Below, piece by piece: positions 1 to 64,000 of a DNA stretch of 64,000 bases. This DNA comes from a virus, in the IMG/VR virus record IMGVR_UViG_3300042261_001653, positions 1 to 64,000 of that record; one strand, written 5' to 3'. The position numbers were made by a program, and so were the translations under genes. A model generated the notes under the pieces. The model was not told the origin of the DNA. It saw only the letters and a program-made list of their open reading frames with translations, and did no database searches. Position 1 is the first letter of the stretch. Every line of letters begins with the position of its first letter.

Positions 1-72
1 TGAAGGTACAGGTTTTGCTACTTGTGCCACTGAAGGTACAGGTTCTGCTACTTGTGCCACTGAAGGTACAGG
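1..72. repeat. 30-bp tandem repeat inside a coding region
   Basis: Two full copies and one partial copy of a 30-bp unit (1-30, 31-60, 61-72) differ at one or two positions. The unit is a whole number of codons and encodes ten residues, VAQVAEPVPS or VAQVAKPVPS, on the minus strand, so it is a protein repeat. More copies may lie beyond the edge. Confidence 0.85.
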
Positions 73-891
73 TAAATTACGTATTTGCCAACCGGGCATT
101 CCTTCTGGTGCGCGAATTCCGGCGGATATCGGTTGTGGATTTAAGCCATAATACCCCGGTCTTGTTTCACGGACTAGTTGGGGCTTGCTCCGTATTATCT
201 CCTCGTGACTTTTTACTGGATAATAAAAAGAAAGGCCGTTATCTACCATCCTAACACCGCGCTCATAATTCCGTTTTAATTTAGCCATCAGCACATCTGT
301 TATATTCTCCGAAGCTGGATCATTCTCCAGACCTGAATTTGGTCCGGTTAACTTTGGAGTAGGAGCCGGAAGATTAGGATCATTAGGAATACGTACATAG
401 CCTGGATCTACAGGAGTATTTCTGGAAGGTATTGGCGGCGGTGTCATGTATTGCCTGGCTTCAGCTTGAATTTCTGAAGGCTGCTGTTCAAGTGGTAAGC
501 TTGGATCAGCCTTTGGCTTGGCGATTGCTGGACTGCTAGGCGCAACTGAAGATTTACCGCCGGCTAAGCCTCGTGAATCGCTTAAATTAATTCCAGTACT
601 ATTTGATGCACTAGAGACACTCCCGCTAGGCTGCGCAGCTATATGCAAATTTGTTACAGGCCTAGGCATTGTAACACTATTCGTGGGGCCGTTTGAAAAA
701 CCAGGTAAGCTTATCTTAGGGCTACCTGTAAAATTCACCATCCTATTAGTTGGTAAAAACGGACCCATCGGACTAATAGGTGCTTGTTGCGCTAATTTCT
801 CAGCTGCCTTAAAAAAGCCTAAAACAAAATGTTCATCTACATCTTGCTCCGCCGCCACTTTTAAAAATCCAGAATAAAAAGAATCGTGCAT
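1..891 (-). CDS. Proline/serine-rich putative virion protein, partial at window edge
   Basis: This is an open minus-strand frame of 297 codons from an ATG at 891 to the window edge; the stop lies outside. The N-terminus reads MHDSFYSGFLKVAAEQ and carries the short motif F..GF.K.A seen in several other proteins here. The middle is low-complexity and rich in Pro, Ser and Asn. Toward the edge a 10-residue unit (VAQVAEPVPS) repeats. It lies just downstream of two small genes of the same strand (896-2050), probably in one operon. No enzymatic motif is visible. A structural or internal virion role is inferred from composition and neighbours only. Confidence 0.75.
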   Translation of the reverse strand, partial: MHDSFYSGFLKVAAEQDVDEHFVLGFFKAAEKLAQQAPISPMGPFLPTNRMVNFTGSPKISLPGFSNGPTNSVTMPRPVTNLHIAAQPSGSVSSASNSTGINLSDSRGLAGGKSSVAPSSPAIAKPKADPSLPLEQQPSEIQAEARQYMTPPPIPSRNTPVDPGYVRIPNDPNLPAPTPKLTGPNSGLENDPASENITDVLMAKLKRNYERGVRMVDNGLSFYYPVKSHEEIIRSKPQLVRETRPGYYGLNPQPISAGIRAPEGMPGWQIRNLPVPSVAQVAEPVPSVAQVAKPVPS

Positions 892-895
892 AACA

Positions 896-1411
896 TTATG
901 AACTCGTATTGCGTGCAGTAATTAATTTATTAAGATACGGCGTAAACAAATATTTATCATCCCGTCCTTCAGGCGTACTTACCGGCTTGAGCGCTAGTTT
1001 TCCTGCAACTGCTTTTGGAGAATCATAGCTACCATGTCCAGCATAGCCACCTAGCAACGATGCAAGCAGCATGGCCATACCGGGGTTTTCAATTCCAAGC
1101 ATTTTAGATAACATTAAACCAGTTAACGCACCGCCACCTGTTCCAAGTGTTCCTGCCGCAGTTTGAGGGGCTAAACCTGTCATGCCAGAAAAATTTTTAA
1201 CAACATCATTCCAAGCGTTTGCGTTTTTAATTAACGTATTTATTAATGCCGCCTTGAAATCCGAACTTCCAAACTTTTCTTCTGCCTCTTTAACCACTTC
1301 ATTAGTAGCCGTATAAAGCTCTTCAGCTTCTTTTAAACAAGCTTCAAGCAAAGCCACGTCAATTCCGTGCGCTTCGTTCCCTTTAATAAAACCCTCAAGT
1401 AGCGCGTGCAT
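896..1411 (-). CDS. Small glycine-rich putative virion protein, paralog of the next gene
   Basis: This encodes 171 residues. The N-terminal region (EGFIKGNEAHGID..LLEACLKEAEE) matches the start of the neighbouring protein at 1415-2050 (EGFVKQAAQHGID..LLRACLKVAAE). A glycine-rich hydrophobic stretch follows (TLGTGGGALTGLML, then LLASLLGGYAGHG), which could be a membrane-active or packing segment. The two genes are 3 bp apart and co-directional, which suggests a tandem duplication in one operon. I recognise no named family. A minor or internal virion role is an inference. Confidence 0.7.
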   Translation of the reverse strand: MHALLEGFIKGNEAHGIDVALLEACLKEAEELYTATNEVVKEAEEKFGSSDFKAALINTLIKNANAWNDVVKNFSGMTGLAPQTAAGTLGTGGGALTGLMLSKMLGIENPGMAMLLASLLGGYAGHGSYDSPKAVAGKLALKPVSTPEGRDDKYLFTPYLNKLITARNTSS

Positions 1412-1414
1412 TTA

Positions 1415-2050
1415 TTAAATATCTATAGCTGGTTCAGTTAAACGCAGAGTCTTAAGAGTCTTAGGCTTAAACCGTTTTGCGAGGAAGTTAAACAATTGAC
1501 CCAGCTTACCCCTATATTTATAACCGCCAGCTAACCCAGCACCAAAACCTAATGTTTTTAATAACGGAAAATTACTGCCGGCGTCCGGGGTAGGAGAACC
1601 TGTAGCTGCGGCTGGCTCTTGCGGGGTTTTGACCGATGTGCCACCAGCATAGCGACCTAAGCCATAACCTAGGCCGGCACCACCAGTAGCGCCAAAAAGA
1701 AGAGAAGCCAATGGATCAGTGCCGACTACCTGAGAACCTAATAAACCTGCTAACGCACCGCCACCGCTACCTAAAATTGCGTTTGCTGCGTCTGAGCCTA
1801 CACCTAAATGCTTCATTAAGCCTTGCTGTAAAGGCTGGATATACGAGCTAATATCTGCTTTCTTGCACAATGCGTGATAAAGCTCTCGCCTAAAATTCGA
1901 TCCGCCAATCATGGCTTCAGCTTTCTTAATCGTTTGCTCCATTAACGCTTGGGATTCTGCGGCTACTTTAAGACAAGCCCGTAGTAGATTTTCATCAATC
2001 CCGTGCTGTGCTGCTTGTTTAACAAAACCTTCTTGAACTGAATTTAACAT
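1415..2050 (-). CDS. Small glycine-rich putative virion protein, paralog of 896-1411
   Basis: This encodes 211 residues. The N-terminus has EGFVKQAAQHGIDENLLRAC and is clearly related to the downstream gene. A Gly/Ala-rich central part (ILGSGGGALAGLLGS, then GATGGAGLGYGLGRYAGG) resembles a hydrophobic glycine-zipper region, and the C-terminal tail is basic. The start ATG is supported by a promoter whose -10 hexamer ends 6 bp upstream. No catalytic motif is seen. Confidence 0.7.
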   Translation of the reverse strand: MLNSVQEGFVKQAAQHGIDENLLRACLKVAAESQALMEQTIKKAEAMIGGSNFRRELYHALCKKADISSYIQPLQQGLMKHLGVGSDAANAILGSGGGALAGLLGSQVVGTDPLASLLFGATGGAGLGYGLGRYAGGTSVKTPQEPAAATGSPTPDAGSNFPLLKTLGFGAGLAGGYKYRGKLGQLFNFLAKRFKPKTLKTLRLTEPAIDI

Positions 2051-2056
2051 AAAATA

Positions 2057-2085
2057 AGTTATTTAGTATTTAATACCTGAGTCAA
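2057..2085 (-). promoter_or_regulatory. Sigma70-like promoter, leaderless layout, for the 2050 gene
   Basis: On the minus strand TTGACT (2080-2085), a 17-bp spacer and ATAACT (2057-2062) are followed by 6 bp and the ATG at 2050. The layout matches about a dozen other promoters in the window. The expected transcription start falls on or next to the ATG. Confidence 0.55.
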
Positions 2086-2097
2086 TCAACACCACTA

Positions 2098-3135
2098 TTA
2101 ACGCGCCATTCGATGCATGAGCGAACGTAAAGCCGGATTCTCTAAATCAATATCACCAGTACTACCTTGCCCGCCTAAGTAATCCCAGATTTTAGAAAGA
2201 TTACTACCCCAAGTCAATTGAGGCGCTTCAGAACCAGCTGTGCCGCCAAAAGCTGTGCGCAAACCTCTAGCCGCGTCTTGCATGTTAGCCCTGCCTCCGG
2301 CTGCTCGTGCGGCCCTATAGGCAGCTAAAGCAGTATCCATTTGCGAAGCATTACTATCAGCTCGTAACGCTGTGGTTTCTAGATTCTTCGCGGTATCCGG
2401 TTTTACTGCTTCATAACCTAAATTAACCGCCATACTTATTGGCCCAGGCAAAGCCCAACGCGCACTTTCGGCAATTCCAGCGCCAACTGGAGTATGTAAC
2501 AACGAGCCATCAGCCGCTAACTCTCGCGAAATTGGGTCTTGTCCAGCTTCAGCTGCAGCTGATAGACCTAACGTGCCAGCAAACATACGCCCAGGTAATT
2601 TTAAGAACCGCCCCAAAGCTGTAGGTTTTTTAAACCTGCCTGTTGCTAACCGTGTTGGTGCGTGTTTTTCTAACCCTTTTCGAGTTGCCCAAGCGCCTAG
2701 TGTTCCGGCTCCAAGTGGTAAAGTTGCGGCGCCAACAGTTTTCCCTGCCGCTTCCCAATAAGGATGTGGATAGGGTACGTTAGGTTCGCCTGGATAAAGA
2801 TTATTGAAATTTGTTAAATTGGACCCTCTGATGTTTGGCTTTACCCAACGGTCAACAGGCGATTTAGGACGAAATAAATTTTGCACCCAATTGGCGGCAC
2901 CGGAAGTAAATTTACCTTGATTGAACGCCAAGTCAGCACCAACGCCCGCAAGTGGAAGAAGCCAAGGCCAAAGCGATTTCTTTTTCGGTTCCTGATAAAC
3001 AATTGGCGGTGGGCGATACGGTGGCTCACTCGACAAATAGAGCGGAATGTTAAAAGCAGCTTTCGTTAACGGCAAAGGAAAACTTAGCCGGGTAGGACGA
3101 GCGGATAAACTTGCGTTGGCAGCCATGATCTTCAT
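2098..3135 (-). CDS. Putative virion protein with glycine-rich segments (345 aa)
   Basis: The first in-frame ATG is at 3135; another at 3126 (MAANASLSARP) is equally plausible. The protein has a Pro-rich N-terminal part, one likely hydrophobic segment near WPWLLPLAGVGADLAF, and Gly/Ala-rich stretches (AAGKTVGAATLPLGAGTLGAW). The C-terminal half is Ala/Arg-rich and probably helical. It lies upstream of the two small paralogs and is co-directional with them. No known domain is recognised, and an internal virion protein is a guess from context. A TTGCAC/TATTAT pair lies just upstream, with spacing to the start less clean than elsewhere. Confidence 0.6.
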   Translation of the reverse strand: MKIMAANASLSARPTRLSFPLPLTKAAFNIPLYLSSEPPYRPPPIVYQEPKKKSLWPWLLPLAGVGADLAFNQGKFTSGAANWVQNLFRPKSPVDRWVKPNIRGSNLTNFNNLYPGEPNVPYPHPYWEAAGKTVGAATLPLGAGTLGAWATRKGLEKHAPTRLATGRFKKPTALGRFLKLPGRMFAGTLGLSAAAEAGQDPISRELAADGSLLHTPVGAGIAESARWALPGPISMAVNLGYEAVKPDTAKNLETTALRADSNASQMDTALAAYRAARAAGGRANMQDAARGLRTAFGGTAGSEAPQLTWGSNLSKIWDYLGGQGSTGDIDLENPALRSLMHRMAR

Positions 3136-3218
3136 TTATAATAAACAATCAGATTTAATTGTGCAAGCAGACAAATTTAAAGCCAGCGTGCTTGCGCACA
3201 TTTGACATATGGCGCGTT

Positions 3219-5150
3219 CTAACCTCTAGCCAGCATGTTTGTATGGTCCGGCAATAGTTGTGGGTTTACCGCGAGTATAACCTTCTGAGCCCAGACAAAA
3301 AAGTCCAACGAAAGAGACTGACCGATATTTTCATCGTTCAACTGCCACGTTGCGCATTCATCGACGTTTTGTGTTTTGCGTAATGGGCTAAGTAACGAGG
3401 AAGCTGAAATAAGCTCGTTTCGATAATCTACGCATATTTCAAAACGCACAGCTAAAGGTCCAAATTCATTGGCTACCTTTTGCACAGAATCAAATACGTC
3501 ATTTAAAATTACGGCAAAGTCAGGTTCAACCGAATTAAGCGGTTCATAAAAAGCACGGACATTGAGATCATCCAAACAGTCAGGATGCTCGACTTGAACC
3601 GCCCTATAAAGAAAATAGCCGAAGTAATTAAACAGGTATTGAAGCGTAACGCACTGATGTGCTTTGAGCTGTAATTTAAGTTTCGGATAAGAAGCACATA
3701 TATCGTAGTCTTCGCCGATTGGCTTTTCTGGATAATCTTTATGAAAATCCTGATGTTCAGCGAGAATGAACTGAAGTACCACCATAATCGCTTCAGTTGA
3801 AATTTTTGGATAGTGATGTAAAAAATTCGCAGCAACCCGAATGTCGGTTTCAGTTAATTCGTAAGCTATACCGTAAAGATTAAAGGTATGGATTGCTTCT
3901 AAAATTAACGTAGCACAACGATTTGATTTTTCATTTTTAGGTAAAATACCTGTGTAGTCAAAATAACAGTCTTCTTGCATCAGCTTACCTAAATATTTAG
4001 AAACGTAATTTAACGGGTAATTTTTAATATGTTCATTTTTAAAATCATAACTTAATAAATTATAAAATAAGTTAGTTAATAATGAATTACCGCAAACAGA
4101 TGTAGTATAGTTATTTTTTAAAGGAGCAAAATTTTTGAGGGTTACGTCAAGAACGTCTTCGTTTGGTTCAGCTTTTAATACTTCGTCAGTTAAGCTACTT
4201 GTTGGAATAAGTAATGGTCGCGGAGCGTTTGATTTTACGTCAGTATCGATCTTGTCATTTTCCGCCCGTGCGGCAGCACACGAGAGATTTGAAGGACCTG
4301 CGGAGCCGTCCTCGGCGAAGCGAGGTCTTTTATCTCCGTAACGGAATTCCACTTTAGTCTCCATACTAGATTTATTACTAGAATATAAACGCATCGCATC
4401 ATTTGTTATAGAGTATGCATAATCTGTTATAGCATTATTTTTTTTGTGACCACAGTTGCTTTGATTGGTACCTATAACATTTAGCGCAGTTCCCGTATAA
4501 ATTGGTACTATATCTGCTTTATTTGGTACTGCGTTTTCTTCGCTTTGTTGGCCTGCTAAGCAGTACCTTGGATCGCGTGCACTGCCTATGCGCTGAATGT
4601 ATTTCCCCTCAATTAACGCACCAATTGCTCGCCATATGGTCATCTTAGCTAGGAACGGTAAATCCTGTGCTATGTACCCGGGACTAGCATAAGCTGATGT
4701 GTCTTTTTTATTTTTTAATTGTCGCATTTTAATAACCTGAACAAACCAAGCGTAAACAATAGCCACATTTTCTCCGCACTGCCCAAACTTCTTAGCTATT
4801 TCGACATCGAAATATATTTTATTTAATAACGCTTCTTTTAATACTTCTTCGTTATTAAATGTGTAGTAACAAACGTTATGCGTATAAGGAAAATGCTTTT
4901 TAAGTAATACTCCTTTTTTTACGAGCTTGTCGACCACGGTTCTTACGTTCTTACAAAACGGCAAGGCTTCTAAAAGTTGGTCTTCGGTATGGTAAAACCA
5001 CCGCTTACCTTCTTCTTCGATTCCTTGGAACGTGCGGTCCTTTGAAATGACATAGGCTAAATATTGCAATACCGCTGCTTCGCGCACCGAATACTGCATA
5101 GCCAATACCTTACTAAAGCTAATCAATTTAACGTTATCTTGTTCTATCAT
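3219..5150 (-). CDS. Winged-helix DNA-binding protein, possible replication initiator-like (643 aa)
   Basis: The start is placed at the ATG at 5150 (MIEQDNVKLISF) because a TTGACA/TATGTT promoter ends 7 bp upstream; a longer frame from a TTG at 5207 would run through that promoter. The first 200 residues look like two winged-helix units: Y.VREAAVLQYLAYVIS with TEDQLLEAL.F and VRTVVDKLVKKGVLL, then a second block with LAKMTIWRAIGALIEGKYI. The middle is low-complexity and the last 250 residues are globular without a motif I know. Phage replication initiators and regulators often have this layout, but the role is inferred. It is divergent from the 5235 operon. Confidence 0.65.
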   Translation of the reverse strand: MIEQDNVKLISFSKVLAMQYSVREAAVLQYLAYVISKDRTFQGIEEEGKRWFYHTEDQLLEALPFCKNVRTVVDKLVKKGVLLKKHFPYTHNVCYYTFNNEEVLKEALLNKIYFDVEIAKKFGQCGENVAIVYAWFVQVIKMRQLKNKKDTSAYASPGYIAQDLPFLAKMTIWRAIGALIEGKYIQRIGSARDPRYCLAGQQSEENAVPNKADIVPIYTGTALNVIGTNQSNCGHKKNNAITDYAYSITNDAMRLYSSNKSSMETKVEFRYGDKRPRFAEDGSAGPSNLSCAAARAENDKIDTDVKSNAPRPLLIPTSSLTDEVLKAEPNEDVLDVTLKNFAPLKNNYTTSVCGNSLLTNLFYNLLSYDFKNEHIKNYPLNYVSKYLGKLMQEDCYFDYTGILPKNEKSNRCATLILEAIHTFNLYGIAYELTETDIRVAANFLHHYPKISTEAIMVVLQFILAEHQDFHKDYPEKPIGEDYDICASYPKLKLQLKAHQCVTLQYLFNYFGYFLYRAVQVEHPDCLDDLNVRAFYEPLNSVEPDFAVILNDVFDSVQKVANEFGPLAVRFEICVDYRNELISASSLLSPLRKTQNVDECATWQLNDENIGQSLSLDFFVWAQKVILAVNPQLLPDHTNMLARG

Positions 5151-5157
5151 ATGGTAT

Positions 5158-5185
5158 AACATACTACTCTTTGGTATCTTGTCAA
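5158..5185 (-). promoter_or_regulatory. Sigma70-like promoter, leaderless layout
   Basis: On the minus strand TTGACA (5180-5185), a 16-bp spacer and TATGTT (5158-5163) are followed by 7 bp and the ATG at 5150. It lies back to back with the plus-strand promoter at 5201-5228, so this 90-bp region drives two divergent transcripts. Confidence 0.7.
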
Positions 5186-5200
5186 ATAATACCCCGCTAC

Positions 5201-5228
5201 TTGACAATCTTTAGGCCTAGCGTATGTT
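5201..5228 (+). promoter_or_regulatory. Sigma70-like promoter, leaderless layout
   Basis: TTGACA (5201-5206), a 16-bp spacer and TATGTT (5223-5228) are followed by 6 bp and the ATG at 5235. Purine-rich AGAAGG abuts the ATG but is too close to act as a normal Shine-Dalgarno. The expected transcription start is at or within 1-2 nt of the ATG. Confidence 0.75.
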
Positions 5229-5234
5229 AGAAGG

Positions 5235-5465
5235 ATGAAAGATATTGCAGACTTTAAGAGTTTTTGTGGCTTAACCTCCACTGGATGGAAAAAGCTAAGT
5301 CCACGTACACAGCGCGATTTAAAGGCCTTGTATGCTGACAAGGTTAATTACCGGTGTATCTGCGGAGAATATCCAAAGATTAACAACGATTGGCTGTGGA
5401 CCGGTAACAGCTGGGAGCACACTCATCAAGGCGGAATAACGATTGTGTGTGTTAAAAAAAGTTAA
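5235..5465 (+). CDS. Small hypothetical protein (76 aa)
   Basis: This is the first gene of the plus-strand operon leading to rnhA. It is Trp- and Cys-containing (CICGEYPKINNDWLWTGNSW) with a basic middle (LSPRTQRDLKAL). A strong promoter directly abuts its start, which supports it as real. No family is recognised. Confidence 0.6.
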   Translation: MKDIADFKSFCGLTSTGWKKLSPRTQRDLKALYADKVNYRCICGEYPKINNDWLWTGNSWEHTHQGGITIVCVKKS

Positions 5466-5518
5466 AATAAAGAAATATTAAAACTACTTCACCGAGTTGT
5501 CAAGCAGGTGAATACGAA

Positions 5519-6001
5519 ATGAAGCACATTACAATCTACGCCGATGGATCAGGAAATAGCACTACAGCCACCAGTGGTTGTGGTTCTCTAATTAAATATC
5601 CAGATGGCAAAGAAAAACGGTTGCATGACGCCTTTATCGGTGCGACCAATAACCAGATGGAATTATTCGCGGTTATCCAGGCCTTTGATTACCTTGCCAA
5701 TACGGAAGAATTAAAGGATATCTGTGTGCAGGTATTTTCAGATTCAGAATACGTTGTAAAGGGTTGTACCGAATGGCTGCCCAAATGGATAGCTCGAGGC
5801 TGGAAAACCGCCAAGGGACCATTAAAGAATAAAATAATTTGGCAGACCATGAATACGTTTATTAATGCCATGGATGTTAAATTTACCTGGGTACGTGGGC
5901 ATAACGGAAATAAAGGAAATGAAGAAGTAGACAAGATTGCCGGTGAAGCCCGGCTTAATTTGGAACAATGTATTTTAAAACGCGAACAAGCAGCAGCCTA
6001 A
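5519..6001 (+). CDS. rnhA: Ribonuclease HI
   Basis: This 160-residue protein has the RNase HI order of motifs: ITIYADGSG with the first catalytic Asp, NNQMELFAVIQAF with the Glu, VFSDSEYVVKG with the second Asp, WVRGHNGNKGNEEVDKIA with the His and last Asp. Length fits bacterial RNase HI. The enzyme would cut RNA in RNA-DNA hybrids, for example primers during phage replication. The start is supported by AGGTG 8 nt upstream of ATG. The next gene follows 7 bp downstream. Confidence 0.93.
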   Translation: MKHITIYADGSGNSTTATSGCGSLIKYPDGKEKRLHDAFIGATNNQMELFAVIQAFDYLANTEELKDICVQVFSDSEYVVKGCTEWLPKWIARGWKTAKGPLKNKIIWQTMNTFINAMDVKFTWVRGHNGNKGNEEVDKIAGEARLNLEQCILKREQAAA

Positions 6002-6008
6002 TTTAAAT

Positions 6009-6569
6009 ATGGACCAAACAACATTATTAACCGCAACCGGACAACTACGATTCGACACGTTCGAAAAAACTATAAGACTGGCTAAGAATCGTCAGCTGCA
6101 AAACATTATTGAAACTGGTACCATGCGTACCCATGTGAATTGTCAGGACGGTAGTTCGACTCTAGTATTTTCCTGGTTGGCTGACGATATAAACGGCCAG
6201 TTTATCAGCGTAGATATAAATAAGGTAAACCAAGATCTAACTGCAGATTTCCTTAAACAACGAGGAACAGGTACACGTACAACTTTGGTTAATTTGGATT
6301 CTGTTGAGTTTTTAAGTAAATATGCAGGTCGCATAGATTTACTTTATTTAGATTCTTACGACTATGTGCAATCCGACTATATGCCTTGTCAGTTACACCA
6401 ATTGGCCGAATTAGGTGGTGCGTATGGAAAGCTTACAGACAATGCGTTAATTCTAATAGATGACTGCGCTTTGCCCTTCGGTGGTAAAGCGGGTTTAAGT
6501 TCTGCCTTCTTAAAGTGTCGTGGTTGGAAATTACTACAGGCCGAATACCAGCAATTGTGGAGCCGTTAA
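6009..6569 (+). CDS. SAM-dependent methyltransferase-like protein
   Basis: This 186-residue protein has a Rossmann-type methyltransferase outline: a first-strand region near NIIETGTMRTHVNCQDGSST, an acidic residue ending strand 2 (GQFISVDINK), then IDLLYLDSYDY and ALILIDDCALPFGG. It resembles the class I family related to Methyltransf_24. The glycine-rich loop is not textbook, so the substrate and even the activity are open. The ATG follows AT-rich TAATTTAAAT with no clear Shine-Dalgarno, and the next gene starts 7 bp after its stop. It could act on a sugar, nucleotide or peptide. Confidence 0.6.
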   Translation: MDQTTLLTATGQLRFDTFEKTIRLAKNRQLQNIIETGTMRTHVNCQDGSSTLVFSWLADDINGQFISVDINKVNQDLTADFLKQRGTGTRTTLVNLDSVEFLSKYAGRIDLLYLDSYDYVQSDYMPCQLHQLAELGGAYGKLTDNALILIDDCALPFGGKAGLSSAFLKCRGWKLLQAEYQQLWSR

Positions 6570-6576
6570 AACTACA

Positions 6577-7149
6577 ATGAAAAATAAATATTTTAGCATA
6601 AATCGGCTAAACTTTCCTTACGTGGACCACCAGTATAACCGTACATATTTTAATGAGCGCTGTGTGGAGGTTGCGCTGGGTGCATGGTTCGTAAATCGGT
6701 GTAAAAACGATTGCGTTGAGGTTGGAGCGGTTATGCCTTATTACGGCGTAGCCTGTCCGGTTGTAATAGATATCTCTGATCCACATCCTAAAGTATTGAA
6801 AATGAATGCTTTGGATTACAGTTATAAAGATAAGAACGTATTGTCCATTTCCACTGTTGAGCATTTTAAAACCAGTGAGTATTTAAATCGTACAGATAGC
6901 GATAGCTCTGCGTTTATGCAGAAAATAGCAAAAGAAAGTAAAAATTATTTGATAACTTGGGGGTTAGGGTATAACTTGTTTCTGGATGCATGGCTGGAGC
7001 TTTCCAGGTTGCGCTATAACGTGTTGACGAAGGTAGCTGGCGAGAACTGGTGTGTGGCTGAAAGTAAAAGGCTGAGTCATATTTACGACTATACCAGATG
7101 CAGCGCAACGGCTATCTGTGTGGTAACGAATTTAACTGAATTACTATAA
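6577..7149 (+). CDS. Possible methyltransferase-like protein (190 aa)
   Basis: The start is placed at ATG 6577 (MKNKYFSINRLNFPY), after the upstream stop; the open frame extends 57 bp further into the previous gene. CVEVGAVMPYYG, VVIDISDPHPKVLKMNALDY and NVLSISTVEHF follow the order expected for a methyltransferase fold: strand 1, acidic strand 2, and a strand 4 with SxxTxEHF. It lies between another methyltransferase-like gene and thyX and shares a TAATG overlap with thyX. A substrate cannot be proposed. Confidence 0.55.
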   Translation: MKNKYFSINRLNFPYVDHQYNRTYFNERCVEVALGAWFVNRCKNDCVEVGAVMPYYGVACPVVIDISDPHPKVLKMNALDYSYKDKNVLSISTVEHFKTSEYLNRTDSDSSAFMQKIAKESKNYLITWGLGYNLFLDAWLELSRLRYNVLTKVAGENWCVAESKRLSHIYDYTRCSATAICVVTNLTELL

Positions 7150-7862
7150 TGGAAGAAATTAAAGGTCAAAAAATACAAGTATTGGATTTAGGCTATGTGC
7201 GCTTGGTTGATTTCTACGGAAACGATCAGCGCATTGTGGAAGCGGCGAGAGTTTCATACGACTCATCCTCTAAGGGAGAAGAACAGGACAAGAAATTGTT
7301 GCAGTATTTATATAAGAATTTCCATACCAGTCCATTTGAACAAGTCGCAATAACCTACGAGATTAAGTTGCCACTCTTTGTGCAAGCGCAATTAAAGCGC
7401 AATCGTACACAGCGACTTAACGAGCAGAGTTATCGTTATACAGAACCGGAAGAACATTTTTATATTCCCAACGAATGGCGCCGCCAAGATACCAAGAATA
7501 AACAAGGTAGCTGCGTTGAAGCCGGATGGGATCCAATAATTGCGAATGACAAGCTAGTCTCGGTAGCCTTACAGGAGCACTGCGATAAAGCCTATGATTT
7601 ATATATTGCCATGTTGGATGCTGGAATTGCTCGTGAAATGGCTAGGATGGTATTGCCACAAAATCTATATACAAAAATCTATACCAACTGGGATTTAAAT
7701 AATTTAACCAAGTTCTTTACTCTGCGCTTGGATGCACATGCGCAATTGGAAATCCAAGAATACGCCAAAGCTATGTATACTTTTGCCAAGCAATTGTTTC
7801 CGTGGACTATTGAAGCCTTTGATAAATATAAATTGGCGCACGCAGAACAGAGTGGCAGTTGA
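7149..7862 (+). CDS. thyX: Flavin-dependent thymidylate synthase ThyX
   Basis: This 237-residue protein carries the ThyX signature region QAQLKRNRTQRLNEQSYRYT, a variant of RHRxxSxNExSxRY with Asn in place of the second-position His, and downstream AREMARMVLPQNLYTKIY with the helix of substrate-binding residues. The enzyme makes dTMP from dUMP using methylene-tetrahydrofolate and FAD. dCMP deaminase, dUTPase and thymidylate kinase genes elsewhere in the window complete a dCMP-to-dTDP route. The start overlaps the previous stop by one base. Confidence 0.93.
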   Translation: MEEIKGQKIQVLDLGYVRLVDFYGNDQRIVEAARVSYDSSSKGEEQDKKLLQYLYKNFHTSPFEQVAITYEIKLPLFVQAQLKRNRTQRLNEQSYRYTEPEEHFYIPNEWRRQDTKNKQGSCVEAGWDPIIANDKLVSVALQEHCDKAYDLYIAMLDAGIAREMARMVLPQNLYTKIYTNWDLNNLTKFFTLRLDAHAQLEIQEYAKAMYTFAKQLFPWTIEAFDKYKLAHAEQSGS

Positions 7863-7886
7863 CAGATTGTAAACCTGTGATATCTT
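7859..7886 (+). promoter_or_regulatory. Sigma70-like promoter, leaderless layout
   Basis: TTGACA (7859-7864) overlaps the last codons of thyX. A 16-bp spacer and TATCTT (7881-7886) follow, then 6 bp to the ATG at 7893. The spacing is identical to the promoter at 5201. Confidence 0.72.
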
Positions 7887-7892
7887 GTATTT

Positions 7893-8117
7893 ATGAAGTT
7901 ACGAGCAACGTCAATTTTATATCGGGCAATATGCGAAGGAGTGGCGGCGGGATTTAGCGCAGCCACCAATAACAAAGAAAAGGTGGAGGATACGTCTATT
8001 TTATTGGAGTTGATTGCCGCGCAAGTGTTGCGAAGTTTAAACGATGTTTTAGATTTTGAAGATGATCGGGTGGAAATGAAAGAAGATCAAAATGGAACAA
8101 CTAGTGAACAGCAATAG
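7893..8117 (+). CDS. Small hypothetical protein (74 aa)
   Basis: The gene starts at the ATG directly behind a consensus-like promoter. It is probably helical, with Ala-rich RAICEGVAAGFSAATN and an acidic C-terminal end. It overlaps the next gene by 26 bp in another frame. No family is recognised. Confidence 0.55.
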   Translation: MKLRATSILYRAICEGVAAGFSAATNNKEKVEDTSILLELIAAQVLRSLNDVLDFEDDRVEMKEDQNGTTSEQQ

Positions 8118-8553
8118 TGTTAGTTTACCAATGATGAATACAACTTTTCATCCTTCAAATATGTTGATTAACGAAAATAAGACTGTGGATTTAGGTCAGA
8201 TTAAAATTAAATTAAACAGCTCAGTGGATGGCGGAAATAAACCAACCAATGGGGCTGTCGTAGATAAAGTAGATCAATTAGTAAACGTAGAGCGTCAAGC
8301 GGTCTATGGTTGTCCTTCTGAAGATTTTACAAGGACGGCCAATATGATGACTGCGCTTGGCTTTCGGTTTATGTCGACCGATGGCCAGCTTAAAGATGTA
8401 CAACCTGAGCATATACCCATGTTCATGATTTTAATTAAGTTATCCAGAATCGCCAACTGTGAACATGCTTTTCATGCGGATTCCTGGCTGGATGTAAAAG
8501 GCTACGCTAAGACAGCCGAGATCGTTAATGAAAAATTGTACGCTGATCAATAA
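8092..8553 (+). CDS. DUF6378-like phage protein
   Basis: This 153-residue protein contains ERQAVYGCPSEDFTRTANMM and IKLSRIANCEHAFHADSWLD followed by VKGYAKTAEIV. These are the hallmark segments of a small phage/prophage domain I know as DUF6378, of unknown function. The N-terminal 60 residues are extra and low in complexity. It sits in a run of short, overlapping plus-strand genes. Confidence 0.65.
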   Translation: MEQLVNSNSVSLPMMNTTFHPSNMLINENKTVDLGQIKIKLNSSVDGGNKPTNGAVVDKVDQLVNVERQAVYGCPSEDFTRTANMMTALGFRFMSTDGQLKDVQPEHIPMFMILIKLSRIANCEHAFHADSWLDVKGYAKTAEIVNEKLYADQ

Positions 8554-8601
8554 ACAAGAAAGTCGAAGCTTTACGTCGGCGCCTACTGGCAATAGTAAGT
8601 C

Positions 8602-8832
8602 ATGACTAATTTTATGTCTAAACCAATAACTGACTTTATCCGTAAGATAAAGCATGAAGCATGCGACTGCTGCGATATCCTTGAGTATTTAAAGCGCATG
8701 CCAGATACAACACCATTAAAAGACGTAGGAACACAATTTGATAAACTCGGAGACTCCTTGGAGCGCATGGGGAAAGCCTTATTGCTCGCAGCTAAACACT
8801 ATGAACAACACGAAGAAAGCGGATCTGATTGA
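8602..8832 (+). CDS. Small hypothetical protein (76 aa)
   Basis: A mostly helical small protein with a CDCCDILEYLKRMP segment near residue 24 and an acidic C-terminus. It overlaps the next gene by 32 bp. No motif of known function is seen. Confidence 0.5.
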   Translation: MTNFMSKPITDFIRKIKHEACDCCDILEYLKRMPDTTPLKDVGTQFDKLGDSLERMGKALLLAAKHYEQHEESGSD

Positions 8833-9091
8833 TGCCCTCCAGGCTGAATTAAATGCCATTGAATATACACCGATCAGTTCTAAATCATTAGCCAACTTTG
8901 GATGTAAATTTACTGGGGAAAAAATAGAAATAAGAACAAGTAACGACGAATTTGTAATTTATGAACTACAAGCAGAAGATGAAATACCTAGGCGAGTGCT
9001 GGCCTTCTGCTACATCTCATCAAAATTAAACAAGGCTGGCTTTATATTAGCCAATCCATTCGAGAAGTATAAAAGACTCGCTGCGTATTAA
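8801..9091 (+). CDS. Small hypothetical protein (96 aa)
   Basis: The start is set at ATG 8801 (MNNTKKADLIDALQAE). A longer in-frame opening reaches 8738 but lies deep in the upstream gene. The protein has a helical N-terminus followed by alternating strands (KIEIRTSNDEFVIYEL). It is the last gene of this plus-strand run and is followed by a terminator-like hairpin. Function unknown. Confidence 0.5.
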   Translation: MNNTKKADLIDALQAELNAIEYTPISSKSLANFGCKFTGEKIEIRTSNDEFVIYELQAEDEIPRRVLAFCYISSKLNKAGFILANPFEKYKRLAAY

Positions 9092-9111
9092 TTAATAGTT
9101 TAACTTGTTGG

Positions 9112-9140
9112 TGCCCTTGGTGGTTTATCTGCCAAGGGCA
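9112..9140. terminator. Intergenic hairpin between convergent genes
   Basis: TGCCCTTGG (9112-9120) and CCAAGGGCA (9132-9140) form a 9-bp stem with an 11-nt loop. It lies between the end of a plus-strand gene and the end of a minus-strand gene fragment, so it could stop both. No long T-tract follows. Confidence 0.55.
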
Positions 9141-9186
9141 TAATGTTTAGTAAGCCTCTAGCTGACAATAATAAATTAAGCGCCGT

Positions 9187-9464
9187 TTAAAGTATATTCT
9201 TCAGCCTATCATAAATACTTTTACCGCCAGTAGCTAAGGCGGTTATCGGATTATTTATGTTATGCTTAAATGCTTCCCAATTGCTTGTGCCGATATTCGC
9301 TTTATCACTATCCTTAACAGTTTTAGCCCAAGCGTCAGACCAGGTATTGCCACGATTGCTAATGTTTTTAGCTTCCAGTAGCAAGCCCGGTAATAAGCCT
9401 AGCGGACTCTTGATTGCCTTACCCAAAGTGCCTGCACTTGGTTTTACTTTAGCTAATAATTTTT
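9187..9464 (-). pseudogene. C-terminal fragment of a gene cut by an IS200-like element
   Basis: An internal ATG gives 79 residues from 9426, but the frame stays open upstream to about 9464 (EYQKLLAKVKPSAGTLGKAI) and ends at a hairpin that looks like the left end of the inserted element. The fragment at 10019-10216, which carries a standard N-terminus, is the likely front half. The joined protein would be about 150 residues. The uninterrupted gene is not seen, so the link is inferred from strand, position and style. Confidence 0.5.
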
Positions 9465-9469
9465 GATAC

Positions 9470-10013
9470 TCCCAGAATTAATTCTGGGATTCTGGTTATT
9501 TTGCATAAATACTAATTTTGCACTTTCTCATAATGCTTTAGGATAAAGTGCCTCAAGAATATGCGTAAGAGAATTGGTAAGCTTGAATTTGACTGTGGCA
9601 GCCATTGTATTTACCATTTGACCGTCCACGTCGTTTTTTTTGTATTAAATTTCGCAAGCATATGCTCACCTTAGAAAAGCGAGACTTTCTATATACTACA
9701 TTACGAGAACTTGCAAAATCGGTCAACTGCGAAATTTTAGAAATAAATGGAGAAGAAGACCATGTGCATTTCTTATTAAAACATCCACCAACAACCGCGT
9801 TATCTGAAATAGTTGGAAAGCTTAAGAGTAAAAGCTCAAAAGCTTTATTAGACAAATTTGGCTCTTTCTTATACGGCAAGTTGAATCGCACTGTTTGGAG
9901 CAGTGGATTCTTTTTATGTTCCGTTGGTGGAGCCATGATTGATATATTAAAACAATATATTTCTAACCAAGGTTCTTAACCCACCGTAAACGGAGGGATT
10001 GCAGAACCTGCTG
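9470..10013 (+). mobile_element. IS200/IS605-family element carrying only tnpA
   Basis: A perfect 20-bp palindrome at 9470-9489 on the left and a CCC-A-CCG / CGG-A-GGG hairpin at 980-997 past 9000 on the right bracket a Y1 transposase frame. Subterminal hairpins with no terminal inverted repeat and no target duplication are typical of this family. Exact ends are not certain. It is inserted in minus-strand small genes and appears to split one. Confidence 0.55.
9561..9979 (+). pseudogene. tnpA: IS200-like TnpA (Y1 HUH transposase), frameshifted
   Basis: The family start MRKRIGKLEFDCGSHCIYHL is encoded from ATG 9561, but this frame ends at 9674. The rest continues in the -1 frame: CIKFRKHMLT, then GEEDHVHFLL with the HxH motif, and LKQYISNQ with the likely nucleophile Tyr. 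The frames meet at a run of eight T (9634-9641). A -1 slip on this slippery run would give a full-length protein; a one-base sequencing undercall would give the same result. Without either, the gene is dead. Confidence 0.75.
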
Positions 10014-10018
10014 TTTGT

Positions 10019-10216
10019 TCATGCCGTTGGTACTTTTGGTTTTCCTAAATCGTGACCAGTTAACAGCATGGGTGCTGTGGTATTGTAATTTGGACTTATT
10101 TCACCGACAGTTACCGGCTTATTTTTTCCAGGATGTGAAGGCGCAACAAGGTTGGTGCCTTGCATCACATCAGCTATTTTTTCTGCGCAACCTCTTAAAA
10201 ATGCTTCTTTGTTCAT
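10019..10216 (-). pseudogene. N-terminal fragment of an interrupted small gene
   Basis: It encodes 65 residues beginning MNKEAFLRGCAEKIAD, the same N-terminal style as the next gene (MNKEAFIRGFLEK) and the gene at 25993 (MNKDAFIDGFVKAA). It stops within a few bases of the right end of the IS200-like element, and its likely continuation is at 9187-9464. It may still make a short protein. Confidence 0.5.
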
Positions 10217-10233
10217 TTAAAGTAATCTTGTAT

Positions 10234-10467
10234 TTAACGGGTAATTTGTAATTGGGCTTGCGGCTTTGGTTTAATTTGTGGACTGATATTAAACATATTC
10301 TTTAACTTATCCATCGGGGGCACTTTAGAAAAAGCGCCGGTTGGCGTTGGCTTGGTAAAAATAGTTTTAAGCACACCGCTCATAGGATTGTTGCCTAGCT
10401 GTTTTAACCAGCCAAGCATATCCGATTGCTTTTCCAAAAAGCCACGTATAAACGCTTCCTTATTCAT
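10234..10467 (-). CDS. Small protein with MNKEAF..GF N-terminus (77 aa)
   Basis: It starts MNKEAFIRGFLEKQSDMLGW and then becomes Pro- and Lys-rich. The start overlaps the end of the upstream helicase gene by 8 bp, so the two are translationally coupled. The N-terminal motif is shared with several putative virion proteins in this window and may be a targeting or packing signal (inference). Confidence 0.6.
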   Translation of the reverse strand: MNKEAFIRGFLEKQSDMLGWLKQLGNNPMSGVLKTIFTKPTPTGAFSKVPPMDKLKNMFNISPQIKPKPQAQLQITR

Positions 10468-11896
10468 AATTCTTCAATTGTTCTTGAGCCAGCAATTGTT
10501 CCACTTGTTTATTAAGCTGTTCTTTTTGCTGGGCCAGATTATAGATATACTCGTCGGTTCCACGTCTAGTTTTAGTCCCAAACAACTGAGCGAGTCGACC
10601 AGCCTTAGGTTCAGCTAAATATCTTTGCACCAATACGTTTTGTTTCTCAGGTGGTAAAGCCGCATGCGATTTATATCTAGCCGCACGACCAATTACTTGT
10701 TTTTCACGTGCTTGCTGCCAATGCGGTTCCAGCAATTGTACCAATCTAGTACCACGAAGATCGAGACCTTCGGCACCAGCACTGCTGATCAGCAACGCTT
10801 TAATCTTGTCGGCATTGTATAGCTTAACCATTTCATTGCGTAACTTGTCAGGAATGTCACCAGTAAATACACCGTGAGGAATTTTACTTTTTTCCAATAG
10901 CTGTCGGTAAGGTTCCACACCGGAATTTAAATAGTTGGAATAAACTACGGCTTTATAACTGGGATCTTTTTTATTCTGTTCCTTAAAATAATCGAAGGCA
11001 GCTTGAGCTTTAGCTGACTCTAAATTTTTCTTATTGGTAATGTATTCGAGATTAGAGTCAGATGCTTGACGAGGTCCAGTAAGAAAAAACCGCATACGAT
11101 CTAATTCGGCCTTGTTTGCTGGTAGATTGTATTTTATTTTCATCCTCGTGATCCAGTCAGCTTTGTGCATCAACGTGTTGTACAAATCCGTCTGCTTTTG
11201 GCCCATCGGTATTTTATGTACTTCTTCAGTAACAGCCGGATATTGCTCTTTGGACGCGGGATGGAAATCGACGTATTGATTTAATACTTTTTTAAGCTCT
11301 TCGGTATTTTTTAAGGTGGGTACTTCACCAGGTGTAAACCCTCTAAATTTTTGCCACCAAGTCAATGGGACTTGTTTAGTTCCAGTGTATTGTTTTTCAA
11401 ATTCGATCTTATCCTTGGGTAATACTTCTTTGCCAGCCGCCAGATTAATTAAATTCGCCATGTCGTGTGGATTATTAACGACTGGCGTACCTGATAAGAG
11501 TAACCGCTTCTTGGCTTGGGTTTTTGCTAATTCTTGTTGTAGTCGATTTTCCCGTGTTCGACTACGTTGCGCTTCGTCTACAACCAATAAGCCACCGGGG
11601 CTGTCATAATTACCTAGGCCTTGTCGGGCTACCAGCTCTTGGGATACTAACTTTATATCTTCTGGATGCTTACCTAGCCATTTCTGCATTTCTTTTTCGT
11701 AGTTCTTCTTGAGTGCAGCTGGAGCAACTACGGTGGTTGGCAAGCCTAGTGCTTTATATGCCGCAAGGCTGGCGAGTGATTTACCCGATCCGGTAGAATG
11801 ACTAGCCACTAAACCTGGTTGGTTTTCATTCAGCAACTTATCGACCAACCGTTGCTGATGCGGCTGAAGATTAAAATCAATGTTCTGAGTTGGCAT
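10460..11896 (-). CDS. SNF2-like superfamily 2 helicase/ATPase
   Basis: This 478-residue protein has SF2 motifs in order: LQPHQQRLVDKLL (Q-like), SHSTGSGKSLASLAA (Walker A), LLVVDEAQR (motif II, DEAQ), RLLLSGTPVVNN (motif III), VVYSNY and LISSAGAEGLDLRG (motifs IV-V), KQVIGRAARYKSH (motif VI). The spelling of motif VI reminds me of nucleoside triphosphatases tied to viral transcription (NPH-I type). The gene is divergent from the RNA polymerase locus, so a role in transcription or DNA remodelling is possible, but replication or injection cannot be excluded. A weak TTTAAA/TAAACT promoter precedes the start. Confidence 0.85.
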   Translation of the reverse strand: MPTQNIDFNLQPHQQRLVDKLLNENQPGLVASHSTGSGKSLASLAAYKALGLPTTVVAPAALKKNYEKEMQKWLGKHPEDIKLVSQELVARQGLGNYDSPGGLLVVDEAQRSRTRENRLQQELAKTQAKKRLLLSGTPVVNNPHDMANLINLAAGKEVLPKDKIEFEKQYTGTKQVPLTWWQKFRGFTPGEVPTLKNTEELKKVLNQYVDFHPASKEQYPAVTEEVHKIPMGQKQTDLYNTLMHKADWITRMKIKYNLPANKAELDRMRFFLTGPRQASDSNLEYITNKKNLESAKAQAAFDYFKEQNKKDPSYKAVVYSNYLNSGVEPYRQLLEKSKIPHGVFTGDIPDKLRNEMVKLYNADKIKALLISSAGAEGLDLRGTRLVQLLEPHWQQAREKQVIGRAARYKSHAALPPEKQNVLVQRYLAEPKAGRLAQLFGTKTRRGTDEYIYNLAQQKEQLNKQVEQLLAQEQLKNYE

Positions 11897-11922
11897 TTAT
11901 TTTAGTTTAACCCATTACATTC

Positions 11923-11950
11923 TTGCTTTAAAGGGAATTGTGGTTAATCT
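11923..11950 (+). promoter_or_regulatory. Promoter with leaderless layout before the homing endonuclease
   Basis: TTGCTT (11923-11928), a 16-bp spacer and TAATCT (11945-11950) are followed by 6 bp and the ATG at 11957. The same TTGCTT box is used for the polymerase gene at 13308. Confidence 0.6.
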
Positions 11951-11956
11951 GTGGAT

Positions 11957-13324
11957 ATGGCATTACAAAAGATCAACGAAGCATTACTACAGGAAATTAT
12001 AGCCAAGTATCAGTCAGATGAAAATTTAAGCCTACTTAAGTTAGGGCAGATGTACAACGTCAATGTTGGAACCATAGAATACCAATTTAAAAAACGAAAA
12101 ATAGTGACACATGCGAAGTTTAAACGAAGCAAAAAATTTACAGAAGAAAAAATACAAGAAGCAATTAAGCTTTATCAAGAAGACGAAACATTAAATTTAA
12201 CTAATCTTGGTAAACGTATAGGATTAAATAGAAAAATACTGCGTCATCATTTTTATATTCGCGGCATACCGATTCGGCAATTGCCATACGGCTATAACCG
12301 TAGAGAAATGCCTGAAGAGTTAATTCAAAAAATGATTCGTAATTATACGGAAAACAAGCAATTAACTTTAACGGCATTAGCTAAAAGCTTTGATCTTCCG
12401 ACTTCTTATGTGTGTAAAGCCTTTAAAGAAAAAGGAGTAGAACTAGACTTAAAACGTGCCACGCATCCCAGACTAGCTGAAGACGAGCAAAAAGAAGTAT
12501 GTCGGTTATACATGACAGGTGTAGGCGCACCTGAGTTATCAAAGAATTTCGATATAGGTCAAGATACGGTTATGAACTATGTTAAGAAACATGGCGGCGT
12601 AGGTCGAACTAGATCACAGCGTATGACCAAATACAGTGTAGATACTTCTTATTTTGAAAAAATAGATACGCATAACAAAGCTTATTTTTTAGGTATGCTG
12701 ATTACTGATGGATATTTAACAAGTACTTCAAGTATAGGTATACAGCTACAAGCGCAAGATCATAACGTACTAGAATTCTTAAGAAACGACATTCAACTTG
12801 AACGGCCGTTGACTTATACAATACGAAAAAACCGTTGGGCTAAAGAAAGAAACGACCAAGGAGTAGCTATGTGTTATTCCTATATATTATCGATAATGAA
12901 TGCAGAGTTATATCAGCAGCTATTAAAATTAGGAATTACACCAAGAAAAAGTTTAACATGTAAATTTCCTTCTTGTGTACCGAAAAAATATCTCATGAGT
13001 TTTTTATGCGGTGTATTCGATGGTGATGGTTCGCTGCCGAAAGAGTATAAGCGTGCAAAGTATAATTTAGTTTTCTATGTTAGCACCGCTTTTGCAGTGG
13101 ATTTAAAAAAAGTACTAGATGCCACTTTTAATATATCTGCGACCGTTAGACAAGTAGGCAAAATCAGCACAGTGTCAGTGTACCGAGAATGTAGCATATA
13201 TCAAATATTGAAGCAGTGCTATGCTAACCTAGACCCTAAAAATTGCGTTCAACGTAAATATTTACGCTTTCTCGAACTACGTAAAAAGCTAATTGAAAAA
13301 GGCCGAATTGCTTCAACCGATTAA
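11957..13324 (+). CDS. LAGLIDADG homing endonuclease with tandem HTH repeats
   Basis: This 455-residue protein starts at ATG 11957; a GTG two codons earlier lies inside the promoter spacing. The N-terminal half shows four helix-turn-helix-like repeats of about 45 residues (SLLKLGQMYNVNVGTIEYQF, NLTNLGKRIGLNRKILRHHF, TLTALAKSFDLPTSYVCKAF, APELSKNFDIGQDTVMNYV). The C-terminal half has both catalytic motifs, AYFLGMLITDGYL and FLCGVFDGDGSL. It probably cuts a specific allele of the neighbouring polymerase locus. It ends inside the promoter of the polymerase gene. Confidence 0.88.
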   Translation: MALQKINEALLQEIIAKYQSDENLSLLKLGQMYNVNVGTIEYQFKKRKIVTHAKFKRSKKFTEEKIQEAIKLYQEDETLNLTNLGKRIGLNRKILRHHFYIRGIPIRQLPYGYNRREMPEELIQKMIRNYTENKQLTLTALAKSFDLPTSYVCKAFKEKGVELDLKRATHPRLAEDEQKEVCRLYMTGVGAPELSKNFDIGQDTVMNYVKKHGGVGRTRSQRMTKYSVDTSYFEKIDTHNKAYFLGMLITDGYLTSTSSIGIQLQAQDHNVLEFLRNDIQLERPLTYTIRKNRWAKERNDQGVAMCYSYILSIMNAELYQQLLKLGITPRKSLTCKFPSCVPKKYLMSFLCGVFDGDGSLPKEYKRAKYNLVFYVSTAFAVDLKKVLDATFNISATVRQVGKISTVSVYRECSIYQILKQCYANLDPKNCVQRKYLRFLELRKKLIEKGRIASTD

Positions 13325-13336
13325 CGTTGATATACT
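13308..13336 (+). promoter_or_regulatory. Promoter of the RNA polymerase fusion gene
   Basis: TTGCTT (13308-13313), a 17-bp spacer and TATACT (13331-13336) are followed by 7 bp and the ATG at 13344. The -35 box lies in the last codons of the upstream homing endonuclease, so the polymerase gene may be transcribed on its own with little or no leader. Confidence 0.6.
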
Positions 13337-13343
13337 TAGACAA

Positions 13344-16316
13344 ATGGATAATACCTATTTAGTCAATTCAGAGTTAAAGTTTGGAAAGCATAAGCACGAC
13401 CTTGAGTTTCCAAAGAGCAACGACTTCTTTTCATTAACCTCGTCACTTATCCCAGGAATAGGTGGCGTTAATGCGGTTAGAGTTTTACTCGGTTCGAAAT
13501 CAGCGGCCCAAGCAATAACTCTAACCAATCGTGAAGCTCCATTGGTGCAAGCCAATGCTGGTGGTGATTCTGAGTCAGCGGTTAAGAAATACGGTAAGTG
13601 GTTATGCATACATGCCGCTGATGACGGGGAAGTAGCGAGCATTACACCCGATGAATTGATTTGTAAGGAAAAAGGCAAGACCAAGGTATACGAGCTGTAC
13701 AACAACTACAACGTGGGTCGCAAAACCTACATGAGTAACTATCCTAAGGTGGCTATCGGGCAACGTTATAAGAAAGGGGATTTGCTCGCCACGTCCAACT
13801 ATACAGACGACAAAGGTCAGCTAGCCCTAGGTATAAATTTAACAACAGCAATCGGTACGGGAAGAAAAGGCGCGGGCTTTGAAGACGCGATAATTTTATC
13901 TACTTCAGGTAGTCGCAAACTACAGTCTGAGCAACAAATTCGGCTGAGTGTAGAAAAAAAGTTTGGAGTCGACGTCAACAAGGGTAGGTACATCTCGCTG
14001 TTTCCCAACCGCTTCTTTAACAAGCAGTTAGATAAAATCGATAGCGACGGAGTAATTAAGGTTGGATCGAAAGTAGAACATGGCGATCCACTAGTCTTAG
14101 CGTTCACTCCTAAGGCCGTAAAAGCCACAGACTTGGCTCTGGGAAAATTGAGTAGCCTATTAAAGAATGCCTATACTGACCACGTAGTAATCTGGGATCA
14201 CGAAGCGCCAGGTGAAATAGTTGATGCTGTAAAAGCTGGCGAGCTTATTTCGGTTAACGTTAGATTCAACAACGCCATGATGGAAGGCGACAAACTCAGT
14301 AATCCCTTCGGCGCCAAAGGAACCGTGAGAATAATTCCAGACGCACAGATGGTTCAGCTTCCAGACGGCACAGTTCCAGATGTATTGCTCAATTCCATGT
14401 CAATTACCTCGCGCGTTGCGCCAGCCCTTGTATTGTCAATGGGCCTAGGTAAGGTTGCGCAAAAGACAGGCAAGCCGCAAATGTTTCCGCAATTTTCGAA
14501 AACTCCAAATTTGGCAGAAGTGGAGAAAACGCTCGAGAAACACGGCGTCAGTGAATTGGAAGAGGTTTACGATCCAATTTCCAATACGCATTTAAAGATG
14601 ACTGTAGGCCCATTGTATTTTACAAGGTTAGTTCACAACGCAGAAGATAAGGTTAGCTATAAATCACAAGGGAGTGGCTATACGCTAGACGCCACGCCAG
14701 GTAAAACAAATGAAGAGGCAACCAAAAGAATAGGTAATTTAGGAACCACGGCATTACTTAGTCATGGCAGTGAAGAGGTACTAAAAGATTTCACATTAAT
14801 TAAATCGCAAAAGAATGATGACTTTTGGCGGGCTATGAAATTAGGCCAGCCTCTTCCTGTACCTAAAGTGCCGCAAATATTTGAAAAGTTTATTGCTTCG
14901 TTACAAGGCGCAGGAATTAAGGTTACGCAGCGAAATAATAAATTTCAACTGCTGCCGATGACCAATCAAGATATTGGTAAGATTTCCAAGCACGCCATTG
15001 ACAATCCACTTACCTACAAGGTTAAAGAAGATCAGTTGATTCCTGAACCGGGCGGCTTATTTGATCCTGAAAAAACAGGTGTATTCGGTAAGGAGTACAA
15101 CCACATTGATTTAAACTTCGCTATTCCTAACCCAATCTCGGAAGACTATTTGCGCAAGGTGTTCAAGGTAACTAAGTCGCAATATGAAAAGATGGTTACT
15201 TCGGGTGAGATTAAACAAAAACTAGAGGCATTGGATTTAACCAAAGAAATAACCAAGTATAAGGAATATCTCAAGTCTGGTCGTAGAACCGACCGTGACG
15301 ATGCAGTAAAGATTCTTGGGTTTTTGCAGACCCTTAAGAAAAATAATATAACACCTAAAGATTTGCTATTGAACAAGTTGCCGGTTATTCCTGCTATTTT
15401 TAGACCAGTGGTTGCGCAAGGTGACATGACATTATCTGCTGATGTGAACTATCTGTACAAGGACATGATGCTGAATAATAATGCTTTGAAAGATACAGCT
15501 AATGTGCCTGAGCACGTGGTCGAGGAATTGAAGAAGAAGCAATATGAAGGTGCCAAAGCAATTTACGGCTTAGGTGATCCAATCAGCGTTAAAAATCAGG
15601 AAAAAGGGTTCAAAGGATTGCTGGCAAAAGTAATAGGGCTAAAAGGTGTCAGTCCTAAAACTTCAATGTTTCAAACCAGCGTAGTTAATCATTCGTTGGA
15701 TTTGGTTGGCCGTGGTGTTGCGACTACAGATGCCACGTTGCATATGGATGAAGCTGGGATGCCTCAAAACTTAATTTGGAGTCTATACAAGCCGTTCATT
15801 ATGCGCAGGTTGGTTCAACGAGGGATACCGGCAACCAAGGCTACGGAGTATATTGATTCGCGCAATCCATTGGCTGTTGAGGCGCTGCATGAAGAATTAA
15901 AAATTCGGCCTGGCATTATTAGTCGAGATCCAGCGTTGCATAAATTTAATCTTATGGGATTTTATTTAAAACCACACGCAGATCCTAAAAATAGTACTAT
16001 AGCATTAAATCCATTAGTATTCAAGGGATTTAGTTTGGACACCGACGGTGATCAAGTTAATACTAATATTCCGGTATTAGAATCAGCACGCCAAGAGGTT
16101 ATAGATAAGATGCTTCCTTCAAAATGCATCGTGCACCATAAGACCATGAGCTTTGCACAAACACCTCAAAATGAAGGAGCTTTAGGGTTATACACGCTCT
16201 CTAAGCCATCCAAAAAAACCAAGGTGCACAAGTTTGCAAATGAAGCAGAGGTAATTAAAGCTTACAATTCTGGTTTGTTGCAACCCGACGATCAGGTAGA
16301 ATTGGCGAATAAATGA
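13344..16316 (+). CDS. RNA polymerase: beta C-terminal part fused to beta-prime N-terminal part
   Basis: This 990-residue protein starts at ATG 13344 (MDNTYLVNSELKF); the frame opens 51 bp upstream with TTG inside the previous gene. The first half follows bacterial beta: SLIPGIGGVNAVRVLLGS (SLIPF..H.DANRALMG), GFEDAIILS, GDKLSNPFGAKG, SITSRVAPALVL, and PKVPQIFEKFIASLQGAGI, the usual beta C-terminus. From about codon 540 it follows beta-prime: PEPGGLFDPEKTGVFGKEYN with HIDL, LPVIPAIFRPV, LYKPFIMRRLV, and the metal-binding loop SLDTDGDQV (Asp codons at 16038, 16044, 16050). It ends just before the beta-prime part encoded at 19204. The catalytic triad is intact. A complete subunit needs three other chains. 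Confidence 0.92.
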   Translation: MDNTYLVNSELKFGKHKHDLEFPKSNDFFSLTSSLIPGIGGVNAVRVLLGSKSAAQAITLTNREAPLVQANAGGDSESAVKKYGKWLCIHAADDGEVASITPDELICKEKGKTKVYELYNNYNVGRKTYMSNYPKVAIGQRYKKGDLLATSNYTDDKGQLALGINLTTAIGTGRKGAGFEDAIILSTSGSRKLQSEQQIRLSVEKKFGVDVNKGRYISLFPNRFFNKQLDKIDSDGVIKVGSKVEHGDPLVLAFTPKAVKATDLALGKLSSLLKNAYTDHVVIWDHEAPGEIVDAVKAGELISVNVRFNNAMMEGDKLSNPFGAKGTVRIIPDAQMVQLPDGTVPDVLLNSMSITSRVAPALVLSMGLGKVAQKTGKPQMFPQFSKTPNLAEVEKTLEKHGVSELEEVYDPISNTHLKMTVGPLYFTRLVHNAEDKVSYKSQGSGYTLDATPGKTNEEATKRIGNLGTTALLSHGSEEVLKDFTLIKSQKNDDFWRAMKLGQPLPVPKVPQIFEKFIASLQGAGIKVTQRNNKFQLLPMTNQDIGKISKHAIDNPLTYKVKEDQLIPEPGGLFDPEKTGVFGKEYNHIDLNFAIPNPISEDYLRKVFKVTKSQYEKMVTSGEIKQKLEALDLTKEITKYKEYLKSGRRTDRDDAVKILGFLQTLKKNNITPKDLLLNKLPVIPAIFRPVVAQGDMTLSADVNYLYKDMMLNNNALKDTANVPEHVVEELKKKQYEGAKAIYGLGDPISVKNQEKGFKGLLAKVIGLKGVSPKTSMFQTSVVNHSLDLVGRGVATTDATLHMDEAGMPQNLIWSLYKPFIMRRLVQRGIPATKATEYIDSRNPLAVEALHEELKIRPGIISRDPALHKFNLMGFYLKPHADPKNSTIALNPLVFKGFSLDTDGDQVNTNIPVLESARQEVIDKMLPSKCIVHHKTMSFAQTPQNEGALGLYTLSKPSKKTKVHKFANEAEVIKAYNSGLLQPDDQVELANK

Positions 16317-17302
16317 ATTATTTAACTGAACAAGATAAACAATACATTATAGAAAATGAAACGAAAATATCCGCCAAAGAATTAGCAGTTAAGTTTAATA
16401 AAAAAGTAGGAGCTATCCATCGAGTATGGCGAAATAAAAACGAACCACGAAAAAGCAACTGGGGAAAGTTTATAAATTTAGATCCAGCGCCAATAATTGA
16501 GACTTATTGCGATGAAGGCTTATCTAAGCTTGAAACAGGTAAAAAACACGGCGTACCTGAGGGAGTAGTTACACGTATATTAAAACAACAGAACATCCCA
16601 ATCCGAGATTTAACTGATTCGCATAAAAAGTACGATCTAAACGTAGACACATTTAAAGAGATCGACACACAAGAAAAAGCTTATTGGTTGGGGTTTTTAT
16701 ACGCAGACGGTTATGTGCACAAAGAACGAGGAGAAGTAAAGTTATGTCTAGCAGATAAAGATTATGGGCATTTAGTTAAATATCAAAAATTCCTGCAATC
16801 GAATATTCCTATTAAATCAGATAAAGGTCCAACCAAAATTTTACATCCTTCCAGCAGACTAACCGTGTGCAACCGCAAATTCACAGATCATTTAATCGAT
16901 AAGGGCTGTACGCAGGCTAAGAGTTTTACCACAGTTTTTCCAACGTGGCTAAAAGAGGAACTAATACCCGCGTTTATTTTAGGCTTAATGGATGGCGATG
17001 GCTGTGTGCGGGTAGCCCAACGGCGCTGTGCCGTGCAGTTTCTTGGAACATATAAAATAGTCCAACCAATCCACGACTATTTGTTAAAGCACGCAATTAT
17101 TAAAACACCAAAACGAGTAATGTTTGACACACAATGTCCTAAGATATATACCGTAAATGTGTATGCCATCGCTGACATCTATGCACTATACGATCACCTC
17201 TATTCACAATGCCCTGTTTGGTTGGATCGCAAGAAAGCTAGGTTCGAAGAGTTTTTTAAGATGCGTGAGAGTTTAGACATTGAGAAAGCAAAGCGTAAAT
17301 AG
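16313..17302 (+). CDS. LAGLIDADG homing endonuclease
   Basis: This 329-residue protein overlaps the polymerase stop as ATGA. The N-terminal 110 residues hold two helix-turn-helix-like units (SAKELAVKFNKKVGAIHRVW, SKLETGKKHGVPEGVVTRIL). Catalytic motifs are AYWLGFLYADGYV and FILGLMDGDGCV. It lies at the point where beta-prime is broken between 16316 and 19204, which fits a gene-splitting role for invading endonucleases. It is related in layout to 11957-13324 but only modestly similar. Confidence 0.88.
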   Translation: MNYLTEQDKQYIIENETKISAKELAVKFNKKVGAIHRVWRNKNEPRKSNWGKFINLDPAPIIETYCDEGLSKLETGKKHGVPEGVVTRILKQQNIPIRDLTDSHKKYDLNVDTFKEIDTQEKAYWLGFLYADGYVHKERGEVKLCLADKDYGHLVKYQKFLQSNIPIKSDKGPTKILHPSSRLTVCNRKFTDHLIDKGCTQAKSFTTVFPTWLKEELIPAFILGLMDGDGCVRVAQRRCAVQFLGTYKIVQPIHDYLLKHAIIKTPKRVMFDTQCPKIYTVNVYAIADIYALYDHLYSQCPVWLDRKKARFEEFFKMRESLDIEKAKRK

Positions 17303-17306
17303 TATT

Positions 17307-17513
17307 ATGGTTACTAGGGAAGAATATTTTGCGGCTTCGCCATTGCAGCAAAGGTTGTGGTTGCTGGAAGCTTTACGGACGTTGGAACAGATATATAAAG
17401 GTGAGCATCCTTTAACGGGTACACGACAAGCTGGTCGAATAGCTTATATACGAAATCAGATGACTCAATTTGTGTTGAACGTAGCTGAATGGACTGAAAA
17501 TGAATTGGCTTGA
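17307..17513 (+). CDS. Small hypothetical protein (68 aa)
   Basis: The start is set at ATG 17307 (MVTREEYFAASPLQQRLWLL), 4 bp after the endonuclease stop. It is helical and Arg/Gln-rich and overlaps the following HNH gene by 14 bp. Function unknown. Confidence 0.5.
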   Translation: MVTREEYFAASPLQQRLWLLEALRTLEQIYKGEHPLTGTRQAGRIAYIRNQMTQFVLNVAEWTENELA

Positions 17514-18234
17514 AAAGATTAACGCCGATTTAAAGAAGGCGAATCGACAAGAATATAATCGAAAATGGCGGGAAGAGCACAAAGACCATATTAGGCGCAC
17601 TTGGGCGGTTTACAAAGAAAAGCACAAAGAGAGGCTCAAACAACAGCGCAGAGCTAAAAATGAAGCTAGGGCTATCGCTGAAGGGCGGGTCTTCAAAACC
17701 AAAGAACAAGGCCAAGCGAATAAAAAAAGAAAACTAGAGCAAAAAGCAGAACGCGCCAGATTGAAAGCGTTAGAAACACCAGAAATAAAACTCGCACGTA
17801 GGTTGCAGCAACTTAAAGATTACAGAGAACGAAACAAAGAACGCATAAAATTACGCGAAAAGCAAAGCCGGCAACGCAGGCGGGAAAAACTTAAAAACGA
17901 TCCAGCGTTTAAATTAAATCATGGCATTTCTAATGGCATACTAAAGGCGTTAAAAAGAAGTAAAAATAGGTATCATTGGGAAAAATTAGTACCATATACT
18001 TTAGACCAATTAAAAGTGCATTTAGAAAACCAATTTGTGGAAGGTATGACGTGGGAAAATCATGGTAAGATTTGGCATATCGACCATATCAAACCTAGAT
18101 GCTCTTTTAATTTTTCTTCGCCGCAAGATGAAGAATTTCAAAAATGCTGGGCTTTAGATAACCTACGCCCTCTTTGGGCCGTAGATAATCTTAAAAAAGC
18201 CATTGAAGATAGAAAACTTAAAGTAAAAAAATAA
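17500..18234 (+). CDS. HNH endonuclease
   Basis: This 244-residue protein has a very basic, probably coiled-coil N-terminal half (many Lys, Arg and Glu) for DNA contact. The C-terminal HNH domain reads WHIDHIKPRCSF, then CWALDNLRPLWAVDNLKKA, the usual H-N-H arrangement. It is a second mobile gene inserted between the two beta-prime coding parts. No zinc-binding Cys pairs are seen. Confidence 0.85.
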   Translation: MNWLEKINADLKKANRQEYNRKWREEHKDHIRRTWAVYKEKHKERLKQQRRAKNEARAIAEGRVFKTKEQGQANKKRKLEQKAERARLKALETPEIKLARRLQQLKDYRERNKERIKLREKQSRQRRREKLKNDPAFKLNHGISNGILKALKRSKNRYHWEKLVPYTLDQLKVHLENQFVEGMTWENHGKIWHIDHIKPRCSFNFSSPQDEEFQKCWALDNLRPLWAVDNLKKAIEDRKLKVKK

Positions 18235-18236
18235 TC

Positions 18237-18878
18237 ATGAATAAGATCGGTTCCATTTTAGAAGATATCGACCAACTTGTTAAACAGGCTTTCATACCTG
18301 CTTCGTCTGGCAGCCAAGGTGGAGGTCAGCTAGGCCAAGCACCACAAGGAGGATCGGATCCGCAACTCCAACAGCTATTACAGCAATTGCCACCTGAAAT
18401 CGCGCAACAGATATCTAGCCTTCCAGCCAACCAACAAATGCAAGCGTTACAGCTGATGATGGCTGGCGCTGCACCAGCCCAAGCGCAACAAGATCCAAGC
18501 CAGGGTGGCACACAAGCTCCACAAGATCCCAATAAGCAGCAAGGACCACTAGAAAGTAAAGGTGAAGTTATTGGGAATCCTCCAACTGATCTAAATGAAT
18601 CTACAATTAGTATTCGTATTCGTGATTTACTTGATCTCGTATCCGGTGGTTCGGCAACGAAGTCTACGTTAAAAGTACAAGAACATGTAGATAAGAATAA
18701 CATCCGGCAGCAACAACTACAGGCTAAGCTTAAGCAGGACCAAGAGAAAATGAAAGCTAAGCAGGAAGCGGAAAAAGCTCAAGCAACCATGGCCAGCCAA
18801 GGAGGCATGATGGGGCCTGGAGGTATTTATGGTCAGGACCCAAGCCAAGGTAATGCACAACCTCAGCAAATGCTCTAA
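18237..18878 (+). CDS. Gln-rich low-complexity protein, putative virion component
   Basis: This 213-residue protein begins MNKIGSILEDIDQLVKQAF and is then dominated by Gln, Pro, Gly and Ala. A more ordered piece lies near STISIRIRDLLDLVSGGSATK, followed by a charged helix (QQQLQAKLKQDQEKMKAKQE). Such composition is common in phage scaffold-like or internal proteins. It lies 2 bp after the HNH gene and between the two beta-prime halves. No specific function can be given. Confidence 0.6.
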   Translation: MNKIGSILEDIDQLVKQAFIPASSGSQGGGQLGQAPQGGSDPQLQQLLQQLPPEIAQQISSLPANQQMQALQLMMAGAAPAQAQQDPSQGGTQAPQDPNKQQGPLESKGEVIGNPPTDLNESTISIRIRDLLDLVSGGSATKSTLKVQEHVDKNNIRQQQLQAKLKQDQEKMKAKQEAEKAQATMASQGGMMGPGGIYGQDPSQGNAQPQQML

Positions 18879-18889
18879 ACAAACTAAAT

Positions 18890-19222
18890 ATGGATTTTAA
18901 CGTGCTTAAATCGTTTCTGGAAAAAGCGGCTGCGGCTACCCCAGAATTACAAGATACTGTCGGTCAACTTCAGTCTATGCTGGCTGGACAAAACAAAAAT
19001 CAGCCTACGCCTGAAGGTAAGTCCGTATTGAACCCGGAATTGAAAAAGAAAAAAGAAATTGAAGACATATTTCTTGGAAGCACGTTAAAAGATCTAGATA
19101 AGAAAGAGCAAACGTTATTTGGTCGCCGCCCCAAGATCAAAACTTCCATGCTGCAGATCATTTGCAAAAAGGCTGCAGATAAAGAATCATTGTTACGCAT
19201 TCTATGCAAAAAACTACGGTAG
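18890..19222 (+). CDS. Small basic protein overlapping the beta-prime C-terminal gene
   Basis: This 110-residue protein starts MDFNVLKSFLEKAAAATPEL and ends in a basic helical tail (ADKESLLRILCKKLR). Its last 19 bp overlap the start of the next polymerase gene in another frame, so translation is likely coupled. It may assist or simply accompany the polymerase; no domain is recognised. Confidence 0.55.
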   Translation: MDFNVLKSFLEKAAAATPELQDTVGQLQSMLAGQNKNQPTPEGKSVLNPELKKKKEIEDIFLGSTLKDLDKKEQTLFGRRPKIKTSMLQIICKKAADKESLLRILCKKLR

Positions 19223-21102
19223 GTAAAATACTTCTTAAGTCTCACCTACCCGCCGACCTGCATCCACTCATTGATGAACTGGAGTTGGATAAAAGCGGCA
19301 CAGGTAAATTGCTATCTGCGCTTTACGAGAAGCATCCCAATGACTATGCGACGATTCTATCTAAGTTGCATTTGTTAGGCTTCGATACTTCCGCTAGATT
19401 AGGTTCAACAGTATCCATCGCAGATTTACATTCACCAATCGACAAAGAAAAAGAATTTGCAGCACTTGAAAAAGAGTTGCAAACGGCCGAAAAGCTAGAA
19501 GGTAAGGCCAACCAGGATCGAGAAAAATTAAAGATATTTGGTCAGTTCAACGATCGCATAAATAAAGCCTTGGTTGACGTTGGTGTAGCTAAAGATCAAA
19601 CGCTGTCTAAGATTGTAAAAGCTGGCGCCCGAGGATCACCGACTCAATTAAGGCAGACTATTTTCGCTCCGGTATTGGTAGCGGATCAACAAGGCCACCC
19701 AATTCTAGATAAGCCGATTAAAGCCAGTTATGCTGAAGGCTTAAGTTTACCTGAATATTTACTGTCAGCTTTTTCTGGGCGTGCCGGTTGGGTAGGAACT
19801 AAACTATCCATTGCTGATTCAGGTTTCCTGTCCAAGCAGTTAGCTAGAGGTATCATGCAGCTGCAAGTGGAGGAAACAGATTGCAACACACCTAATGGAA
19901 TTTCAATTAGTGTAGACGATAAAGAATATATAGGTACATTTTTAGCTAAGCCCGCAGGTTCATATAATCGCAACAACGAAGTGACGGCTAAAGTATTGGC
20001 GGATCTACGAAATAAAGGCGTATCTTTTATTGTAGTCCGCAGTCCGATTACTTGCACAGCCAGCAGACATTATCACACAGGGGCTGTTTGTGCCATGTGT
20101 TGTGGTAAGCGTGAAAAAGGATTACCTAAGATTGGTGACTATGTAGGGCTTACTGCAGCCACTGGAATTAGCGAAGGGTTGTCGCAGGGTAGCTTAAGTT
20201 CAAAGCATTCAGCGGGCTCCGTAGCAACCGCAAATGTGGCTTCTGGTTATGACCTAGCTAAACAGTTGCTTGAAATACCTGAAACATTTAAAGGTAAAGC
20301 TGCAACAGCTGCGCATGAAGGTGCAGTAAAAAATATACATACCAATCCTCAAGGTGGTTCAACTATAACCGTAGCCCAGACTGACGGTAAACAAGCTGAT
20401 TATTATGTGCCTACTGGTTTGGCTGCTAAGGTTAAAGTTGGTGACCAAGTTGAAGCTGGAGACGTCATGTCGGAAGGTATTCCCAATCCTTACGAAATAG
20501 TAAAGTATAAAGGAATAGGTGAAGGTCGCAAACATCTAGCCAATGCTCTGCGTGAAGCTGCTGAATCAGGTGGTATATCTGGCGTAAGTAAAAAGAATTA
20601 CGACATTGCTGCTAGAGGCTTATTAGACCACGTATTAATTACTCACCCAGAGGGTTTAGGCGACCATGTTCCAAACTCAATAGTTTCTTATCAAGCTATT
20701 GAAAAAAATTATACGCCTAGGGAAACAGCTAGGAAAACCTTAGTAGACGCAGCCGTAGGTATGTATCTGGAAGAACCAGTACTGCATTTAACCATTGGCA
20801 CCAAAATTACTCGTAAACTAGCCGACTTCTTAAAGAGCCACGGAGTACAATCCGTCATTGCTCATCCGCAGTCACCTGGGTTTGAACCTGAAATGATTAG
20901 GTTAGGCGCATTGCCTGAACACGTTGATGATTGGATGACTGGCTTATATAGTACACATTTGGAACGTAAATTGATGCATGCCGTAAATAATGGAATGACT
21001 TCAGACGTAGAAGGTTATCATCCAGTACCTAGAATTGCTTTTGGGTCTATTGGTGCCAAACGCGCAGAGGAGATAGATCAAGCCCCTTCTTATACGCTCT
21101 AA
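19204..21102 (+). CDS. RNA polymerase beta-prime C-terminal part
   Basis: This 632-residue protein picks up beta-prime where the fusion chain stops: TTVGKILLKSHLP matches the conserved TTVGR.LLNE.LP region. VKAGARGSPTQLRQ is the start of the bridge helix. EGLSLPEYLLSAFSGRAGWV with KLSIADSGFLSKQLARG is the trigger-loop region. ITCTASRHYHTGAVCAMCCG is a Cys cluster, and GISEGLSQGSLSSKHSAG matches GEPGTQLTMRTFHTGG. So bridge helix and trigger loop are in this chain while the metal-binding Asp triad is in the 13344 chain. The two must assemble to form one active site. Confidence 0.92.
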   Translation: MQKTTVGKILLKSHLPADLHPLIDELELDKSGTGKLLSALYEKHPNDYATILSKLHLLGFDTSARLGSTVSIADLHSPIDKEKEFAALEKELQTAEKLEGKANQDREKLKIFGQFNDRINKALVDVGVAKDQTLSKIVKAGARGSPTQLRQTIFAPVLVADQQGHPILDKPIKASYAEGLSLPEYLLSAFSGRAGWVGTKLSIADSGFLSKQLARGIMQLQVEETDCNTPNGISISVDDKEYIGTFLAKPAGSYNRNNEVTAKVLADLRNKGVSFIVVRSPITCTASRHYHTGAVCAMCCGKREKGLPKIGDYVGLTAATGISEGLSQGSLSSKHSAGSVATANVASGYDLAKQLLEIPETFKGKAATAAHEGAVKNIHTNPQGGSTITVAQTDGKQADYYVPTGLAAKVKVGDQVEAGDVMSEGIPNPYEIVKYKGIGEGRKHLANALREAAESGGISGVSKKNYDIAARGLLDHVLITHPEGLGDHVPNSIVSYQAIEKNYTPRETARKTLVDAAVGMYLEEPVLHLTIGTKITRKLADFLKSHGVQSVIAHPQSPGFEPEMIRLGALPEHVDDWMTGLYSTHLERKLMHAVNNGMTSDVEGYHPVPRIAFGSIGAKRAEEIDQAPSYTL

Positions 21103-21172
21103 TTATCTTTTCAAATTAAATAAGACCTAGCAAATCAGCCCTTTATATTGTAAGATTATTTAAGAAGTATTT

Positions 21173-23374
21173 ATGAACGACACCATTAAGACTGCCGCTG
21201 CCGATCAAGAGTTTGAGTCAGCATTTTTCCAATTAGCTTACGACAAACTGCAATCAAAACTTTTCAATCTTCTACCTTATCTCGTTGGATTTGAGACAGT
21301 TACAAAGTCAGACGACAACGCTAAAGCCGTAGGTGTCTTCGGCTTTAAGAGTCAGAATGACCAAGTATTGTTGGTGCCTGTATTCTTCATTAACGGTAAA
21401 GTAAAAGAACCTGAGTTGTTGTATTCTAAAAACAATAACCAGTATTACCCGCTGAATGAAGATTTTGCCAACATGTTTTTGCAGGACGACGTTACCGGTT
21501 TAGGTCGCGTGTCAAATGAGAAAAGGCAGGCGCTAGAGCAAAGCTTAGGTGGCGTAGACTATCGCGATTTAGTATTTCCTCCTCGTACCGGCCGTATCTC
21601 TTATGCTTCGGTTATCGATTACATTAAAGAGGAAGACAATAACGTAAAGCAAGCGGCTTGGGATTGCATGGCTGAAAATCCTGACTTTCTTGAATCGATG
21701 CTTAGGTTTTATTCTGAAGGAGAAATTGCTTCCGCTTTAGTACCTAAGGTGGCTGCTGAGAAAGTAGCCAAGGTTACTGTGGTTAGTCCTAAGGATGGCA
21801 ATAAGATTCCAGCGGAAAAGAAATTGGAAGTAGCTAAAAAAGGCTACGGCATTGTTGACAATCGGCTGGACGTTGAAAAGAGTAAATGGGGACCGTTCCA
21901 ATATCCTACTAAGTTTGCCAGTCCTTCAGAATCAGGTTTCTATTCGTATTTAACTCATTGTGGTACTCTACGCTATGGGTTGATTTTATTGAAGCCGTTT
22001 AAGTTAACTTCTCAGCTAGGTACGGAAGATGCCTATGTGATTGACTTATCGGCGGACAACCTAGGCTATACATATCAGACTCCAGCTAATTCAATTTTTA
22101 TTCGTGAGCAAGTTAAAGTCGAGGATTTCTCTCAGATATATAAGATGATGCAGGATCCGGCAGAAGGAAATCCCGATTTCAATAAGAAATACATCTTGAT
22201 TAACGAAAAGCTTAAATGTTCTGAAGCCTTTACCATTATTCAGAATTTTAAAGATCAGCACGGCTTACGGCGATTAGTGGTGCGCCGTGAGCATGATCTT
22301 TGCAACTACAGTGACTATCACGACGACAAGAATAACCAAGATCTAAAAACCTCCAAGCCTTGCGTTACTCGGTTTTATAAAGAGCCTAGCTATGATACGG
22401 TTACTGTTGTATTTACCAAGCTAGAAGGTGAAAGCGCAGATTTCAAAGGGCCGATCGTTTATCTACCTAAAGGATTCAAGTTACTACAGGTAAGCACAAA
22501 TATTTGGGTTGATGAAAAAATCAATTGGTCCGAAGATAGTGAAGAGACCCGGGAAAAGAAACGGCAAAAAGCCGAAGAACGCGAAGCTAAATTAAAAGAA
22601 GGTAAGCCTGGTGGCTTGTATTGCTTAACGGCGTCATTACGGGAACAACATATTTTCCCGATGTCTGTACGTACCAACGGTAGCGAATTCTTTGCCAAGA
22701 TTAAGGACGTTACCAAGAAATACGACAATGCACTGGCAGCTAAAATTGGTATGGTTATAGATTTCGGCCTGGATGAAAAGGTCGGCGAAGAATTAATTGA
22801 TTCAGTTAAAATAGACCAGACTTTGAATGGAGAATTGAAGCTGGCATATACGGGTGATTATTATCCCCAGATGGTTGAGGAAGCCGGCCAAGCAGGTGAA
22901 TTAGGTATTCCTACTACTTATGGTATTCCACATTTTAACGTAGCCCCAACCAGCGGCAATACTTATACTGGTGATCCTACTCGCCGTAACATGGCGGCTA
23001 AAGATGAAGCCGGTAGCCAAGGTGGGCCTGGGAGCGCTATTCAGCAAGCTATAGGTATGGCTCAAGCCGGACAAAAGCAAATCTTCGATACCCAGTCCAT
23101 CGCTGCGTTAGCTAAGTATATCAATCCTAGCGATAAGGTTATTTCTTATATTCCAGATTTCGTAGGTACGGTAGATAAATTAGGGCGTATCTTATTTATG
23201 GTTCATTGGGACATTGATAAGTTTCAAAAGATGTACGGCTACGATGAACTACCAGAGTTAATTGAACTCGTTAAAAACGTATTTAAGAACTTAGGTGATT
23301 TAATTATTTTCTTGAAACGTAAGTTCCCAGATATCAGTATCAATAGTAACGAGAGCATGCCGGACAAACTGTAA
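21173..23374 (+). CDS. Large putative virion protein (733 aa)
   Basis: The protein begins MNDTIKTAAADQEFESAFFQ, has mixed alpha/beta composition, a charged helix around residues 455-475 (EETREKKRQKAEEREAK) and a Gly-rich linker near DEAGSQGGPGSAIQQAIG. No enzyme signature is seen. Its size, place at the head of a run of small co-directional genes and closeness to the polymerase genes suggest a structural or internal virion protein. The AT-rich 70-bp gap upstream has no clear promoter. Confidence 0.65.
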   Translation: MNDTIKTAAADQEFESAFFQLAYDKLQSKLFNLLPYLVGFETVTKSDDNAKAVGVFGFKSQNDQVLLVPVFFINGKVKEPELLYSKNNNQYYPLNEDFANMFLQDDVTGLGRVSNEKRQALEQSLGGVDYRDLVFPPRTGRISYASVIDYIKEEDNNVKQAAWDCMAENPDFLESMLRFYSEGEIASALVPKVAAEKVAKVTVVSPKDGNKIPAEKKLEVAKKGYGIVDNRLDVEKSKWGPFQYPTKFASPSESGFYSYLTHCGTLRYGLILLKPFKLTSQLGTEDAYVIDLSADNLGYTYQTPANSIFIREQVKVEDFSQIYKMMQDPAEGNPDFNKKYILINEKLKCSEAFTIIQNFKDQHGLRRLVVRREHDLCNYSDYHDDKNNQDLKTSKPCVTRFYKEPSYDTVTVVFTKLEGESADFKGPIVYLPKGFKLLQVSTNIWVDEKINWSEDSEETREKKRQKAEEREAKLKEGKPGGLYCLTASLREQHIFPMSVRTNGSEFFAKIKDVTKKYDNALAAKIGMVIDFGLDEKVGEELIDSVKIDQTLNGELKLAYTGDYYPQMVEEAGQAGELGIPTTYGIPHFNVAPTSGNTYTGDPTRRNMAAKDEAGSQGGPGSAIQQAIGMAQAGQKQIFDTQSIAALAKYINPSDKVISYIPDFVGTVDKLGRILFMVHWDIDKFQKMYGYDELPELIELVKNVFKNLGDLIIFLKRKFPDISINSNESMPDKL

Positions 23375-23375
23375 T

Positions 23376-24149
23376 ATGGCTTTATATTTGGACGAGCTGC
23401 AAGCAGGGATAGACGGGTTTACCAAGCAGGCTGATATATTTTCAGCTGGTAATGTGAATCTATTCCCAATGATCACTTCGCAGCAAAAATGGCGTTACGC
23501 TAAAGATGGCGATAAGCTGCATTTACATGATGGCCAACGGGTGTATTCGTTTACTGCGCCTGAGCCTTCAACTGAATTAGACTTTGAGCTGCATCGCCAT
23601 GGAGACGCTACGGATGAAGTATTTGAATCAGCGACTACTAAAGGAACAGCCCAAGTACATCGTGCGGATCCGGGTTCAATTTATTTAACTTTGCACGAAG
23701 GTAAGGAAAATCCGACTTACACGTTAAAACATGTATTCGGAACTCAATGGCGTGGAATACCTAAAAAAAAGAAAGCAGTCAAGCTGGCTGATATTAATCC
23801 ATCGGTAGTAGCTGAAGGCTTTGTTTCTGCCCTTACTAAAAAAGCAATCGACTTACCCGGTATATTGAATCGCGTCTTTCATGCTGGTATGCGGCCCGGC
23901 ACGTCACAGTCGGTATTAATGAATGGCTTACTAGGCGCAGGCGCTGGTGGGCTATACCATGGATTAAGACAGTCTATTTATAACACACCAGAAGAAAATG
24001 CCGAAGAGAATGATGATCCTCGCACACTGTTGCGTAGGGTATTATTACCTGGTGTTGGTTTAGCTGGTTTAGGCGCATTACAGCAAAATATGTTTCCAAA
24101 CTATTATAAGGCTTTGGAAAAGGGTCAAAAGCTAGATCCATTTAATTGA
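23376..24149 (+). CDS. Putative virion protein (257 aa)
   Basis: It starts 2 bp after the previous stop. The N-terminus has LQAGIDGFTKQADIFS, close to the F..GF.K.A motif seen in neighbours. Residues 40-140 look beta-rich, and a Gly/Ala-rich hydrophobic segment (LLGAGAGGLYHGL, then LLPGVGLAGLGAL) occurs near the C-terminus. A role in the virion interior or tail is inferred. Confidence 0.6.
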   Translation: MALYLDELQAGIDGFTKQADIFSAGNVNLFPMITSQQKWRYAKDGDKLHLHDGQRVYSFTAPEPSTELDFELHRHGDATDEVFESATTKGTAQVHRADPGSIYLTLHEGKENPTYTLKHVFGTQWRGIPKKKKAVKLADINPSVVAEGFVSALTKKAIDLPGILNRVFHAGMRPGTSQSVLMNGLLGAGAGGLYHGLRQSIYNTPEENAEENDDPRTLLRRVLLPGVGLAGLGALQQNMFPNYYKALEKGQKLDPFN

Positions 24150-24153
24150 AGTT

Positions 24154-24474
24154 ATGTCGGATTTGGTAAGCAAACAACCCAATACCCAGATAAACCTAAA
24201 TGACTTATCTGCGGCAATTAGAACTGATCCATTACTACAACCACCTCAGAAACAGAAGATTCTGGATTTTATCCGTATTCCTAACTTCGTTGACCTTCTG
24301 AAAGGTGGGGCTTTTGGGGCTGGCTTAGCTTATGCAATTTCTAAATTTTTAGGCTTAAGTAAGAAGGCTCAACTATTATTAGCGACGGCGGGTTTAGGTA
24401 TAGGCAACGCTTTACTAACTGCGCATGATCGAGTTTTTAAATATAACGCTGAACAAAAAACATACGAAGTATGA
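24154..24474 (+). CDS. Small putative membrane-active protein (106 aa)
   Basis: A hydrophobic region around residues 50-90 (GAFGAGLAYAISKFLG, then LLLATAGLGIGNALL) follows a polar N-terminus. It overlaps the next gene by 4 bp. Likely part of the same virion operon. No family recognised. Confidence 0.55.
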   Translation: MSDLVSKQPNTQINLNDLSAAIRTDPLLQPPQKQKILDFIRIPNFVDLLKGGAFGAGLAYAISKFLGLSKKAQLLLATAGLGIGNALLTAHDRVFKYNAEQKTYEV

Positions 24475-24830
24475 CGAAGGACGATATTAAATTAGCGATT
24501 GGTACTTTGCTTAATAAAGAAGGCAAATCACTGGAAGATTTAGAATTGGCGTTGAGCAAACAGGCACAGGAAAAAAGCGCAGCTAGTGCTGCTGATATAT
24601 TAACCAAGCTGTTAGGTTTTGGTGGTAATGCTTTAATGTCCTTGATTAAATGGCCTATGGCTGCCGGTGCCTTTGCTTCCATTCCTGCTGCTTATAGTGG
24701 GTATAAAATGTACGCAGCTAATCAGAATAGCGATAAAAAGATACTGGAAGCTATGGAAGAAAAGCGTAAGATCGAGGAAGCTAAAGCCGAAATCGATTCT
24801 CGTAAATTACAACAGAACTATGTTCAATAG
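24471..24830 (+). CDS. Small protein with hydrophobic core and charged tail (119 aa)
   Basis: The ATG overlaps the previous stop (ATGA). The middle (LLGFGGNALMSLIKWPMAAGAF) is hydrophobic and glycine-rich, and the tail is a charged helix (KKILEAMEEKRKIEEAKAEI). It overlaps the next gene by 11 bp. Function unknown. Confidence 0.55.
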   Translation: MTKDDIKLAIGTLLNKEGKSLEDLELALSKQAQEKSAASAADILTKLLGFGGNALMSLIKWPMAAGAFASIPAAYSGYKMYAANQNSDKKILEAMEEKRKIEEAKAEIDSRKLQQNYVQ

Positions 24831-25176
24831 CGAATTTTCAGTATCTGATGTTTCTAGTCATAGCGTCCCTGATCCGGCCGGTGATTTGGAAGCAAAGCTA
24901 TTTGGTCGTAAAACAGTTAAAGACACTATCGACCAATTTGAGCGCGAGATTGGGATTGCTCCCATGCGCAAAAAAGTTAACAGCAGAATTAAATCTTGCG
25001 TGTTAGCTCCAGCCAACAACGAAGATAACGAACTGCTGGAAACAATTTTAAATAATCGCGAAAAGTATACGATTATTGGTTCCGATAAAACATGGACTGC
25101 TCATGGAGATTATCGGTTGTTTTTAATATACGAAGAAGTGCTTGATAAAAAAGAAGAGGTAAAAAATGGCCGTTAA
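24820..25176 (+). CDS. Small hypothetical protein (118 aa)
   Basis: The start is set at ATG 24820 (MFNSEFSVSDVSSHSVPDP). An upstream in-frame extension to 24667 lies inside the previous gene and is not likely used. It is a polar, mixed-fold protein and overlaps the following gene by 11 bp. Tight overlaps on both sides support it as a real operon member. Confidence 0.55.
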   Translation: MFNSEFSVSDVSSHSVPDPAGDLEAKLFGRKTVKDTIDQFEREIGIAPMRKKVNSRIKSCVLAPANNEDNELLETILNNREKYTIIGSDKTWTAHGDYRLFLIYEEVLDKKEEVKNGR

Positions 25177-25996
25177 TAAAATTGCAAATCCTACATTTAA
25201 AGAAAGTAATCCACAGCTAGCGTCATTGCTTCAGTACCTGTTGTTGGGTGCTGGTGCATTTGGTGGCTTACGGTTAGGGTCGGATATTCATAACGCCCAG
25301 ATGTACGGTAATGAAAAGGCTAAGGATAAAAGCACCTTGGTTATTGATTTACCTGAAAATCGTAATCCTTATTTTAATCAGCAAAAGCAAGCAATTGAAA
25401 AAGCTGCACTTTCGTTCGATATTTTAAAAAGGCTGTTAGCCGATTACGCTATGCCGGTTGCGGCAACTGGTGCTGGATTTGTAGGTACCAAAGCACTTTA
25501 TGACGCTTATCAAAAGCATAAGCTAAAGAAAGAAATCGATACGGCCAAGGCGGACTATATGAACAGCCTAGCTAATTTTAAACAAGCTTCTGAACATGTA
25601 CCTACGCCAAACGTAGATAGCTTTTGTGAAGCATTGGCGACTGAAATGCATAAGCAAGCAGGTTGGAAATTACCGGCGGCTTTAGCTGGTGGTGTAGCCG
25701 GAACTAAAGCTATTGAAGCGCTGCGCAGTAATCCTTCTAATCCAAATAGCGTGCCGCAATCAGTACTGGAGAAGCTTTATCAAAAAATAGATGAAGGGTT
25801 GAGCAAGCAACGGCCTGGTTTAAACTCTTTGCCAGGCAGTGGGCTGGCTAAGGATAGTTTTAATATTGGTTTTGGTGGCGCCGGTTTAATGGGATTATAC
25901 ATGCTGATTAAAGCCAACATGAAACGCAGGGAAAAAGAGCAGAAGCGTATTTTACCCAGTTCGGTTGCATTGGATTATCAACCTACTAACGTATGA
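25166..25996 (+). CDS. Putative virion protein with several hydrophobic segments (276 aa)
   Basis: Hydrophobic Gly-rich stretches occur near residues 20-40 (LLLGAGAFGGLRLG), 95-110 (PVAATGAGFVGTKALY) and 230-245 (GFGGAGLMGLYMLIK). Between them, VDSFCEALATEMHKQAGW resembles the N-terminal motif of neighbouring proteins. It overlaps the next ATG (ATGA). A role in the virion or in membrane penetration during DNA entry is only a suggestion. Confidence 0.6.
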   Translation: MAVNKIANPTFKESNPQLASLLQYLLLGAGAFGGLRLGSDIHNAQMYGNEKAKDKSTLVIDLPENRNPYFNQQKQAIEKAALSFDILKRLLADYAMPVAATGAGFVGTKALYDAYQKHKLKKEIDTAKADYMNSLANFKQASEHVPTPNVDSFCEALATEMHKQAGWKLPAALAGGVAGTKAIEALRSNPSNPNSVPQSVLEKLYQKIDEGLSKQRPGLNSLPGSGLAKDSFNIGFGGAGLMGLYMLIKANMKRREKEQKRILPSSVALDYQPTNV

Positions 25997-26511
25997 ACAA
26001 AGACGCATTCATTGACGGGTTTGTAAAAGCGGCAACACCTATTGGTTTTTGGGGTGGCCTTTATAATACTATGGCTACCCCATTTGAATGGGCTGGTAAA
26101 TACTTTTCAGGCACTAAACCATTATCTGCAACACATCCTAGCGTTCCTAAAGTTGAAGTAGCGCCGGTAAGGCTTCCAGGTGTGGGGGATTGGTGGAGAA
26201 ACAAAAGCAGCTTTTTTCCTGTAAATACAGAAGGTGAAAAAGAATGGGGTGGTTTAGGACATGCCGCAGGAATTATACAGCAACATCCTGTAGTAAAAGA
26301 CTTAGCTAAATCCTGGGGAGCTTTACCTAACCTAGCTAAATGGCTTATTCCTATGGGCGGTATGGCTTTACTTGGCGGTGCATTTCGTGGTGGTGGCGGG
26401 TCACCTAATATCACAGTAAATGTTCCTCCTGCTGGTGGTGGCAGTATTCCATCTCAAGCTATGTTTAGGACGCCTACAGCAGGTTCAGGGTTTTTCAATA
26501 CTACCCAGTAA
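25993..26511 (+). CDS. Small putative virion protein, MNKDAF..GF family (172 aa)
   Basis: It begins MNKDAFIDGFVKAATPIGFW, matching the starts at 10467 and 10216. It is rich in Gly and Pro, with a glycine-rich hydrophobic run (LIPMGGMALLGGAFRGGGGS) near residue 120. It shares one base with the start of the polymerase beta N-terminal gene. Function unknown. Confidence 0.6.
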   Translation: MNKDAFIDGFVKAATPIGFWGGLYNTMATPFEWAGKYFSGTKPLSATHPSVPKVEVAPVRLPGVGDWWRNKSSFFPVNTEGEKEWGGLGHAAGIIQQHPVVKDLAKSWGALPNLAKWLIPMGGMALLGGAFRGGGGSPNITVNVPPAGGGSIPSQAMFRTPTAGSGFFNTTQ

Positions 26512-27206
26512 TGAACACGGACATTTCACATTTACACGATTTACCTTTGCCGGACCATCTTCGTGGTTTTCATGACCCGGATAAAACTAGGCAGTGGATG
26601 CGCGAGAATGTGGTAAATGCGTTCAACGAACATTTAAATAAAATTGAGACGCCGGACTTTAAATTAAGAGTAAAGAATATCCAAGTAGAGGATCCAAATA
26701 AACGGTTTACTCTAAAAGAGCAAAAGCAAGCGGTATTGGAACGTAAGAGTTTAACCAATACCATTAAAGGTGACATTGATTTGCTTAATAAAAAAACCGG
26801 CGAAGTAACAGGCACCAAGAAAAATACAGTCATTGCGCACCTACCTTGGCTTACGGATAGAAATACAGTTATTCAGGGTGGCAATGAATATCAGCTGCAA
26901 AATCAGCAACGATTAAAGCCCGGCATTTTTACTAGGTTAAAAGAGACCGGTGAAGTAGAAGCGCACTTTAGCCCTGAAGCTGGTTCTGGTTTAGGTGGTA
27001 AGCTTATTATGGATCCAGCTAAAGCTACTTTCGTATATGAAATTGGCTCAGCGCAAGTAGGCTTATACGGCTTCTTAAAAGATATGGGTGTATCTGACGA
27101 GGAGATGAAACAAGCTTGGGGTGACGAAATCTGGCTGGCGAATAAAAAGACTTACAAGGGCAATGAAGTTGACAAGTTCTACGCCAAAGTGTTTTCTTAC
27201 GATTAG
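26511..27206 (+). CDS. RNA polymerase beta N-terminal part (protrusion/lobe)
   Basis: This 231-residue protein contains AHLPWLTDRNTVIQGGNEYQ followed by QNQQRLKPGIF, which matches the beta protrusion signature (IPLMTDRGTFIINGAERV..QL.RSPGV.F). Upstream IDLLNKKTGEVTGTKKNTVI fits L.NKETGE...Q.VFLGD, and downstream LYGFLKDMGVSDEEM fits the lobe entry (LRALG.S.EEI). It ends where canonical beta would continue to the fork region, which is encoded at 38789-39478 on the other strand. It lies about 10 kb from the other plus-strand polymerase genes and is the last gene of a virion operon. Confidence 0.85.
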   Translation: MNTDISHLHDLPLPDHLRGFHDPDKTRQWMRENVVNAFNEHLNKIETPDFKLRVKNIQVEDPNKRFTLKEQKQAVLERKSLTNTIKGDIDLLNKKTGEVTGTKKNTVIAHLPWLTDRNTVIQGGNEYQLQNQQRLKPGIFTRLKETGEVEAHFSPEAGSGLGGKLIMDPAKATFVYEIGSAQVGLYGFLKDMGVSDEEMKQAWGDEIWLANKKTYKGNEVDKFYAKVFSYD

Positions 27207-27212
27207 CCAAAT

Positions 27213-27240
27213 TTGACAAACACATAGGGTTGGGTTAGTG
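27213..27240 (+). promoter_or_regulatory. Promoter with leaderless layout before the lysozyme-like gene
   Basis: TTGACA (27213-27218), a 16-bp spacer and TTAGTG (27235-27240) are followed by 6 bp and the ATG at 27247. The -35 is perfect and the -10 is weak; with 17 bp the -10 would be TAGTGT. Confidence 0.55.
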
Positions 27241-27246
27241 TGACCA

Positions 27247-27603
27247 ATGTTAAAATTAATGACATTGGTCTTCTCGTTTATGGTTGCAACATTATCAGCG
27301 AATGAGGTAAATTTACCAAAGCTGGTTGACGCTATCTATATCGTAGAAGGTGGGACTAAAGCGAGTGTGCCTTATGGGATGCTAAAATATAAAGGAATGT
27401 CAAAAGAACAATTAACACCGAAATGCCTTGCATGTGTGACGCGTTACCATAAGCTGTGGAAAGCGCAAGGAAGCCAAGTTGATTTTATTGATTATCTTGG
27501 CAGTCACTATGCACCAACCAGCGGCAAAGGCGTTACAGCCTACGCAGCTAAAATAAATAAAAATTGGTCTAAAGTAGTTAAAAAAGTTTATGCAAGCCGA
27601 TAA
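27247..27603 (+). CDS. Exported lysozyme-like protein
   Basis: This 118-residue protein has a clear signal peptide or signal anchor (MLKLMTLVFSFMVATLSANE). The mature part begins LPKLVDAIYIVEGGTKASVP with YGMLKY, which looks like the catalytic-Glu region of small lysozyme/transglycosylase-like phage proteins, followed by a Cys pair (CLACV) and a basic C-terminus. It could degrade peptidoglycan at lysis or entry. Membrane-protein genes follow, which fits a lysis module, but the catalytic assignment is by eye. Confidence 0.6.
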   Translation: MLKLMTLVFSFMVATLSANEVNLPKLVDAIYIVEGGTKASVPYGMLKYKGMSKEQLTPKCLACVTRYHKLWKAQGSQVDFIDYLGSHYAPTSGKGVTAYAAKINKNWSKVVKKVYASR

Positions 27604-27823
27604 CCAGGAAACTCCAGTATTACCAGCGTCACAAACTGAATTTTTAAAAAACTTGTTCGACAGTTACTCCAACAGTATCAAAGAAGCCGAAACAGCAACT
27701 GAGCAAGCCATCGCCAAAGTAGAACAAAATATGACGACCCTACGTGGAAATAAAATTGCTCTTGCCGCACAGAAACAAGTATTGCAGGCTTTAGAGAAAG
27801 ATTTAAAGAAACTGCCAGCTTGA
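27590..27823 (+). CDS. Small coiled-coil protein (77 aa)
   Basis: It starts MQADNQETPVLPASQTEFLK and then forms an Ala/Glu/Gln/Lys-rich helix (IKEAETATEQAIAKVEQN) likely to be a coiled coil. It overlaps both neighbours by a few bases. It may be a chaperone-like or tail-assembly helper; nothing specific is visible. Confidence 0.55.
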   Translation: MQADNQETPVLPASQTEFLKNLFDSYSNSIKEAETATEQAIAKVEQNMTTLRGNKIALAAQKQVLQALEKDLKKLPA

Positions 27824-28164
27824 TTGTTTTAGTCTTAGCTTGTTCCTGGGCCTCTGTGTGTTTTATCCTTTTACATACAGAGGCCCTTATTGAATATATA
27901 AAGGTCTTTCAATTATCTCGTTTTTTCTTCTTATCCGACTTCGACGAAATTAAGCAAACCTCGCCGAGCATGACTTATATTTCGTTCCTACTGGAATACC
28001 ACAACAACTTCTTTACCCGTTTATTAGCCTGTCCAGCTTGTTTGGCGTTCTGGTTAAACCTGTTAGGCTGTGTAGCGATGCCTTGGTATTATTTAGGTTG
28101 TAGCTACTTTTTCACACTGATATTTTATTTCACCTTGGTTATACTGAGTAAATGGCACAATTAA
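27820..28164 (+). CDS. Small membrane protein with CPACLAFW motif
   Basis: This 114-residue protein starts at TTG overlapping the previous stop (TTGA). The N-terminus is a membrane segment (IVLVLACSWASVCFILLHT). CPACLAFWLNLLGCVAMPWY is the Cys-x-x-Cys-x-x-Phe-Trp motif of small phage membrane proteins resembling DUF1360. A last membrane span follows (FFTLIFYFTLVIL). Next to an exported lysozyme-like protein it could serve lysis, but this is inference. Confidence 0.6.
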   Translation: MIVLVLACSWASVCFILLHTEALIEYIKVFQLSRFFFLSDFDEIKQTSPSMTYISFLLEYHNNFFTRLLACPACLAFWLNLLGCVAMPWYYLGCSYFFTLIFYFTLVILSKWHN

Positions 28165-29999
28165 TTAACGATACGCTCGGCAAGATAATCAACATTACGA
28201 GCGAGGCAACGCATCAAGCCGAGTATAAACCGGCAGCCGACGCCAATGGTCAACCAGCTCCTAAGCCCAGCCACTGTAATCTTCCCGATCTACTGGATAT
28301 TAGCTTAACCTTGGATTTGCCCACAATCACACCGATTAAAACTTGTGATTTAGACTTTGTGCCATTTCCGGTTATTCCACAATTGTTTATTCCCGACGAT
28401 TTAACTTCACCTTGTGCTGATCATGGTATGACGGTGGAGATGACCTATATTCCAACCGATGGCCAAACAGTAGGTATTAATGCCAGTACCGCTTCAATGG
28501 TAACCGGTACATCGGTTGATTTTAAAACGGTTATTCCAACTACCGAGGGTTACCCGTTACCTAACATAACTGTCGATTTTCCGCTGACCGCAGACATTGT
28601 TAGCAACAATTTTACAATTATTCACGGTGAGCAGTATCAGGTTTATGCCACTGGAGAAAATCCAGTAGAAGCTGATGACTATATTACTTATGAAAGTAAG
28701 CCCTACCATGTGGGTGATGTATTCTACGGCAAAACCAATACGGTTGCTTCTAAATCAAGCGGCTTGGTTGGATTAAAACAAATTCAAACTCGGCGAGTAA
28801 CCGATGTAAATACTTCTACTGTAAATGTAGCCACCCCATTTTCAATTGCCGAAAACAAATCAGATTTAAGTTGGACATTGAATCGGTTCGTGGTGCAAGT
28901 AGACGATACCCGGCCGGTAAACGCAAATTTACATTTTAGACAAGTAGATCCAAACGGCTGTGACTATCAGCTATTGGGTGAACTTAACTTAAATACTCCT
29001 TGTCCCGAAGGATTTGCTTTTGATTCGCAGTACAATAGTACGGCTACAGAATATTTAACTTCAAATGGCACAGGAACGGTTACGCGTAAAGCGGGTAACA
29101 CATTGACTGATTTTTCAACATTAATTCCGCACGCTGTAGGCCAACCGTTACCTATATTGGAACTGCACGGCGAGGAAGCGACTACGCTTACGGCTAGTAC
29201 GCAATATAAAGTAACCAGTGGTACCGTTACAGTAACAGGAGGTAATACTTATAATGAAGGAGAGTATATCAACCTGGCGGCTGGAGGAACAGTAACCGGC
29301 ACTGGTATAGTGCGCAGAGCTTATCAAAATTACGTATCTTCAGTAACTGAAGACGCTGTAACTGTTTTGCCATTGCCTGACGGAGCTTATCCAGCTAGCG
29401 GATTAGAATCTAATAGTTGGCTATTAAATCGATTAGTGGTTAAAAATGATTCAGGCCCAAGTACATTTTTATACGTTAAGGATACGGATGACTCTTGTAG
29501 TGGAAAATTATTAGCTGAAATTAATTTACCAGCATTAACGGTACCTTGCAAAGATGGCACAGCGGTAACATGGAAAGTTCAAGGTGGAGAGCAACTAAAT
29601 CCGGTTTTTAACTATGGTTATTCCGATTTAAATCCGTACACCAATCAGGAAATATTGACACACGAAAGTCCAATAAACCTTGGTAATGGAACTACAACCT
29701 ATGACGGGTTAGCTAGTCAGTTAAACTCCACAAATAACTCTGGTTGGACAAACAACCTGGCCAAAGCTCCACTTGTTTTTGAAGCAGATAATTCAGTGCC
29801 ATGCCAGACCGCTTTGACCGTACCTAACATGACAATGTATCCGCAAATACCTTTGTTTATTCCGGGTGCCAATATAAACATGAAATTTGGTTTCATAAGT
29901 AACCGGCCAGCTATTCAAATTATTGGAACAGGCACTAGCGACAGTGGAGGAGGCAGTACATCAGCTCCATCTTGCCAAAATTGCTGCCTTTGGGCTTAA
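28152..29999 (+). CDS. Putative tail/structural protein with internal repeats (615 aa)
   Basis: This protein is beta-rich, with high Thr, Asn and Gly. Two related blocks occur: one with EQYQVYATGENPVEADDYIT and one with TQYKVTSGTVTVTGGNTYNE, each followed by segments ending in WLLNRLVVK- or WTLNRFVVQ-like strands. This suggests duplicated domains. The C-terminus ends with a Cys-rich SCQNCCLWA. It lies immediately upstream of the 2691-residue protein, and the pair probably forms tail or fibre structures. Confidence 0.6.
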   Translation: MAQLINDTLGKIINITSEATHQAEYKPAADANGQPAPKPSHCNLPDLLDISLTLDLPTITPIKTCDLDFVPFPVIPQLFIPDDLTSPCADHGMTVEMTYIPTDGQTVGINASTASMVTGTSVDFKTVIPTTEGYPLPNITVDFPLTADIVSNNFTIIHGEQYQVYATGENPVEADDYITYESKPYHVGDVFYGKTNTVASKSSGLVGLKQIQTRRVTDVNTSTVNVATPFSIAENKSDLSWTLNRFVVQVDDTRPVNANLHFRQVDPNGCDYQLLGELNLNTPCPEGFAFDSQYNSTATEYLTSNGTGTVTRKAGNTLTDFSTLIPHAVGQPLPILELHGEEATTLTASTQYKVTSGTVTVTGGNTYNEGEYINLAAGGTVTGTGIVRRAYQNYVSSVTEDAVTVLPLPDGAYPASGLESNSWLLNRLVVKNDSGPSTFLYVKDTDDSCSGKLLAEINLPALTVPCKDGTAVTWKVQGGEQLNPVFNYGYSDLNPYTNQEILTHESPINLGNGTTTYDGLASQLNSTNNSGWTNNLAKAPLVFEADNSVPCQTALTVPNMTMYPQIPLFIPGANINMKFGFISNRPAIQIIGTGTSDSGGGSTSAPSCQNCCLWA

Positions 30000-30005
30000 T
30001 AATCT

Positions 30006-33000
30006 ATGGCTACTTTAACATACACAAAAGCACCGCAAGTTAACATAGGCGATAAAATACTCAGCCACCAATATAATGCGCTTGCGAAAGCTTTTAATGA
30101 CCGCATAAATGGCGGTGCTGCCGATGTAGCTTACCGTATTTGGTGGTATGCACATTCATTGGTTAGAGGTATTAGGCTACCAATGGACGAATATAATTGG
30201 CCAGCTACAGATGAATGGTGGAAGGTGTTTGGCCCTTTAAATCCATTAGGATCCGAACAGTATATGTGGCCGGCTGAAGCGGGGCCTGGAGAACCTGGAG
30301 GAGCGAATGTATCCAATCCATTGGCCGGCTTTGTATTCGGACAAGAAACAAGTAAATTACTCAGTGAGGCCGACCGTATTTACATTAATAAATTAGACGA
30401 TAATGTAATTCCGACTAACGAGTATACTGGGGATTTCCTTAAAGTTTGGAATCACGCCAAAGATCAACGCGGCTACATAAATTCCAAACCGAGTTTTCAA
30501 ACAAATGCACCTATTTACCAAATGTCGAGGTATCTAGGTAACGTGCAATACAGCCAATTATCGCCATTTTTAAAATCGTATTCTACATTTAGACCAACAC
30601 CATATAGCAATAAAAATGTAAAATGTACCAAGACTAATAGGCTAAAATACTCTTACAAGTTTATGCCCTTGGTTCCGGGTAAGCCAATACTCGAAGCAGG
30701 TACCTGCCAAGGAGAAAACGGGCATATCCAATATATTCATTACAGCGAAAATGCGTATATATTGTATTTCAGTGGCGCAAGCCCCTTTAACGATCCTTAT
30801 AGTATTCCACCAAAACCAGCTGCGATAGTTAGCTTACTTTATTCTGACTATTTGGAAACCGGCTCAACTGGTGGCGGAGTATTTACTAAAGTTAAAAGTG
30901 AGCATTTTGATCAAATCGTAAACAACTATATTTGCGATGCTAGAGGTACCGAAACGGAATTAATAGCCAATAGCTTTGATATCCGTCGCACTGGTTTCAA
31001 TTTCGAAAAATTCTTCACCACGCAATTTCGGTTATCTCCGGCGGTGGGTACGTATAAAAAAGTTAACGGCACTTATATTGCGACGGAAGATATGACGTCG
31101 TACCCAGCCTTTGCGATATTGCCTGTTCTTAAAAATACGGAGTATATTTCCGAATACACCACCAATGAGCTAAATAAAAAAACATTTAAAAGAATAGACG
31201 CCACAGGCTACCGATGTAACAACGAGGTGGTGGCTATTTGTGGTTATCCTTACGGAACACCCAAGTATGTCACAAGTTCTAACACAACTACGGGCTATGA
31301 CGTACAGTTCGAGACTATAGGTTGCTTAGGCGGTTACATGGTCGCTTATGAAGGTCTAACAAAACAAATAGCTATAGATATCGTGGATTGCCCACCAGCG
31401 GTTAATGGTGTGGAACAACCTGAAGTATCACTGATACCTGACAGTGCAAAAAACGATACAATACGCGGAATTAAAGCGCTTTGGTTACGGGCTGGCAGAC
31501 GACAAGAAGCAACAACAACAAGCTCATTGCCTTTTAGTCTAATTCATTATTTTGATAGTCCAACAAGACCCGCAGATAGAGTAAAAGTAAAAATTATTGC
31601 TATTGATGATGACGATCAAGACGCAAAAATAACGTTTACGACATCAGTTGGTTTTGTACATGTCGAACTGTTACAGCAACTATATTATCTACCGGATATT
31701 TTGGATGCCTACACCGTATTACGTTTAGGTTCAACTAATGGACTTCCTAGCTCCACTGGTTTCGATACGTTTATGTATGGCGTCAACGGTACAGCTGTGC
31801 AAACTATTTACGATAATTATTATAAGTACGGCGTGGTGCATAACAGCGTGGCGTCTATTGGTGTAGCGGATGATCACTTAAATGTAAATTCAACCTACGA
31901 ATCTACACGTAAATTCATCAATGATAACTTACGTATGATTCCAAGAGCGCAGCTGACCGGATACGGCGTAATAACGGATCCAAATACAAACGTAGAAAAA
32001 TCGGTACTATACTTCCGCAAAACAATTGCGAATAGATATAACGGCATAGCTGGTGCAGAATTTACAGATATATTGTATCCCTTAGTTACAAGTGATATTA
32101 CTTCTTTAGTGAAAATACCGGCTAAAACGGATTTAATTGCCGGGCAGCCTTACATTGTATCTCAAACTACTTCTGACTTATGGATGCCATATAGAGCATA
32201 CACCAACGAGACTGTACCAGCACCGTACTATAAAGTTAAATTAAGCTACGAACCTGGCGATTATGTAATTTATGCTAATCAAACTTATGCTCCACGGTCG
32301 GTTATAACTGGTGCGTCACAAACAGAACGTGCGTCTGCATCTTTTTCGCCTACAGTAAATGTACCTATAACTTTGCTTTTTAACCAAAACGGGCTAATGG
32401 TTAAAAATAAAGACATTACTGCTATTATCGCAGCACAAGAAGATGCGGGCATGATCCTTCCATTAAAGCTGACTTACGACTGGTACACCATACCTGAAGA
32501 CAAACCAGCGTCTGAACAAGCCAATCCTAACGCAGAAGTTAATAACGGTTACAATTACTTTATATATCGCGATGCTGTATTGCGTAATGGTGGGGCGGTA
32601 GAAACTGATACTGTTGCTTCACCCAACAGTGTTGATATGAAGTCTGGACGTTATGCCATTCAGTATAAATATGAAGGTGGAGCTATATACGGATATTATT
32701 ACTTCAATGATACACAAGCAAATCAAGCGGACTTCATTAATAAATATTCGCAAGTAACTTATCGATTACAAGTAGTACCTAAGGTTATTGCCAGCTCAAG
32801 TAAAGTAAAGGTGCTGCCACAATATAACGTGTTGCCGTTAACTTTAAATATCACTGGTTACGCGGCTAATAAAAAATATAAGATTGTACGCTTAACTGGT
32901 CCAGCCTCAGCCATAGTTGAAAAAGTACTCGTGGCCTACTATCAAGCACAGCAGTACACTGATGCATTAAACGATGTAGATGTTTATACAAGCAACGTAG

Positions 33001-36000
33001 CTGGACAAATACCAGGTATAACAAAAGATTCTGAAACTCAACAATGGCACAGGGTATACTGGACTACTGACAATGGGACCACTTGGACTAAGGGAAGTTT
33101 TACTTATGCTGAAAGGCATGCTACTGTTTGGTATGACTCAGTAGAAAAACAGTATCTCGGTGAATCTCAATTAGTTCCGTATGCCACAACTTATACAGTT
33201 GGCACTACGGATTATAAGGCTGTTGTTGCATATCGCGTAACAGGTGAAAATGTCGAAGGCAACGGTGTAAGTTATCAAGAGTTCACCTATTACCAAGACA
33301 TACCTAGTATTTGGACTACGATTAGTAAATCGGTCAATGCTCGGTTTGTTTGGGGCAGCGCTACCATGGCCGAGCTATTAAAGATGGTCTCTTTGACTAA
33401 TAAAGATTTACGAACAACAGGTAATGTAAAAATAGAGCAATACTTTGCTGGTTTATTTTCAGAGCAATACGACATAGATGCAATACTCGGCGATAATCCC
33501 GCGAATTACAAAAATTACAATGTACTGCACAAAGAAATATCCACGTATAGCTGGGCTGGGCCTGGAAACGCCATAGGAGGCTCGCTTCAAGCTTCCATAC
33601 CGGTTGAAAATCAAATCGGAACAGCCTTACCTACAGCATTAAGCGTATATAAATTATACTCAGGAAAAGAGCGGGTAGCTTTTTCAAACGGAACCGGTAT
33701 TGTAGAAAACAGCAACTACTTGGTTAAAAGCAATAACACCGCGAATTACGTAACGTATAATAATCAAAAATACTGCGCTGGTGAAACGTTTATAGGTGGA
33801 ACTGCAACTACGTACGATGTGTCAGACCCCAGTGTAGTGATATTTTTAGTTGAATCAAATCTTACAGGTTCTTCTAATTTCGAAATATTCGGAGGCATGT
33901 TAGGTAAAACGGTAATGGATGGTACGGCTACAGAGTCGGGTGATACTTATGCCGATCATTCAGATCATTTGCTTACTTCTGACGATTATACTGATTCTGT
34001 GGTATACGCCGTAACCACTGGTAGTGTTACTTACAAAGAAGCAGGCGCCACGAAAACGGTAGGAGCGGGAGGTACCTTTGTTTGGAATAAAGATTGTAGC
34101 TTATTTAAACGAGTTAACGGCACTGAGCCAGTCGTAATACAGATAAACGGGATAATTAAAAAAGCGCCTAGGAACGGCACATCCAATGAATGGTCCATGT
34201 TTGCGGGATTCAATCATTACAATCCATCAAATAGTTCAGTTTGGAAAACCGATAATTATGGTGATATTTTACCGGTACTACACAATCGCTGTCATGTCGA
34301 CTCGTACAATTTAGGCTATAAGGAGAAGTACGAAACTTTACGTAATCAATTTGCGTATGGTAACGCGCCAATCATGGTTTCAGAAGCTTCACCTGGTTAT
34401 ACTTATCTAGATGGTGTAATCGGCACAAATGCGAGTAGAGATTTTTTCAGCAGTTGCCAGATTTATACTCCACCTGCGCAATTGGAATCAGTCAAACTAC
34501 TTCCAGCTCAGAGTACGGACAGTATTTGTACCGGTGGTATGGATTACGACCAAGTGGTGATGACTTTTACCGGCCGGTTGCAACATGCAAAAATTACCAC
34601 TTCTTCTACTAGAGCTATAAACGCGCATATTGGCGCTGGAACTACGGCTAGTTGGACAGCATTAAAAAAAGATCTGGAATTAGAAACATATCGCACAGAT
34701 GAAAATGGCATTAGAGAGTATTTATGCGGCATTATAGGCAATGGCTTACATAATCAATTTCCAGACAATCTCGCTACGCCGGGCTATGAATGTCGACGAG
34801 GCTTAATAGGTGATCAAGCTCCAGACGGTGATCTTTATCATTCAGGTGATTCACCATTTGGTTGCTGCCATCCTAGGTTTTATTTTATTAGGAATGTTAG
34901 GAAAGTTTATCAAGATAATAACGACACTGTGGATCTAAACATAGATTCACATATGTTAGCTTATGACTTTCGAGTAATGGAGTTTTATTTAAGAGCTATG
35001 TGCGGAGGGTTCTTAAATTTAGCAGCAACCAAGGTCAGCGATTACTGCGTTGAAGGATACGAAGACTCGTTTTACGCTGACTATACTTTTGAAGAATTAT
35101 GCTACCAAGGCATGCAGCAACTAGCAGTTCCTAAATGGGTTTGTGGCGAGGATGCGGAATGTACAGTAGAAGTAAATAAGCCACCGAATGAATTTGCAGT
35201 ATCTGCCGTGGGTGTACGATTCCAATTTAGTGTACCTGCAACGTTACATGGCACAAGTAAACCGGTAGCCCTTTACGCTAATTCAGTTACATTTGTTACC
35301 GTAGACGAAGAGACTTCTGTGAGTTTTGAAGATGGAGGTTGGCGAACAGTTGAGGCTGCGTTTTTAACTAATCCAGCTGGAACGCAGTTAGAATTTACAA
35401 CTACGTTAACGTGGGAAGGGAAACAGGCCTATTATACTATTTTCCAACTCAAGTACGACGACGACGTTACAATAGACATAACAGGGTATGTGATAGGTCA
35501 AAAGCATATTCTGTATTTCCCATTTTTAGCGTCAGAAACATTAAATACACAACGCTACGGTTATTCGTATCAAACTACTGTGGTTAGTGCCAATACCGGA
35601 CAAATTACAATAAATAACTGGACAGCAACTACGACCACCTTTTTTGATAAAGAGCATGCTTGTAAGGATGGCTGCACGTATTACACAGACTATTGTAAAA
35701 CATTGCCAGATAGTTGCGCACCTACCGGTAACATCGGCTGCGCGAACGTAAATTGTAGTTATACGATAGAATCGGTTAATGCCAAAGGTTTGCTGGGTAC
35801 AGAAATGCTGGATAAACCAGGGTTTATTGCTTGTGCCGTAAGCTACAACGTAATCGACACGATAGACGTTGAGTCCAACATTGTAGGTAGTGAGTCAAAT
35901 CCAACGTACACGTTAAATTGGCCGATGTCCTATGGCTCTGTTTATGACGTATACGTAAGTTTTGCTACTACCACTCCAGTGCCACCCGGTGATTGGGCAA

Positions 36001-38081
36001 AATTAACAGCTGACGCCAAAAGTCCAATCACCTATCGTAAAAGTGATCTTATTGAGACTACCACTGAAGATGTAACCGATTATGTTGAATATGGTGGGTT
36101 GGTTCTTGTACCAAATAGAACCAACAATCCGACGTTGGTATTTCCAAAGTTTACGCCGAATATTCAATCTGACGTAGACACTAACGGTGTCACCTATTAT
36201 TACATCGCAGGCGAGGAGCTAATTCCAGATGTTGCGACTCCTGGTGCTGGGTTAGAAAAAGCCCCAAGTGTGGCCTTGATTGTAGAGCCTGCAGATAGGG
36301 GTGAAACAACTAAAACTATTATTTCTCAACCGAGATTTAATAATGCTTCGCCTGCTGTGGTTGGTGGAGCCTTTGTGGGTGCTAGGATACTTTCTGGCGG
36401 TGTATTCACAGCTATCAATGTGAAGGCGCGGTTGGTTCTAGGTTTACCGTTAAATGTAACGTTTAACGATTTGACAGCTGGTGAAGCCTACGTTGTTACC
36501 CGTACAGACACAATTGAAACTGTTGAAAACAATCAAACAACAAGCATAGCAACGACCATAACTGTAGGAGAAATTTATGCACCTGCCGGTAACACCTCTG
36601 CAAGTATAGTGGACCCTTTTGACTATGATCCTCGAGTGACTAAAATGGAATGGGCCATAAATACCAGAGATGGCGTAAGTGTTGGTTGGCATACAGCAGA
36701 AGAAATAAATAAAACGGGTATCAAATATTATGCTTATTTATTAGATACTTCAAAACCGGAATCTGACGCTGAGCCATATAATCCAAAAAAGTTAATAGCT
36801 GCCGGCGAAACAACGTCTGACGTTAATTTAAAAACTTTTACATCACCAACAACTTTTCCGGCAACGCTTAATTCAGTTATCAATTCAACAAATCCTGAAT
36901 ACCGGCAAGTATATATGCAGGCGGAATGGACTAAAAATACAGGTGAACCTAAATTTCAAATTAGGGTTAGACCAGCTTTATTGAAAAACCGAAGATTTTC
37001 ACCATTAACCATGGCACTAAGATATGACCGGCCTAAAGGATTTGGTATGGTGCCGTATACTTGTGCATATGCTGAAATGTTTAATTACTACAGTGGTTGC
37101 ATAAACCTATTAACTAAATGCCGCGTAGATCTTCCAGTAACTTACCAATATCGGTTAACTGAAAAAACTAGTTGTAAGACTGTACCAAAAATAACTACAG
37201 GTGTGGTAGTGGGCGCCGGTGATGAGTCAACATACTGGTTTGATAGGGTTTATCGTGGAGTTGGAGAACAAACAGGTTGGACTTCAAATTATGTGTACAC
37301 ACAAACAGAGCATTCCAACTGGACTAGTATTGTTTTAAACGCAACTTTTGCAGAATTAATTGGCGCCAATAAACGGGGTGTGCATGAATCCAATACATAC
37401 GCCACTAGGCTTCGAGAAGTTAACAATGAGATTTTAGAATCGGAGTTGTTAAATATCACCACAAAGCAATTTATTGAATTCAAGGTAGTATTGGGAGAGG
37501 TAGTTAAAGCAATACCGGACATCTTGCAAAACCTAGTAGGAAAGAATGTGTTAATCACTATTGCTGAAGGTCATAACCCCGATAATCTAAGTAGTACCGT
37601 AACACAAAAAATTTCAGAAGCAAGTGACGATGATCCAAATTGCTATGTGCGTAACTCTGATGGAACCTATAATTATGGTGAACCCCCAGCTGAGGTTATA
37701 ACAACAATAGACGATCCGAGTAATCCGAGCGTAAAGCGTATAACAAAAAGAATCAAATACCGATATCTAACCGATATAACTAAAAGCATTCCTTCTCCAA
37801 TGGTTTGGCAACAGGTTATTAAAGATGGAAAAGATCGGAGTAAAAAGGTGTTGCTAACCACTACAGAAATTTACAGCCCGGCAAAATGCACTACGTTTTT
37901 AAATAAAATTGCGCTTCCACCGACACCAGCTGGAGATTTATTATATTACACAGCTGTACCGGTTAATGGAAGTGTGTTTACAGTTGATGCTGCGAATATT
38001 TCAGGTCTAAGTTACACTCGCGCAGACCTTTCATCTATATTGTTTTATATCGACGTACCCTTTACTGCTTACACGCCATGA
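30006..38081 (+). CDS. Giant structural protein (2691 aa), probable tail or receptor-binding component
   Basis: This is the largest gene in the window. Sequence is dominated by beta-strand-like, Thr/Asn/Tyr-rich stretches without repeats obvious by eye, plus Cys-rich local clusters (CKDGCTYYTDYCKTLPDSCA). Pieces such as QYKVTS-like and VGEIYAPAGNTSASI recall the repeat style of the upstream 615-residue gene. No enzymatic domain is recognised. Length and position after a lysozyme-like module suggest a central tail fibre, baseplate or virion-surface protein. Its codon use looks like its neighbours. Confidence 0.65.
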   Translation: MATLTYTKAPQVNIGDKILSHQYNALAKAFNDRINGGAADVAYRIWWYAHSLVRGIRLPMDEYNWPATDEWWKVFGPLNPLGSEQYMWPAEAGPGEPGGANVSNPLAGFVFGQETSKLLSEADRIYINKLDDNVIPTNEYTGDFLKVWNHAKDQRGYINSKPSFQTNAPIYQMSRYLGNVQYSQLSPFLKSYSTFRPTPYSNKNVKCTKTNRLKYSYKFMPLVPGKPILEAGTCQGENGHIQYIHYSENAYILYFSGASPFNDPYSIPPKPAAIVSLLYSDYLETGSTGGGVFTKVKSEHFDQIVNNYICDARGTETELIANSFDIRRTGFNFEKFFTTQFRLSPAVGTYKKVNGTYIATEDMTSYPAFAILPVLKNTEYISEYTTNELNKKTFKRIDATGYRCNNEVVAICGYPYGTPKYVTSSNTTTGYDVQFETIGCLGGYMVAYEGLTKQIAIDIVDCPPAVNGVEQPEVSLIPDSAKNDTIRGIKALWLRAGRRQEATTTSSLPFSLIHYFDSPTRPADRVKVKIIAIDDDDQDAKITFTTSVGFVHVELLQQLYYLPDILDAYTVLRLGSTNGLPSSTGFDTFMYGVNGTAVQTIYDNYYKYGVVHNSVASIGVADDHLNVNSTYESTRKFINDNLRMIPRAQLTGYGVITDPNTNVEKSVLYFRKTIANRYNGIAGAEFTDILYPLVTSDITSLVKIPAKTDLIAGQPYIVSQTTSDLWMPYRAYTNETVPAPYYKVKLSYEPGDYVIYANQTYAPRSVITGASQTERASASFSPTVNVPITLLFNQNGLMVKNKDITAIIAAQEDAGMILPLKLTYDWYTIPEDKPASEQANPNAEVNNGYNYFIYRDAVLRNGGAVETDTVASPNSVDMKSGRYAIQYKYEGGAIYGYYYFNDTQANQADFINKYSQVTYRLQVVPKVIASSSKVKVLPQYNVLPLTLNITGYAANKKYKIVRLTGPASAIVEKVLVAYYQAQQYTDALNDVDVYTSNVAGQIPGITKDSETQQWHRVYWTTDNGTTWTKGSFTYAERHATVWYDSVEKQYLGESQLVPYATTYTVGTTDYKAVVAYRVTGENVEGNGVSYQEFTYYQDIPSIWTTISKSVNARFVWGSATMAELLKMVSLTNKDLRTTGNVKIEQYFAGLFSEQYDIDAILGDNPANYKNYNVLHKEISTYSWAGPGNAIGGSLQASIPVENQIGTALPTALSVYKLYSGKERVAFSNGTGIVENSNYLVKSNNTANYVTYNNQKYCAGETFIGGTATTYDVSDPSVVIFLVESNLTGSSNFEIFGGMLGKTVMDGTATESGDTYADHSDHLLTSDDYTDSVVYAVTTGSVTYKEAGATKTVGAGGTFVWNKDCSLFKRVNGTEPVVIQINGIIKKAPRNGTSNEWSMFAGFNHYNPSNSSVWKTDNYGDILPVLHNRCHVDSYNLGYKEKYETLRNQFAYGNAPIMVSEASPGYTYLDGVIGTNASRDFFSSCQIYTPPAQLESVKLLPAQSTDSICTGGMDYDQVVMTFTGRLQHAKITTSSTRAINAHIGAGTTASWTALKKDLELETYRTDENGIREYLCGIIGNGLHNQFPDNLATPGYECRRGLIGDQAPDGDLYHSGDSPFGCCHPRFYFIRNVRKVYQDNNDTVDLNIDSHMLAYDFRVMEFYLRAMCGGFLNLAATKVSDYCVEGYEDSFYADYTFEELCYQGMQQLAVPKWVCGEDAECTVEVNKPPNEFAVSAVGVRFQFSVPATLHGTSKPVALYANSVTFVTVDEETSVSFEDGGWRTVEAAFLTNPAGTQLEFTTTLTWEGKQAYYTIFQLKYDDDVTIDITGYVIGQKHILYFPFLASETLNTQRYGYSYQTTVVSANTGQITINNWTATTTTFFDKEHACKDGCTYYTDYCKTLPDSCAPTGNIGCANVNCSYTIESVNAKGLLGTEMLDKPGFIACAVSYNVIDTIDVESNIVGSESNPTYTLNWPMSYGSVYDVYVSFATTTPVPPGDWAKLTADAKSPITYRKSDLIETTTEDVTDYVEYGGLVLVPNRTNNPTLVFPKFTPNIQSDVDTNGVTYYYIAGEELIPDVATPGAGLEKAPSVALIVEPADRGETTKTIISQPRFNNASPAVVGGAFVGARILSGGVFTAINVKARLVLGLPLNVTFNDLTAGEAYVVTRTDTIETVENNQTTSIATTITVGEIYAPAGNTSASIVDPFDYDPRVTKMEWAINTRDGVSVGWHTAEEINKTGIKYYAYLLDTSKPESDAEPYNPKKLIAAGETTSDVNLKTFTSPTTFPATLNSVINSTNPEYRQVYMQAEWTKNTGEPKFQIRVRPALLKNRRFSPLTMALRYDRPKGFGMVPYTCAYAEMFNYYSGCINLLTKCRVDLPVTYQYRLTEKTSCKTVPKITTGVVVGAGDESTYWFDRVYRGVGEQTGWTSNYVYTQTEHSNWTSIVLNATFAELIGANKRGVHESNTYATRLREVNNEILESELLNITTKQFIEFKVVLGEVVKAIPDILQNLVGKNVLITIAEGHNPDNLSSTVTQKISEASDDDPNCYVRNSDGTYNYGEPPAEVITTIDDPSNPSVKRITKRIKYRYLTDITKSIPSPMVWQQVIKDGKDRSKKVLLTTTEIYSPAKCTTFLNKIALPPTPAGDLLYYTAVPVNGSVFTVDAANISGLSYTRADLSSILFYIDVPFTAYTP

Positions 38082-38461
38082 GAATACCTATAGCTATTCC
38101 GCCTTCCAGGAAGCAACCCGTAGCTCGGTTACTCACAGTTGCCGAATATACAGCTAAAGAACCAATCAGTGTTGAGCCTATTGTGCCTCAAGTTGTTGAA
38201 GAAGTTAAGCAGCCTGAATTGCCGTCTAAATTCGAGATGGCTAAAAATATAACTAAATCTGCTCTGGCCGTAGCCAAAGGAATATTACAAGGTCAACCAA
38301 TAAAAGAAACAACCAGCGAATCACAACGACGGCTGGAAATATGTGGAAGATGCGAATTCTTTAGGAAAGCAGATCAACGGTGTTCCAAGTGTGGTTGCTA
38401 TATGGCAGTAAAAACATATCTTAAAGCTTCTAGGTGTCCTTTGCCCGTACCTAGGTGGTAG
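38078..38461 (+). CDS. Protein with C-terminal zinc-ribbon-like domain (127 aa)
   Basis: It overlaps the end of the giant gene by 4 bp. The last 45 residues hold CGRCEFFRKADQRCSKCGCY and a final Cys (SRCPLP), a compact Cys-rich module that often ends small phage tail-associated proteins. The N-terminal part is Pro/Val-rich and probably a linker or docking segment. A strong terminator follows directly. Confidence 0.65.
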   Translation: MRIPIAIPPSRKQPVARLLTVAEYTAKEPISVEPIVPQVVEEVKQPELPSKFEMAKNITKSALAVAKGILQGQPIKETTSESQRRLEICGRCEFFRKADQRCSKCGCYMAVKTYLKASRCPLPVPRW

Positions 38462-38470
38462 CTAAAAAAA

Positions 38471-38500
38471 AAGGGGATAACCCCCTTGTTTTTTTTATTT
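38471..38500 (+). terminator. Rho-independent terminator of the late plus-strand operon
   Basis: AAGGGG (38471-38476) pairs with CCCCTT (38482-38487) and is followed by a long T-rich tract. An A-tract precedes the stem, so the hairpin can also stop minus-strand transcripts. Confidence 0.8.
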
Positions 38501-38680
38501 TTTTTTTCTTCGCCTAATCCGAACCGTGAACTTCCGGTTCGGATAATCCACCAATTGGTGGATGATGTCCGCATCCACCTCCAACAACGCCGCCGCCACC
38601 GTAATGGGCGGCACATCACAATTGTAATCATTTTGCATGACTTGCCAGTCATGCAAAATTTCTACTTGTGTTCTTTTCAT
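38495..38680 (-). CDS. Small basic protein encoded in a hairpin-tiled gene (61 aa)
   Basis: The ATG at 38680 is preceded by AAAAGGACAC, a good Shine-Dalgarno. The product starts MKRTQVEILHDWQVMQNDYN, contains ITVAAALLEVDADIIHQLV and ends in a run of Arg and Lys. The DNA is tiled with perfect stem-loops (38517-38659). A promoter and an attenuator-like hairpin lie upstream (38704-38759). No family recognised; a longer overlapping frame in another phase has no ribosome site. Confidence 0.55.
   Translation of the reverse strand: MKRTQVEILHDWQVMQNDYNCDVPPITVAAALLEVDADIIHQLVDYPNRKFTVRIRRRKKK
38517..38659. repeat. Array of perfect stem-loops within a small gene
   Basis: Stem arms: 38517-38525 with 38536-38544 (9 bp); palindrome 38546-38563 (18 bp), with an alternative 38557-38564 with 38572-38579 (8 bp); 38592-38597 with 38607-38612 (6 bp, GC only); 38630-38641 with 38648-38659 (12 bp). 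Together they cover nearly the whole stretch. Too many and too perfect for ordinary coding DNA. Confidence 0.85.
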
Positions 38681-38703
38681 GTGTCCTTTTCATGTTAGTA
38701 TTT

Positions 38704-38740
38704 AAAAAAAAGGCTATGAAACACATATTTCATAGCCTTT
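38704..38740 (-). terminator. Leader terminator (attenuator-like) before the 38680 gene
   Basis: Arms 38709-38721 and 38728-38740 form a 13-bp perfect stem with a 6-nt loop, and on the minus strand a T-tract follows (A-run 38704-38710). It lies downstream of the promoter at 38754-38759 and upstream of the start codon, so transcripts would meet it before the gene. Confidence 0.75.
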
Positions 38741-38753
38741 TTCTATTCAATTA

Positions 38754-38759
38754 ATTATA
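38754..38759 (-). promoter_or_regulatory. Extended -10 promoter element GGTATAATTAATTGAA
   Basis: On the minus strand the sequence reads GTGGTATAATTAATTGAA, with perfect TATAAT at 38754-38759. The same 16-base block, or a near copy, occurs at 46547, 52163 and 52434 on the same strand, and a shorter version at 50443. No good -35 is seen here. Confidence 0.6.
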
Positions 38760-38788
38760 CCACTTACGGAGCAGTATAATTACCCGGG

Positions 38789-39478
38789 TTATGCCTCAGG
38801 TATTTTAACTGTAGAATTAAGTACCTTGTCGTGTGAAACCCATTCCAAATCACCGTTGTTATTTTTCATCACGCGATACAGTTTTCTATCCCTACCTTTA
38901 GCTACGCCTTGATTAATATAATTCGTTACACCAATACGCGTAGATTCAACAACCAAAGCTGGATCGAAAAATCCAAACGAGCTACTGCTTAGTTGCCGGG
39001 ACTCGTCAGGTATCGCCGATTCGGATATGCCTCCGGTACCTACCTTCGTCACCTTAGAAGAATCACTAAGAATGGCAATTGGATTGATACCTTCTACGGA
39101 ACTGCTAAGCGAGTTACCGATAACTGTAGACCTTAGCTGTGGGGTAAAGAAACCTGAGTGCCACCAGTCCAAATTTCGTTTTTGACGTATTTTAAGCTGG
39201 GCTTTCTTTTGCAGCCTCCCAGCATCCTTGGCGATGTGCTCATGTAAATAATCTTCAAAACCTAGAAACGACGAGAACTTAAGATTGTCGCGATCATCTG
39301 GTTTGGCTTTATTATTGGAGACTGCGATGATTTTTTTCGAGCTATCCAACATCGATTGCAACGAGATACTGGCGTAAGGATGATTTAAAGTTTGACCTGT
39401 AACAGAGGGGTCTAGCCGAGTACCTGCCAACCACTTCTTCAGTTTTTCTATTTTTTCAGCTTTTGTTAGGGTGGACAT
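38789..39478 (-). CDS. RNA polymerase beta middle part (lobe/fork region)
   Basis: This 229-residue protein fits the section of beta missing between the chains at 26511 and 13344. DDRDNLKFSSFLGFEDYLHE corresponds to the DDIDHLGNRRV..V.ELL region. Then VEGINPIAILSDSSKVTKVG with TGGISESAI follows the fork/rifampicin-region pattern NPLSE.THKRR.S.LGPGGL. SSSFGFFDPALVVESTRIGV matches ..HYGR.CPIETPEGPNIGL. The end (RDRKLYRVM) fits the following strand. It is on the minus strand, far from the other parts, and next to an endonuclease gene. No good promoter was found directly upstream. Confidence 0.82.
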   Translation of the reverse strand: MSTLTKAEKIEKLKKWLAGTRLDPSVTGQTLNHPYASISLQSMLDSSKKIIAVSNNKAKPDDRDNLKFSSFLGFEDYLHEHIAKDAGRLQKKAQLKIRQKRNLDWWHSGFFTPQLRSTVIGNSLSSSVEGINPIAILSDSSKVTKVGTGGISESAIPDESRQLSSSSFGFFDPALVVESTRIGVTNYINQGVAKGRDRKLYRVMKNNNGDLEWVSHDKVLNSTVKIPEA

Positions 39479-39544
39479 AAATTTTTCTTGTGCGGACGTG
39501 TTAACACCTATAAATTAATTTTAATATATTTAACTACGAATACC

Positions 39545-39739
39545 ATGAATATCAATATCGATATCGACGAAAACGATTCTTCACTAACTATGCTTGTAGA
39601 CGATCTGCATTTAATTACGGCTTATACCCATCGAGGAACAGTTAAGTTTAAGGGTTTAGCACCGATTATTGACGATCCATTGTACGACGTACTCACCGCG
39701 ATTGCCCAACAGTTATTGTCTTTGTGTAAGAAAGATTAA
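39545..39739 (+). CDS. Small hypothetical protein (64 aa)
   Basis: The start is set at ATG 39545 (MNINIDIDENDSSLTMLVDD); an upstream ATG at 39488 is less likely. The protein begins with an acidic beta-like strand and ends in a helix (ALTAI-like LTAIAQQLLSLC). It overlaps the end of the convergent endonuclease gene by 4 bp. TTGTGC and TATAAA lie upstream with a 15-bp spacer. Function unknown. Confidence 0.5.
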   Translation: MNINIDIDENDSSLTMLVDDLHLITAYTHRGTVKFKGLAPIIDDPLYDVLTAIAQQLLSLCKKD

Positions 39740-40998
39740 TAGTCGTGGATAACCAGTTCAGCTACTTTGCCTTTTTTAAAGGCAAGCCAGTCAGATTCCC
39801 AAATGTATTTAACCGCATACCCCATTTCTTTTATTTTTTGAAAACGAGCAAATGTGCGGTCATACAATTCTTGAAATGTTTTTTGAGCTATTTTGTTAAT
39901 ACTGGTCATGGTATAACAGCGAGGATTTCCGTGGAAGTAGTCACCTAGATATTCTACAACCGTGTTATTTTGTTTGTTTAAGCTGTCCACGGTTAGATCT
40001 TTAGTTAGCATTATTTGTCTATCTTCATCTGGTATTTTTAAATAGTTTAAACATAAAATTTCCTGTTTTGAAATACGTATACATTTTCTAGAAGCCCTAG
40101 CACAAAGTGTACAACCATGACCCTTAAGCAGAGAGCGCACAGCCATTTTAAATCTGTAATTGTGTTTTTTACATGTCACTGTTACCGGATAACTTAATCC
40201 TCGATATTCAGTTATTTCTCTAAAATCATACTTATCACCGTGGATATTTTTAAAATTATCGAGTATACCTTCCAACGTCCAAGCTAATTGCGCTTTTGTC
40301 CTTTTTGCAATATTGCAAATTTTACACCCTGTTGCTTTGGATAATAATTGGTTACCAGTTACATAAAACACACCGTGCGTTTTGCATTTAATAGGTAATT
40401 TTACTTTATTGCCAGGCCAATGTGTAATTAAGCCGTAATCATACACCTCGCCATGTACTTTTTTAATCGCTTCGATAAAAGAATCAAGAGTATGCCTTAT
40501 TCGTTTCGTACCTTTCATCGATTTATGTGGATTTCCACAAGTGGGACAACCATAAGCTGAATTTACGTGTGCTTGTGGGCGAATAAAAAAGTACCCGTGT
40601 AATGGACAGCCTATTTCTACTTTAGTGACCGTGTTTTTATACTCGGTACGACTATAATCAAACTTTGTGCCATGCTTTAATTTTGCTCGTTGGATGTATT
40701 CTTCGTTAGTAACTTTTCGACAATTTCTTAATTTTCCTTCTCGTGATAATTTAGGTATTTCTTTTATTGCTGATAAATCTATTTTTGTTAAATGTGACAT
40801 ATACCGACACCGTGGACAACCTGTGCGGCGTCCATCTATATGCTTTTTAGGCAGTATAAAAAAAGGACCGTGAGCAGGGCATTGAATTTCGATTTTTGTT
40901 TTGCTGTCTACTATGTTTACTTTATTATACAAATAACGATCTCCGTATATTGCTTTAGCTGTAGCGACGAACTCTTCGGTACTTAATAACTTAGCCAT
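39736..40998 (-). CDS. Homing-type endonuclease with four zinc-ribbon repeats
   Basis: This 420-residue protein has four repeats of the form F...A...HG.KYDY...Y......I.C..HG.F...P..H......CP.C, each about 75 residues. The C-terminal 100 residues hold VVEYLGDYFHGNPRCY and YDRTFARFQKIKEMGYAVKY followed by IWESDW, which resembles the Vsr/EDxHD-type nuclease fold of phage homing enzymes. GGAGGG 8 nt before ATG is a strong Shine-Dalgarno. It lies next to the beta middle gene, so it may have taken part in splitting the polymerase. Confidence 0.8.
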   Translation of the reverse strand: MAKLLSTEEFVATAKAIYGDRYLYNKVNIVDSKTKIEIQCPAHGPFFILPKKHIDGRRTGCPRCRYMSHLTKIDLSAIKEIPKLSREGKLRNCRKVTNEEYIQRAKLKHGTKFDYSRTEYKNTVTKVEIGCPLHGYFFIRPQAHVNSAYGCPTCGNPHKSMKGTKRIRHTLDSFIEAIKKVHGEVYDYGLITHWPGNKVKLPIKCKTHGVFYVTGNQLLSKATGCKICNIAKRTKAQLAWTLEGILDNFKNIHGDKYDFREITEYRGLSYPVTVTCKKHNYRFKMAVRSLLKGHGCTLCARASRKCIRISKQEILCLNYLKIPDEDRQIMLTKDLTVDSLNKQNNTVVEYLGDYFHGNPRCYTMTSINKIAQKTFQELYDRTFARFQKIKEMGYAVKYIWESDWLAFKKGKVAELVIHDY

Positions 40999-41000
40999 AC

Positions 41001-41153
41001 CTATTTCCCTCCATCTCCCCGATCTTTACCTTTAAAATACCGCTCAAGATTTTTGCGATTTATTTCGTCCTTATGCTTTTCATAATAGCGTCGAGCACGT
41101 AAGCGTTTGGTTTCTTTTACTTCTTCAATTGTTTTATAAGGTTTTCTTCCCAT
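41001..41153 (-). CDS. Short basic protein upstream of the endonuclease (50 aa)
   Basis: The frame starts MGRKPYKTIEEVKETKRLRA and continues RRYYEKHKDEINRKNLERYF. This resembles the basic N-terminal leader found on many phage HNH enzymes. It ends 3 bp before the next ATG, and its final codons contain the Shine-Dalgarno of the endonuclease. A leaderless-type promoter ends 6 bp upstream of its ATG. Confidence 0.6.
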   Translation of the reverse strand: MGRKPYKTIEEVKETKRLRARRYYEKHKDEINRKNLERYFKGKDRGDGGK

Positions 41154-41159
41154 TCTTTA

Positions 41160-41188
41160 AGCTTATGGGTCAGCCTATAATTAGTCAA
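41160..41188 (-). promoter_or_regulatory. Promoter with leaderless layout (minus)
   Basis: On the minus strand TTGACT (41183-41188), a 17-bp spacer and TAAGCT (41160-41165) are followed by 6 bp and the ATG at 41153. It is divergent from the dCMP deaminase promoter 16 bp away. Confidence 0.5.
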
Positions 41189-41203
41189 CATAAAAACAGC
41201 AAT

Positions 41204-41231
41204 TTGACAATTCTGTCTTTAGCGCTATATT
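41204..41231 (+). promoter_or_regulatory. Sigma70-like promoter of the dCMP deaminase gene
   Basis: TTGACA (41204-41209), a 16-bp spacer and TATATT (41226-41231) are followed by 8 bp and the ATG at 41240. The transcript would start at or 1-2 nt before the start codon. Confidence 0.75.
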
Positions 41232-41239
41232 TAAAGCCT

Positions 41240-41671
41240 ATGACAGAAAGACCGAGTTGGGAAGAGTATGCGTTACAATTAGCCGAAGTTGCCGCAAAAA
41301 GATCCAAGGATCCTTGGGTAAAAGTTGGTTGTTGCTTATTGCGGCACGATAACAGTGTGGCGTCATTAGGATATAACGGTATGCCTGCTGGAGTTGTGGA
41401 AGACTGGATAGATAGAGACGCACGCCGATTGACAGTGATACATAGCGAAATGAACGCCTTACGCTATGTTAGGCCGGGCGAATGCTATTTGGCTGCAATT
41501 ACTATGACGCCGTGTAACGATTGCTTAAAAAACCTAGTATCTTATGGCATTAAAAATATCGTATACCGCACAGTATATAGCCGGGATACGTCATGCTTTG
41601 CTTTAGCGGATAAATTTGGCGTGCAATTAATTCAACTACCCACTGTTACATCTTCGCCATCAATCACTTAA
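41240..41671 (+). CDS. dCMP deaminase
   Basis: The start is set at ATG 41240 (MTERPSWEEYALQLAEVAAK) from the promoter and from family length; the frame is open 111 bp further upstream. It makes 143 residues. The zinc site is HSEMNAL (His and proton-shuttle Glu) with TPCNDCLKNLV (two Cys). RSKDPWVKVGCCLL and GYNGMPAG are typical of dCMP deaminases, which turn dCMP into dUMP, the substrate of ThyX. dut follows directly. Confidence 0.92.
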   Translation: MTERPSWEEYALQLAEVAAKRSKDPWVKVGCCLLRHDNSVASLGYNGMPAGVVEDWIDRDARRLTVIHSEMNALRYVRPGECYLAAITMTPCNDCLKNLVSYGIKNIVYRTVYSRDTSCFALADKFGVQLIQLPTVTSSPSIT

Positions 41672-41680
41672 GCCAGCTAC

Positions 41681-41709
41681 TTGCAAAATCTAAAGACATG
41701 CGCTACCTT
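41681..41709 (+). promoter_or_regulatory. Promoter with leaderless layout before dut
   Basis: TTGCAA (41681-41686), a 17-bp spacer and TACCTT (41704-41709) are followed by 6 bp and the ATG at 41716. An ATG at 41698 lies inside the promoter and is rejected as start. Confidence 0.6.
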
Positions 41710-41715
41710 TGTAAG

Positions 41716-42138
41716 ATGCGAGTTTATTTTAAGAAACTAAATGAATGTGCTCAAGTTCCAACTAAAAAGCCAGGCAACGCCGGTTACGACTTATTTTATG
41801 CCGGAGAAGACCGTGAACTCTATCCGACGCAACGTGCGTTACTGGATACGGCAGTCGCTATTGAACTTCCAGAATGGGCCTACGCTCGCATCGCGGATAG
41901 GTCAGGGATGGCGTTAAAGCAGGGACTGCATGTATTGGGTGGCGTTATTGATTCTAACTATCGTGGAGCAATTGGAGTTATATTAATTAATCTTGGAGAT
42001 ACTAAAGTAGAGATTAAAAAAGGCGATCGTATTGCGCAGATGATTATTGAACAAGCGCATGAAGCAAAGTTTATTGAGGTGTCTGATTTGACAAACACCG
42101 AAAGAGGAATTACAGGTTATGGTGCGTCTGGTCGGTAA
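41716..42138 (+). CDS. dut: dUTPase (trimeric type)
   Basis: This 140-residue protein has all five dUTPase motifs: PGNAGYDLFYAG (1), ARIADRSGMA (2), GLHVLGGVIDSNYRGAIGV (3), GDRIAQMIIE (4) and RGITGYGASGR (5). It converts dUTP to dUMP, keeping uracil out of DNA and feeding ThyX. A Shine-Dalgarno-bearing gap (AAAAAGGA) of 21 bp separates it from nrdJ. Confidence 0.95.
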   Translation: MRVYFKKLNECAQVPTKKPGNAGYDLFYAGEDRELYPTQRALLDTAVAIELPEWAYARIADRSGMALKQGLHVLGGVIDSNYRGAIGVILINLGDTKVEIKKGDRIAQMIIEQAHEAKFIEVSDLTNTERGITGYGASGR

Positions 42139-42159
42139 AAAATAAAAAGGAAAAACAAC

Positions 42160-45100
42160 ATGGATAAAAATAAAAATACAGAAGCAGTGTTAGGCGTAAA
42201 TTTCTTGGCAGAGATGAGCAAATTTACCTTCGCTTCCAAATATGCCCGTTACAACCCCGCAGCTGAGCGTAGGGAGACTTGGCTTGAATGTGTGGGTAGA
42301 ACAGAGGCTATGCATTTGAACAAGTTTAAGAAGGTTTTAAGCAAGGAGGATCTGAAGCGGGTTGAACGTGCTTTTGATGCCGTAAGGGAAAAACATGTTG
42401 TGCCGTCTATGCGCAGTTTACAATACGCAGGTCCAGCTATTCAAGCCAACGAACTCCGATTGTATAACTGCTCAATGCGGCATTTAGATTCAATTCGTAC
42501 TTTTGCGGAGATTATGTTTTTAAGTATGAGTGGTTGTGGCATCGGCATTGGGCTGTATAAAAAGTATATTAATCGTCTGCCTGACTTGGTTAACGCTGAG
42601 GATAAAACCGGGACTATTATTACTTACGTGGTTGAAGATAGCTGTGAGGGTTGGTCCGATTCTTTTGAGGCACTCTTAAACTGCTATATGAAGAATACAG
42701 CATATACTGGTCGCAAGATTGTATTCGATTATAGTCGGGTTAGAAAAGCCGGCACTCCACTTAAAACTAGCGGTGGTAAAGCTCCAGGCCATAAAGGTTT
42801 AAAGAATGCCCATGTTAAGATTAAAGAGCGGCTGGATTATATTATTGAGGAGCTTAATCTCAAGCGTATGCGGTCCATTGATATTTATGATATTTTGATG
42901 CACTGCGTAGATGCTACCCTGTCAGGTGGTTCCAGAAGGTCTGCAACTATTGTGTTGTTCGATAAAGATGATACCGACATGCTGCAGGCTAAGACAAATT
43001 TTACAGTATCTAAACATACTCGGTTTGTATTGGATAAGGATATTCAACGTTGGTGTGGTCGTGTAACCATTAATAAAAAGAAATACGAAGTCGAGCTGAC
43101 CGACTACGAATACAATGAAATGCTGCTCAAACATAATCAGATTTCTTGGATTCACATCGAGCCTCAGCGGGCTAGAAGCAATAACACTATTCGTTTAATT
43201 AGGGAAGAAACTACACAAGCTGAAGTAGATGCATTGGTTGAGCATACTAAAATGTATGGTGAGCCGGGTTTCTTCTTTGCCAATAAAGGAGCAGAAGACG
43301 CCCTGGTAAATCCTTGTTTACCTGGCAGTGCGACTTTAATTACTCAAACAGGTGTCACCACTATGAAGGATATTCAAGTAGGCGATAAGATATGGTCAGC
43401 GGAAGGATGGACTACGGTTATTCAAAAGTGGAACAATGGAATTAAACCAGTATTTAAATATAACACTACAGCAGGTACAGTAGTCGCAACGGAAAACCAT
43501 AAGTTTGTGTCTAAGGGTGAAAAAGTAGAAATTAAAGATTGTGACAGCTTAGATTTATTAACCAACACAGTTACTGCACCTGTTGTTTGGGATCCTCAAG
43601 ATGTAATGGATGGCTTGGTTTTTGGTGACGGTTGTAGAAACGCGAAACAACCATACTTAATTATTGGTAAAAACGACCAAGACTATTTCAATAGCGAAAT
43701 AACCCATTTAATTAAAAATGGTAAAAATCTAAATTACACTGTTGCGACAACCGTCACAAACGAAGAGCTTCCACATACATACGATCGCGTAATACCTGAT
43801 CGCTTTATTTGTGCTTCGCTGTCTAAGATTGCGGGTTTTCTGCGAGGCCTATTTTCAGCTAACGGTAGCGCACACAGTAAGCGCATTTCTTTTAAAACAT
43901 CATCCAATAAGTTAAAAGAACAAGTAATTCTCATGCTATCTTGCTTAGGTATTAAATGCTATAGCACTACAAATAAACCTATTTGGGTAACTTTCAGCAA
44001 TGGGCGTTATCTATGTAAACAATCTTACGATATTAACATTTACGACCGAAAAGGTTTTTCAGCGCGTATAGGCTTTCTGCAACGCTATAAAAATGAAATT
44101 CTAACTGAAGCAATTGCATTTGCGGAAACAAGTAAGAAAGCCATTCGCAATAAAACAACTTACGATATATTTGAAACTACCGCATTAGGCGAACAGGAAG
44201 TATTTGATATTGCCGTAGATAACCAATCACATACTTATTGGTCTGATGGATTTAATGTTTCCAATTGCGCTGAGATCGTAACCATTCCTGTAACCAAGGA
44301 TGGCGTATGTGGCGTACAGAACTGCAATCTTACAGAAATAAATGGCAAGGCCTTAACCAATCAGGAAGACTTAATTAAAGCTGCTGAAAATGCCGCGATC
44401 ATTGGTACCCTTCAAGCGGCCTATACCAAGTTTAAATATCTAGGTAATGCTTCTCGTGAGATTACAGAGGAAGAAGCGTTGCTAGGTATCAGTATTACCG
44501 GTTTATTGGATAATCCTAAAATCTGCCTTAACGAGGAATATCTTACTACGGCTGCTCAATGGGCTTGTGCCACTAACGAGTTGTGGGCTAAAAAATTAGG
44601 TATTAATCCAGCTGCACGTCTTACCTGTGTAAAGCCTAGTGGTACAGTGGGTATTGTATTACAGACATCTTCTGGTATTCATCCTCATCACGCTAATAAG
44701 TATTTTCGTCGTATTCAGTGCAATAAGCACGATCCGGTATTCCAATACTTTAAGAAGCATAATCCTCATATGGTAGAGGAAAGCGTATGGTCAGCTAATA
44801 AGACCGATGAAGTGGTTACCTTTCCTATCTACGTGAATGGTGAAACTATTGTCAAAAAGGATCTTACTGCTCTGCAGCATATGGAGATAATTAAGAAAGT
44901 GTATAATGCTTGGGTAAAACCTGGGACTAGTAAATATAACAAGAAGCCTATTACCCATAATATCTCTTGTACTGTATTGGTTAAGGATGAAGAATGGGCT
45001 GACGTAAGTAAATACATGTACGCCAATAGAGATGCATTTACGGCTATCTCGTTCTTACCTGCTCTAGGCGATAAGCTCTATAAACAGGCTCCACTTGAGA

Positions 45101-45246
45101 GCATTGTTACTGAAGAAGACGAAGCCAAATATCAGGCTTTAATTGCTGGGTATAAACCAGTCGATTATAAGAAGCTGAAAGAGCTGGAAGATACTACGAC
45201 AGCCATGGATACGATAGCTTGCAGCGGTGGGGCTTGTACCATTTAA
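42160..45246 (+). CDS. nrdJ: Class II (B12-dependent) ribonucleotide reductase with intein
   Basis: The reading frame is 1028 residues, of which 317 are an intein (residues 386-702). The spliced enzyme would be about 711 residues, close to the monomeric Lactobacillus-type enzyme. Visible features: NCSMRHLDSIRTFAEIMFLS and MSGCGIGIGL near residue 100-130, the catalytic Cys in NP-CAEIVTIP restored at the splice joint, CVKPSGTVGIVLQTSSGIHP, and the C-terminal redox pair ACSGGACTI. The start follows AAGGA at the right distance. The enzyme makes deoxynucleotides independent of oxygen, using adenosylcobalamin from the host. It ends next to a hairpin-rich convergent gene. Confidence 0.93.
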   Translation: MDKNKNTEAVLGVNFLAEMSKFTFASKYARYNPAAERRETWLECVGRTEAMHLNKFKKVLSKEDLKRVERAFDAVREKHVVPSMRSLQYAGPAIQANELRLYNCSMRHLDSIRTFAEIMFLSMSGCGIGIGLYKKYINRLPDLVNAEDKTGTIITYVVEDSCEGWSDSFEALLNCYMKNTAYTGRKIVFDYSRVRKAGTPLKTSGGKAPGHKGLKNAHVKIKERLDYIIEELNLKRMRSIDIYDILMHCVDATLSGGSRRSATIVLFDKDDTDMLQAKTNFTVSKHTRFVLDKDIQRWCGRVTINKKKYEVELTDYEYNEMLLKHNQISWIHIEPQRARSNNTIRLIREETTQAEVDALVEHTKMYGEPGFFFANKGAEDALVNPCLPGSATLITQTGVTTMKDIQVGDKIWSAEGWTTVIQKWNNGIKPVFKYNTTAGTVVATENHKFVSKGEKVEIKDCDSLDLLTNTVTAPVVWDPQDVMDGLVFGDGCRNAKQPYLIIGKNDQDYFNSEITHLIKNGKNLNYTVATTVTNEELPHTYDRVIPDRFICASLSKIAGFLRGLFSANGSAHSKRISFKTSSNKLKEQVILMLSCLGIKCYSTTNKPIWVTFSNGRYLCKQSYDINIYDRKGFSARIGFLQRYKNEILTEAIAFAETSKKAIRNKTTYDIFETTALGEQEVFDIAVDNQSHTYWSDGFNVSNCAEIVTIPVTKDGVCGVQNCNLTEINGKALTNQEDLIKAAENAAIIGTLQAAYTKFKYLGNASREITEEEALLGISITGLLDNPKICLNEEYLTTAAQWACATNELWAKKLGINPAARLTCVKPSGTVGIVLQTSSGIHPHHANKYFRRIQCNKHDPVFQYFKKHNPHMVEESVWSANKTDEVVTFPIYVNGETIVKKDLTALQHMEIIKKVYNAWVKPGTSKYNKKPITHNISCTVLVKDEEWADVSKYMYANRDAFTAISFLPALGDKLYKQAPLESIVTEEDEAKYQALIAGYKPVDYKKLKELEDTTTAMDTIACSGGACTI
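43315..44265 (+). other. Intein within NrdJ
   Basis: The intein begins with Cys1 in CLPGSATLITQTGVTTMKDI (block A) and ends HTYWSDGFNVSN before the +1 Cys of the host protein. Block B fits GTVVATENHKFVS with T..H. A LAGLIDADG-type endonuclease domain is indicated by DGLVFGDGCR and FLRGLFSANGSA; the second motif has Asn in place of the usual Asp, so cutting may be weakened. It sits directly before the catalytic cysteine of the reductase, so the enzyme is inactive until splicing. Confidence 0.92.
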
Positions 45247-45269
45247 TAGCTAAAAAAAGAAATTTGTAT

Positions 45270-45584
45270 AGCGCCTCTTTTGGGCGCTTGGGATTATAGT
45301 GCGAAGCCTTCGCACCATAATCCCCCATGTTCTTTTTTAACCACCCTCGCGGGTGATACTAGGTCGCCCCGGGGAGCGACCTTCCGAACTTCTTCCGACA
45401 CCACGAAGATGGTGTCGGCCTCCATCTCCGGCAGGTCAATGACCTCCGGAGCCAATTCAAACAGTCCGATGCCATTTACGGCACCAGACCGTTTTGACCA
45501 CGGCTTAACCCAGGCCACTTGGCCTGACTGGGTTAAGACGTATTCGAACTTGCCATCCTCCCCCACAATCCAGAGATCGTGGGG
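45270..45584. repeat. Array of perfect stem-loops covering a small gene
   Basis: Stems: 45270-45275/45283-45288; 45290-45305/45309-45324 (15 pairs, one mismatch); 45342-45346/45351-45355; 45361-45367/45376-45382; 45395-45402/45411-45418; 45426-45438/45440-45451 (12 pairs, one bulge); 45478-45481/45489-45492; 45504-45513/45528-45537 (10 bp); 45561-45566/45579-45584. They tile the whole 104-codon gene at 45294-45605. Confidence 0.85.
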
Positions 45585-45605
45585 AGTGCAATTAATAATT
45601 TTCAT
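45294..45605 (-). CDS. Small protein in a hairpin-tiled gene (103 aa)
   Basis: The start is set at ATG 45605 (MKIINCTPHDLWIVGEDGKF). The beginning resembles small phage proteins of the form INLTPH...I, followed by FELAPEVIDLPEMEADTIFV and VVSEEVRKVAPRGDLVSPAR. So the product looks like a real protein, yet the DNA is a chain of near-perfect hairpins. It is convergent with nrdJ and more GC-rich than its surroundings. Function unknown. Confidence 0.6.
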   Translation of the reverse strand: MKIINCTPHDLWIVGEDGKFEYVLTQSGQVAWVKPWSKRSGAVNGIGLFELAPEVIDLPEMEADTIFVVSEEVRKVAPRGDLVSPARVVKKEHGGLWCEGFAL

Positions 45606-45657
45606 ACAAATAGTCATACCCTTTTTTAACCGTAAACACAGGAGGGGGGTATAGGCT

Positions 45658-45680
45658 AAAAAAAGGGCACAAGGCCCTTT
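45658..45680 (-). terminator. Rho-independent terminator (minus strand)
   Basis: On the minus strand the 7-bp stem AAAGGGC/GCCCTTT (arms 45662-45668 and 45674-45680, loop of 5) is followed by a T-tract ending TTTAGCC. It ends the gene at 45686-46489. The same T-tract plus AGC or AACC recurs after other minus-strand genes. Confidence 0.85.
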
Positions 45681-45685
45681 TGTAA

Positions 45686-46489
45686 TTACGCTTGCGCGGC
45701 CATAACCAACCCTTCCAGCTCAGCTATGCGAGACCTGTCTGTCTCTGTTCTATAAGGCTTCCAGTGCAGCTCTCTTAATTCTGCACTGACTCCCAACCCA
45801 TCGGCTGCGGACCAGAAGGCTTCATCAGCCTTGTGTGAGTCTTTAAGCGCCTCATCCCTATCGGTTGTATACAATATTTTCTTCGCCGCAAGCATGGCGG
45901 AGTCATCCGCTACCAAGTCCGGCGTGTCATCGCCGCAGCCGCTTACAGAATCAACCAACTTCCCGTCCTTTATCAGGACAAAGGCAGCCGCCCGCTGGTC
46001 TCCCAATTCATATACTATAGAATGGCAACCATCCTTTAGGTCTGCCCAATAAATAATTTTGTTCCCATTGATGTAGGCCCACCGGTGTTCTTCTGCCGTT
46101 ACAAAGCACACTGGTTTAGCACAGTTATGCGCTAGTCTTTTTGTAAAGTATCCCGGCCTGAAATCCGGTACTAGCTTTTCCTGATACCCTTCGAGCCACG
46201 CTTGACGAGTTAACCAGCCCTCTGATATTTTAGGAGTCTCCGTGTAAGCATTGCACGGAGGCCAATGATACGTATCGGCTTCCCAACCGTGCCGGGTCAT
46301 AAACTCTTTCGGCACTGTATATGCGCCGACAAATCCGTTATGCCCGCTGTCCTTCTTCACAGCGTCCAACGCCTTGAAGAATTCTACCGGGGCGGCGGCG
46401 GTTGTGCTAGTACGCCGAAACCACGTTTCAGCACTGCCGATGCCACTGAACCGATAAGTCCCAACTACTACCTGATTATTTTTGTTCAT
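45686..46489 (-). CDS. Hypothetical protein (267 aa)
   Basis: The protein starts MNKNNQVVVGTYRFSGIGSA; it has many Trp and Tyr residues (MTRHGWEADTYHWPPCNAYT) and an acidic, Ala-rich C-terminal half. No family recognised. The gene is GC-richer than most of the window and contains several perfect stem-loops (45762-45769/45781-45788, 45816-45820/45828-45832, 45897-45901/45906-45910, 45920-45924/45931-45935, 46238-46244/46254-46260). It has its own promoter and terminator, so it behaves as a single-gene cassette, possibly acquired. Confidence 0.6.
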   Translation of the reverse strand: MNKNNQVVVGTYRFSGIGSAETWFRRTSTTAAAPVEFFKALDAVKKDSGHNGFVGAYTVPKEFMTRHGWEADTYHWPPCNAYTETPKISEGWLTRQAWLEGYQEKLVPDFRPGYFTKRLAHNCAKPVCFVTAEEHRWAYINGNKIIYWADLKDGCHSIVYELGDQRAAAFVLIKDGKLVDSVSGCGDDTPDLVADDSAMLAAKKILYTTDRDEALKDSHKADEAFWSAADGLGVSAELRELHWKPYRTETDRSRIAELEGLVMAAQA

Positions 46490-46493
46490 AGCT

Positions 46494-46552
46494 AAAAAAA
46501 AATAAACCGTTAGCGTCTTAATTAACGACTAACGATCGTTCAATTAATTATA
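46494..46552 (-). promoter_or_regulatory. Promoter plus hairpin leader of the 46489 gene
   Basis: On the minus strand GGTATAATTAATTGAA (TATAAT at 46547-46552) is followed by a stem-loop (arms 46508-46513 and 46529-46534), a T-tract, AGCT and then the ATG at 46489. A TTATTTTT block lies 16 bp upstream of TATAAT. The hairpin and T-tract lie in the short leader itself, as in an attenuator. Confidence 0.6.
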
Positions 46553-46626
46553 CCTTTTATTAACCCCTAAAAATAAGCAGGCCTAGGAAGGTTAATCCTA
46601 GGCCCACAATAAAATTACCGTGTAAA

Positions 46627-47502
46627 TTACTTACACCAGCCAGACAGTGTTCGGCGATTAATTACGGCGCCGCCAACGGTAATATGGGGTAGGCTTTCAC
46701 AACCAGTAAATGCGTCGTCATCAAAAGCGGTTACAGTATTAGGAACTATGTATGCTCCGTTTTTGCCAGTAGGATACTGTAGCAGTTTAGTTTGTGCTTT
46801 ATTGAATAACACGCCATCTAAACTGCTGTAAGCGGTATTAGCTGCGTCTACGGTAATTGCGGTTAAATTAGGACAACGCTCAAACGCACCATCTAAGATA
46901 CTGCTTACACCAGCTGGAATATTTACAGTAGTTAATGTTTCACACCCGGCAAAGGCAGATTGTCCAATGGTGGTTACGCTGTCAGGAATAGTAATAGCCG
47001 TTAATACTTTACATTCGCTAAATGCTTCCCGTCTAATAGCGGTTAAGCCTTGGTTAAGTGTAACGGTAGTCAACGCCGTACAATTGCCAAAAGCTTTTTC
47101 TTTAACTGCCCGTATACCACTGCCTAAGGTAGCTGTAGTTAGAGCATAGCAGCCGTAGAAGGCCAGTTGGCCTAAAGTATTAACACTGGCTGGAATGGTA
47201 ATGGATAATAAATTAAAACAATCCCAGAAGCAGTAATCACCTAACGCAACCAAAGCAGCAGGTAATGTAACCGTCTGCAGTAAAGAGCAACCAGCAAATG
47301 CACGGTCTCCAATGTGCGTTAACGTAGCTGGGAATGAAACGCTACGAATAAATGGACAGCCATAAAATGCAGTTACACCGATTTTAGTTACGGGTTTTCC
47401 TTCAAGCGTATCCGGGATGACCAAATCAGTGCCTGGAATTTTGTCGTTGTATTTATCAATCGTTACTTCGTTTTTAATTATCGTATAATCGTAGGTAGCC
47501 AT
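46627..47502 (-). CDS. BspA-type leucine-rich repeat protein
   Basis: This 291-residue protein has nine or so LRR_5 repeats of about 23 residues (for example ITIPDSVTTIGQSAFAGCET, TVTLNQGLTAIRREAFSECK). No signal peptide is seen. BspA-like repeats mediate binding in bacterial surface proteins and some phage proteins, so it could be a virion adhesin or an intracellular decoy. It stands as a cassette between terminators. TATACT lies 8 bp upstream of ATG with a T-rich region in the -35 position. Confidence 0.85.
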   Translation of the reverse strand: MATYDYTIIKNEVTIDKYNDKIPGTDLVIPDTLEGKPVTKIGVTAFYGCPFIRSVSFPATLTHIGDRAFAGCSLLQTVTLPAALVALGDYCFWDCFNLLSITIPASVNTLGQLAFYGCYALTTATLGSGIRAVKEKAFGNCTALTTVTLNQGLTAIRREAFSECKVLTAITIPDSVTTIGQSAFAGCETLTTVNIPAGVSSILDGAFERCPNLTAITVDAANTAYSSLDGVLFNKAQTKLLQYPTGKNGAYIVPNTVTAFDDDAFTGCESLPHITVGGAVINRRTLSGWCK

Positions 47503-47528
47503 ATAACGTTAGTATACTGCTTGAGGTT

Positions 47529-47560
47529 AAAAAAAGAAAGAGGGCATTTTAAGTGCCCTC
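47529..47560 (-). terminator. Rho-independent terminator (minus strand)
   Basis: Arms GAGGGCA (47540-47546) and TGCCCTC (47554-47560) with a 7-nt loop are followed on the minus strand by TTTCTTTTTTTAACC. It ends the gene at 47580-47843. Confidence 0.85.
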
Positions 47561-47579
47561 AATGCTTAGTTTATTTATA

Positions 47580-47843
47580 TTACTTAGCGGGAGGCATTGG
47601 ACCACGGGGACCTTTACCTTGAGGACCCATTCCTCTTGGACCTTTTCCATCCCTAGGGCCTTTACCAAATTTAGGACCGTTAGGACGCATCTGGGGATTA
47701 CAACATAGGCACTTACAGATTACTTGTATCTGTACTACTTGCGCCTTTGGTTCTTTACGTGGAGCAGGAGCATCTGTCGCTTGGGCTAGCGCAGCACATC
47801 CAAAGAAAGCGATGGTTGCGATTAATACTTTTAGTTTATTCAT
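47580..47843 (-). CDS. Exported Gly/Pro-rich protein (87 aa)
   Basis: The protein has a signal peptide (MNKLKVLIATIAFFGCAALA followed by QATDAPAP). The mature part has a Cys cluster (VICKCLCCNPQM) and a C-terminal collagen-like basic tail made of G-P-R/K-G units. AGAAAGG lies 7 nt before ATG. It would be exported to the periplasm or envelope of the host. Function unknown. Confidence 0.7.
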   Translation of the reverse strand: MNKLKVLIATIAFFGCAALAQATDAPAPRKEPKAQVVQIQVICKCLCCNPQMRPNGPKFGKGPRDGKGPRGMGPQGKGPRGPMPPAK

Positions 47844-47900
47844 AGTTTGACCTTTCTGATTTCACTTTAACATAAAGAACCTGAAGAATAGCTTAAGGCT

Positions 47901-47921
47901 AAAAAAAAGTTTTCACTTTTT
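47901..47921 (-). terminator. Putative terminator (minus strand)
   Basis: On the minus strand a small stem (arms 47906-47910 and 47915-47919, AAAGT/ACTTT) leads into an eight-T tract and AGCC. It separates the structured region at 47930-48335 from the gene at 47580-47843. Confidence 0.5.
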
Positions 47922-47929
47922 CCCAAGAG

Positions 47930-48335
47930 CAGACAATTCAGTCTGTTTGTTATTGGGTTCCCACACCCAACCTCACCATAGTTTTGCTATGGTTAGCGTA
48001 GCTCAGGACTTAGCCCTGAATTTTATACTACGCGGCACGCCCGTATATAGGCTTATTGAACCCTATTTCAATAAGTCTACCTATAAAGTATACTGGCTCA
48101 GTCAATATACTTTACCTTAGCCTGTGTGCATCAGGCCAGCGGTCATAGATCTTAGTCCCCTCGCCCCAGTATTGCACCTGGAGCGACGATCTATTCAAAT
48201 AGTTATACCTCAATATATTGTAATAACCAAGGGGGGTAGATGCAAGCTATCCACCTTTAAGCCGTTCAGCCCTCAGTTCCAACTTTGCCAATTTTTTAAT
48301 AATGCTATCGTTAGTTATAGGTTTATTTTTTTTTA
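47930..48335. ncRNA. Candidate structured RNA in a gene-free stretch
   Basis: Between 47844 and 48343 no convincing gene is found. From 47932 many perfect complementary arms occur: 47932-47936/47953-47957 enclosing CAGAC/GTCTG; 47975-47981/47987-47993; 47996-48001/48028-48033 enclosing TCAGG/CCTGA; 48046-48051/48080-48085 enclosing a 9-bp stem (48052-48060/48067-48075); AAAGTATA/TATACTTT near 48085-48112; 48120-48124/48132-48136; 48145-48151/48188-48194. A T-run at about 48326-48334 could end a plus-strand transcript. Strand, ends and role are unknown; it may instead be the long 3-prime tail of the minus-strand gene at 48344. Confidence 0.5.
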
Positions 48336-48343
48336 GTTAGCCA

Positions 48344-49360
48344 TTATTCCATACCGGGCATCCAACGAGTGTCGGTGCCGTTTTTATATACATCTACAAA
48401 CTCCGCTTTTTCATCTTTCATAAACTCAAGTAATTCTGATTTACGAGATAAACCATGAATCACTAGCCGACCGTTAAGTTTACGAACACGCCAACCCCAA
48501 GAATAGGCGTATGCCGAATAGTTTACCAACACCAACTGCCTTGTAACCCCTTTTCCATCGTCGTCGTCGACGTCCATTCGATATACGGTATTATCACTGA
48601 TAGTTTTATACTCCGGCACTATCATTTCTCTTATCCGTTCCGTAAACGTAATGGCAGTGCGAGAACATTGCGATTGATTCTCAATTAACGTCAACTCCGC
48701 CTCGTTGAATTCCGTGAAACAATTAGCGAAATAAAACTTGGATTCAGGACAATGACGTAACAACCAGTATAACGCAATATTCCCTTCGTTATCCTTTTCC
48801 AAAAATACTTGCTTGGTCAATCTTCCCTGTTTCTCCCATGTTGCCCAATCTAAGCTAGCCCAATCCCGTTTACGCGCCTTATCACATATGATTGCGGCCA
48901 ACAATGATTGATCGTCTGCGCGACTTATCACTTCTTCAAAAGATGCACCCGGTGTCTCTCCGCTTTTCAAGGCCAAGCCGTATAATTTCTGTAATACTGA
49001 ACTTTTTGCTAACTCCTTCTTTAATGTTTTAATTTCAGTATTAATTATTTGCAACTTACCTCGAAGCTTCTGCTGTTCCTCTTCTCGAAACAGCAGCAAA
49101 TCTCGTTTGGCGATGAGGTTTTTTGTGGTCTGCTCTGTTATATCTTGAACAACCTTGGCGGTCTCAGTTGGCTTAGGATCGACTTGAGTAACAACAGTTT
49201 CAGACTTAGTTTCCGGCTTAATAACCGGTTTAATCTTAACCTCCACTGCTTTGTTAGTCTTCGTGAGCTTATTAGTAATTTGCACCGCCTCTTCGACGGT
49301 GAGCTTGATTGGCGAATTAAACATCAATACCGTAGTTTTGTTTTTATGGATGGTGTTCAT
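48344..49360 (-). CDS. Hypothetical protein with Lys/Thr-rich N-terminus and coiled coil (338 aa)
   Basis: The start is set at ATG 49360 (MNTIHKNKTTVLMFNSPIKL), since the open frame upstream runs into the divergent tmk promoter. Residues 10-70 contain VEEAVQITNKLTKTNKAVEV, then a linker and a helical segment (LLLFREEEQQKLRGKLQIIN). The C-terminal half has mixed alpha/beta sequence ending MKDEKAEFVDVYKNGTDTRW. No family recognised. It is divergent from tmk. Confidence 0.6.
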   Translation of the reverse strand: MNTIHKNKTTVLMFNSPIKLTVEEAVQITNKLTKTNKAVEVKIKPVIKPETKSETVVTQVDPKPTETAKVVQDITEQTTKNLIAKRDLLLFREEEQQKLRGKLQIINTEIKTLKKELAKSSVLQKLYGLALKSGETPGASFEEVISRADDQSLLAAIICDKARKRDWASLDWATWEKQGRLTKQVFLEKDNEGNIALYWLLRHCPESKFYFANCFTEFNEAELTLIENQSQCSRTAITFTERIREMIVPEYKTISDNTVYRMDVDDDDGKGVTRQLVLVNYSAYAYSWGWRVRKLNGRLVIHGLSRKSELLEFMKDEKAEFVDVYKNGTDTRWMPGME

Positions 49361-49386
49361 TTTTTTTGTGTTTTCGTTTGCAGCCG

Positions 49387-49414
49387 TTGACAAACGAGGA
49401 ATAGTTGCTAAATT
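49387..49414 (+). promoter_or_regulatory. Sigma70-like promoter of the thymidylate kinase gene
   Basis: TTGACA (49387-49392), a 16-bp spacer and TAAATT (49409-49414) are followed by 8 bp and the ATG at 49423. A leader of 0-2 nt is expected. Confidence 0.65.
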
Positions 49415-49422
49415 GTCTCGAT

Positions 49423-50037
49423 ATGACAAATATGCTTATTTCTTTTGAAGGCAACGATGGCAGCGGCAAATCAACCGCAGCCAACCACCTCCACGACTGG
49501 TTAACTAAAGAAGGATATGAATCAGTGCTCTTTCGCGAGCCTGGCTCTACCCTGTTAGGCGAGGAACTTCGCTCTCTCTTAGTAAAGGAGACCATGGGTC
49601 TGTGTGAGGAAGCGGAGTTGTTTTTATTTCAAGCGGCTAGAATACAGCTGATTAAAGAAAGAATTAAACCAGCTTTAGCCGCAGGAAAGATTGTAATACT
49701 CGATCGATTCTACGATTCAACTTGGGTCTATCAAGGCTACTGCCGAGGACTCGTATTAGTTGACGTAGAATTCTGTAATCGCTTAGCATCCGCGTATATT
49801 GAACCAGTGGCAACCTTCTTTTTAGATACTCCACCTGCCCGTTGTTTGGAACGAATTAAACAACGCGGTAAAGCACCTAAAGATGAGTTGGATATTAACT
49901 GGTTAACCAAGATACACGCAGGCTACCAAGAACTTGTGAAGCTTCATCCCAAAAGAATTAAGGTTATTAACGGAGAACAACCATTCAGTGCCGTAGACGC
50001 ACAGATTCAATTGGAAGTGAAGAAGCTGATTAGCTAA
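49423..50037 (+). CDS. tmk: Thymidylate kinase
   Basis: This 204-residue protein starts at ATG 49423 (MTNMLISFEGNDGSGKSTAA). It has the P-loop EGNDGSGKST, the DRF/Y motif (VILDRFYDSTWVYQG), REPGST for dTMP binding, and a LID region near ARCLERIKQRGK. It phosphorylates dTMP made by ThyX to dTDP. It is the only sizeable plus-strand gene in this minus-strand block, with its own promoter. Confidence 0.94.
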   Translation: MTNMLISFEGNDGSGKSTAANHLHDWLTKEGYESVLFREPGSTLLGEELRSLLVKETMGLCEEAELFLFQAARIQLIKERIKPALAAGKIVILDRFYDSTWVYQGYCRGLVLVDVEFCNRLASAYIEPVATFFLDTPPARCLERIKQRGKAPKDELDINWLTKIHAGYQELVKLHPKRIKVINGEQPFSAVDAQIQLEVKKLIS

Positions 50038-50039
50038 AA

Positions 50040-50329
50040 AGAGAATCTAGTGATTCTCTGTGTAGCTGGAGGTCTAAGCCTCCAACAGGCAACACCTTAC
50101 CTGTTTAAGGTGTTGGCGCCAAAGTACCTCGAAGGGCTTGGCGATGATAGCCGGGGTTTTAATGCCCCGGCTTTTTATTTCAGGTAATTGCTCCGGCTTT
50201 AACCGGACTACAATTACCTTCGTACTTTTCTTGGCTCCGTAGTCATTACGGAAGCCAGAAAAAATTAATGAAGGCCGAGGAACCTCGTGGGTTTTCACGA
50301 AGTCCTCGACCTCCACCTCTCCGGGGAGG
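50040..50329. repeat. Array of perfect stem-loops over the 50074-50334 gene
   Basis: Stems: 50040-50047/50052-50059 (8 bp); 50067-50072/50079-50084; 50090-50099/50106-50115 (10 bp); 50149-50156/50165-50172 (8 bp, then TTTTT on plus, a good terminator for tmk); 50182-50190/50211-50219 (9 bp) enclosing 50192-50196/50203-50207; 50232-50240/50248-50257 with one bulge; 50276-50281/50303-50308 enclosing 50285-50289/50296-50300; 50316-50319/50326-50329. The whole stretch is covered. Confidence 0.85.
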
Positions 50330-50334
50330 CACAT
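50074..50334 (-). CDS. Small protein in a hairpin-tiled gene (86 aa)
   Basis: It starts MCLPGEVEVEDFVKTHEVPR and contains STKVIVVRLKPEQLPEIKSR and IIAKPFEVLWRQHLKQVRCC. The order of strands and helices looks protein-like, and the ATG follows 1 nt after the stop of the small gene at 50336, so coupling is possible. The stem-loops raise doubt on whether the RNA, the protein or both matter. No family known. Confidence 0.5.
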   Translation of the reverse strand: MCLPGEVEVEDFVKTHEVPRPSLIFSGFRNDYGAKKSTKVIVVRLKPEQLPEIKSRGIKTPAIIAKPFEVLWRQHLKQVRCCLLEA

Positions 50335-50335
50335 A

Positions 50336-50434
50336 TTAAAAGGCCGCCAAAAGCAGCCAAATGATGCACACCCCGCCGAGGGTTAACCCCATACCAATGA
50401 GGTCAACCACCGTAGTAGATAAGCTATTTTTCAT
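50336..50434 (-). CDS. Very small membrane protein (32 aa)
   Basis: A 32-residue frame reads MKNSLSTTVVDLIGMGLTLG and continues as GVCIIWLLLAAF, one membrane span. An extended -10 (TGGTATAAT) ends 8 bp before its ATG. Start, stop and promoter spacing support it, but it is short. Confidence 0.45.
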   Translation of the reverse strand: MKNSLSTTVVDLIGMGLTLGGVCIIWLLLAAF

Positions 50435-50442
50435 GGCGTATT

Positions 50443-50448
50443 ATTATA
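50443..50448 (-). promoter_or_regulatory. Extended -10 promoter element
   Basis: On the minus strand TTGGTATAATAATACGCC precedes ATG 50434, with TATAAT at 50443-50448 and TGG directly before it. It is a shorter version of the GGTATAATTAATTGAA block; no clear -35 at the usual distance. Confidence 0.5.
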
Positions 50449-50559
50449 CCAACCAATACGCTTCAATATTCGCCCGGGCCTTAATCCATATCGAATGGCT
50501 TACTCCTTAGGCTAATCAATAGCATTAACAAAAATACTATTGCCACCACCAGCTTGGGA

Positions 50560-51225
50560 TCAACTGACATTTGCGGGTCCTTTAACTACATCTAGTCCAA
50601 CCCCAATTGAGGCTGTACCACCCGCAGCAGCTACAGATGCGGCAGCTGCACGAGCAACCACATCGAGTAGATTGTTGAGCTGTAAGAAAAGGTACTTACA
50701 TGCCTCCTCTTTACCCATGCCAGGATTAGCTTCCTGTATGATAGAAACCAACTTAGGCATATCTTCAATTGGAACATTTTTGCACGCTTGTTCCAACTCA
50801 TCCGCCAACCCCAACTTCACTGTTTCTTCAAACACTTCAGACCTTTCTTCACAATGGTTGATTATGTCCATGATCGGACTTTTTACGCTGCGCAATTCCT
50901 TGATCAATTTGGTCAAGGCACAGCCAATGCCCACATACCTACAGAATGCATCGTTGCGACTACAATTTGCTGTAGCTGCCGCAACGAAGTTATCTTTTGG
51001 ATCGAACAACTCTAATGTTGTACTGCCACCTTTGCACAGCAGATTTGACAAATCTACATCTGCTGTTTCATATTTGGCCCTGAGTACGTACTGTACTTGG
51101 CCGTTTACCAGTTTCGCATAACATCTCCTATGAGTTATGCGAATATTGTACCCTTCGAGTTTCAACGCCTCGAACCGAGGTTGAACGTAATCTAACACTG
51201 ATTTCTTTTTCTCTTGGGCATCCAT
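50560..51225 (-). CDS. Hypothetical protein (221 aa)
   Basis: It starts MDAQEKKKSVLDYVQPRFEA; the N-terminal 100 residues look alpha/beta, the middle helical (ALTKLIKELRSVKSPIMDII) and the end is Ala/Val/Gly-rich. No family recognised. Several perfect stem-loops lie in the gene (50898-50903/50913-50918; 50952-50958/50980-50986 enclosing 50960-50964/50971-50975; 51113-51122/51134-51143; 51154-51159/51169-51174). TTGGAC and TTAAAA (17-bp spacer) end 4 bp before the ATG. Confidence 0.6.
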   Translation of the reverse strand: MDAQEKKKSVLDYVQPRFEALKLEGYNIRITHRRCYAKLVNGQVQYVLRAKYETADVDLSNLLCKGGSTTLELFDPKDNFVAAATANCSRNDAFCRYVGIGCALTKLIKELRSVKSPIMDIINHCEERSEVFEETVKLGLADELEQACKNVPIEDMPKLVSIIQEANPGMGKEEACKYLFLQLNNLLDVVARAAAASVAAAGGTASIGVGLDVVKGPANVS

Positions 51226-51330
51226 TTTTTTTTAACTATGTTTGACATGTGAGTCCAACGTGAAATTGGGTGTCAGCACAATTCCACTTTTGCGCCATTG
51301 GACTGGAATAACCGCGACCCCAGCAAAAAT

Positions 51331-51359
51331 AAAAAAGGAGACCTTACTCAAGGGTCTCC
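51331..51359 (-). terminator. Rho-independent terminator of the tmRNA
   Basis: On the minus strand GGAGACC (arm 51353-51359) pairs with GGTCTCC (51337-51343), then a run of six T follows (51331-51336). It lies 23 bp after the tmRNA 3-prime end. Confidence 0.88.
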
Positions 51360-51381
51360 CAAAACAACTACACTAACAAAT

Positions 51382-51801
51382 TGGTGGATGCGACCGGGGG
51401 TTGCACCCGGTGTCCATACGACTTAATCTGCCTTCACTACAATCTTAGTTTATTTTTATCTCGGAAAATCTAGTTAATAAACAAACTGTGTATTTTCCTA
51501 GTTGCTTAAGTTTCGGTTAGCCAATCACAACACTTAGCACCTACATCTGTTAAAATGACGGAGATAAAAAATAACAGGTACTTTATTATCTACGGGCAGT
51601 AACTCAAGCTACTGCGACTTGGGAGTTTGTTACTTCCTGAGGAAAGAACACGCCGTCTACCTCATGCATCGCAACAAAACTAACCTTCTCTGGATTATAA
51701 GAGTTGGCATTTGATTTTCGATCACCTTTTAACGAGGCCAAGTGATCAACCTCGGATTGCGAAGTACAAATGCTCATCGTGTGTCGAATCTACACGCACC
51801 C
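51382..51801 (-). ncRNA. ssrA: Transfer-messenger RNA (tmRNA)
   Basis: A 420-nt minus-strand RNA. The 5-prime end GGGTGCG (51795-51801) pairs with CGCATCC (51386-51392) as acceptor stem, followed by ACCA ending encoded CCA at 51382. GTAGATTCGACAC near the 5-prime end and CCGAGG with PK1 (GAGG/CCTC plus GATCAC/GTGATC) are diagnostic. The T-arm CCGGGTGCAACCCCCGG has TGCAACC as loop, unlike the usual TTCAANC. The tag reading frame (51604-51708) starts GCC AAC, so the tag begins A-N-S-Y-N and ends Q-V-A-V-A before TGA, 34 residues, long for a tag. Confidence 0.93.
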
Positions 51802-51810
51802 ATAAAAAAG

Positions 51811-51839
51811 AGTTTAATTAAAGTCTCAGAAAAAAGCAA
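51811..51839 (-). promoter_or_regulatory. Promoter of the tmRNA
   Basis: On the minus strand TTGCTT (51834-51839), a 17-bp spacer and TAAACT (51811-51816) end 9 bp before the 5-prime end of mature tmRNA. It overlaps the last codons of the small gene at 51826. Confidence 0.6.
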
Positions 51840-51972
51840 CAGCGGCGATTAAAGCTAAAAAAAGAATCGCGATAGCTATTAACGTGTTTCCACCTGTATG
51901 GTGATGCTTAGGCTGTATAGTATAAATTGGTTGAAAAGCTAACGTGTTAACCCAGAAGTATTTAGACTTCAT
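51826..51972 (-). CDS. Small membrane protein (48 aa)
   Basis: A 48-residue frame: MKSKYFWVNTLAFQPIYTIQ, a His-rich piece (PKHHHTGG), then a membrane span (NTLIAIAILFLALIAAVAFF). The ATG overlaps the stop of the gene upstream (ATGA), which suggests coupled translation of two small membrane proteins. Confidence 0.6.
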   Translation of the reverse strand: MKSKYFWVNTLAFQPIYTIQPKHHHTGGNTLIAIAILFLALIAAVAFF

Positions 51973-52091
51973 TTAACCCTCTTGGTTTGGGTTACAGCTA
52001 GCTTTGAATCTGTGTAAACAATATAACCTATTAGCGTTATATTAATCGCCAATAGGACAATCAGCCATTTTTCGAATTTTGTGAATTTCAT
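51969..52091 (-). CDS. Small membrane protein (40 aa)
   Basis: A 40-residue frame: MKFTKFEKWLIVLLAINITL, then IGYIVYTDSKLAVTQ with a single membrane span and charged ends. It lies behind a GGTATAATTAACTGA promoter and a leader hairpin with T-tract. With the overlapping gene at 51826 and the lipoprotein at 52232 it could take part in envelope or lysis functions, which is only an inference. Confidence 0.55.
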   Translation of the reverse strand: MKFTKFEKWLIVLLAINITLIGYIVYTDSKLAVTQTKRVK

Positions 52092-52096
52092 TGGTT

Positions 52097-52168
52097 AAAA
52101 AAAAGCTTCGAAATCCTTGGTTTATTTTTGAGGTTTACCAAGGGTTAATCTTCTCTCAGTTAATTATA
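52097..52168 (-). promoter_or_regulatory. Promoter and hairpin leader of the small membrane-protein pair
   Basis: On the minus strand GGTATAATTAACTGAG (TATAAT at 52163-52168) has a T-run 16 bp upstream and is followed by a stem-loop (arms 52115-52121 and 52137-52143) and then an eight-T tract (A-run 52097-52104) that ends 5 nt before the ATG at 52091. Confidence 0.55.
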
Positions 52169-52184
52169 CCAATTTCCATAGGTT

Positions 52185-52214
52185 AAAAAAAGAGGGGAGT
52201 ATAACAGCTCCCCT
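52185..52214 (-). terminator. Rho-independent terminator (minus strand)
   Basis: Arms 52193-52199 and 52208-52214 (AGGGGAG/CTCCCCT) with an 8-nt loop are followed by a seven-T tract and AACC on the minus strand. It ends the lipoprotein gene at 52232, and its T-tract sits at the -35 position of the next promoter. Confidence 0.85.
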
Positions 52215-52231
52215 GCCTTTAGACCTCCTTT

Positions 52232-52387
52232 CTAGTTTAAGTATTCCCACTTCCCGTTGGAATACCTATAATAATCCTGGGCGCCGGTTAACCCAGGTTT
52301 TTTTACGATATCCCCATTTCTGGGGCCGGTACTAGTGGGATTACAACCGCATAATCCCACCAAGAAAAACATGATCAACCACCTCAT
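52232..52387 (-). CDS. Small lipoprotein (51 aa)
   Basis: The frame begins MRWLIMFFLVGLCGCNPTST, a short signal with a lipobox-like LVGLC/LCGC, followed by a polar region rich in Pro, Gly and Tyr (PGLTGAQDYYRYSNGKWEYL). It is a likely outer- or inner-membrane anchored lipoprotein; outer spanins can look like this, but no partner is proven. A promoter block of the repeated type lies 47 bp upstream. Confidence 0.6.
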   Translation of the reverse strand: MRWLIMFFLVGLCGCNPTSTGPRNGDIVKKPGLTGAQDYYRYSNGKWEYLN

Positions 52388-52433
52388 TGTGTTCTTTCTA
52401 CTGCCGAGCTACGAGCCAAGCGGGTTTCAATTA

Positions 52434-52439
52434 ATTATA
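52434..52439 (-). promoter_or_regulatory. Extended -10 promoter element GGTATAATTAATTGAA
   Basis: On the minus strand GGTATAATTAATTGAA with TATAAT at 52434-52439. ATTTTT lies 16 bp upstream as a weak -35, as also seen at 46547. The leader to ATG 52387 is about 40 nt. Confidence 0.6.
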
Positions 52440-52519
52440 CCTCTATCTGACTGACAAAAATAAATAGGGCCTAGAACGTTAATCCTAGGCCCATCGTAGT
52501 TAATAGCTAAAAATAAAGA

Positions 52520-52894
52520 TTATCCTGAAATAGGGATTTTCCTTATCTGATTGATTTCTTCCTTGGACTTCTTAAACGTAATCGTAAGTACGCCATTTTC
52601 CAATTTACAGGTAGCCGTATTTTCATCTACCTCGGTTTCAAGCGTTACTGACTTGTTTATCTTACGTGTTTTGCTTTCACCCTTTACCGTAACCGTATTA
52701 CTGTCCTTATCAAAACTAATCTCGATTTGCTCTTTGGTTAAGCCTGGAACATCGAAATTAATTTCCAGATCAGTTTCACGGTATTCGGTGTTAATACCTA
52801 GATCCCAGCTTTTGAACGTCGGAACGCAAGAAAACAAGCGATCCATGAAGGTGCCGAGATCTTGGTTACGTTGATTGTATTTAACTAATTGCAT
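52520..52894 (-). CDS. Small heat-shock protein (Hsp20 / alpha-crystallin)
   Basis: This 124-residue protein has the alpha-crystallin domain: YRETDLEINFDVPGLTKEQI, NTVTVKGESK, and LENGVLTITFKK with the GVLTI motif, ending QIRKIPI. It would hold unfolded proteins, perhaps during assembly of the large virion proteins. AAAGGA lies 8 nt before ATG. The promoter is a perfect sigma70 consensus, so it is probably strongly expressed, likely early. Confidence 0.92.
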   Translation of the reverse strand: MQLVKYNQRNQDLGTFMDRLFSCVPTFKSWDLGINTEYRETDLEINFDVPGLTKEQIEISFDKDSNTVTVKGESKTRKINKSVTLETEVDENTATCKLENGVLTITFKKSKEEINQIRKIPISG

Positions 52895-52931
52895 CGTTTA
52901 TTTCCTTTCTATTGTTAAGGGTTCAAAAAAA

Positions 52932-52959
52932 ATTATAGCAAATTTTAAAAGTGTGTCAA
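52932..52959 (-). promoter_or_regulatory. Consensus sigma70 promoter of Hsp20
   Basis: On the minus strand TTGACA (52954-52959), a 16-bp spacer and TATAAT (52932-52937), both perfect. Unlike the leaderless group, it has a leader of about 30 nt with a Shine-Dalgarno. Confidence 0.85.
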
Positions 52960-52969
52960 TATGTCGCAC

Positions 52970-53230
52970 TTAATATCTGCAACATCCTGCACCGCAATCA
53001 CAAAGCGCTGGTGGAGGTGTCAGCCACTTAACATTTTCTCCCAGTGGCACTCCACTCCGCCTAAACTCCTGGCGTTCGTTAAATCCGTCTTCGTAGCCTT
53101 GGCTGTAAGCTTCATTAATCCTGGCCGCCAATAAATCGAATAATTGCTTATTGCGATCAAGCACTTCTTCTTTTTTAGGCCGTAGCTCTTCCAGCATTTT
53201 CTTTAGTTTTTCGATATCGATGTCATTCAT
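52970..53230 (-). CDS. Small hypothetical protein with Cys-rich tail (86 aa)
   Basis: The start is set at ATG 53230 (MNDIDIEKLKKMLEELRPKK), with GGAAAG upstream. It is a helical protein that ends with CDCGAGCCRY, a possible metal-binding tail. It is the second gene of a two-gene operon; the upstream stop is 4 bp away. Function unknown. Confidence 0.6.
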   Translation of the reverse strand: MNDIDIEKLKKMLEELRPKKEEVLDRNKQLFDLLAARINEAYSQGYEDGFNERQEFRRSGVPLGENVKWLTPPPALCDCGAGCCRY

Positions 53231-53234
53231 AGTT

Positions 53235-53423
53235 TTACTTTCCGTTTTCGATACTCTCAAAAGAAATGTCCGGTGGCAAGTCTTTCGATTGAGTAAATTT
53301 TACATCGACGATCTGCACTCCTTCAGCAGCGTCTCCTTCAGTCACCAAACATGGACCAGTAAAAAATCCAGTTTTACCGTTACTCAGCGTTACGTATATT
53401 GATTGATAGCGTTTCGTATCCAT
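53235..53423 (-). CDS. Small hypothetical protein (62 aa)
   Basis: A beta-rich small protein (YVTLSNGKTGFFTGPCLVTE) starting at an ATG that lies 6 bp behind a promoter with the shared layout. No family is known. Confidence 0.6.
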   Translation of the reverse strand: MDTKRYQSIYVTLSNGKTGFFTGPCLVTEGDAAEGVQIVDVKFTQSKDLPPDISFESIENGK

Positions 53424-53429
53424 GAAGAC

Positions 53430-53457
53430 AACATACCCGCTAACTTTGCTTTGTCAA
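53430..53457 (-). promoter_or_regulatory. Sigma70-like promoter, leaderless layout
   Basis: On the minus strand TTGACA (53452-53457), a 16-bp spacer and TATGTT (53430-53435) are followed by 6 bp and ATG 53423. It matches the layout of the 5201 promoter base for base in spacing. Confidence 0.75.
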
Positions 53458-53532
53458 TGCTGTGCCGTATTTTTTGGAGATTTGTTATTTTGCTGGACTC
53501 AAGCGGTACAAAAGCGTAAAACGTATTTTGCA

Positions 53533-54729
53533 ATGATCAAAAGCGCAAAAGTAACACTGAAATATTCCAACGCAAATAAATTGGAAAATATCGCGTTATT
53601 TGTTGCGGAATACCGTAGAGTATTTTCTTTTTTTGTGGATGCCTTGTGGCAGGCGACAGATATTCCTGCATTATTGCCTAAAGAATGGACAAGTCGAGTA
53701 ACTGACAGCTGGCTATCTGCGGCAGCGATACAATGCGCAGGAAAACAGGCAAGTGGCGTTGTCCGAGGATGTAAGAAAAAACAAGCCAAACGTTTGTGGC
53801 AAATAAATAAATTTAAAGCCGAAGGACAATTTAAAAAAGCGCGTAAGCTGCAATGTATTTACGCTTCAATTAAACTTTCCAAACCTAGCGTGGTCGTAGT
53901 TAATCCTGACTTAGACTCTCGCTTTATTATAATTAACACTACCGCCACAAATTCTTTTGATGGCTGGGTTACCTTAAAAGGATTAGGAAATAAACTAAAG
54001 ATAACTGTTCCATTTAAAAAACATAAGCATTTCAACAAAATGCTTGCGGCTGGCACTTTAAAAAAAGGACTTAGACTTTCAACAACTGCGTTGATACTGA
54101 TGTTCGATTTGCCGGACCCAATACAAAGGACAGACGGAAAACGAATCGGAATAGATATAGGTCAAATAGCCGCCTTAACTTGTTCAGATGGCCAGGCTGT
54201 TGAAGCTGATAAACATGGGCACACTTACCAATCCATTTGCAATAAATTGGCTCGTAAGAAAAGAGGAAGTAAAAATTTTAAACAGACCGAAAGACATAGA
54301 TCAAATTATCTACGCTGGGCCGTCAACCAGTTAGACCTTCAAGGTGTAAAAGAAGTTAACTTGGAGAACATCAAGCAGTTACGAAAAGGTAAACGAACCA
54401 ATCGCTTGATGTCTCATTGGAATTACGCCGAACTTTTTGATGTGTTGGAATCAAAACTTAGTGATGCTGGTGTCCAGATAAACAAAGTTTCTTCCACATA
54501 TACAAGTCAAAGATGTTCGGTATGTGGTTGGGTTCGGAAAGGAAACCGTAAAGGAAAGTTGTTCAAATGTGATAAATGCTCGTTTGAGTGTGATGCGGAT
54601 TTGAACGGTTCCTTGAACATTTCTTTTGATCTTCCTCCGATAACAAAGGAAGAGCGATTGCGGCAAGCCAATAGGAAAGGCTTCTATTGGAATGCTGCAA
54701 GTGAGGCACTTACAGTTCCTCATGCCTAA
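53533..54729 (+). CDS. tnpB: TnpB (RNA-guided nuclease of IS605-type elements)
   Basis: The start is set at ATG 53533 (MIKSAKVTLKYSNANKLENI); the frame opens 111 bp earlier. About 398 residues. RuvC motifs: RIGIDIGQIAAL (Asp), EVNLENIKQL (Glu), and a zinc finger with last Asp CSVCGWVRKG ... CDKCSFECDADLNGSLNI. The N-terminal part is shorter than large TnpB but complete in motifs. No tnpA lies next to it; a damaged tnpA sits at 9.6 kb. It may be a non-autonomous element or a co-opted nuclease. Confidence 0.9.
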   Translation: MIKSAKVTLKYSNANKLENIALFVAEYRRVFSFFVDALWQATDIPALLPKEWTSRVTDSWLSAAAIQCAGKQASGVVRGCKKKQAKRLWQINKFKAEGQFKKARKLQCIYASIKLSKPSVVVVNPDLDSRFIIINTTATNSFDGWVTLKGLGNKLKITVPFKKHKHFNKMLAAGTLKKGLRLSTTALILMFDLPDPIQRTDGKRIGIDIGQIAALTCSDGQAVEADKHGHTYQSICNKLARKKRGSKNFKQTERHRSNYLRWAVNQLDLQGVKEVNLENIKQLRKGKRTNRLMSHWNYAELFDVLESKLSDAGVQINKVSSTYTSQRCSVCGWVRKGNRKGKLFKCDKCSFECDADLNGSLNISFDLPPITKEERLRQANRKGFYWNAASEALTVPHA

Positions 54730-54850
54730 AAAAAGCAACGATCAGCCTGTGTGCGTTAAATGCGGACCACGAGGCTTCGTTCTGACTGTGGCGGGTTTCA
54801 AAATACCCACACTGACGAGCAACTGTAAACTTCCAGTCAATTTTAATTTG
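54730..54850 (+). other. Possible right end and omega-RNA region of the tnpB element
   Basis: After the tnpB stop lies a gene-free stretch with a GGGT/ACCC stem-loop near 54788-54810 and other short stems. In IS605-type elements the guide (omega) RNA spans the end of tnpB and the right end, so this is the expected place. No exact end could be set. A short open frame overlapping the stop (54692-54934) is judged non-coding. Confidence 0.35.
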
Positions 54851-54856
54851 TCAAAC

Positions 54857-54885
54857 TTGCTTCTAATTAAGCCACATGCTAAGAT
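54857..54885 (+). promoter_or_regulatory. Promoter of the tail gene cluster
   Basis: TTGCTT (54857-54862), a 17-bp spacer and TAAGAT (54880-54885). A 35-nt AT-rich leader with AGAAAG follows before ATG 54921. Unlike others it is not leaderless. Confidence 0.5.
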
Positions 54886-54920
54886 AAAAACAGAACAAAT
54901 CACAGAAAGAAAAATAAAAT

Positions 54921-55349
54921 ATGGCGGGTTTTAAAATGAACGCTTTAATCACCCAGTTGTTTACTCACTGGTCTGGTTCTACACAGCTTCCCAAGGCTTC
55001 CGGCGGCACTACCGCACTCTACGTTGGCTTGATGACCGTGGCTACAGATACGGCTGCCACAATTACGGCCTCGTCAGTTGGTAACGTTTCAGAAGCTACC
55101 TATTCAGGGTATGCCCGTATTCAGGGCGCTTGGACAGCTAATGGAACCACCAATCTACGTAATAATGCTGAAATTTCCTTTACGGCTGTCGCCGGCTCAA
55201 CCGTATATGTCTGCGGTATTGGCCTGTATGACGCAGCCACTAACGGCAATCTTCTATACTACGGACCACTAACCGGTGGCAATAAAACTATTCTCGTTGG
55301 TGATACTCCTAAGATTTCCGTTAACGCCCTTACCTTGGCCGAGACCTAA
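54921..55349 (+). CDS. Phage tail/structural protein (142 aa)
   Basis: The protein starts MAGFKMNALITQLFTHW and follows a common phage tail pattern: TTALYVGLMTVATD, YSGYARIQGAW, and VCGIGLYDAATNGNLLYYGP with LVGDTPKISVNALTL at the end. This type often sits on fibres or baseplates. It heads a run of tail-associated genes. Confidence 0.7.
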   Translation: MAGFKMNALITQLFTHWSGSTQLPKASGGTTALYVGLMTVATDTAATITASSVGNVSEATYSGYARIQGAWTANGTTNLRNNAEISFTAVAGSTVYVCGIGLYDAATNGNLLYYGPLTGGNKTILVGDTPKISVNALTLAET

Positions 55350-55438
55350 TTCAAGGTAGATGGACGATTCGGTGATTTTAAATAAAAGCGTCAGTAAAGG
55401 GCGTGGCATTATCGCGCCCAATTTAAATATTTCTTAAC

Positions 55439-57274
55439 ATGGCAATTTACTACGTAAGTCCTTACGGCGATGATACAAATACTGGCGCTACGAAACATCC
55501 GACCGTTGCCGGAGGTGCTGGACCTTGGAGAACGGTAAAGAAAGCCTTAGAAACTGGCGCTTTAGCTGCAGGAGATACGGTTTATATTGCACCTGGGGAT
55601 TATGGTGGGACGATTACCGTAATTTACTCCGGAGCTAATGGAAATGTTATAAGTATTCTAGGTGATCCCAGAAATGAACAAGGCTTTACTACAGACGGGA
55701 CTACGTTAATTAAACCCGGAATTTGTATGCTAATTCCGGGAACTAGCCGATTCTCCTCTTTTACGGCAACATCTCGGTTAGTAAATCTCGCAGGATACGC
55801 CTATATTACATTTAAAAATCTATTTTTTAACTTTGCTGTTTATAGCACCAGCTATACCACATTTGAAAGTTCGATAGGTGATAGCGTAGGTATAACGCTC
55901 GACAATTGCTGTTTCTTTGGAGGAAGAAATGCTATATCTATAACTTCTACCGCAGCAGCCCCAACAATGAATTGGGAAATAAAAAATTGTATAGTGCACG
56001 CTTGTGCTTCCGGTATTAACATAAATCCAACACTTCCAACTGCTGATGGGTCTGTAGATATGGGGATCATTATTTCTAACTGTAGAGTATATGGTGGAAC
56101 AGTAGCAATTACTATTTCTCAATCAAACAGTACAACAAAAGGAAACGGAGGAGTCACCGTAAATAATTGCACGTTATACGGTGCTATCGCACTTTCAACG
56201 CAAACGAATACCTATGTTGGGACGTATAAACTCACAGCGAATAATTGTGTCATGTGGCCCACTGGTACAAACTCGGTTATTAGCGCAGCGGCGACAGGAC
56301 AAATAGTAACAAATAACTGCTACTATCAAGGTGCGCTAGCGAACCATACTAAATCAATGAACGACGTTTCACTCAGTGGAGCGTCAATAGCTGCAGATTT
56401 ATTTATTACCCCAGAACTCGGTCAAACACAATTATGGGGTTTGAATATCAAACCTTTTTTGACCCCCTTAGGTTTACCAGGTACCGGCGCCTGCAACACT
56501 AATCCAGCAAGTTTAACTACTGACTTATTAAATAGACCTAGGCCTGCTGGTGGCGGAGTAAAACCATATGTTGGTACCGTGGCAGATACCACCAAAGGCA
56601 CAGGTGCTTATACAACTGGCACAGTTTCCAGTGCTACGGCTACAACTTTAACTATAGGCAGTGCAACTTGGACAACTGACGCCTATATAGGTAAAAAAGT
56701 AAAAATTCTAACGAGTGCTGCTTCGCCAACATTAGTAGGCGCTGTTAGATGGATCAGTTCGAATACTTCCACTACATTAACGGTTACGCCTTCCTTTGAT
56801 TATACGAACGTAGGTGCCGCCGGTTATCCACAAGCCAACGATACATTTGAAATTTACGATCCAGCCAAGGATATAGCGGTAGGTTGCTTTGAATTACATG
56901 ATACTGGTGAAAAAAGCACGACTGTTAAAGATTCCGATTCCTATTCCATGAAATTAAAAGGACCGGGGGATCAGGAAATAAAAATACCTGTGTTAGCTGG
57001 TTATACGGTAATTACGGTTAAAGGTTATTATGACTCCGGCTATACGGGAAGTTTACCTAAAGCTGAGTTGCTGGTTAATGCCTCAGTAGGTTTGGGTAAT
57101 TCGTTGACTTCAAATATATATTTAACCCGTACTATGACGGCGGCGGCCAATACTTGGGAAACTTTGACATTTAATATTTATCCTACAGCCAACGGATATA
57201 TTACCCTTAGGTTAACCAATCAATCAACCACTGGTACTGGTAATGTCTATTTTGACAGCTTAAATATTTCTTAA
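55439..57274 (+). CDS. Beta-helix tail protein, tandem paralog 1 (611 aa)
   Basis: The N-terminus MAIYYVSPYGDDTNTGATKH with PWRTVKKALET and DTVYIAPGDYGGTITV is a pectate-lyase-like (DUF1565-type) parallel beta-helix start. Many Asn-Cys/Asn-Asn rungs follow (ITLDNCCFFG, IKNCIVHA, VNNCTLYG). The C-terminal 250 residues (from about GLPGTGACNTNPASL) are shared with the next gene and look like jelly-roll or carbohydrate-binding folds. A likely tailspike with host-surface binding or depolymerase role. Confidence 0.8.
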   Translation: MAIYYVSPYGDDTNTGATKHPTVAGGAGPWRTVKKALETGALAAGDTVYIAPGDYGGTITVIYSGANGNVISILGDPRNEQGFTTDGTTLIKPGICMLIPGTSRFSSFTATSRLVNLAGYAYITFKNLFFNFAVYSTSYTTFESSIGDSVGITLDNCCFFGGRNAISITSTAAAPTMNWEIKNCIVHACASGININPTLPTADGSVDMGIIISNCRVYGGTVAITISQSNSTTKGNGGVTVNNCTLYGAIALSTQTNTYVGTYKLTANNCVMWPTGTNSVISAAATGQIVTNNCYYQGALANHTKSMNDVSLSGASIAADLFITPELGQTQLWGLNIKPFLTPLGLPGTGACNTNPASLTTDLLNRPRPAGGGVKPYVGTVADTTKGTGAYTTGTVSSATATTLTIGSATWTTDAYIGKKVKILTSAASPTLVGAVRWISSNTSTTLTVTPSFDYTNVGAAGYPQANDTFEIYDPAKDIAVGCFELHDTGEKSTTVKDSDSYSMKLKGPGDQEIKIPVLAGYTVITVKGYYDSGYTGSLPKAELLVNASVGLGNSLTSNIYLTRTMTAAANTWETLTFNIYPTANGYITLRLTNQSTTGTGNVYFDSLNIS

Positions 57275-57275
57275 C

Positions 57276-59096
57276 ATGGCAATTTACTACGCAAGTCCTT
57301 ACGGTGACGATACCAACACAGGGTTAACTAAACACCCTACGGCAGCTGGCGGTGCCGGGCCATGGCGCACACTTAAGAAAGCCCTAGAAACTGGCGGGTT
57401 AGCCGCTGGCGATACTGTGTATGTAGCACCTGGTGATTATGGCGGGACGATTACTGTGGCTTATCAAGGAAATGCGGATAGCGACGCGGGAAGAATTAAG
57501 ATATACGGCGATCCCAGAAATGAACAAGGCCTTACTACAGACGGTACGACTTTAATTAAGCCTGGACAGATAAATATAGTCTCTACAGCAAATAGAACTG
57601 CGGCCCCCACCTCCAATGCAGCGCTATTAAGCCTATCTACGAAAAACAACTATACATTTAAAAATCTATACTTTTCCAGTGCCACAGATGCAAACGGTAT
57701 AATATATCACGAAGGAAATAATACAAACATATCATATATAAATTGTGTATTTGTTTCCTTCAATAACTATAACATTTACACCTACAACAGTAACGTTGCA
57801 CTCAATTGGCTATTTGATTCGTGTATATTTTGGGGTGCTTCCGGTGTATTGTGTATAAACACACGTACGACTTCAGCAGATGTAAATTTGGCTATAACTA
57901 TTAAAAACAGTTTAATTATCTCTCTTAATACTTATGCGATAATGTTATATTCAGCGGTTGCCGCCTATATGGCCGGCGGGATGACAATCAACAATTGCAC
58001 AATAATTGCACCTAATGCAGTTTTTGATTGTTCGACATCAACCGGAGCTAGTCCAACGTATCCCAATACTATATCAAATTCATATCTGGCTGTAGTAACC
58101 TATAATACGGCAATTAGCGCAAGCAATAATAATCAAATAATATTAAGTAATAATATTATAACGGGAGGTTTAGTCAATACGACACTGGATAAAAATTCAA
58201 TACAAATTGGAACTACTAGCATATATCCCATTTTTGAAATGGGGCAGTCTCAACTTTGGGGATTACCAGCTAGACCCTTTATGACCCCTTTAGGCCTACC
58301 CGGCATTGGGGCATGTAATACAAATCCAGGTAATTTAACTACGGACATACTAAGTAGACCTAGGCCTGCTGGTGGATTTACCAAGCCGTATATCCAAGCA
58401 AGTATCGGTGTGCAAGCTGGAACAGGCGCTTATGAAACCGGCACAGTAACTACCGGAAGTACAGCCACTACACTTGTTGTGGCTGGTACGCCTTGGACAG
58501 CTAACTCCTTCATTGGTAAAAAGGTAAAATTACTAACTGCGCCTTCCTCCAGTCCAACGCTAGTTGGTGCGGTTAGATGGATCAGTTCGAATACTACCAA
58601 CACATTAACGGTTACTCCGTCTTGGGATTACACAGCTACAGGCACTAATTTCCCACTATCTGGTGACACTTACGAAATCTACGATGCTGCTAAAGATATT
58701 GCTGTAGGCTGTTATGAATTACATGACACAGGCGAGCAAAGTACGACGTATTCGGCTGACGGTACTCAAGCGTCGATTAAGCTTACTGGCCCTGCTGACC
58801 ATGAATTCCTGATACCAGTTAAAAAAGGAAAAACTTACGTATTTAGTATTAAAGGTCAGTTTGATTCAACTTATACTTTTTCTTCTGGAACAAAGCCAGC
58901 CGCCACTATTTTAGCCAACGTTAAATTAGGTGTAGCCGCTGATTCTGTCAGTACGATGACTGGGGCAGCTGATACGTGGGAACTATTACAATTTTCTCCT
59001 ATTACTCCAACTAGAAATGGTAAACTGGTAATGAGGTTGACCAATAAATCGGATACTCCAACGGCTTCCTGTTATTTTGATTCATTTAGTTTCTAA
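57276..59096 (+). CDS. Beta-helix tail protein, tandem paralog 2 (606 aa)
   Basis: It begins MAIYYASPYGDDTNTGLTKH and is near-identical to the gene before it at the N-terminal 60 residues and strongly similar in the C-terminal third (GLPGIGACNTNPGNL, SRPRPAGGFTKPY). The central rungs differ, as expected when the receptor-contact part changes. The bases before both starts are also shared (AATATTTCTTAACATGGC), so the duplication included the upstream region. Confidence 0.8.
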   Translation: MAIYYASPYGDDTNTGLTKHPTAAGGAGPWRTLKKALETGGLAAGDTVYVAPGDYGGTITVAYQGNADSDAGRIKIYGDPRNEQGLTTDGTTLIKPGQINIVSTANRTAAPTSNAALLSLSTKNNYTFKNLYFSSATDANGIIYHEGNNTNISYINCVFVSFNNYNIYTYNSNVALNWLFDSCIFWGASGVLCINTRTTSADVNLAITIKNSLIISLNTYAIMLYSAVAAYMAGGMTINNCTIIAPNAVFDCSTSTGASPTYPNTISNSYLAVVTYNTAISASNNNQIILSNNIITGGLVNTTLDKNSIQIGTTSIYPIFEMGQSQLWGLPARPFMTPLGLPGIGACNTNPGNLTTDILSRPRPAGGFTKPYIQASIGVQAGTGAYETGTVTTGSTATTLVVAGTPWTANSFIGKKVKLLTAPSSSPTLVGAVRWISSNTTNTLTVTPSWDYTATGTNFPLSGDTYEIYDAAKDIAVGCYELHDTGEQSTTYSADGTQASIKLTGPADHEFLIPVKKGKTYVFSIKGQFDSTYTFSSGTKPAATILANVKLGVAADSVSTMTGAADTWELLQFSPITPTRNGKLVMRLTNKSDTPTASCYFDSFSF

Positions 59097-59102
59097 TACG
59101 AT

Positions 59103-60368
59103 ATGGACTACACAATTTTAAAAACTGAGTTAATTAACGATCCACTGGCTTTAGGCTATGCCGGTAAATCATGTGAAGAAATTGTCACACTGCTAAATAC
59201 GCCTATCAGTCAGCATTCGAAGCGGAAGCCTAACGGCAAAACTCCACTGTATAAAGTATTAGGTTATTTAGGGGCTACCGGCGTATTGGCCATTTTGGAT
59301 CGACTATCTAAAGACACATCTTCTTCCACTCCACAAGCAATTGGCGCCCAATCTGCTGCTTTAGCTGCCATTAATATTTTTTATCTATCTGGCATTGAAA
59401 ATCTAGATTTAGATGATCCACAGTCTCAAGCGCTTTATAATGCTTTGGTATCCTTAGGCTTGGTTACGCAGCAAACCATTGATGGGTTATTAGCTTTAGC
59501 TGATTATAATATTAGTAGGGCTGAATATCTATTAGGGCAAGACGTAAGTTTAAACGATGTGCAATCCCAGTGGCCGATTAAGGTTGTGTTACATTACCCT
59601 TATTTTACTACGCAGCCTATGGTGCAGCAGAAATACGCTGGTGATAGCTTTACTTTAACCGCAGCAGCCACCTGTATAGCTGGTTGTATGCCTATTACCT
59701 ATCAATGGCAAAAAGATGGTTCAGATATACCCGGTGCCACTGAAAGCAGCCTGACAGTTAACAATGCCCAAGTAACCGATTCTGGCGCTTATACATGCAA
59801 AGCTACAAACACGGAAGCTTATGCGTTAAGCAATGCTACAACTGTAACCATACTGGAAGCTACCAATCCTATTATTACCGTTCAGCCTATGTCACAAGAA
59901 GTTGATAAAGATAGCTCAGTTACGCTGTCAGCTCAAGCAACCGGTGGATATTCTTTCACCTATCAATGGGCTAAAGATACAGTACCCATTGAAGGCGCCA
60001 CTAGTCAGAGCTACGTAATTAATAACGCACAAGTAACTGATTCCGGCACTTATACTTGTGTGATTACTAACGTAACTGGATCAACCACCTCAGACAATGC
60101 CGTATTGACGGTTAATCTTGTTGCTCCTAGAATTATGCGAGCATTGAGAAATCGCACTGCAGTTGAAAACAGCCAAGTTGAACTGAATCCGTACGTAGAC
60201 GGTTCATTGCCTATGACCTACGAATGGAAATTAAATGGTGCGGTATTACCTAACGACTCAGAAATTTTAGTTGTTACCGTTAATAGTTCGACGATTGGCA
60301 CATATACGTTTACAGCTACCAACGATGCTGGCTCAGCGAGTACATCTGGAACTTTATCTATTCTCTAA
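59103..60368 (+). CDS. Virion protein with three Ig-like domains (421 aa)
   Basis: The N-terminal 160 residues are helical and globular (SLNDVQSQWPIKVV region). Then three Ig-like domains follow, each with the Y-x-C pattern: DSGAYTCKATN, DSGTYTCVITN, and a third ending TIGTYTFTATNDAGSAST that lacks the Cys. Ig-like domains on phage particles bind cell-surface or mucin sugars weakly. It belongs to the tail cluster. Confidence 0.85.
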   Translation: MDYTILKTELINDPLALGYAGKSCEEIVTLLNTPISQHSKRKPNGKTPLYKVLGYLGATGVLAILDRLSKDTSSSTPQAIGAQSAALAAINIFYLSGIENLDLDDPQSQALYNALVSLGLVTQQTIDGLLALADYNISRAEYLLGQDVSLNDVQSQWPIKVVLHYPYFTTQPMVQQKYAGDSFTLTAAATCIAGCMPITYQWQKDGSDIPGATESSLTVNNAQVTDSGAYTCKATNTEAYALSNATTVTILEATNPIITVQPMSQEVDKDSSVTLSAQATGGYSFTYQWAKDTVPIEGATSQSYVINNAQVTDSGTYTCVITNVTGSTTSDNAVLTVNLVAPRIMRALRNRTAVENSQVELNPYVDGSLPMTYEWKLNGAVLPNDSEILVVTVNSSTIGTYTFTATNDAGSASTSGTLSIL

Positions 60369-60371
60369 TTT

Positions 60372-61043
60372 ATGGCTATTATTGTAAGACCTACTTGGAC
60401 CGATACAGGCACAACGGTAATTTCACCTCAGACATTATCCATCGGTAATATTAAACGTGCTACCTTGGATTTATCTACCGCTGTAGGTGCTTATCTATAT
60501 CTAGGCGTTGCCAAGTCTACCGCTGAAGCGCCTGCTGGTTTATATGTTGAAGTACGCCGAACATTAAATGCTGGAGCTATTCTGGTGCCTGGTTGTGCTT
60601 ATTTTTCAACGCAAATGGACGCGGTTACTCCAGTTGAAATGATGATTAACAATGCCTCTGGCTATGCGGCAGGTACCTCAGTATTTACAGTAGATAGCGT
60701 AGCTGTAACCATAGACGATGATTTATTTTTCTGGGGTAGCGCTACAACTGCTACACATGCTCACGATTTAACTTCAACTGGAACAGCTTTGCCTAATGCT
60801 GAATTTGCTCGTATTTCAACAGCTACCGGTACAGTTACTTCAATCACTATTGATAGCGCCAGTAAATATGCTCACACAGATAACGAGTATATTACCAATA
60901 AAGCCAATCTGTGGCAGGTATGGCTGCAAGGCGGTTGTACTTACGAAGTTATTTTTGATTATCTAGCTCAAACAGCAAAGGGTCCATTAGCTATTGCCGC
61001 TTGGTCTCAAACTCTTAATTATTATTCTCAGCTGAACGCGTAA
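60372..61043 (+). CDS. Tail-associated hypothetical protein (223 aa)
   Basis: A beta-rich protein (MAIIVRPTWTDTGTTVISPQ, later VFTVDSVAVTIDDDLFFWGS). It starts 4 bp after the previous stop and shares one base with the next gene. Part of the tail cluster; similar small proteins often decorate virions, but I cannot assign a fold. Confidence 0.6.
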   Translation: MAIIVRPTWTDTGTTVISPQTLSIGNIKRATLDLSTAVGAYLYLGVAKSTAEAPAGLYVEVRRTLNAGAILVPGCAYFSTQMDAVTPVEMMINNASGYAAGTSVFTVDSVAVTIDDDLFFWGSATTATHAHDLTSTGTALPNAEFARISTATGTVTSITIDSASKYAHTDNEYITNKANLWQVWLQGGCTYEVIFDYLAQTAKGPLAIAAWSQTLNYYSQLNA

Positions 61044-61855
61044 TGTATTTTCTGCATTCACAAGAATATTGGCGTAATCAGAAGCCTCCAGCTGGCTCTT
61101 GGCTCGATAGGACACATCCGTTGTCTAATGGCTTGGTAGGTTGTTGGCTGTTCAATGAAAATGCTGGTAATGTTGTTTACGACGTAGCGAAAAATTCAAA
61201 TAGCCTAGTTACATCTCCGGCTCGTGTGCGCACCACTGGTTTATTTATAAGCGCTAGTTCTGGGTATGTTCAAACTTCAAATTTGACGAATTTTATCGCT
61301 TATAACTCGCCATGTACCTTCGTGTTAAACATGCTATACGCATCTGGAACTACTATTTTTGGAAAAGGCACCGCGACTACTATGCATCCACTGCGAGTTA
61401 CAACAAACAAATTTGATATATCCCGTAATTCGTCCAACACAACTTATAAGCGGCTATCAGCAACAGATGTTTCAGTAACACGTTTTCAAACTTGGGGAGC
61501 CTCTTGGAATGGTGTATCTGCCGGCGCTAATTTTCATATTTATTTAAACGGACAATTAAATGACGGCACATCCGCCGGATCAGGAACAATCACGGCAGAT
61601 GCCACAGCTTGGCGAATTGGCGCCGGCAATGGCGGCGCGGCAGGAGCATTAATTACCTATTTTTACGCATGGAATAGAGTTTTATCTGCGTCTGAAATTT
61701 TTGCAATATCTACTGAGCCGTATCAGATTGTTCTTCCACCTGAACCAAGCGCAACCGTTATCGACATGGGCAGATATCGTGAAATGACTTCTGAATCACA
61801 AATATTTTTCGACAATGGAGAAGTGGGTAGTACAGCTTTTAACAAAATAATTTAA
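61043..61855 (+). CDS. LamG/concanavalin-like lectin-domain protein (270 aa)
   Basis: It starts MYFLHSQEYWRNQKPPAGSW, then HPLSNGLVGCWLFNENAGNV, the usual beginning of a LamG-like sandwich, with TWGASWNGVSAGANFHIYLN and AWRIGAGNGGAAGALITYFY near its end. The C-terminal 35 residues are a separate tail (VIDMGRYREMTSES). A paralog follows at 62321. Likely carbohydrate binding at the virion surface. Confidence 0.8.
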   Translation: MYFLHSQEYWRNQKPPAGSWLDRTHPLSNGLVGCWLFNENAGNVVYDVAKNSNSLVTSPARVRTTGLFISASSGYVQTSNLTNFIAYNSPCTFVLNMLYASGTTIFGKGTATTMHPLRVTTNKFDISRNSSNTTYKRLSATDVSVTRFQTWGASWNGVSAGANFHIYLNGQLNDGTSAGSGTITADATAWRIGAGNGGAAGALITYFYAWNRVLSASEIFAISTEPYQIVLPPEPSATVIDMGRYREMTSESQIFFDNGEVGSTAFNKII

Positions 61856-61859
61856 ACAT

Positions 61860-62318
61860 ATGCCATATCAAGTAAAATGGGCCAACCCAATCACCTATAC
61901 TGCATTAACCTCAGTTTCCGAATTGGTTAGCTTAGCCAATGATGGGGTTATCTCATTAGGTACTGGAACTATTATTCCTAACCGCACCAATCTGTATCAA
62001 TATATTCAATTCTGGGTTAAGACCAAATATCTGACTGGCTCTGCCTCGGCGGCTTTAAATTTATGGTTCATTCAGACCTTGGATGGCACCAACTACGAAG
62101 ATGGAACTACCGGTACGGCGCCAAACAAACTTCCAGATGTGATTATCCCTGTGGGTGCATCAACCAGCCAGTATTCAATTGTTTGGCCACAAACACCGAT
62201 TATTGCGCCACCAAATGATTTTAAAGTATTACTACAGAATAAAACTGGTTATGCCTTAAGTGGCAGTAACAGTGAAAATATGGTTTATTACGCCATGTTT
62301 AATGATACTGTAGTTTAA
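61860..62318 (+). CDS. Tail-associated hypothetical protein (152 aa)
   Basis: A beta-rich protein (MPYQVKWANPITYTALTSVS; LYQYIQFWVKTKYLTGSASA; VYYAMFNDTVV-like end). It lies between two LamG-like paralogs with gaps of 2-4 bp. No known family; probably a virion component. Confidence 0.6.
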   Translation: MPYQVKWANPITYTALTSVSELVSLANDGVISLGTGTIIPNRTNLYQYIQFWVKTKYLTGSASAALNLWFIQTLDGTNYEDGTTGTAPNKLPDVIIPVGASTSQYSIVWPQTPIIAPPNDFKVLLQNKTGYALSGSNSENMVYYAMFNDTVV

Positions 62319-62320
62319 AT

Positions 62321-64000
62321 ATGGTAATCATCCGAAGTCCGCAATATTGGCAATCTAAGAAACCTCCGTACGGTTCCATGATAAATTGGAATCATCCGTT
62401 AAGTAGAGGTTTACAAGGCTGCTTTTTATTTAACGAGGGCGGCGGAGCTACTTGCTATAATTTAGTTAATCTAGACATTACCAGAAAAATATATAAACCT
62501 TACGTAATCGGTACTAATCTTTCTAGAAGCTACGACGAAAAAGGACCATGTCTTTCCGCTCCTACAACTGCTACGGTTATAACAAATACGAGCGATACGA
62601 AGTTTTATCACGGCACATCGCCGTATACGTGCTATTGTGGACTTAAGCTTAAATATACCCCTTTAAATGTAAATTGGAACACTATATGGGCAAGGTATTA
62701 CAATAATTACGATTACTCTTACAGTATATCCCAAGGTAAACCTTTTATCTCCGTTGGTGGAGGTACGGATTACAACACGACTACAGCCACGCTAACAGCA
62801 TATAAATATCACCAAGTGGGCTATCAAGGTATATCTGGAAGCGGCACAACTCACTATATCGATGGTGTGGCTGATCGTAACGTCGGTTCAAATGTTGACG
62901 ATTATCCTATTGTTTGCTTTGGTGGAACAACGTTTGATTTTAGCACCTTAAGAGGAAATCTTTATTTTATCTATTTCTGGGGTAAGTCGTTAATTCCGAT
63001 GAAGGAAATTAACAAAAACCCCTATCAATTTATTACACCAAATAAATTCCGTAAGATCTTTTTAGCGGCGCCAACCAAGATGGCTGATATGGGGCAAATG
63101 GGTATTACGATTAATTCAGAATATCCTACTTATTTTAATTACAATGCTCCCACATTAGGAGATCAGGTTAATTCGTTTTCTTTTAGTAATGACGGTAGTG
63201 ACATTTTAAGTAGTTTGGCTTCGGATGACACTAATTCATTCGAAGTATTCCCTGAAGGTGCAGCATTTCCATTATTACTGCAAACTGAGTTGTCGCCTAG
63301 ACCCATTATAACAGTTAGTAGTGCTACAATTTGGGAATTAGCCTCAGCCATATCTGCAAGCTCTACAGCCGGTAGCGATCTAACTGCAGCTTTAGCTTTA
63401 ATTAGCAGCATCTTAGGTACATCTGATGTAAGCGTTCAAGTAAATGCCTTACAATTGCTAGCTGGCGCAATTACAGGCACAGCTGCAGTAGATGCGACAA
63501 TACTTAGTGCTAAAGAACTATTAGCAGCAATTACTGCTAGTGGTTCTATCGAGGCTTCATTAGTTGCCTTACAAGAATTGCAGTCAGCTATCGCAGGTTT
63601 AAGCGCCATTGCTCCTGCTGCTTCAGCAATTAATTTCGTCACATCTGCAGTCGCGGCTTCCAGTGCAATTTCGCCTACCGCTACAGCTATAAACCAAGTG
63701 GCTTCAGGCGTTACAGGTACAAGCGCTGTTTCTCCTACAGCTACTGCGATTAATCAAGTCCTGACAGGCATCACAGGGCTAAGTGCGGTTGCTCCTACAG
63801 CTTCAGCAATTAATTTGGTTACTTCGAATATTGCGGGTTCAAGTGCGGCTGCCGCGAGCTTTGATTTAGTTACATTCCTATTATCAGATATTACCGGGAC
63901 AGCCGCAGTATCAGTTACTGCTACCGTTTACGGTAATTTAAATAGCGATGTCGCCGGATCTTGTAACGTAGTTCCAGCACTGAAACTTGATGCTTCATTA
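62321..64000 (+). CDS. LamG-like protein with repetitive Ala/Ser-rich C-terminus, partial
   Basis: Open for 560 codons to the window edge. The first 230 residues resemble the 61043 protein (SPQYWQSKKPPYGS, HPLSRGLQGCFLFNEGGG) and form a LamG-like domain. From about 63165 the sequence turns into repeats of about 23 residues rich in Ala, Ser and Thr (ISPTATAINQVASG, VSPTATAINQVLTG, VAPTASAINLVTSN). Such repeats may make a long helical or fibrous stalk. The stop is outside the window. Confidence 0.75.
   Translation, partial: MVIIRSPQYWQSKKPPYGSMINWNHPLSRGLQGCFLFNEGGGATCYNLVNLDITRKIYKPYVIGTNLSRSYDEKGPCLSAPTTATVITNTSDTKFYHGTSPYTCYCGLKLKYTPLNVNWNTIWARYYNNYDYSYSISQGKPFISVGGGTDYNTTTATLTAYKYHQVGYQGISGSGTTHYIDGVADRNVGSNVDDYPIVCFGGTTFDFSTLRGNLYFIYFWGKSLIPMKEINKNPYQFITPNKFRKIFLAAPTKMADMGQMGITINSEYPTYFNYNAPTLGDQVNSFSFSNDGSDILSSLASDDTNSFEVFPEGAAFPLLLQTELSPRPIITVSSATIWELASAISASSTAGSDLTAALALISSILGTSDVSVQVNALQLLAGAITGTAAVDATILSAKELLAAITASGSIEASLVALQELQSAIAGLSAIAPAASAINFVTSAVAASSAISPTATAINQVASGVTGTSAVSPTATAINQVLTGITGLSAVAPTASAINLVTSNIAGSSAAAASFDLVTFLLSDITGTAAVSVTATVYGNLNSDVAGSCNVVPALKLDASL
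63470..63950 (+). repeat. Degenerate tandem protein repeat of about 69 bp
   Basis: Units with the core GxSAVxPTATAINQVxSGIT recur from 63470 to 63950, diverging at the DNA level (for example CCTACAGCTACTGCGATTAA against CCTACCGCTACAGCTATAAA). The divergence at third positions suggests an old repeat under selection at the protein level. Confidence 0.7.

What the first reader, a model, noticed from the sequence alone, without database searches (positions are those of the whole stretch)
13344..16316. Natural fusion of the beta C-terminus to the beta-prime N-terminus with the rest detached
Seen: the chain passes from a beta end (PKVPQIFEKFIASLQGAGI) to a beta-prime start (PEPGGLFDPEKTGVFG) with no stop around 14.9 kb. 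Known: full-length beta-beta-prime fusions exist (Helicobacter, some phages). Here only the two facing halves are fused, making one chain with the beta catalytic loop and the Asp triad. The result looks like a circularly permuted split of a single-chain ancestor.
Basis: partly seen in the sequence, partly recalled or inferred. Interest (0 to 1): 0.8.

Follow-up and report, generated by a model that had tools for sequence, protein, structure and literature searches.

The report
Phage RNA polymerase in four pieces
This phage makes its bacterial-type RNA polymerase from four separate proteins, cut at unusual places while the normal boundary between the two big subunits is fused; relatives run from one single chain through two and three pieces to four, so it bears directly on how split viral polymerases arose.

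Summary
ORF 13344-16316 (+) is one intact chain holding the C-terminal half of β and the N-terminal half of β' of a bacterial-type RNA polymerase, joined directly with all catalytic residues kept. The same join occurs in more than 150 phage contigs, so it is not an assembly error. Together the four pieces cover a full β-β' chain. About 30 other contigs carry the stand-alone βN2 piece; four were shown to carry all four pieces. Relatives form a series: about 75 single-chain enzymes, a two-piece clade (β+β'N | β'C; Salmonella phage Arash, Vibrio phage D69), a three-piece pair and the four-piece clade. Rooted on bacteria, every broken form is nested in one clade (support 99-100). Best reading: stepwise fission of a single-chain ancestor, with pieces scattered on the genome and reassembling non-covalently. 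'Circularly permuted' is not supported. Homing endonucleases flank the pieces in the window but not in most relatives, so the cause of fission is open.

The parts
26511..27206 (+). βN1: first piece of the polymerase (231 aa), equivalent to E. coli β about 40 to 235
   Evidence: Local HMM of relatives' β N-halves, E 6e-45, model positions 6-206 of 478; A1 profile E 1e-89; A1 matches bacterial β in PDB
38789..39478 (-). βN2: second piece (229 aa), equivalent to E. coli β about 400 to 615 (rifampicin-region side of β)
   Evidence: Local HMM E 3e-43, model positions 221-451; A2 profile E 8e-97; A2 matches E. coli β 421-653
13344..16316 (+). βC-β'N fused chain (990 aa from ATG; alternative TTG start 13293): both double-psi barrels, β catalytic lysines and β' Asp triad
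   Evidence: AlphaFold2 model pLDDT 86, pTM 0.78; Foldseek best matches are bacterial β chains, E 4e-39
14910..14957 (+). β|β' junction: last β strand and first β' strand form a hairpin (model residues 525-530 and 533-538), no linker domain
   Evidence: (HMM 988 = E. coli β 1340, HMM 1002 = β' 30)
19204..21102 (+). β'C: fourth piece (632 aa), equivalent to E. coli β' from about 565 to the C-terminus
   Evidence: Pfam Rpb1_5 1e-15; PHROG 25354 positions 602-1100; profile A4
11951..13324 (+). LAGLIDADG homing-endonuclease-like gene ending 19 bases before the βC-β'N ATG
   Evidence: Pfam LAGLIDADG_3 1e-6; PHROG 4645 endonuclease 7e-45
16313..17302 (+). LAGLIDADG homing-endonuclease-like gene, start overlaps the βC-β'N stop codon
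   Evidence: Pfam LAGLIDADG_3 6e-9; PHROG 4645 5e-47
17500..18234 (+). Endonuclease-VII/HNH-like gene between βC-β'N and β'C
   Evidence: PHROG 1035 endonuclease VII, weak, 1e-4; no Pfam match
39736..40998 (-). Homing-endonuclease-like gene (DUF723) 258 bases upstream of βN2, same strand
   Evidence: PHROG 681 endonuclease 2e-53 and 559 HNH; Pfam DUF723 3e-15

Best explanation
The phage encodes one bacterial-type (β/β' double-psi-barrel) RNA polymerase descended from a single-chain phage polymerase in which β ran directly into β'. In this lineage the chain has been cut into four separately encoded polypeptides: βN1, βN2, βC-β'N and β'C. The cuts fall in variable loops: between β 231 and 421 (where E. 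coli carries a lineage-specific lobe insertion), near β 613-625, and near β' 550-566. The canonical β|β' boundary stays fused. The four chains very probably fold together non-covalently into a normal two-barrel core: the fused chain brings both catalytic barrels in one piece, β'C adds the rest of the β' side, and βN1+βN2 rebuild the lobe and protrusion. Shown: the four genes, their complementary coverage, conserved catalytic residues, purifying selection, recurrence in independent genomes, and the nested order on the tree. Inferred: non-covalent assembly, transcriptional activity, and stepwise fission followed by relocation of the genes.
For: The four ORFs tile a 2,059-position full-length model: 1-219, 221-452, 457-1446, 1444-2056. 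Independent genomes G001, G007, G008 and G009 have the same pieces; G009 has a fifth interruption inside the DxDGD motif. About 30 contigs have a stand-alone βN2 of 227-243 aa. The four-piece forms are one clade (SH-aLRT 100). All forms with two or more pieces are one clade nested among single-chain forms when rooted on five bacterial rpoB+rpoC (99 and 100). About 75 contigs encode a single chain. pN/pS is 0.17-0.24 in the pieces of G001 versus G009, βN1 and βN2 included. No intron at gathering score and no intein at the window's piece ends. Catalytic residues invariant. Confident fold with bacterial β as nearest structure. One polymerase set per record searched.
Against: Assembly and activity are not shown. 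Single-chain monophyly is not rejected (AU p = 0.159), so the direction one to two rests on a long-branched outgroup plus parsimony; rejoining of the two-piece form into one chain is not excluded. The record is a linear 67.8-kb fragment, so other subunits or a second polymerase could lie outside it.
Confidence: 0.8

Rival explanations
1. Homing-endonuclease genes caused the cuts (genes in pieces, as in phage Aeh1 nrdA and T4 topoisomerase): an endonuclease gene inserted into the coding sequence, the two halves kept working as separate proteins, and the endonuclease was later lost or moved.
For: In the window all four free-standing endonuclease-like genes found sit within 1 kb of an RNAP piece, three of them within 260 bases of a piece end. 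G001 has an endonuclease VII gene abutting βN2 and an HNH-like gene after βC-β'N; G007 has DUF7487/Vsr-like genes abutting βN1 and βC-β'N; G009 has a weakly matching LAGLIDADG gene about 300 bases after βN1. Precedents: PMC2988022 (split nrdA is functional), PMC11620839 (a homing endonuclease of phage PA3 targets the phiKZ virion RNAP gene).
Against: Among 32 stand-alone βN2 loci only G001 (plus the window) has a detected endonuclease within 300 bases of βN2. The endonucleases belong to unrelated families in different genomes, as expected of later settlers. G008 and the three-piece phages show none at the cuts. The query set for the wider scan was small and was chosen partly from the flanks themselves.
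Confidence: 0.3
2. Inteins fractured the gene: split inteins first allowed the halves to separate and be rejoined by protein trans-splicing, and the intein parts were lost once the halves could assemble unaided.
For: The family is full of inteins. L244 has what looks like a textbook split intein in β (98-aa N part 'CFLAGT...', 40-aa C part '...LVSN|S') with an unrelated gene between the halves. L028/L032/L036 have an intein interrupted after 13 aa inside the Asp triad.
Against: Intein sites in the family (model positions about 346, 400, 586, 921, 1358-1362, 1790) differ from the window's cuts (219, 452, 1447), which lie in variable loops. No intein remnant at any window terminus.
Confidence: 0.12
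3. The split is ancestral and the single chains are later fusions (the pre-LUCA many-subunit view of phage polymerases).
For: Argued for jumbo phages in PMC7824862. Single-chain monophyly is not rejected here.
Against: Rooted trees nest all split forms inside single-chain lineages, with the four-piece clade deep inside. The bacterial outgroup has uncut β and β'. Pieces join at matching ends with almost no overlap. The cut at position 452 occurs in two separate lineages (AU p = 0.008 against one clade).
Confidence: 0.08
4. Assembly artefact or frameshift joining two genes at 14.9 kb.
For: None found.
Against: The same in-frame join is in more than 150 contigs and in sequenced phages Salmonella phage Arash and Vibrio phage D69.
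Confidence: 0.01

Closest known systems
RNAP of Salmonella phage Arash (gp206 + gp216) and Vibrio phages D69, D148, D181
   Same: Same family; direct β-β' fusion; same β' cut at about β' 550-566 (checked in Arash and D69); about 30% identity
   Different: β is whole in Arash and D69, so two pieces (1,525 + 606 aa in Arash) instead of four
phiKZ/AR9-type jumbo-phage multisubunit RNAPs
   Same: β and β' encoded in several genes (at least four for nvRNAP, five for vRNAP); β' cut after the double-psi barrel (PMC7598289)
   Different: There β and β' parts are on different chains; here βC and β'N are fused and β is cut into βN1|βN2|βC. No phiKZ-group record among the listed protein hits
Helicobacter-type full-length β-β' fusion (own knowledge)
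   Same: β C-terminus joined to β' N-terminus
   Different: Cellular and uncut; the single-chain phage members here (L076 and about 75 others) resemble it in layout, the window enzyme does not
Aeh1 nrdA and T4 topoisomerase genes-in-pieces (PMC2988022)
   Same: Phage enzymes cut into separately encoded chains that reassemble, with endonuclease genes nearby
   Different: One cut per gene; here three cuts, pieces scattered over 26 kb and one inverted

Membership tests
Bacterial-type multisubunit (β/β') RNA polymerase | β and β' domains with two catalytic Lys and DxDGD triad | tested here: met
phiKZ/AR9 jumbo-phage split RNAP | β' cut after the DPBB domain | tested here: met
   Cut at about β' 550-566; the cyanobacterial cut lies roughly 20 residues further on
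phiKZ/AR9 jumbo-phage split RNAP | β and β' parts on separate polypeptides | tested here: not met
   βC and β'N are one chain
phiKZ/AR9 jumbo-phage split RNAP | Two RNAPs per genome (virion and non-virion) | tested here: inconclusive
   One set in each of 8 records, but records may be fragments
Helicobacter-type full β-β' fusion | Whole β and whole β' on one chain | tested here: not met
   Window has four pieces; met in single-chain relatives
HEG-created genes in pieces | Homing-endonuclease gene at the cut | tested here: inconclusive
   Present at several piece ends in the window, G001, G007, G009; absent at βN2 in most other contigs
HEG-created genes in pieces | Pieces reassemble into active enzyme | not testable with these tools
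   Needs biochemistry
Intein-fractured genes | Split-intein halves at piece ends | tested here: not met
   No intein at window termini; met in relative L244
mReC phage RNAP (PMC7481178) | Separate β and β' subunits on two chains | tested here: not met
   Fused and cut differently; whether relatives here are among the mReC contigs was not tested

The most novel reading that the evidence does not exclude
One phage family preserves every stage of the breakup of a single-chain RNA polymerase (one, two, three and four pieces, plus trans-splicing intermediates). If so, many-piece viral polymerases can be products of repeated gene fission rather than relics of a pre-LUCA many-subunit enzyme, and the same loop is cut independently more than once.
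Probability: 0.6. Interest if true: 0.85.

Novelty: new variant of a known kind. Interest (0 to 1): 0.74.

Why it matters
Whether the split polymerases of large phages are ancient or derived is disputed: PMC7824862 argues for pre-LUCA relics, PMC7598289 cites a proposal of splitting by mobile introns. A family with intact, two-, three- and four-piece members, all alignable and rootable, makes this testable by phylogeny. It also gives a natural set of places where an RNA polymerase can be severed and still, presumably, work, while showing that the β|β' boundary need not be a boundary at all.

Tried and rejected
phrog_24349 search of the own record found only βC; a first β N-half HMM was built with a wrong cut column and found nothing, and the corrected one found βN1 and βN2. 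Group I/II intron explanation: no Rfam intron in the window or in L244, L252, L270, L280, L287. Intein remnants at window termini: none. Genome-contig scan for cellular or prophage copies: alignment query unusable, single-protein query found no relatives. Profile search with A2 on viral contigs unusable; replaced by A7. Sigma factor: none in the own record, weak sub-threshold hits in three relatives. L270 (frame change at the 452 loop) was considered as a recent cut but a single-base sequencing error is not excluded. L280 has many collinear ORF fragments, likely sequence errors. No paper on phage Arash in the library; no paper found on single-chain β-β' phage polymerases of this kind.

Full report
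Observation. The ORF at 13344-16316 (+) is intact and matches, in order, Rpb2 domain 6, Rpb1 domain 1 and Rpb1 domain 2. Aligned to E. coli-type subunits, model position 988 equals β residue 1340 and position 1002 equals β' residue 30, so the last β strand runs almost straight into the first β' strand. In the AlphaFold2 model (pLDDT 86.3, pTM 0.78; 37-sequence alignment A5) these strands form a confident hairpin at residues 525-538. Nearest solved structures are bacterial β chains. The two catalytic lysines, the β' arginine and the Asp triad are invariant among 37 relatives.

Where the rest is. β'C is 19204-21102. An HMM of relatives' β N-halves found two more pieces: βN1 at 26511-27206 (+), E 6e-45, and βN2 at 38789-39478 (-), E 3e-43. 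Against a 2,059-position model of the whole chain the four window pieces cover 1-219, 221-452, 457-1446 and 1444-2056. They tile the enzyme with no loss and almost no overlap. Order in the window is βC-β'N, β'C, βN1, βN2 (inverted). No chain has permuted order inside it, so 'circular permutation' does not apply.

Independent genomes. G001 (L003, 51% identical) has βN1, βN2, βC-β'N and β'C as four genes. G007, G008 and G009 have the same set, with βN1 and βN2 convergent in each. G009 and its near-copies L028/L036 have an extra interruption inside the catalytic motif. A scan with βN2 sequences of this clade found 32 contigs with a stand-alone βN2 of 227-243 aa, not counting L280. Between G001 and G009 pN/pS is 0.17-0.24 for every piece (synonymous sites saturated), so all are under purifying selection.

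The family. A scan of IMG/VR gave 325 relatives. Among the nearest 80 plus phage isolates, most have β+β'N in one gene of about 1,450-1,530 aa (longer with inserts) and β'C apart, as in Salmonella phage Arash and Vibrio phage D69. L041 and L048 have three pieces, with β cut at position 452. A second scan from the other side of the family gave 71 complete single chains, mostly 2,000-2,200 aa (up to about 2,900 with inserts), and nine contigs that are truncated or not classed. The β|β' boundary is fused in every complete member; none with it cut was seen.

Order of events. Trees of βC-β'N-β'C (86, 43 and 53 rows) make the four-piece forms one clade (100) and the three-piece forms one clade (100). 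Rooted on bacterial rpoB+rpoC from five records, all forms with two or more pieces are one clade (99 and 100) and single-chain forms are basal. Grouping three- with four-piece forms is rejected (AU p = 0.008), so the cut at 452 probably arose twice. Single-chain monophyly is not rejected (p = 0.159), so the first step, one to two pieces, rests on rooting and parsimony.

Where the cuts are. Position 219 lies between E. coli β 231 and 421, the region of the large E. coli lobe insertion (own knowledge of the structure); relative L035 carries a 2H-phosphoesterase-like domain inserted at the same place. Position 452 is β about 613-625, a variable loop. Position 1447 is β' about 550-566; the cyanobacterial rpoC1/rpoC2 cut is roughly 20 residues downstream. 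From known RNAP structure (own knowledge), lobe and protrusion are each built from both βN1 and βN2 segments, so these two must come together.

Cause of the cuts. In the window four free-standing endonuclease-like genes were found and all lie within 1 kb of an RNAP piece. G001, G007 and G009 also have endonuclease-like genes at or near piece ends, but of unrelated families. The wider sample does not show this at βN2: apart from the window only G001 of 32 loci. Phage precedents exist: PMC2988022 (split nrdA works) and PMC11620839 (an endonuclease that targets an RNAP gene). I therefore treat the endonuclease route as possible, not shown. Inteins are common in the family but sit at other sites. 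L244 shows that a β chain of this family can be fractured by an apparent split intein with another gene between the halves. L287 has a βN1|βN2-like cut near position 250 with stop and start overlapping in place, which suggests that fission can precede relocation.

How it works. Most likely four chains assemble non-covalently into a normal core, as for phiKZ-type nvRNAPs and split NrdA. Assembly, promoter use and role in infection are inferred. Weak sigma-like hits occur in three relatives, none in this record. A SNF2-type helicase gene (10460-11896, -) lies beside the polymerase; helicase genes are also near it in L003, L005 and Arash, and SNF2 helicases are linked to RNAP genes in jumbo phages (PMC7824862).

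Limits. G000 is a linear 67.8-kb fragment. Hosts are unknown. Trees are 'quick' searches on divergent proteins. The library holds only open-access papers, so prior description of the single-chain family cannot be ruled out.

Noticed in passing
L244: 4332-7355 and 9269-10660: Apparent naturally split intein in the RNAP β chain (98-aa N part ending ORF1, 40-aa C part starting ORF2) with an unrelated phage gene between the halves; implies protein trans-splicing of a viral RNA polymerase.
   Followed up: partly
L028/L032/L036: about 12640-14444: Intein inside the β' catalytic motif (GAD|SDGDQ) whose frame is broken after 13 residues; identical in three contigs; candidate atypically split intein with a very short N part.
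   Followed up: partly
L068, L082, L102 and similar L092, L094 (insert at model position about 571): In-frame insert in RNAP β resembling the phage inorganic-pyrophosphatase domain (PF18823 E 1e-36 in L068, weaker in L102 and L082; L092 and L094 by eye): a polymerase with a pyrophosphatase-like domain built in.
   Followed up: partly
L134-L213: Large group of single-chain β-β' phage RNAPs, mostly 2,000-2,200 aa.
   Followed up: partly
L287: 4105-6635: β cut in place near model position 250 with overlapping stop/start (TAATG) and a further end at 451; looks like an intermediate of fission.
   Followed up: partly
window 13344-16316, model positions 1035-1065: The β' zinc-ribbon region between E. 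coli β' about 64 and 149 is almost absent.
   Followed up: no
window 42160-45246: Ribonucleotide reductase gene interrupted by an in-frame LAGLIDADG-bearing intein-like insert.
   Followed up: no
window 51382-51801 (-): tmRNA gene in a phage record (Rfam RF00023, 112 bits).
   Followed up: no
starts of RNAP pieces in window, G001, G007, G008, G009: No clear Shine-Dalgarno; several starts are preceded by TAAT (...TAATATG), suggesting a host with SD-independent initiation.
   Followed up: no
window 53422-54729 and 9605-9979: TnpB-like gene (Cas12f1-like TNB domain) and a separate IS200 TnpA-like ORF (the latter judged by eye).
   Followed up: no
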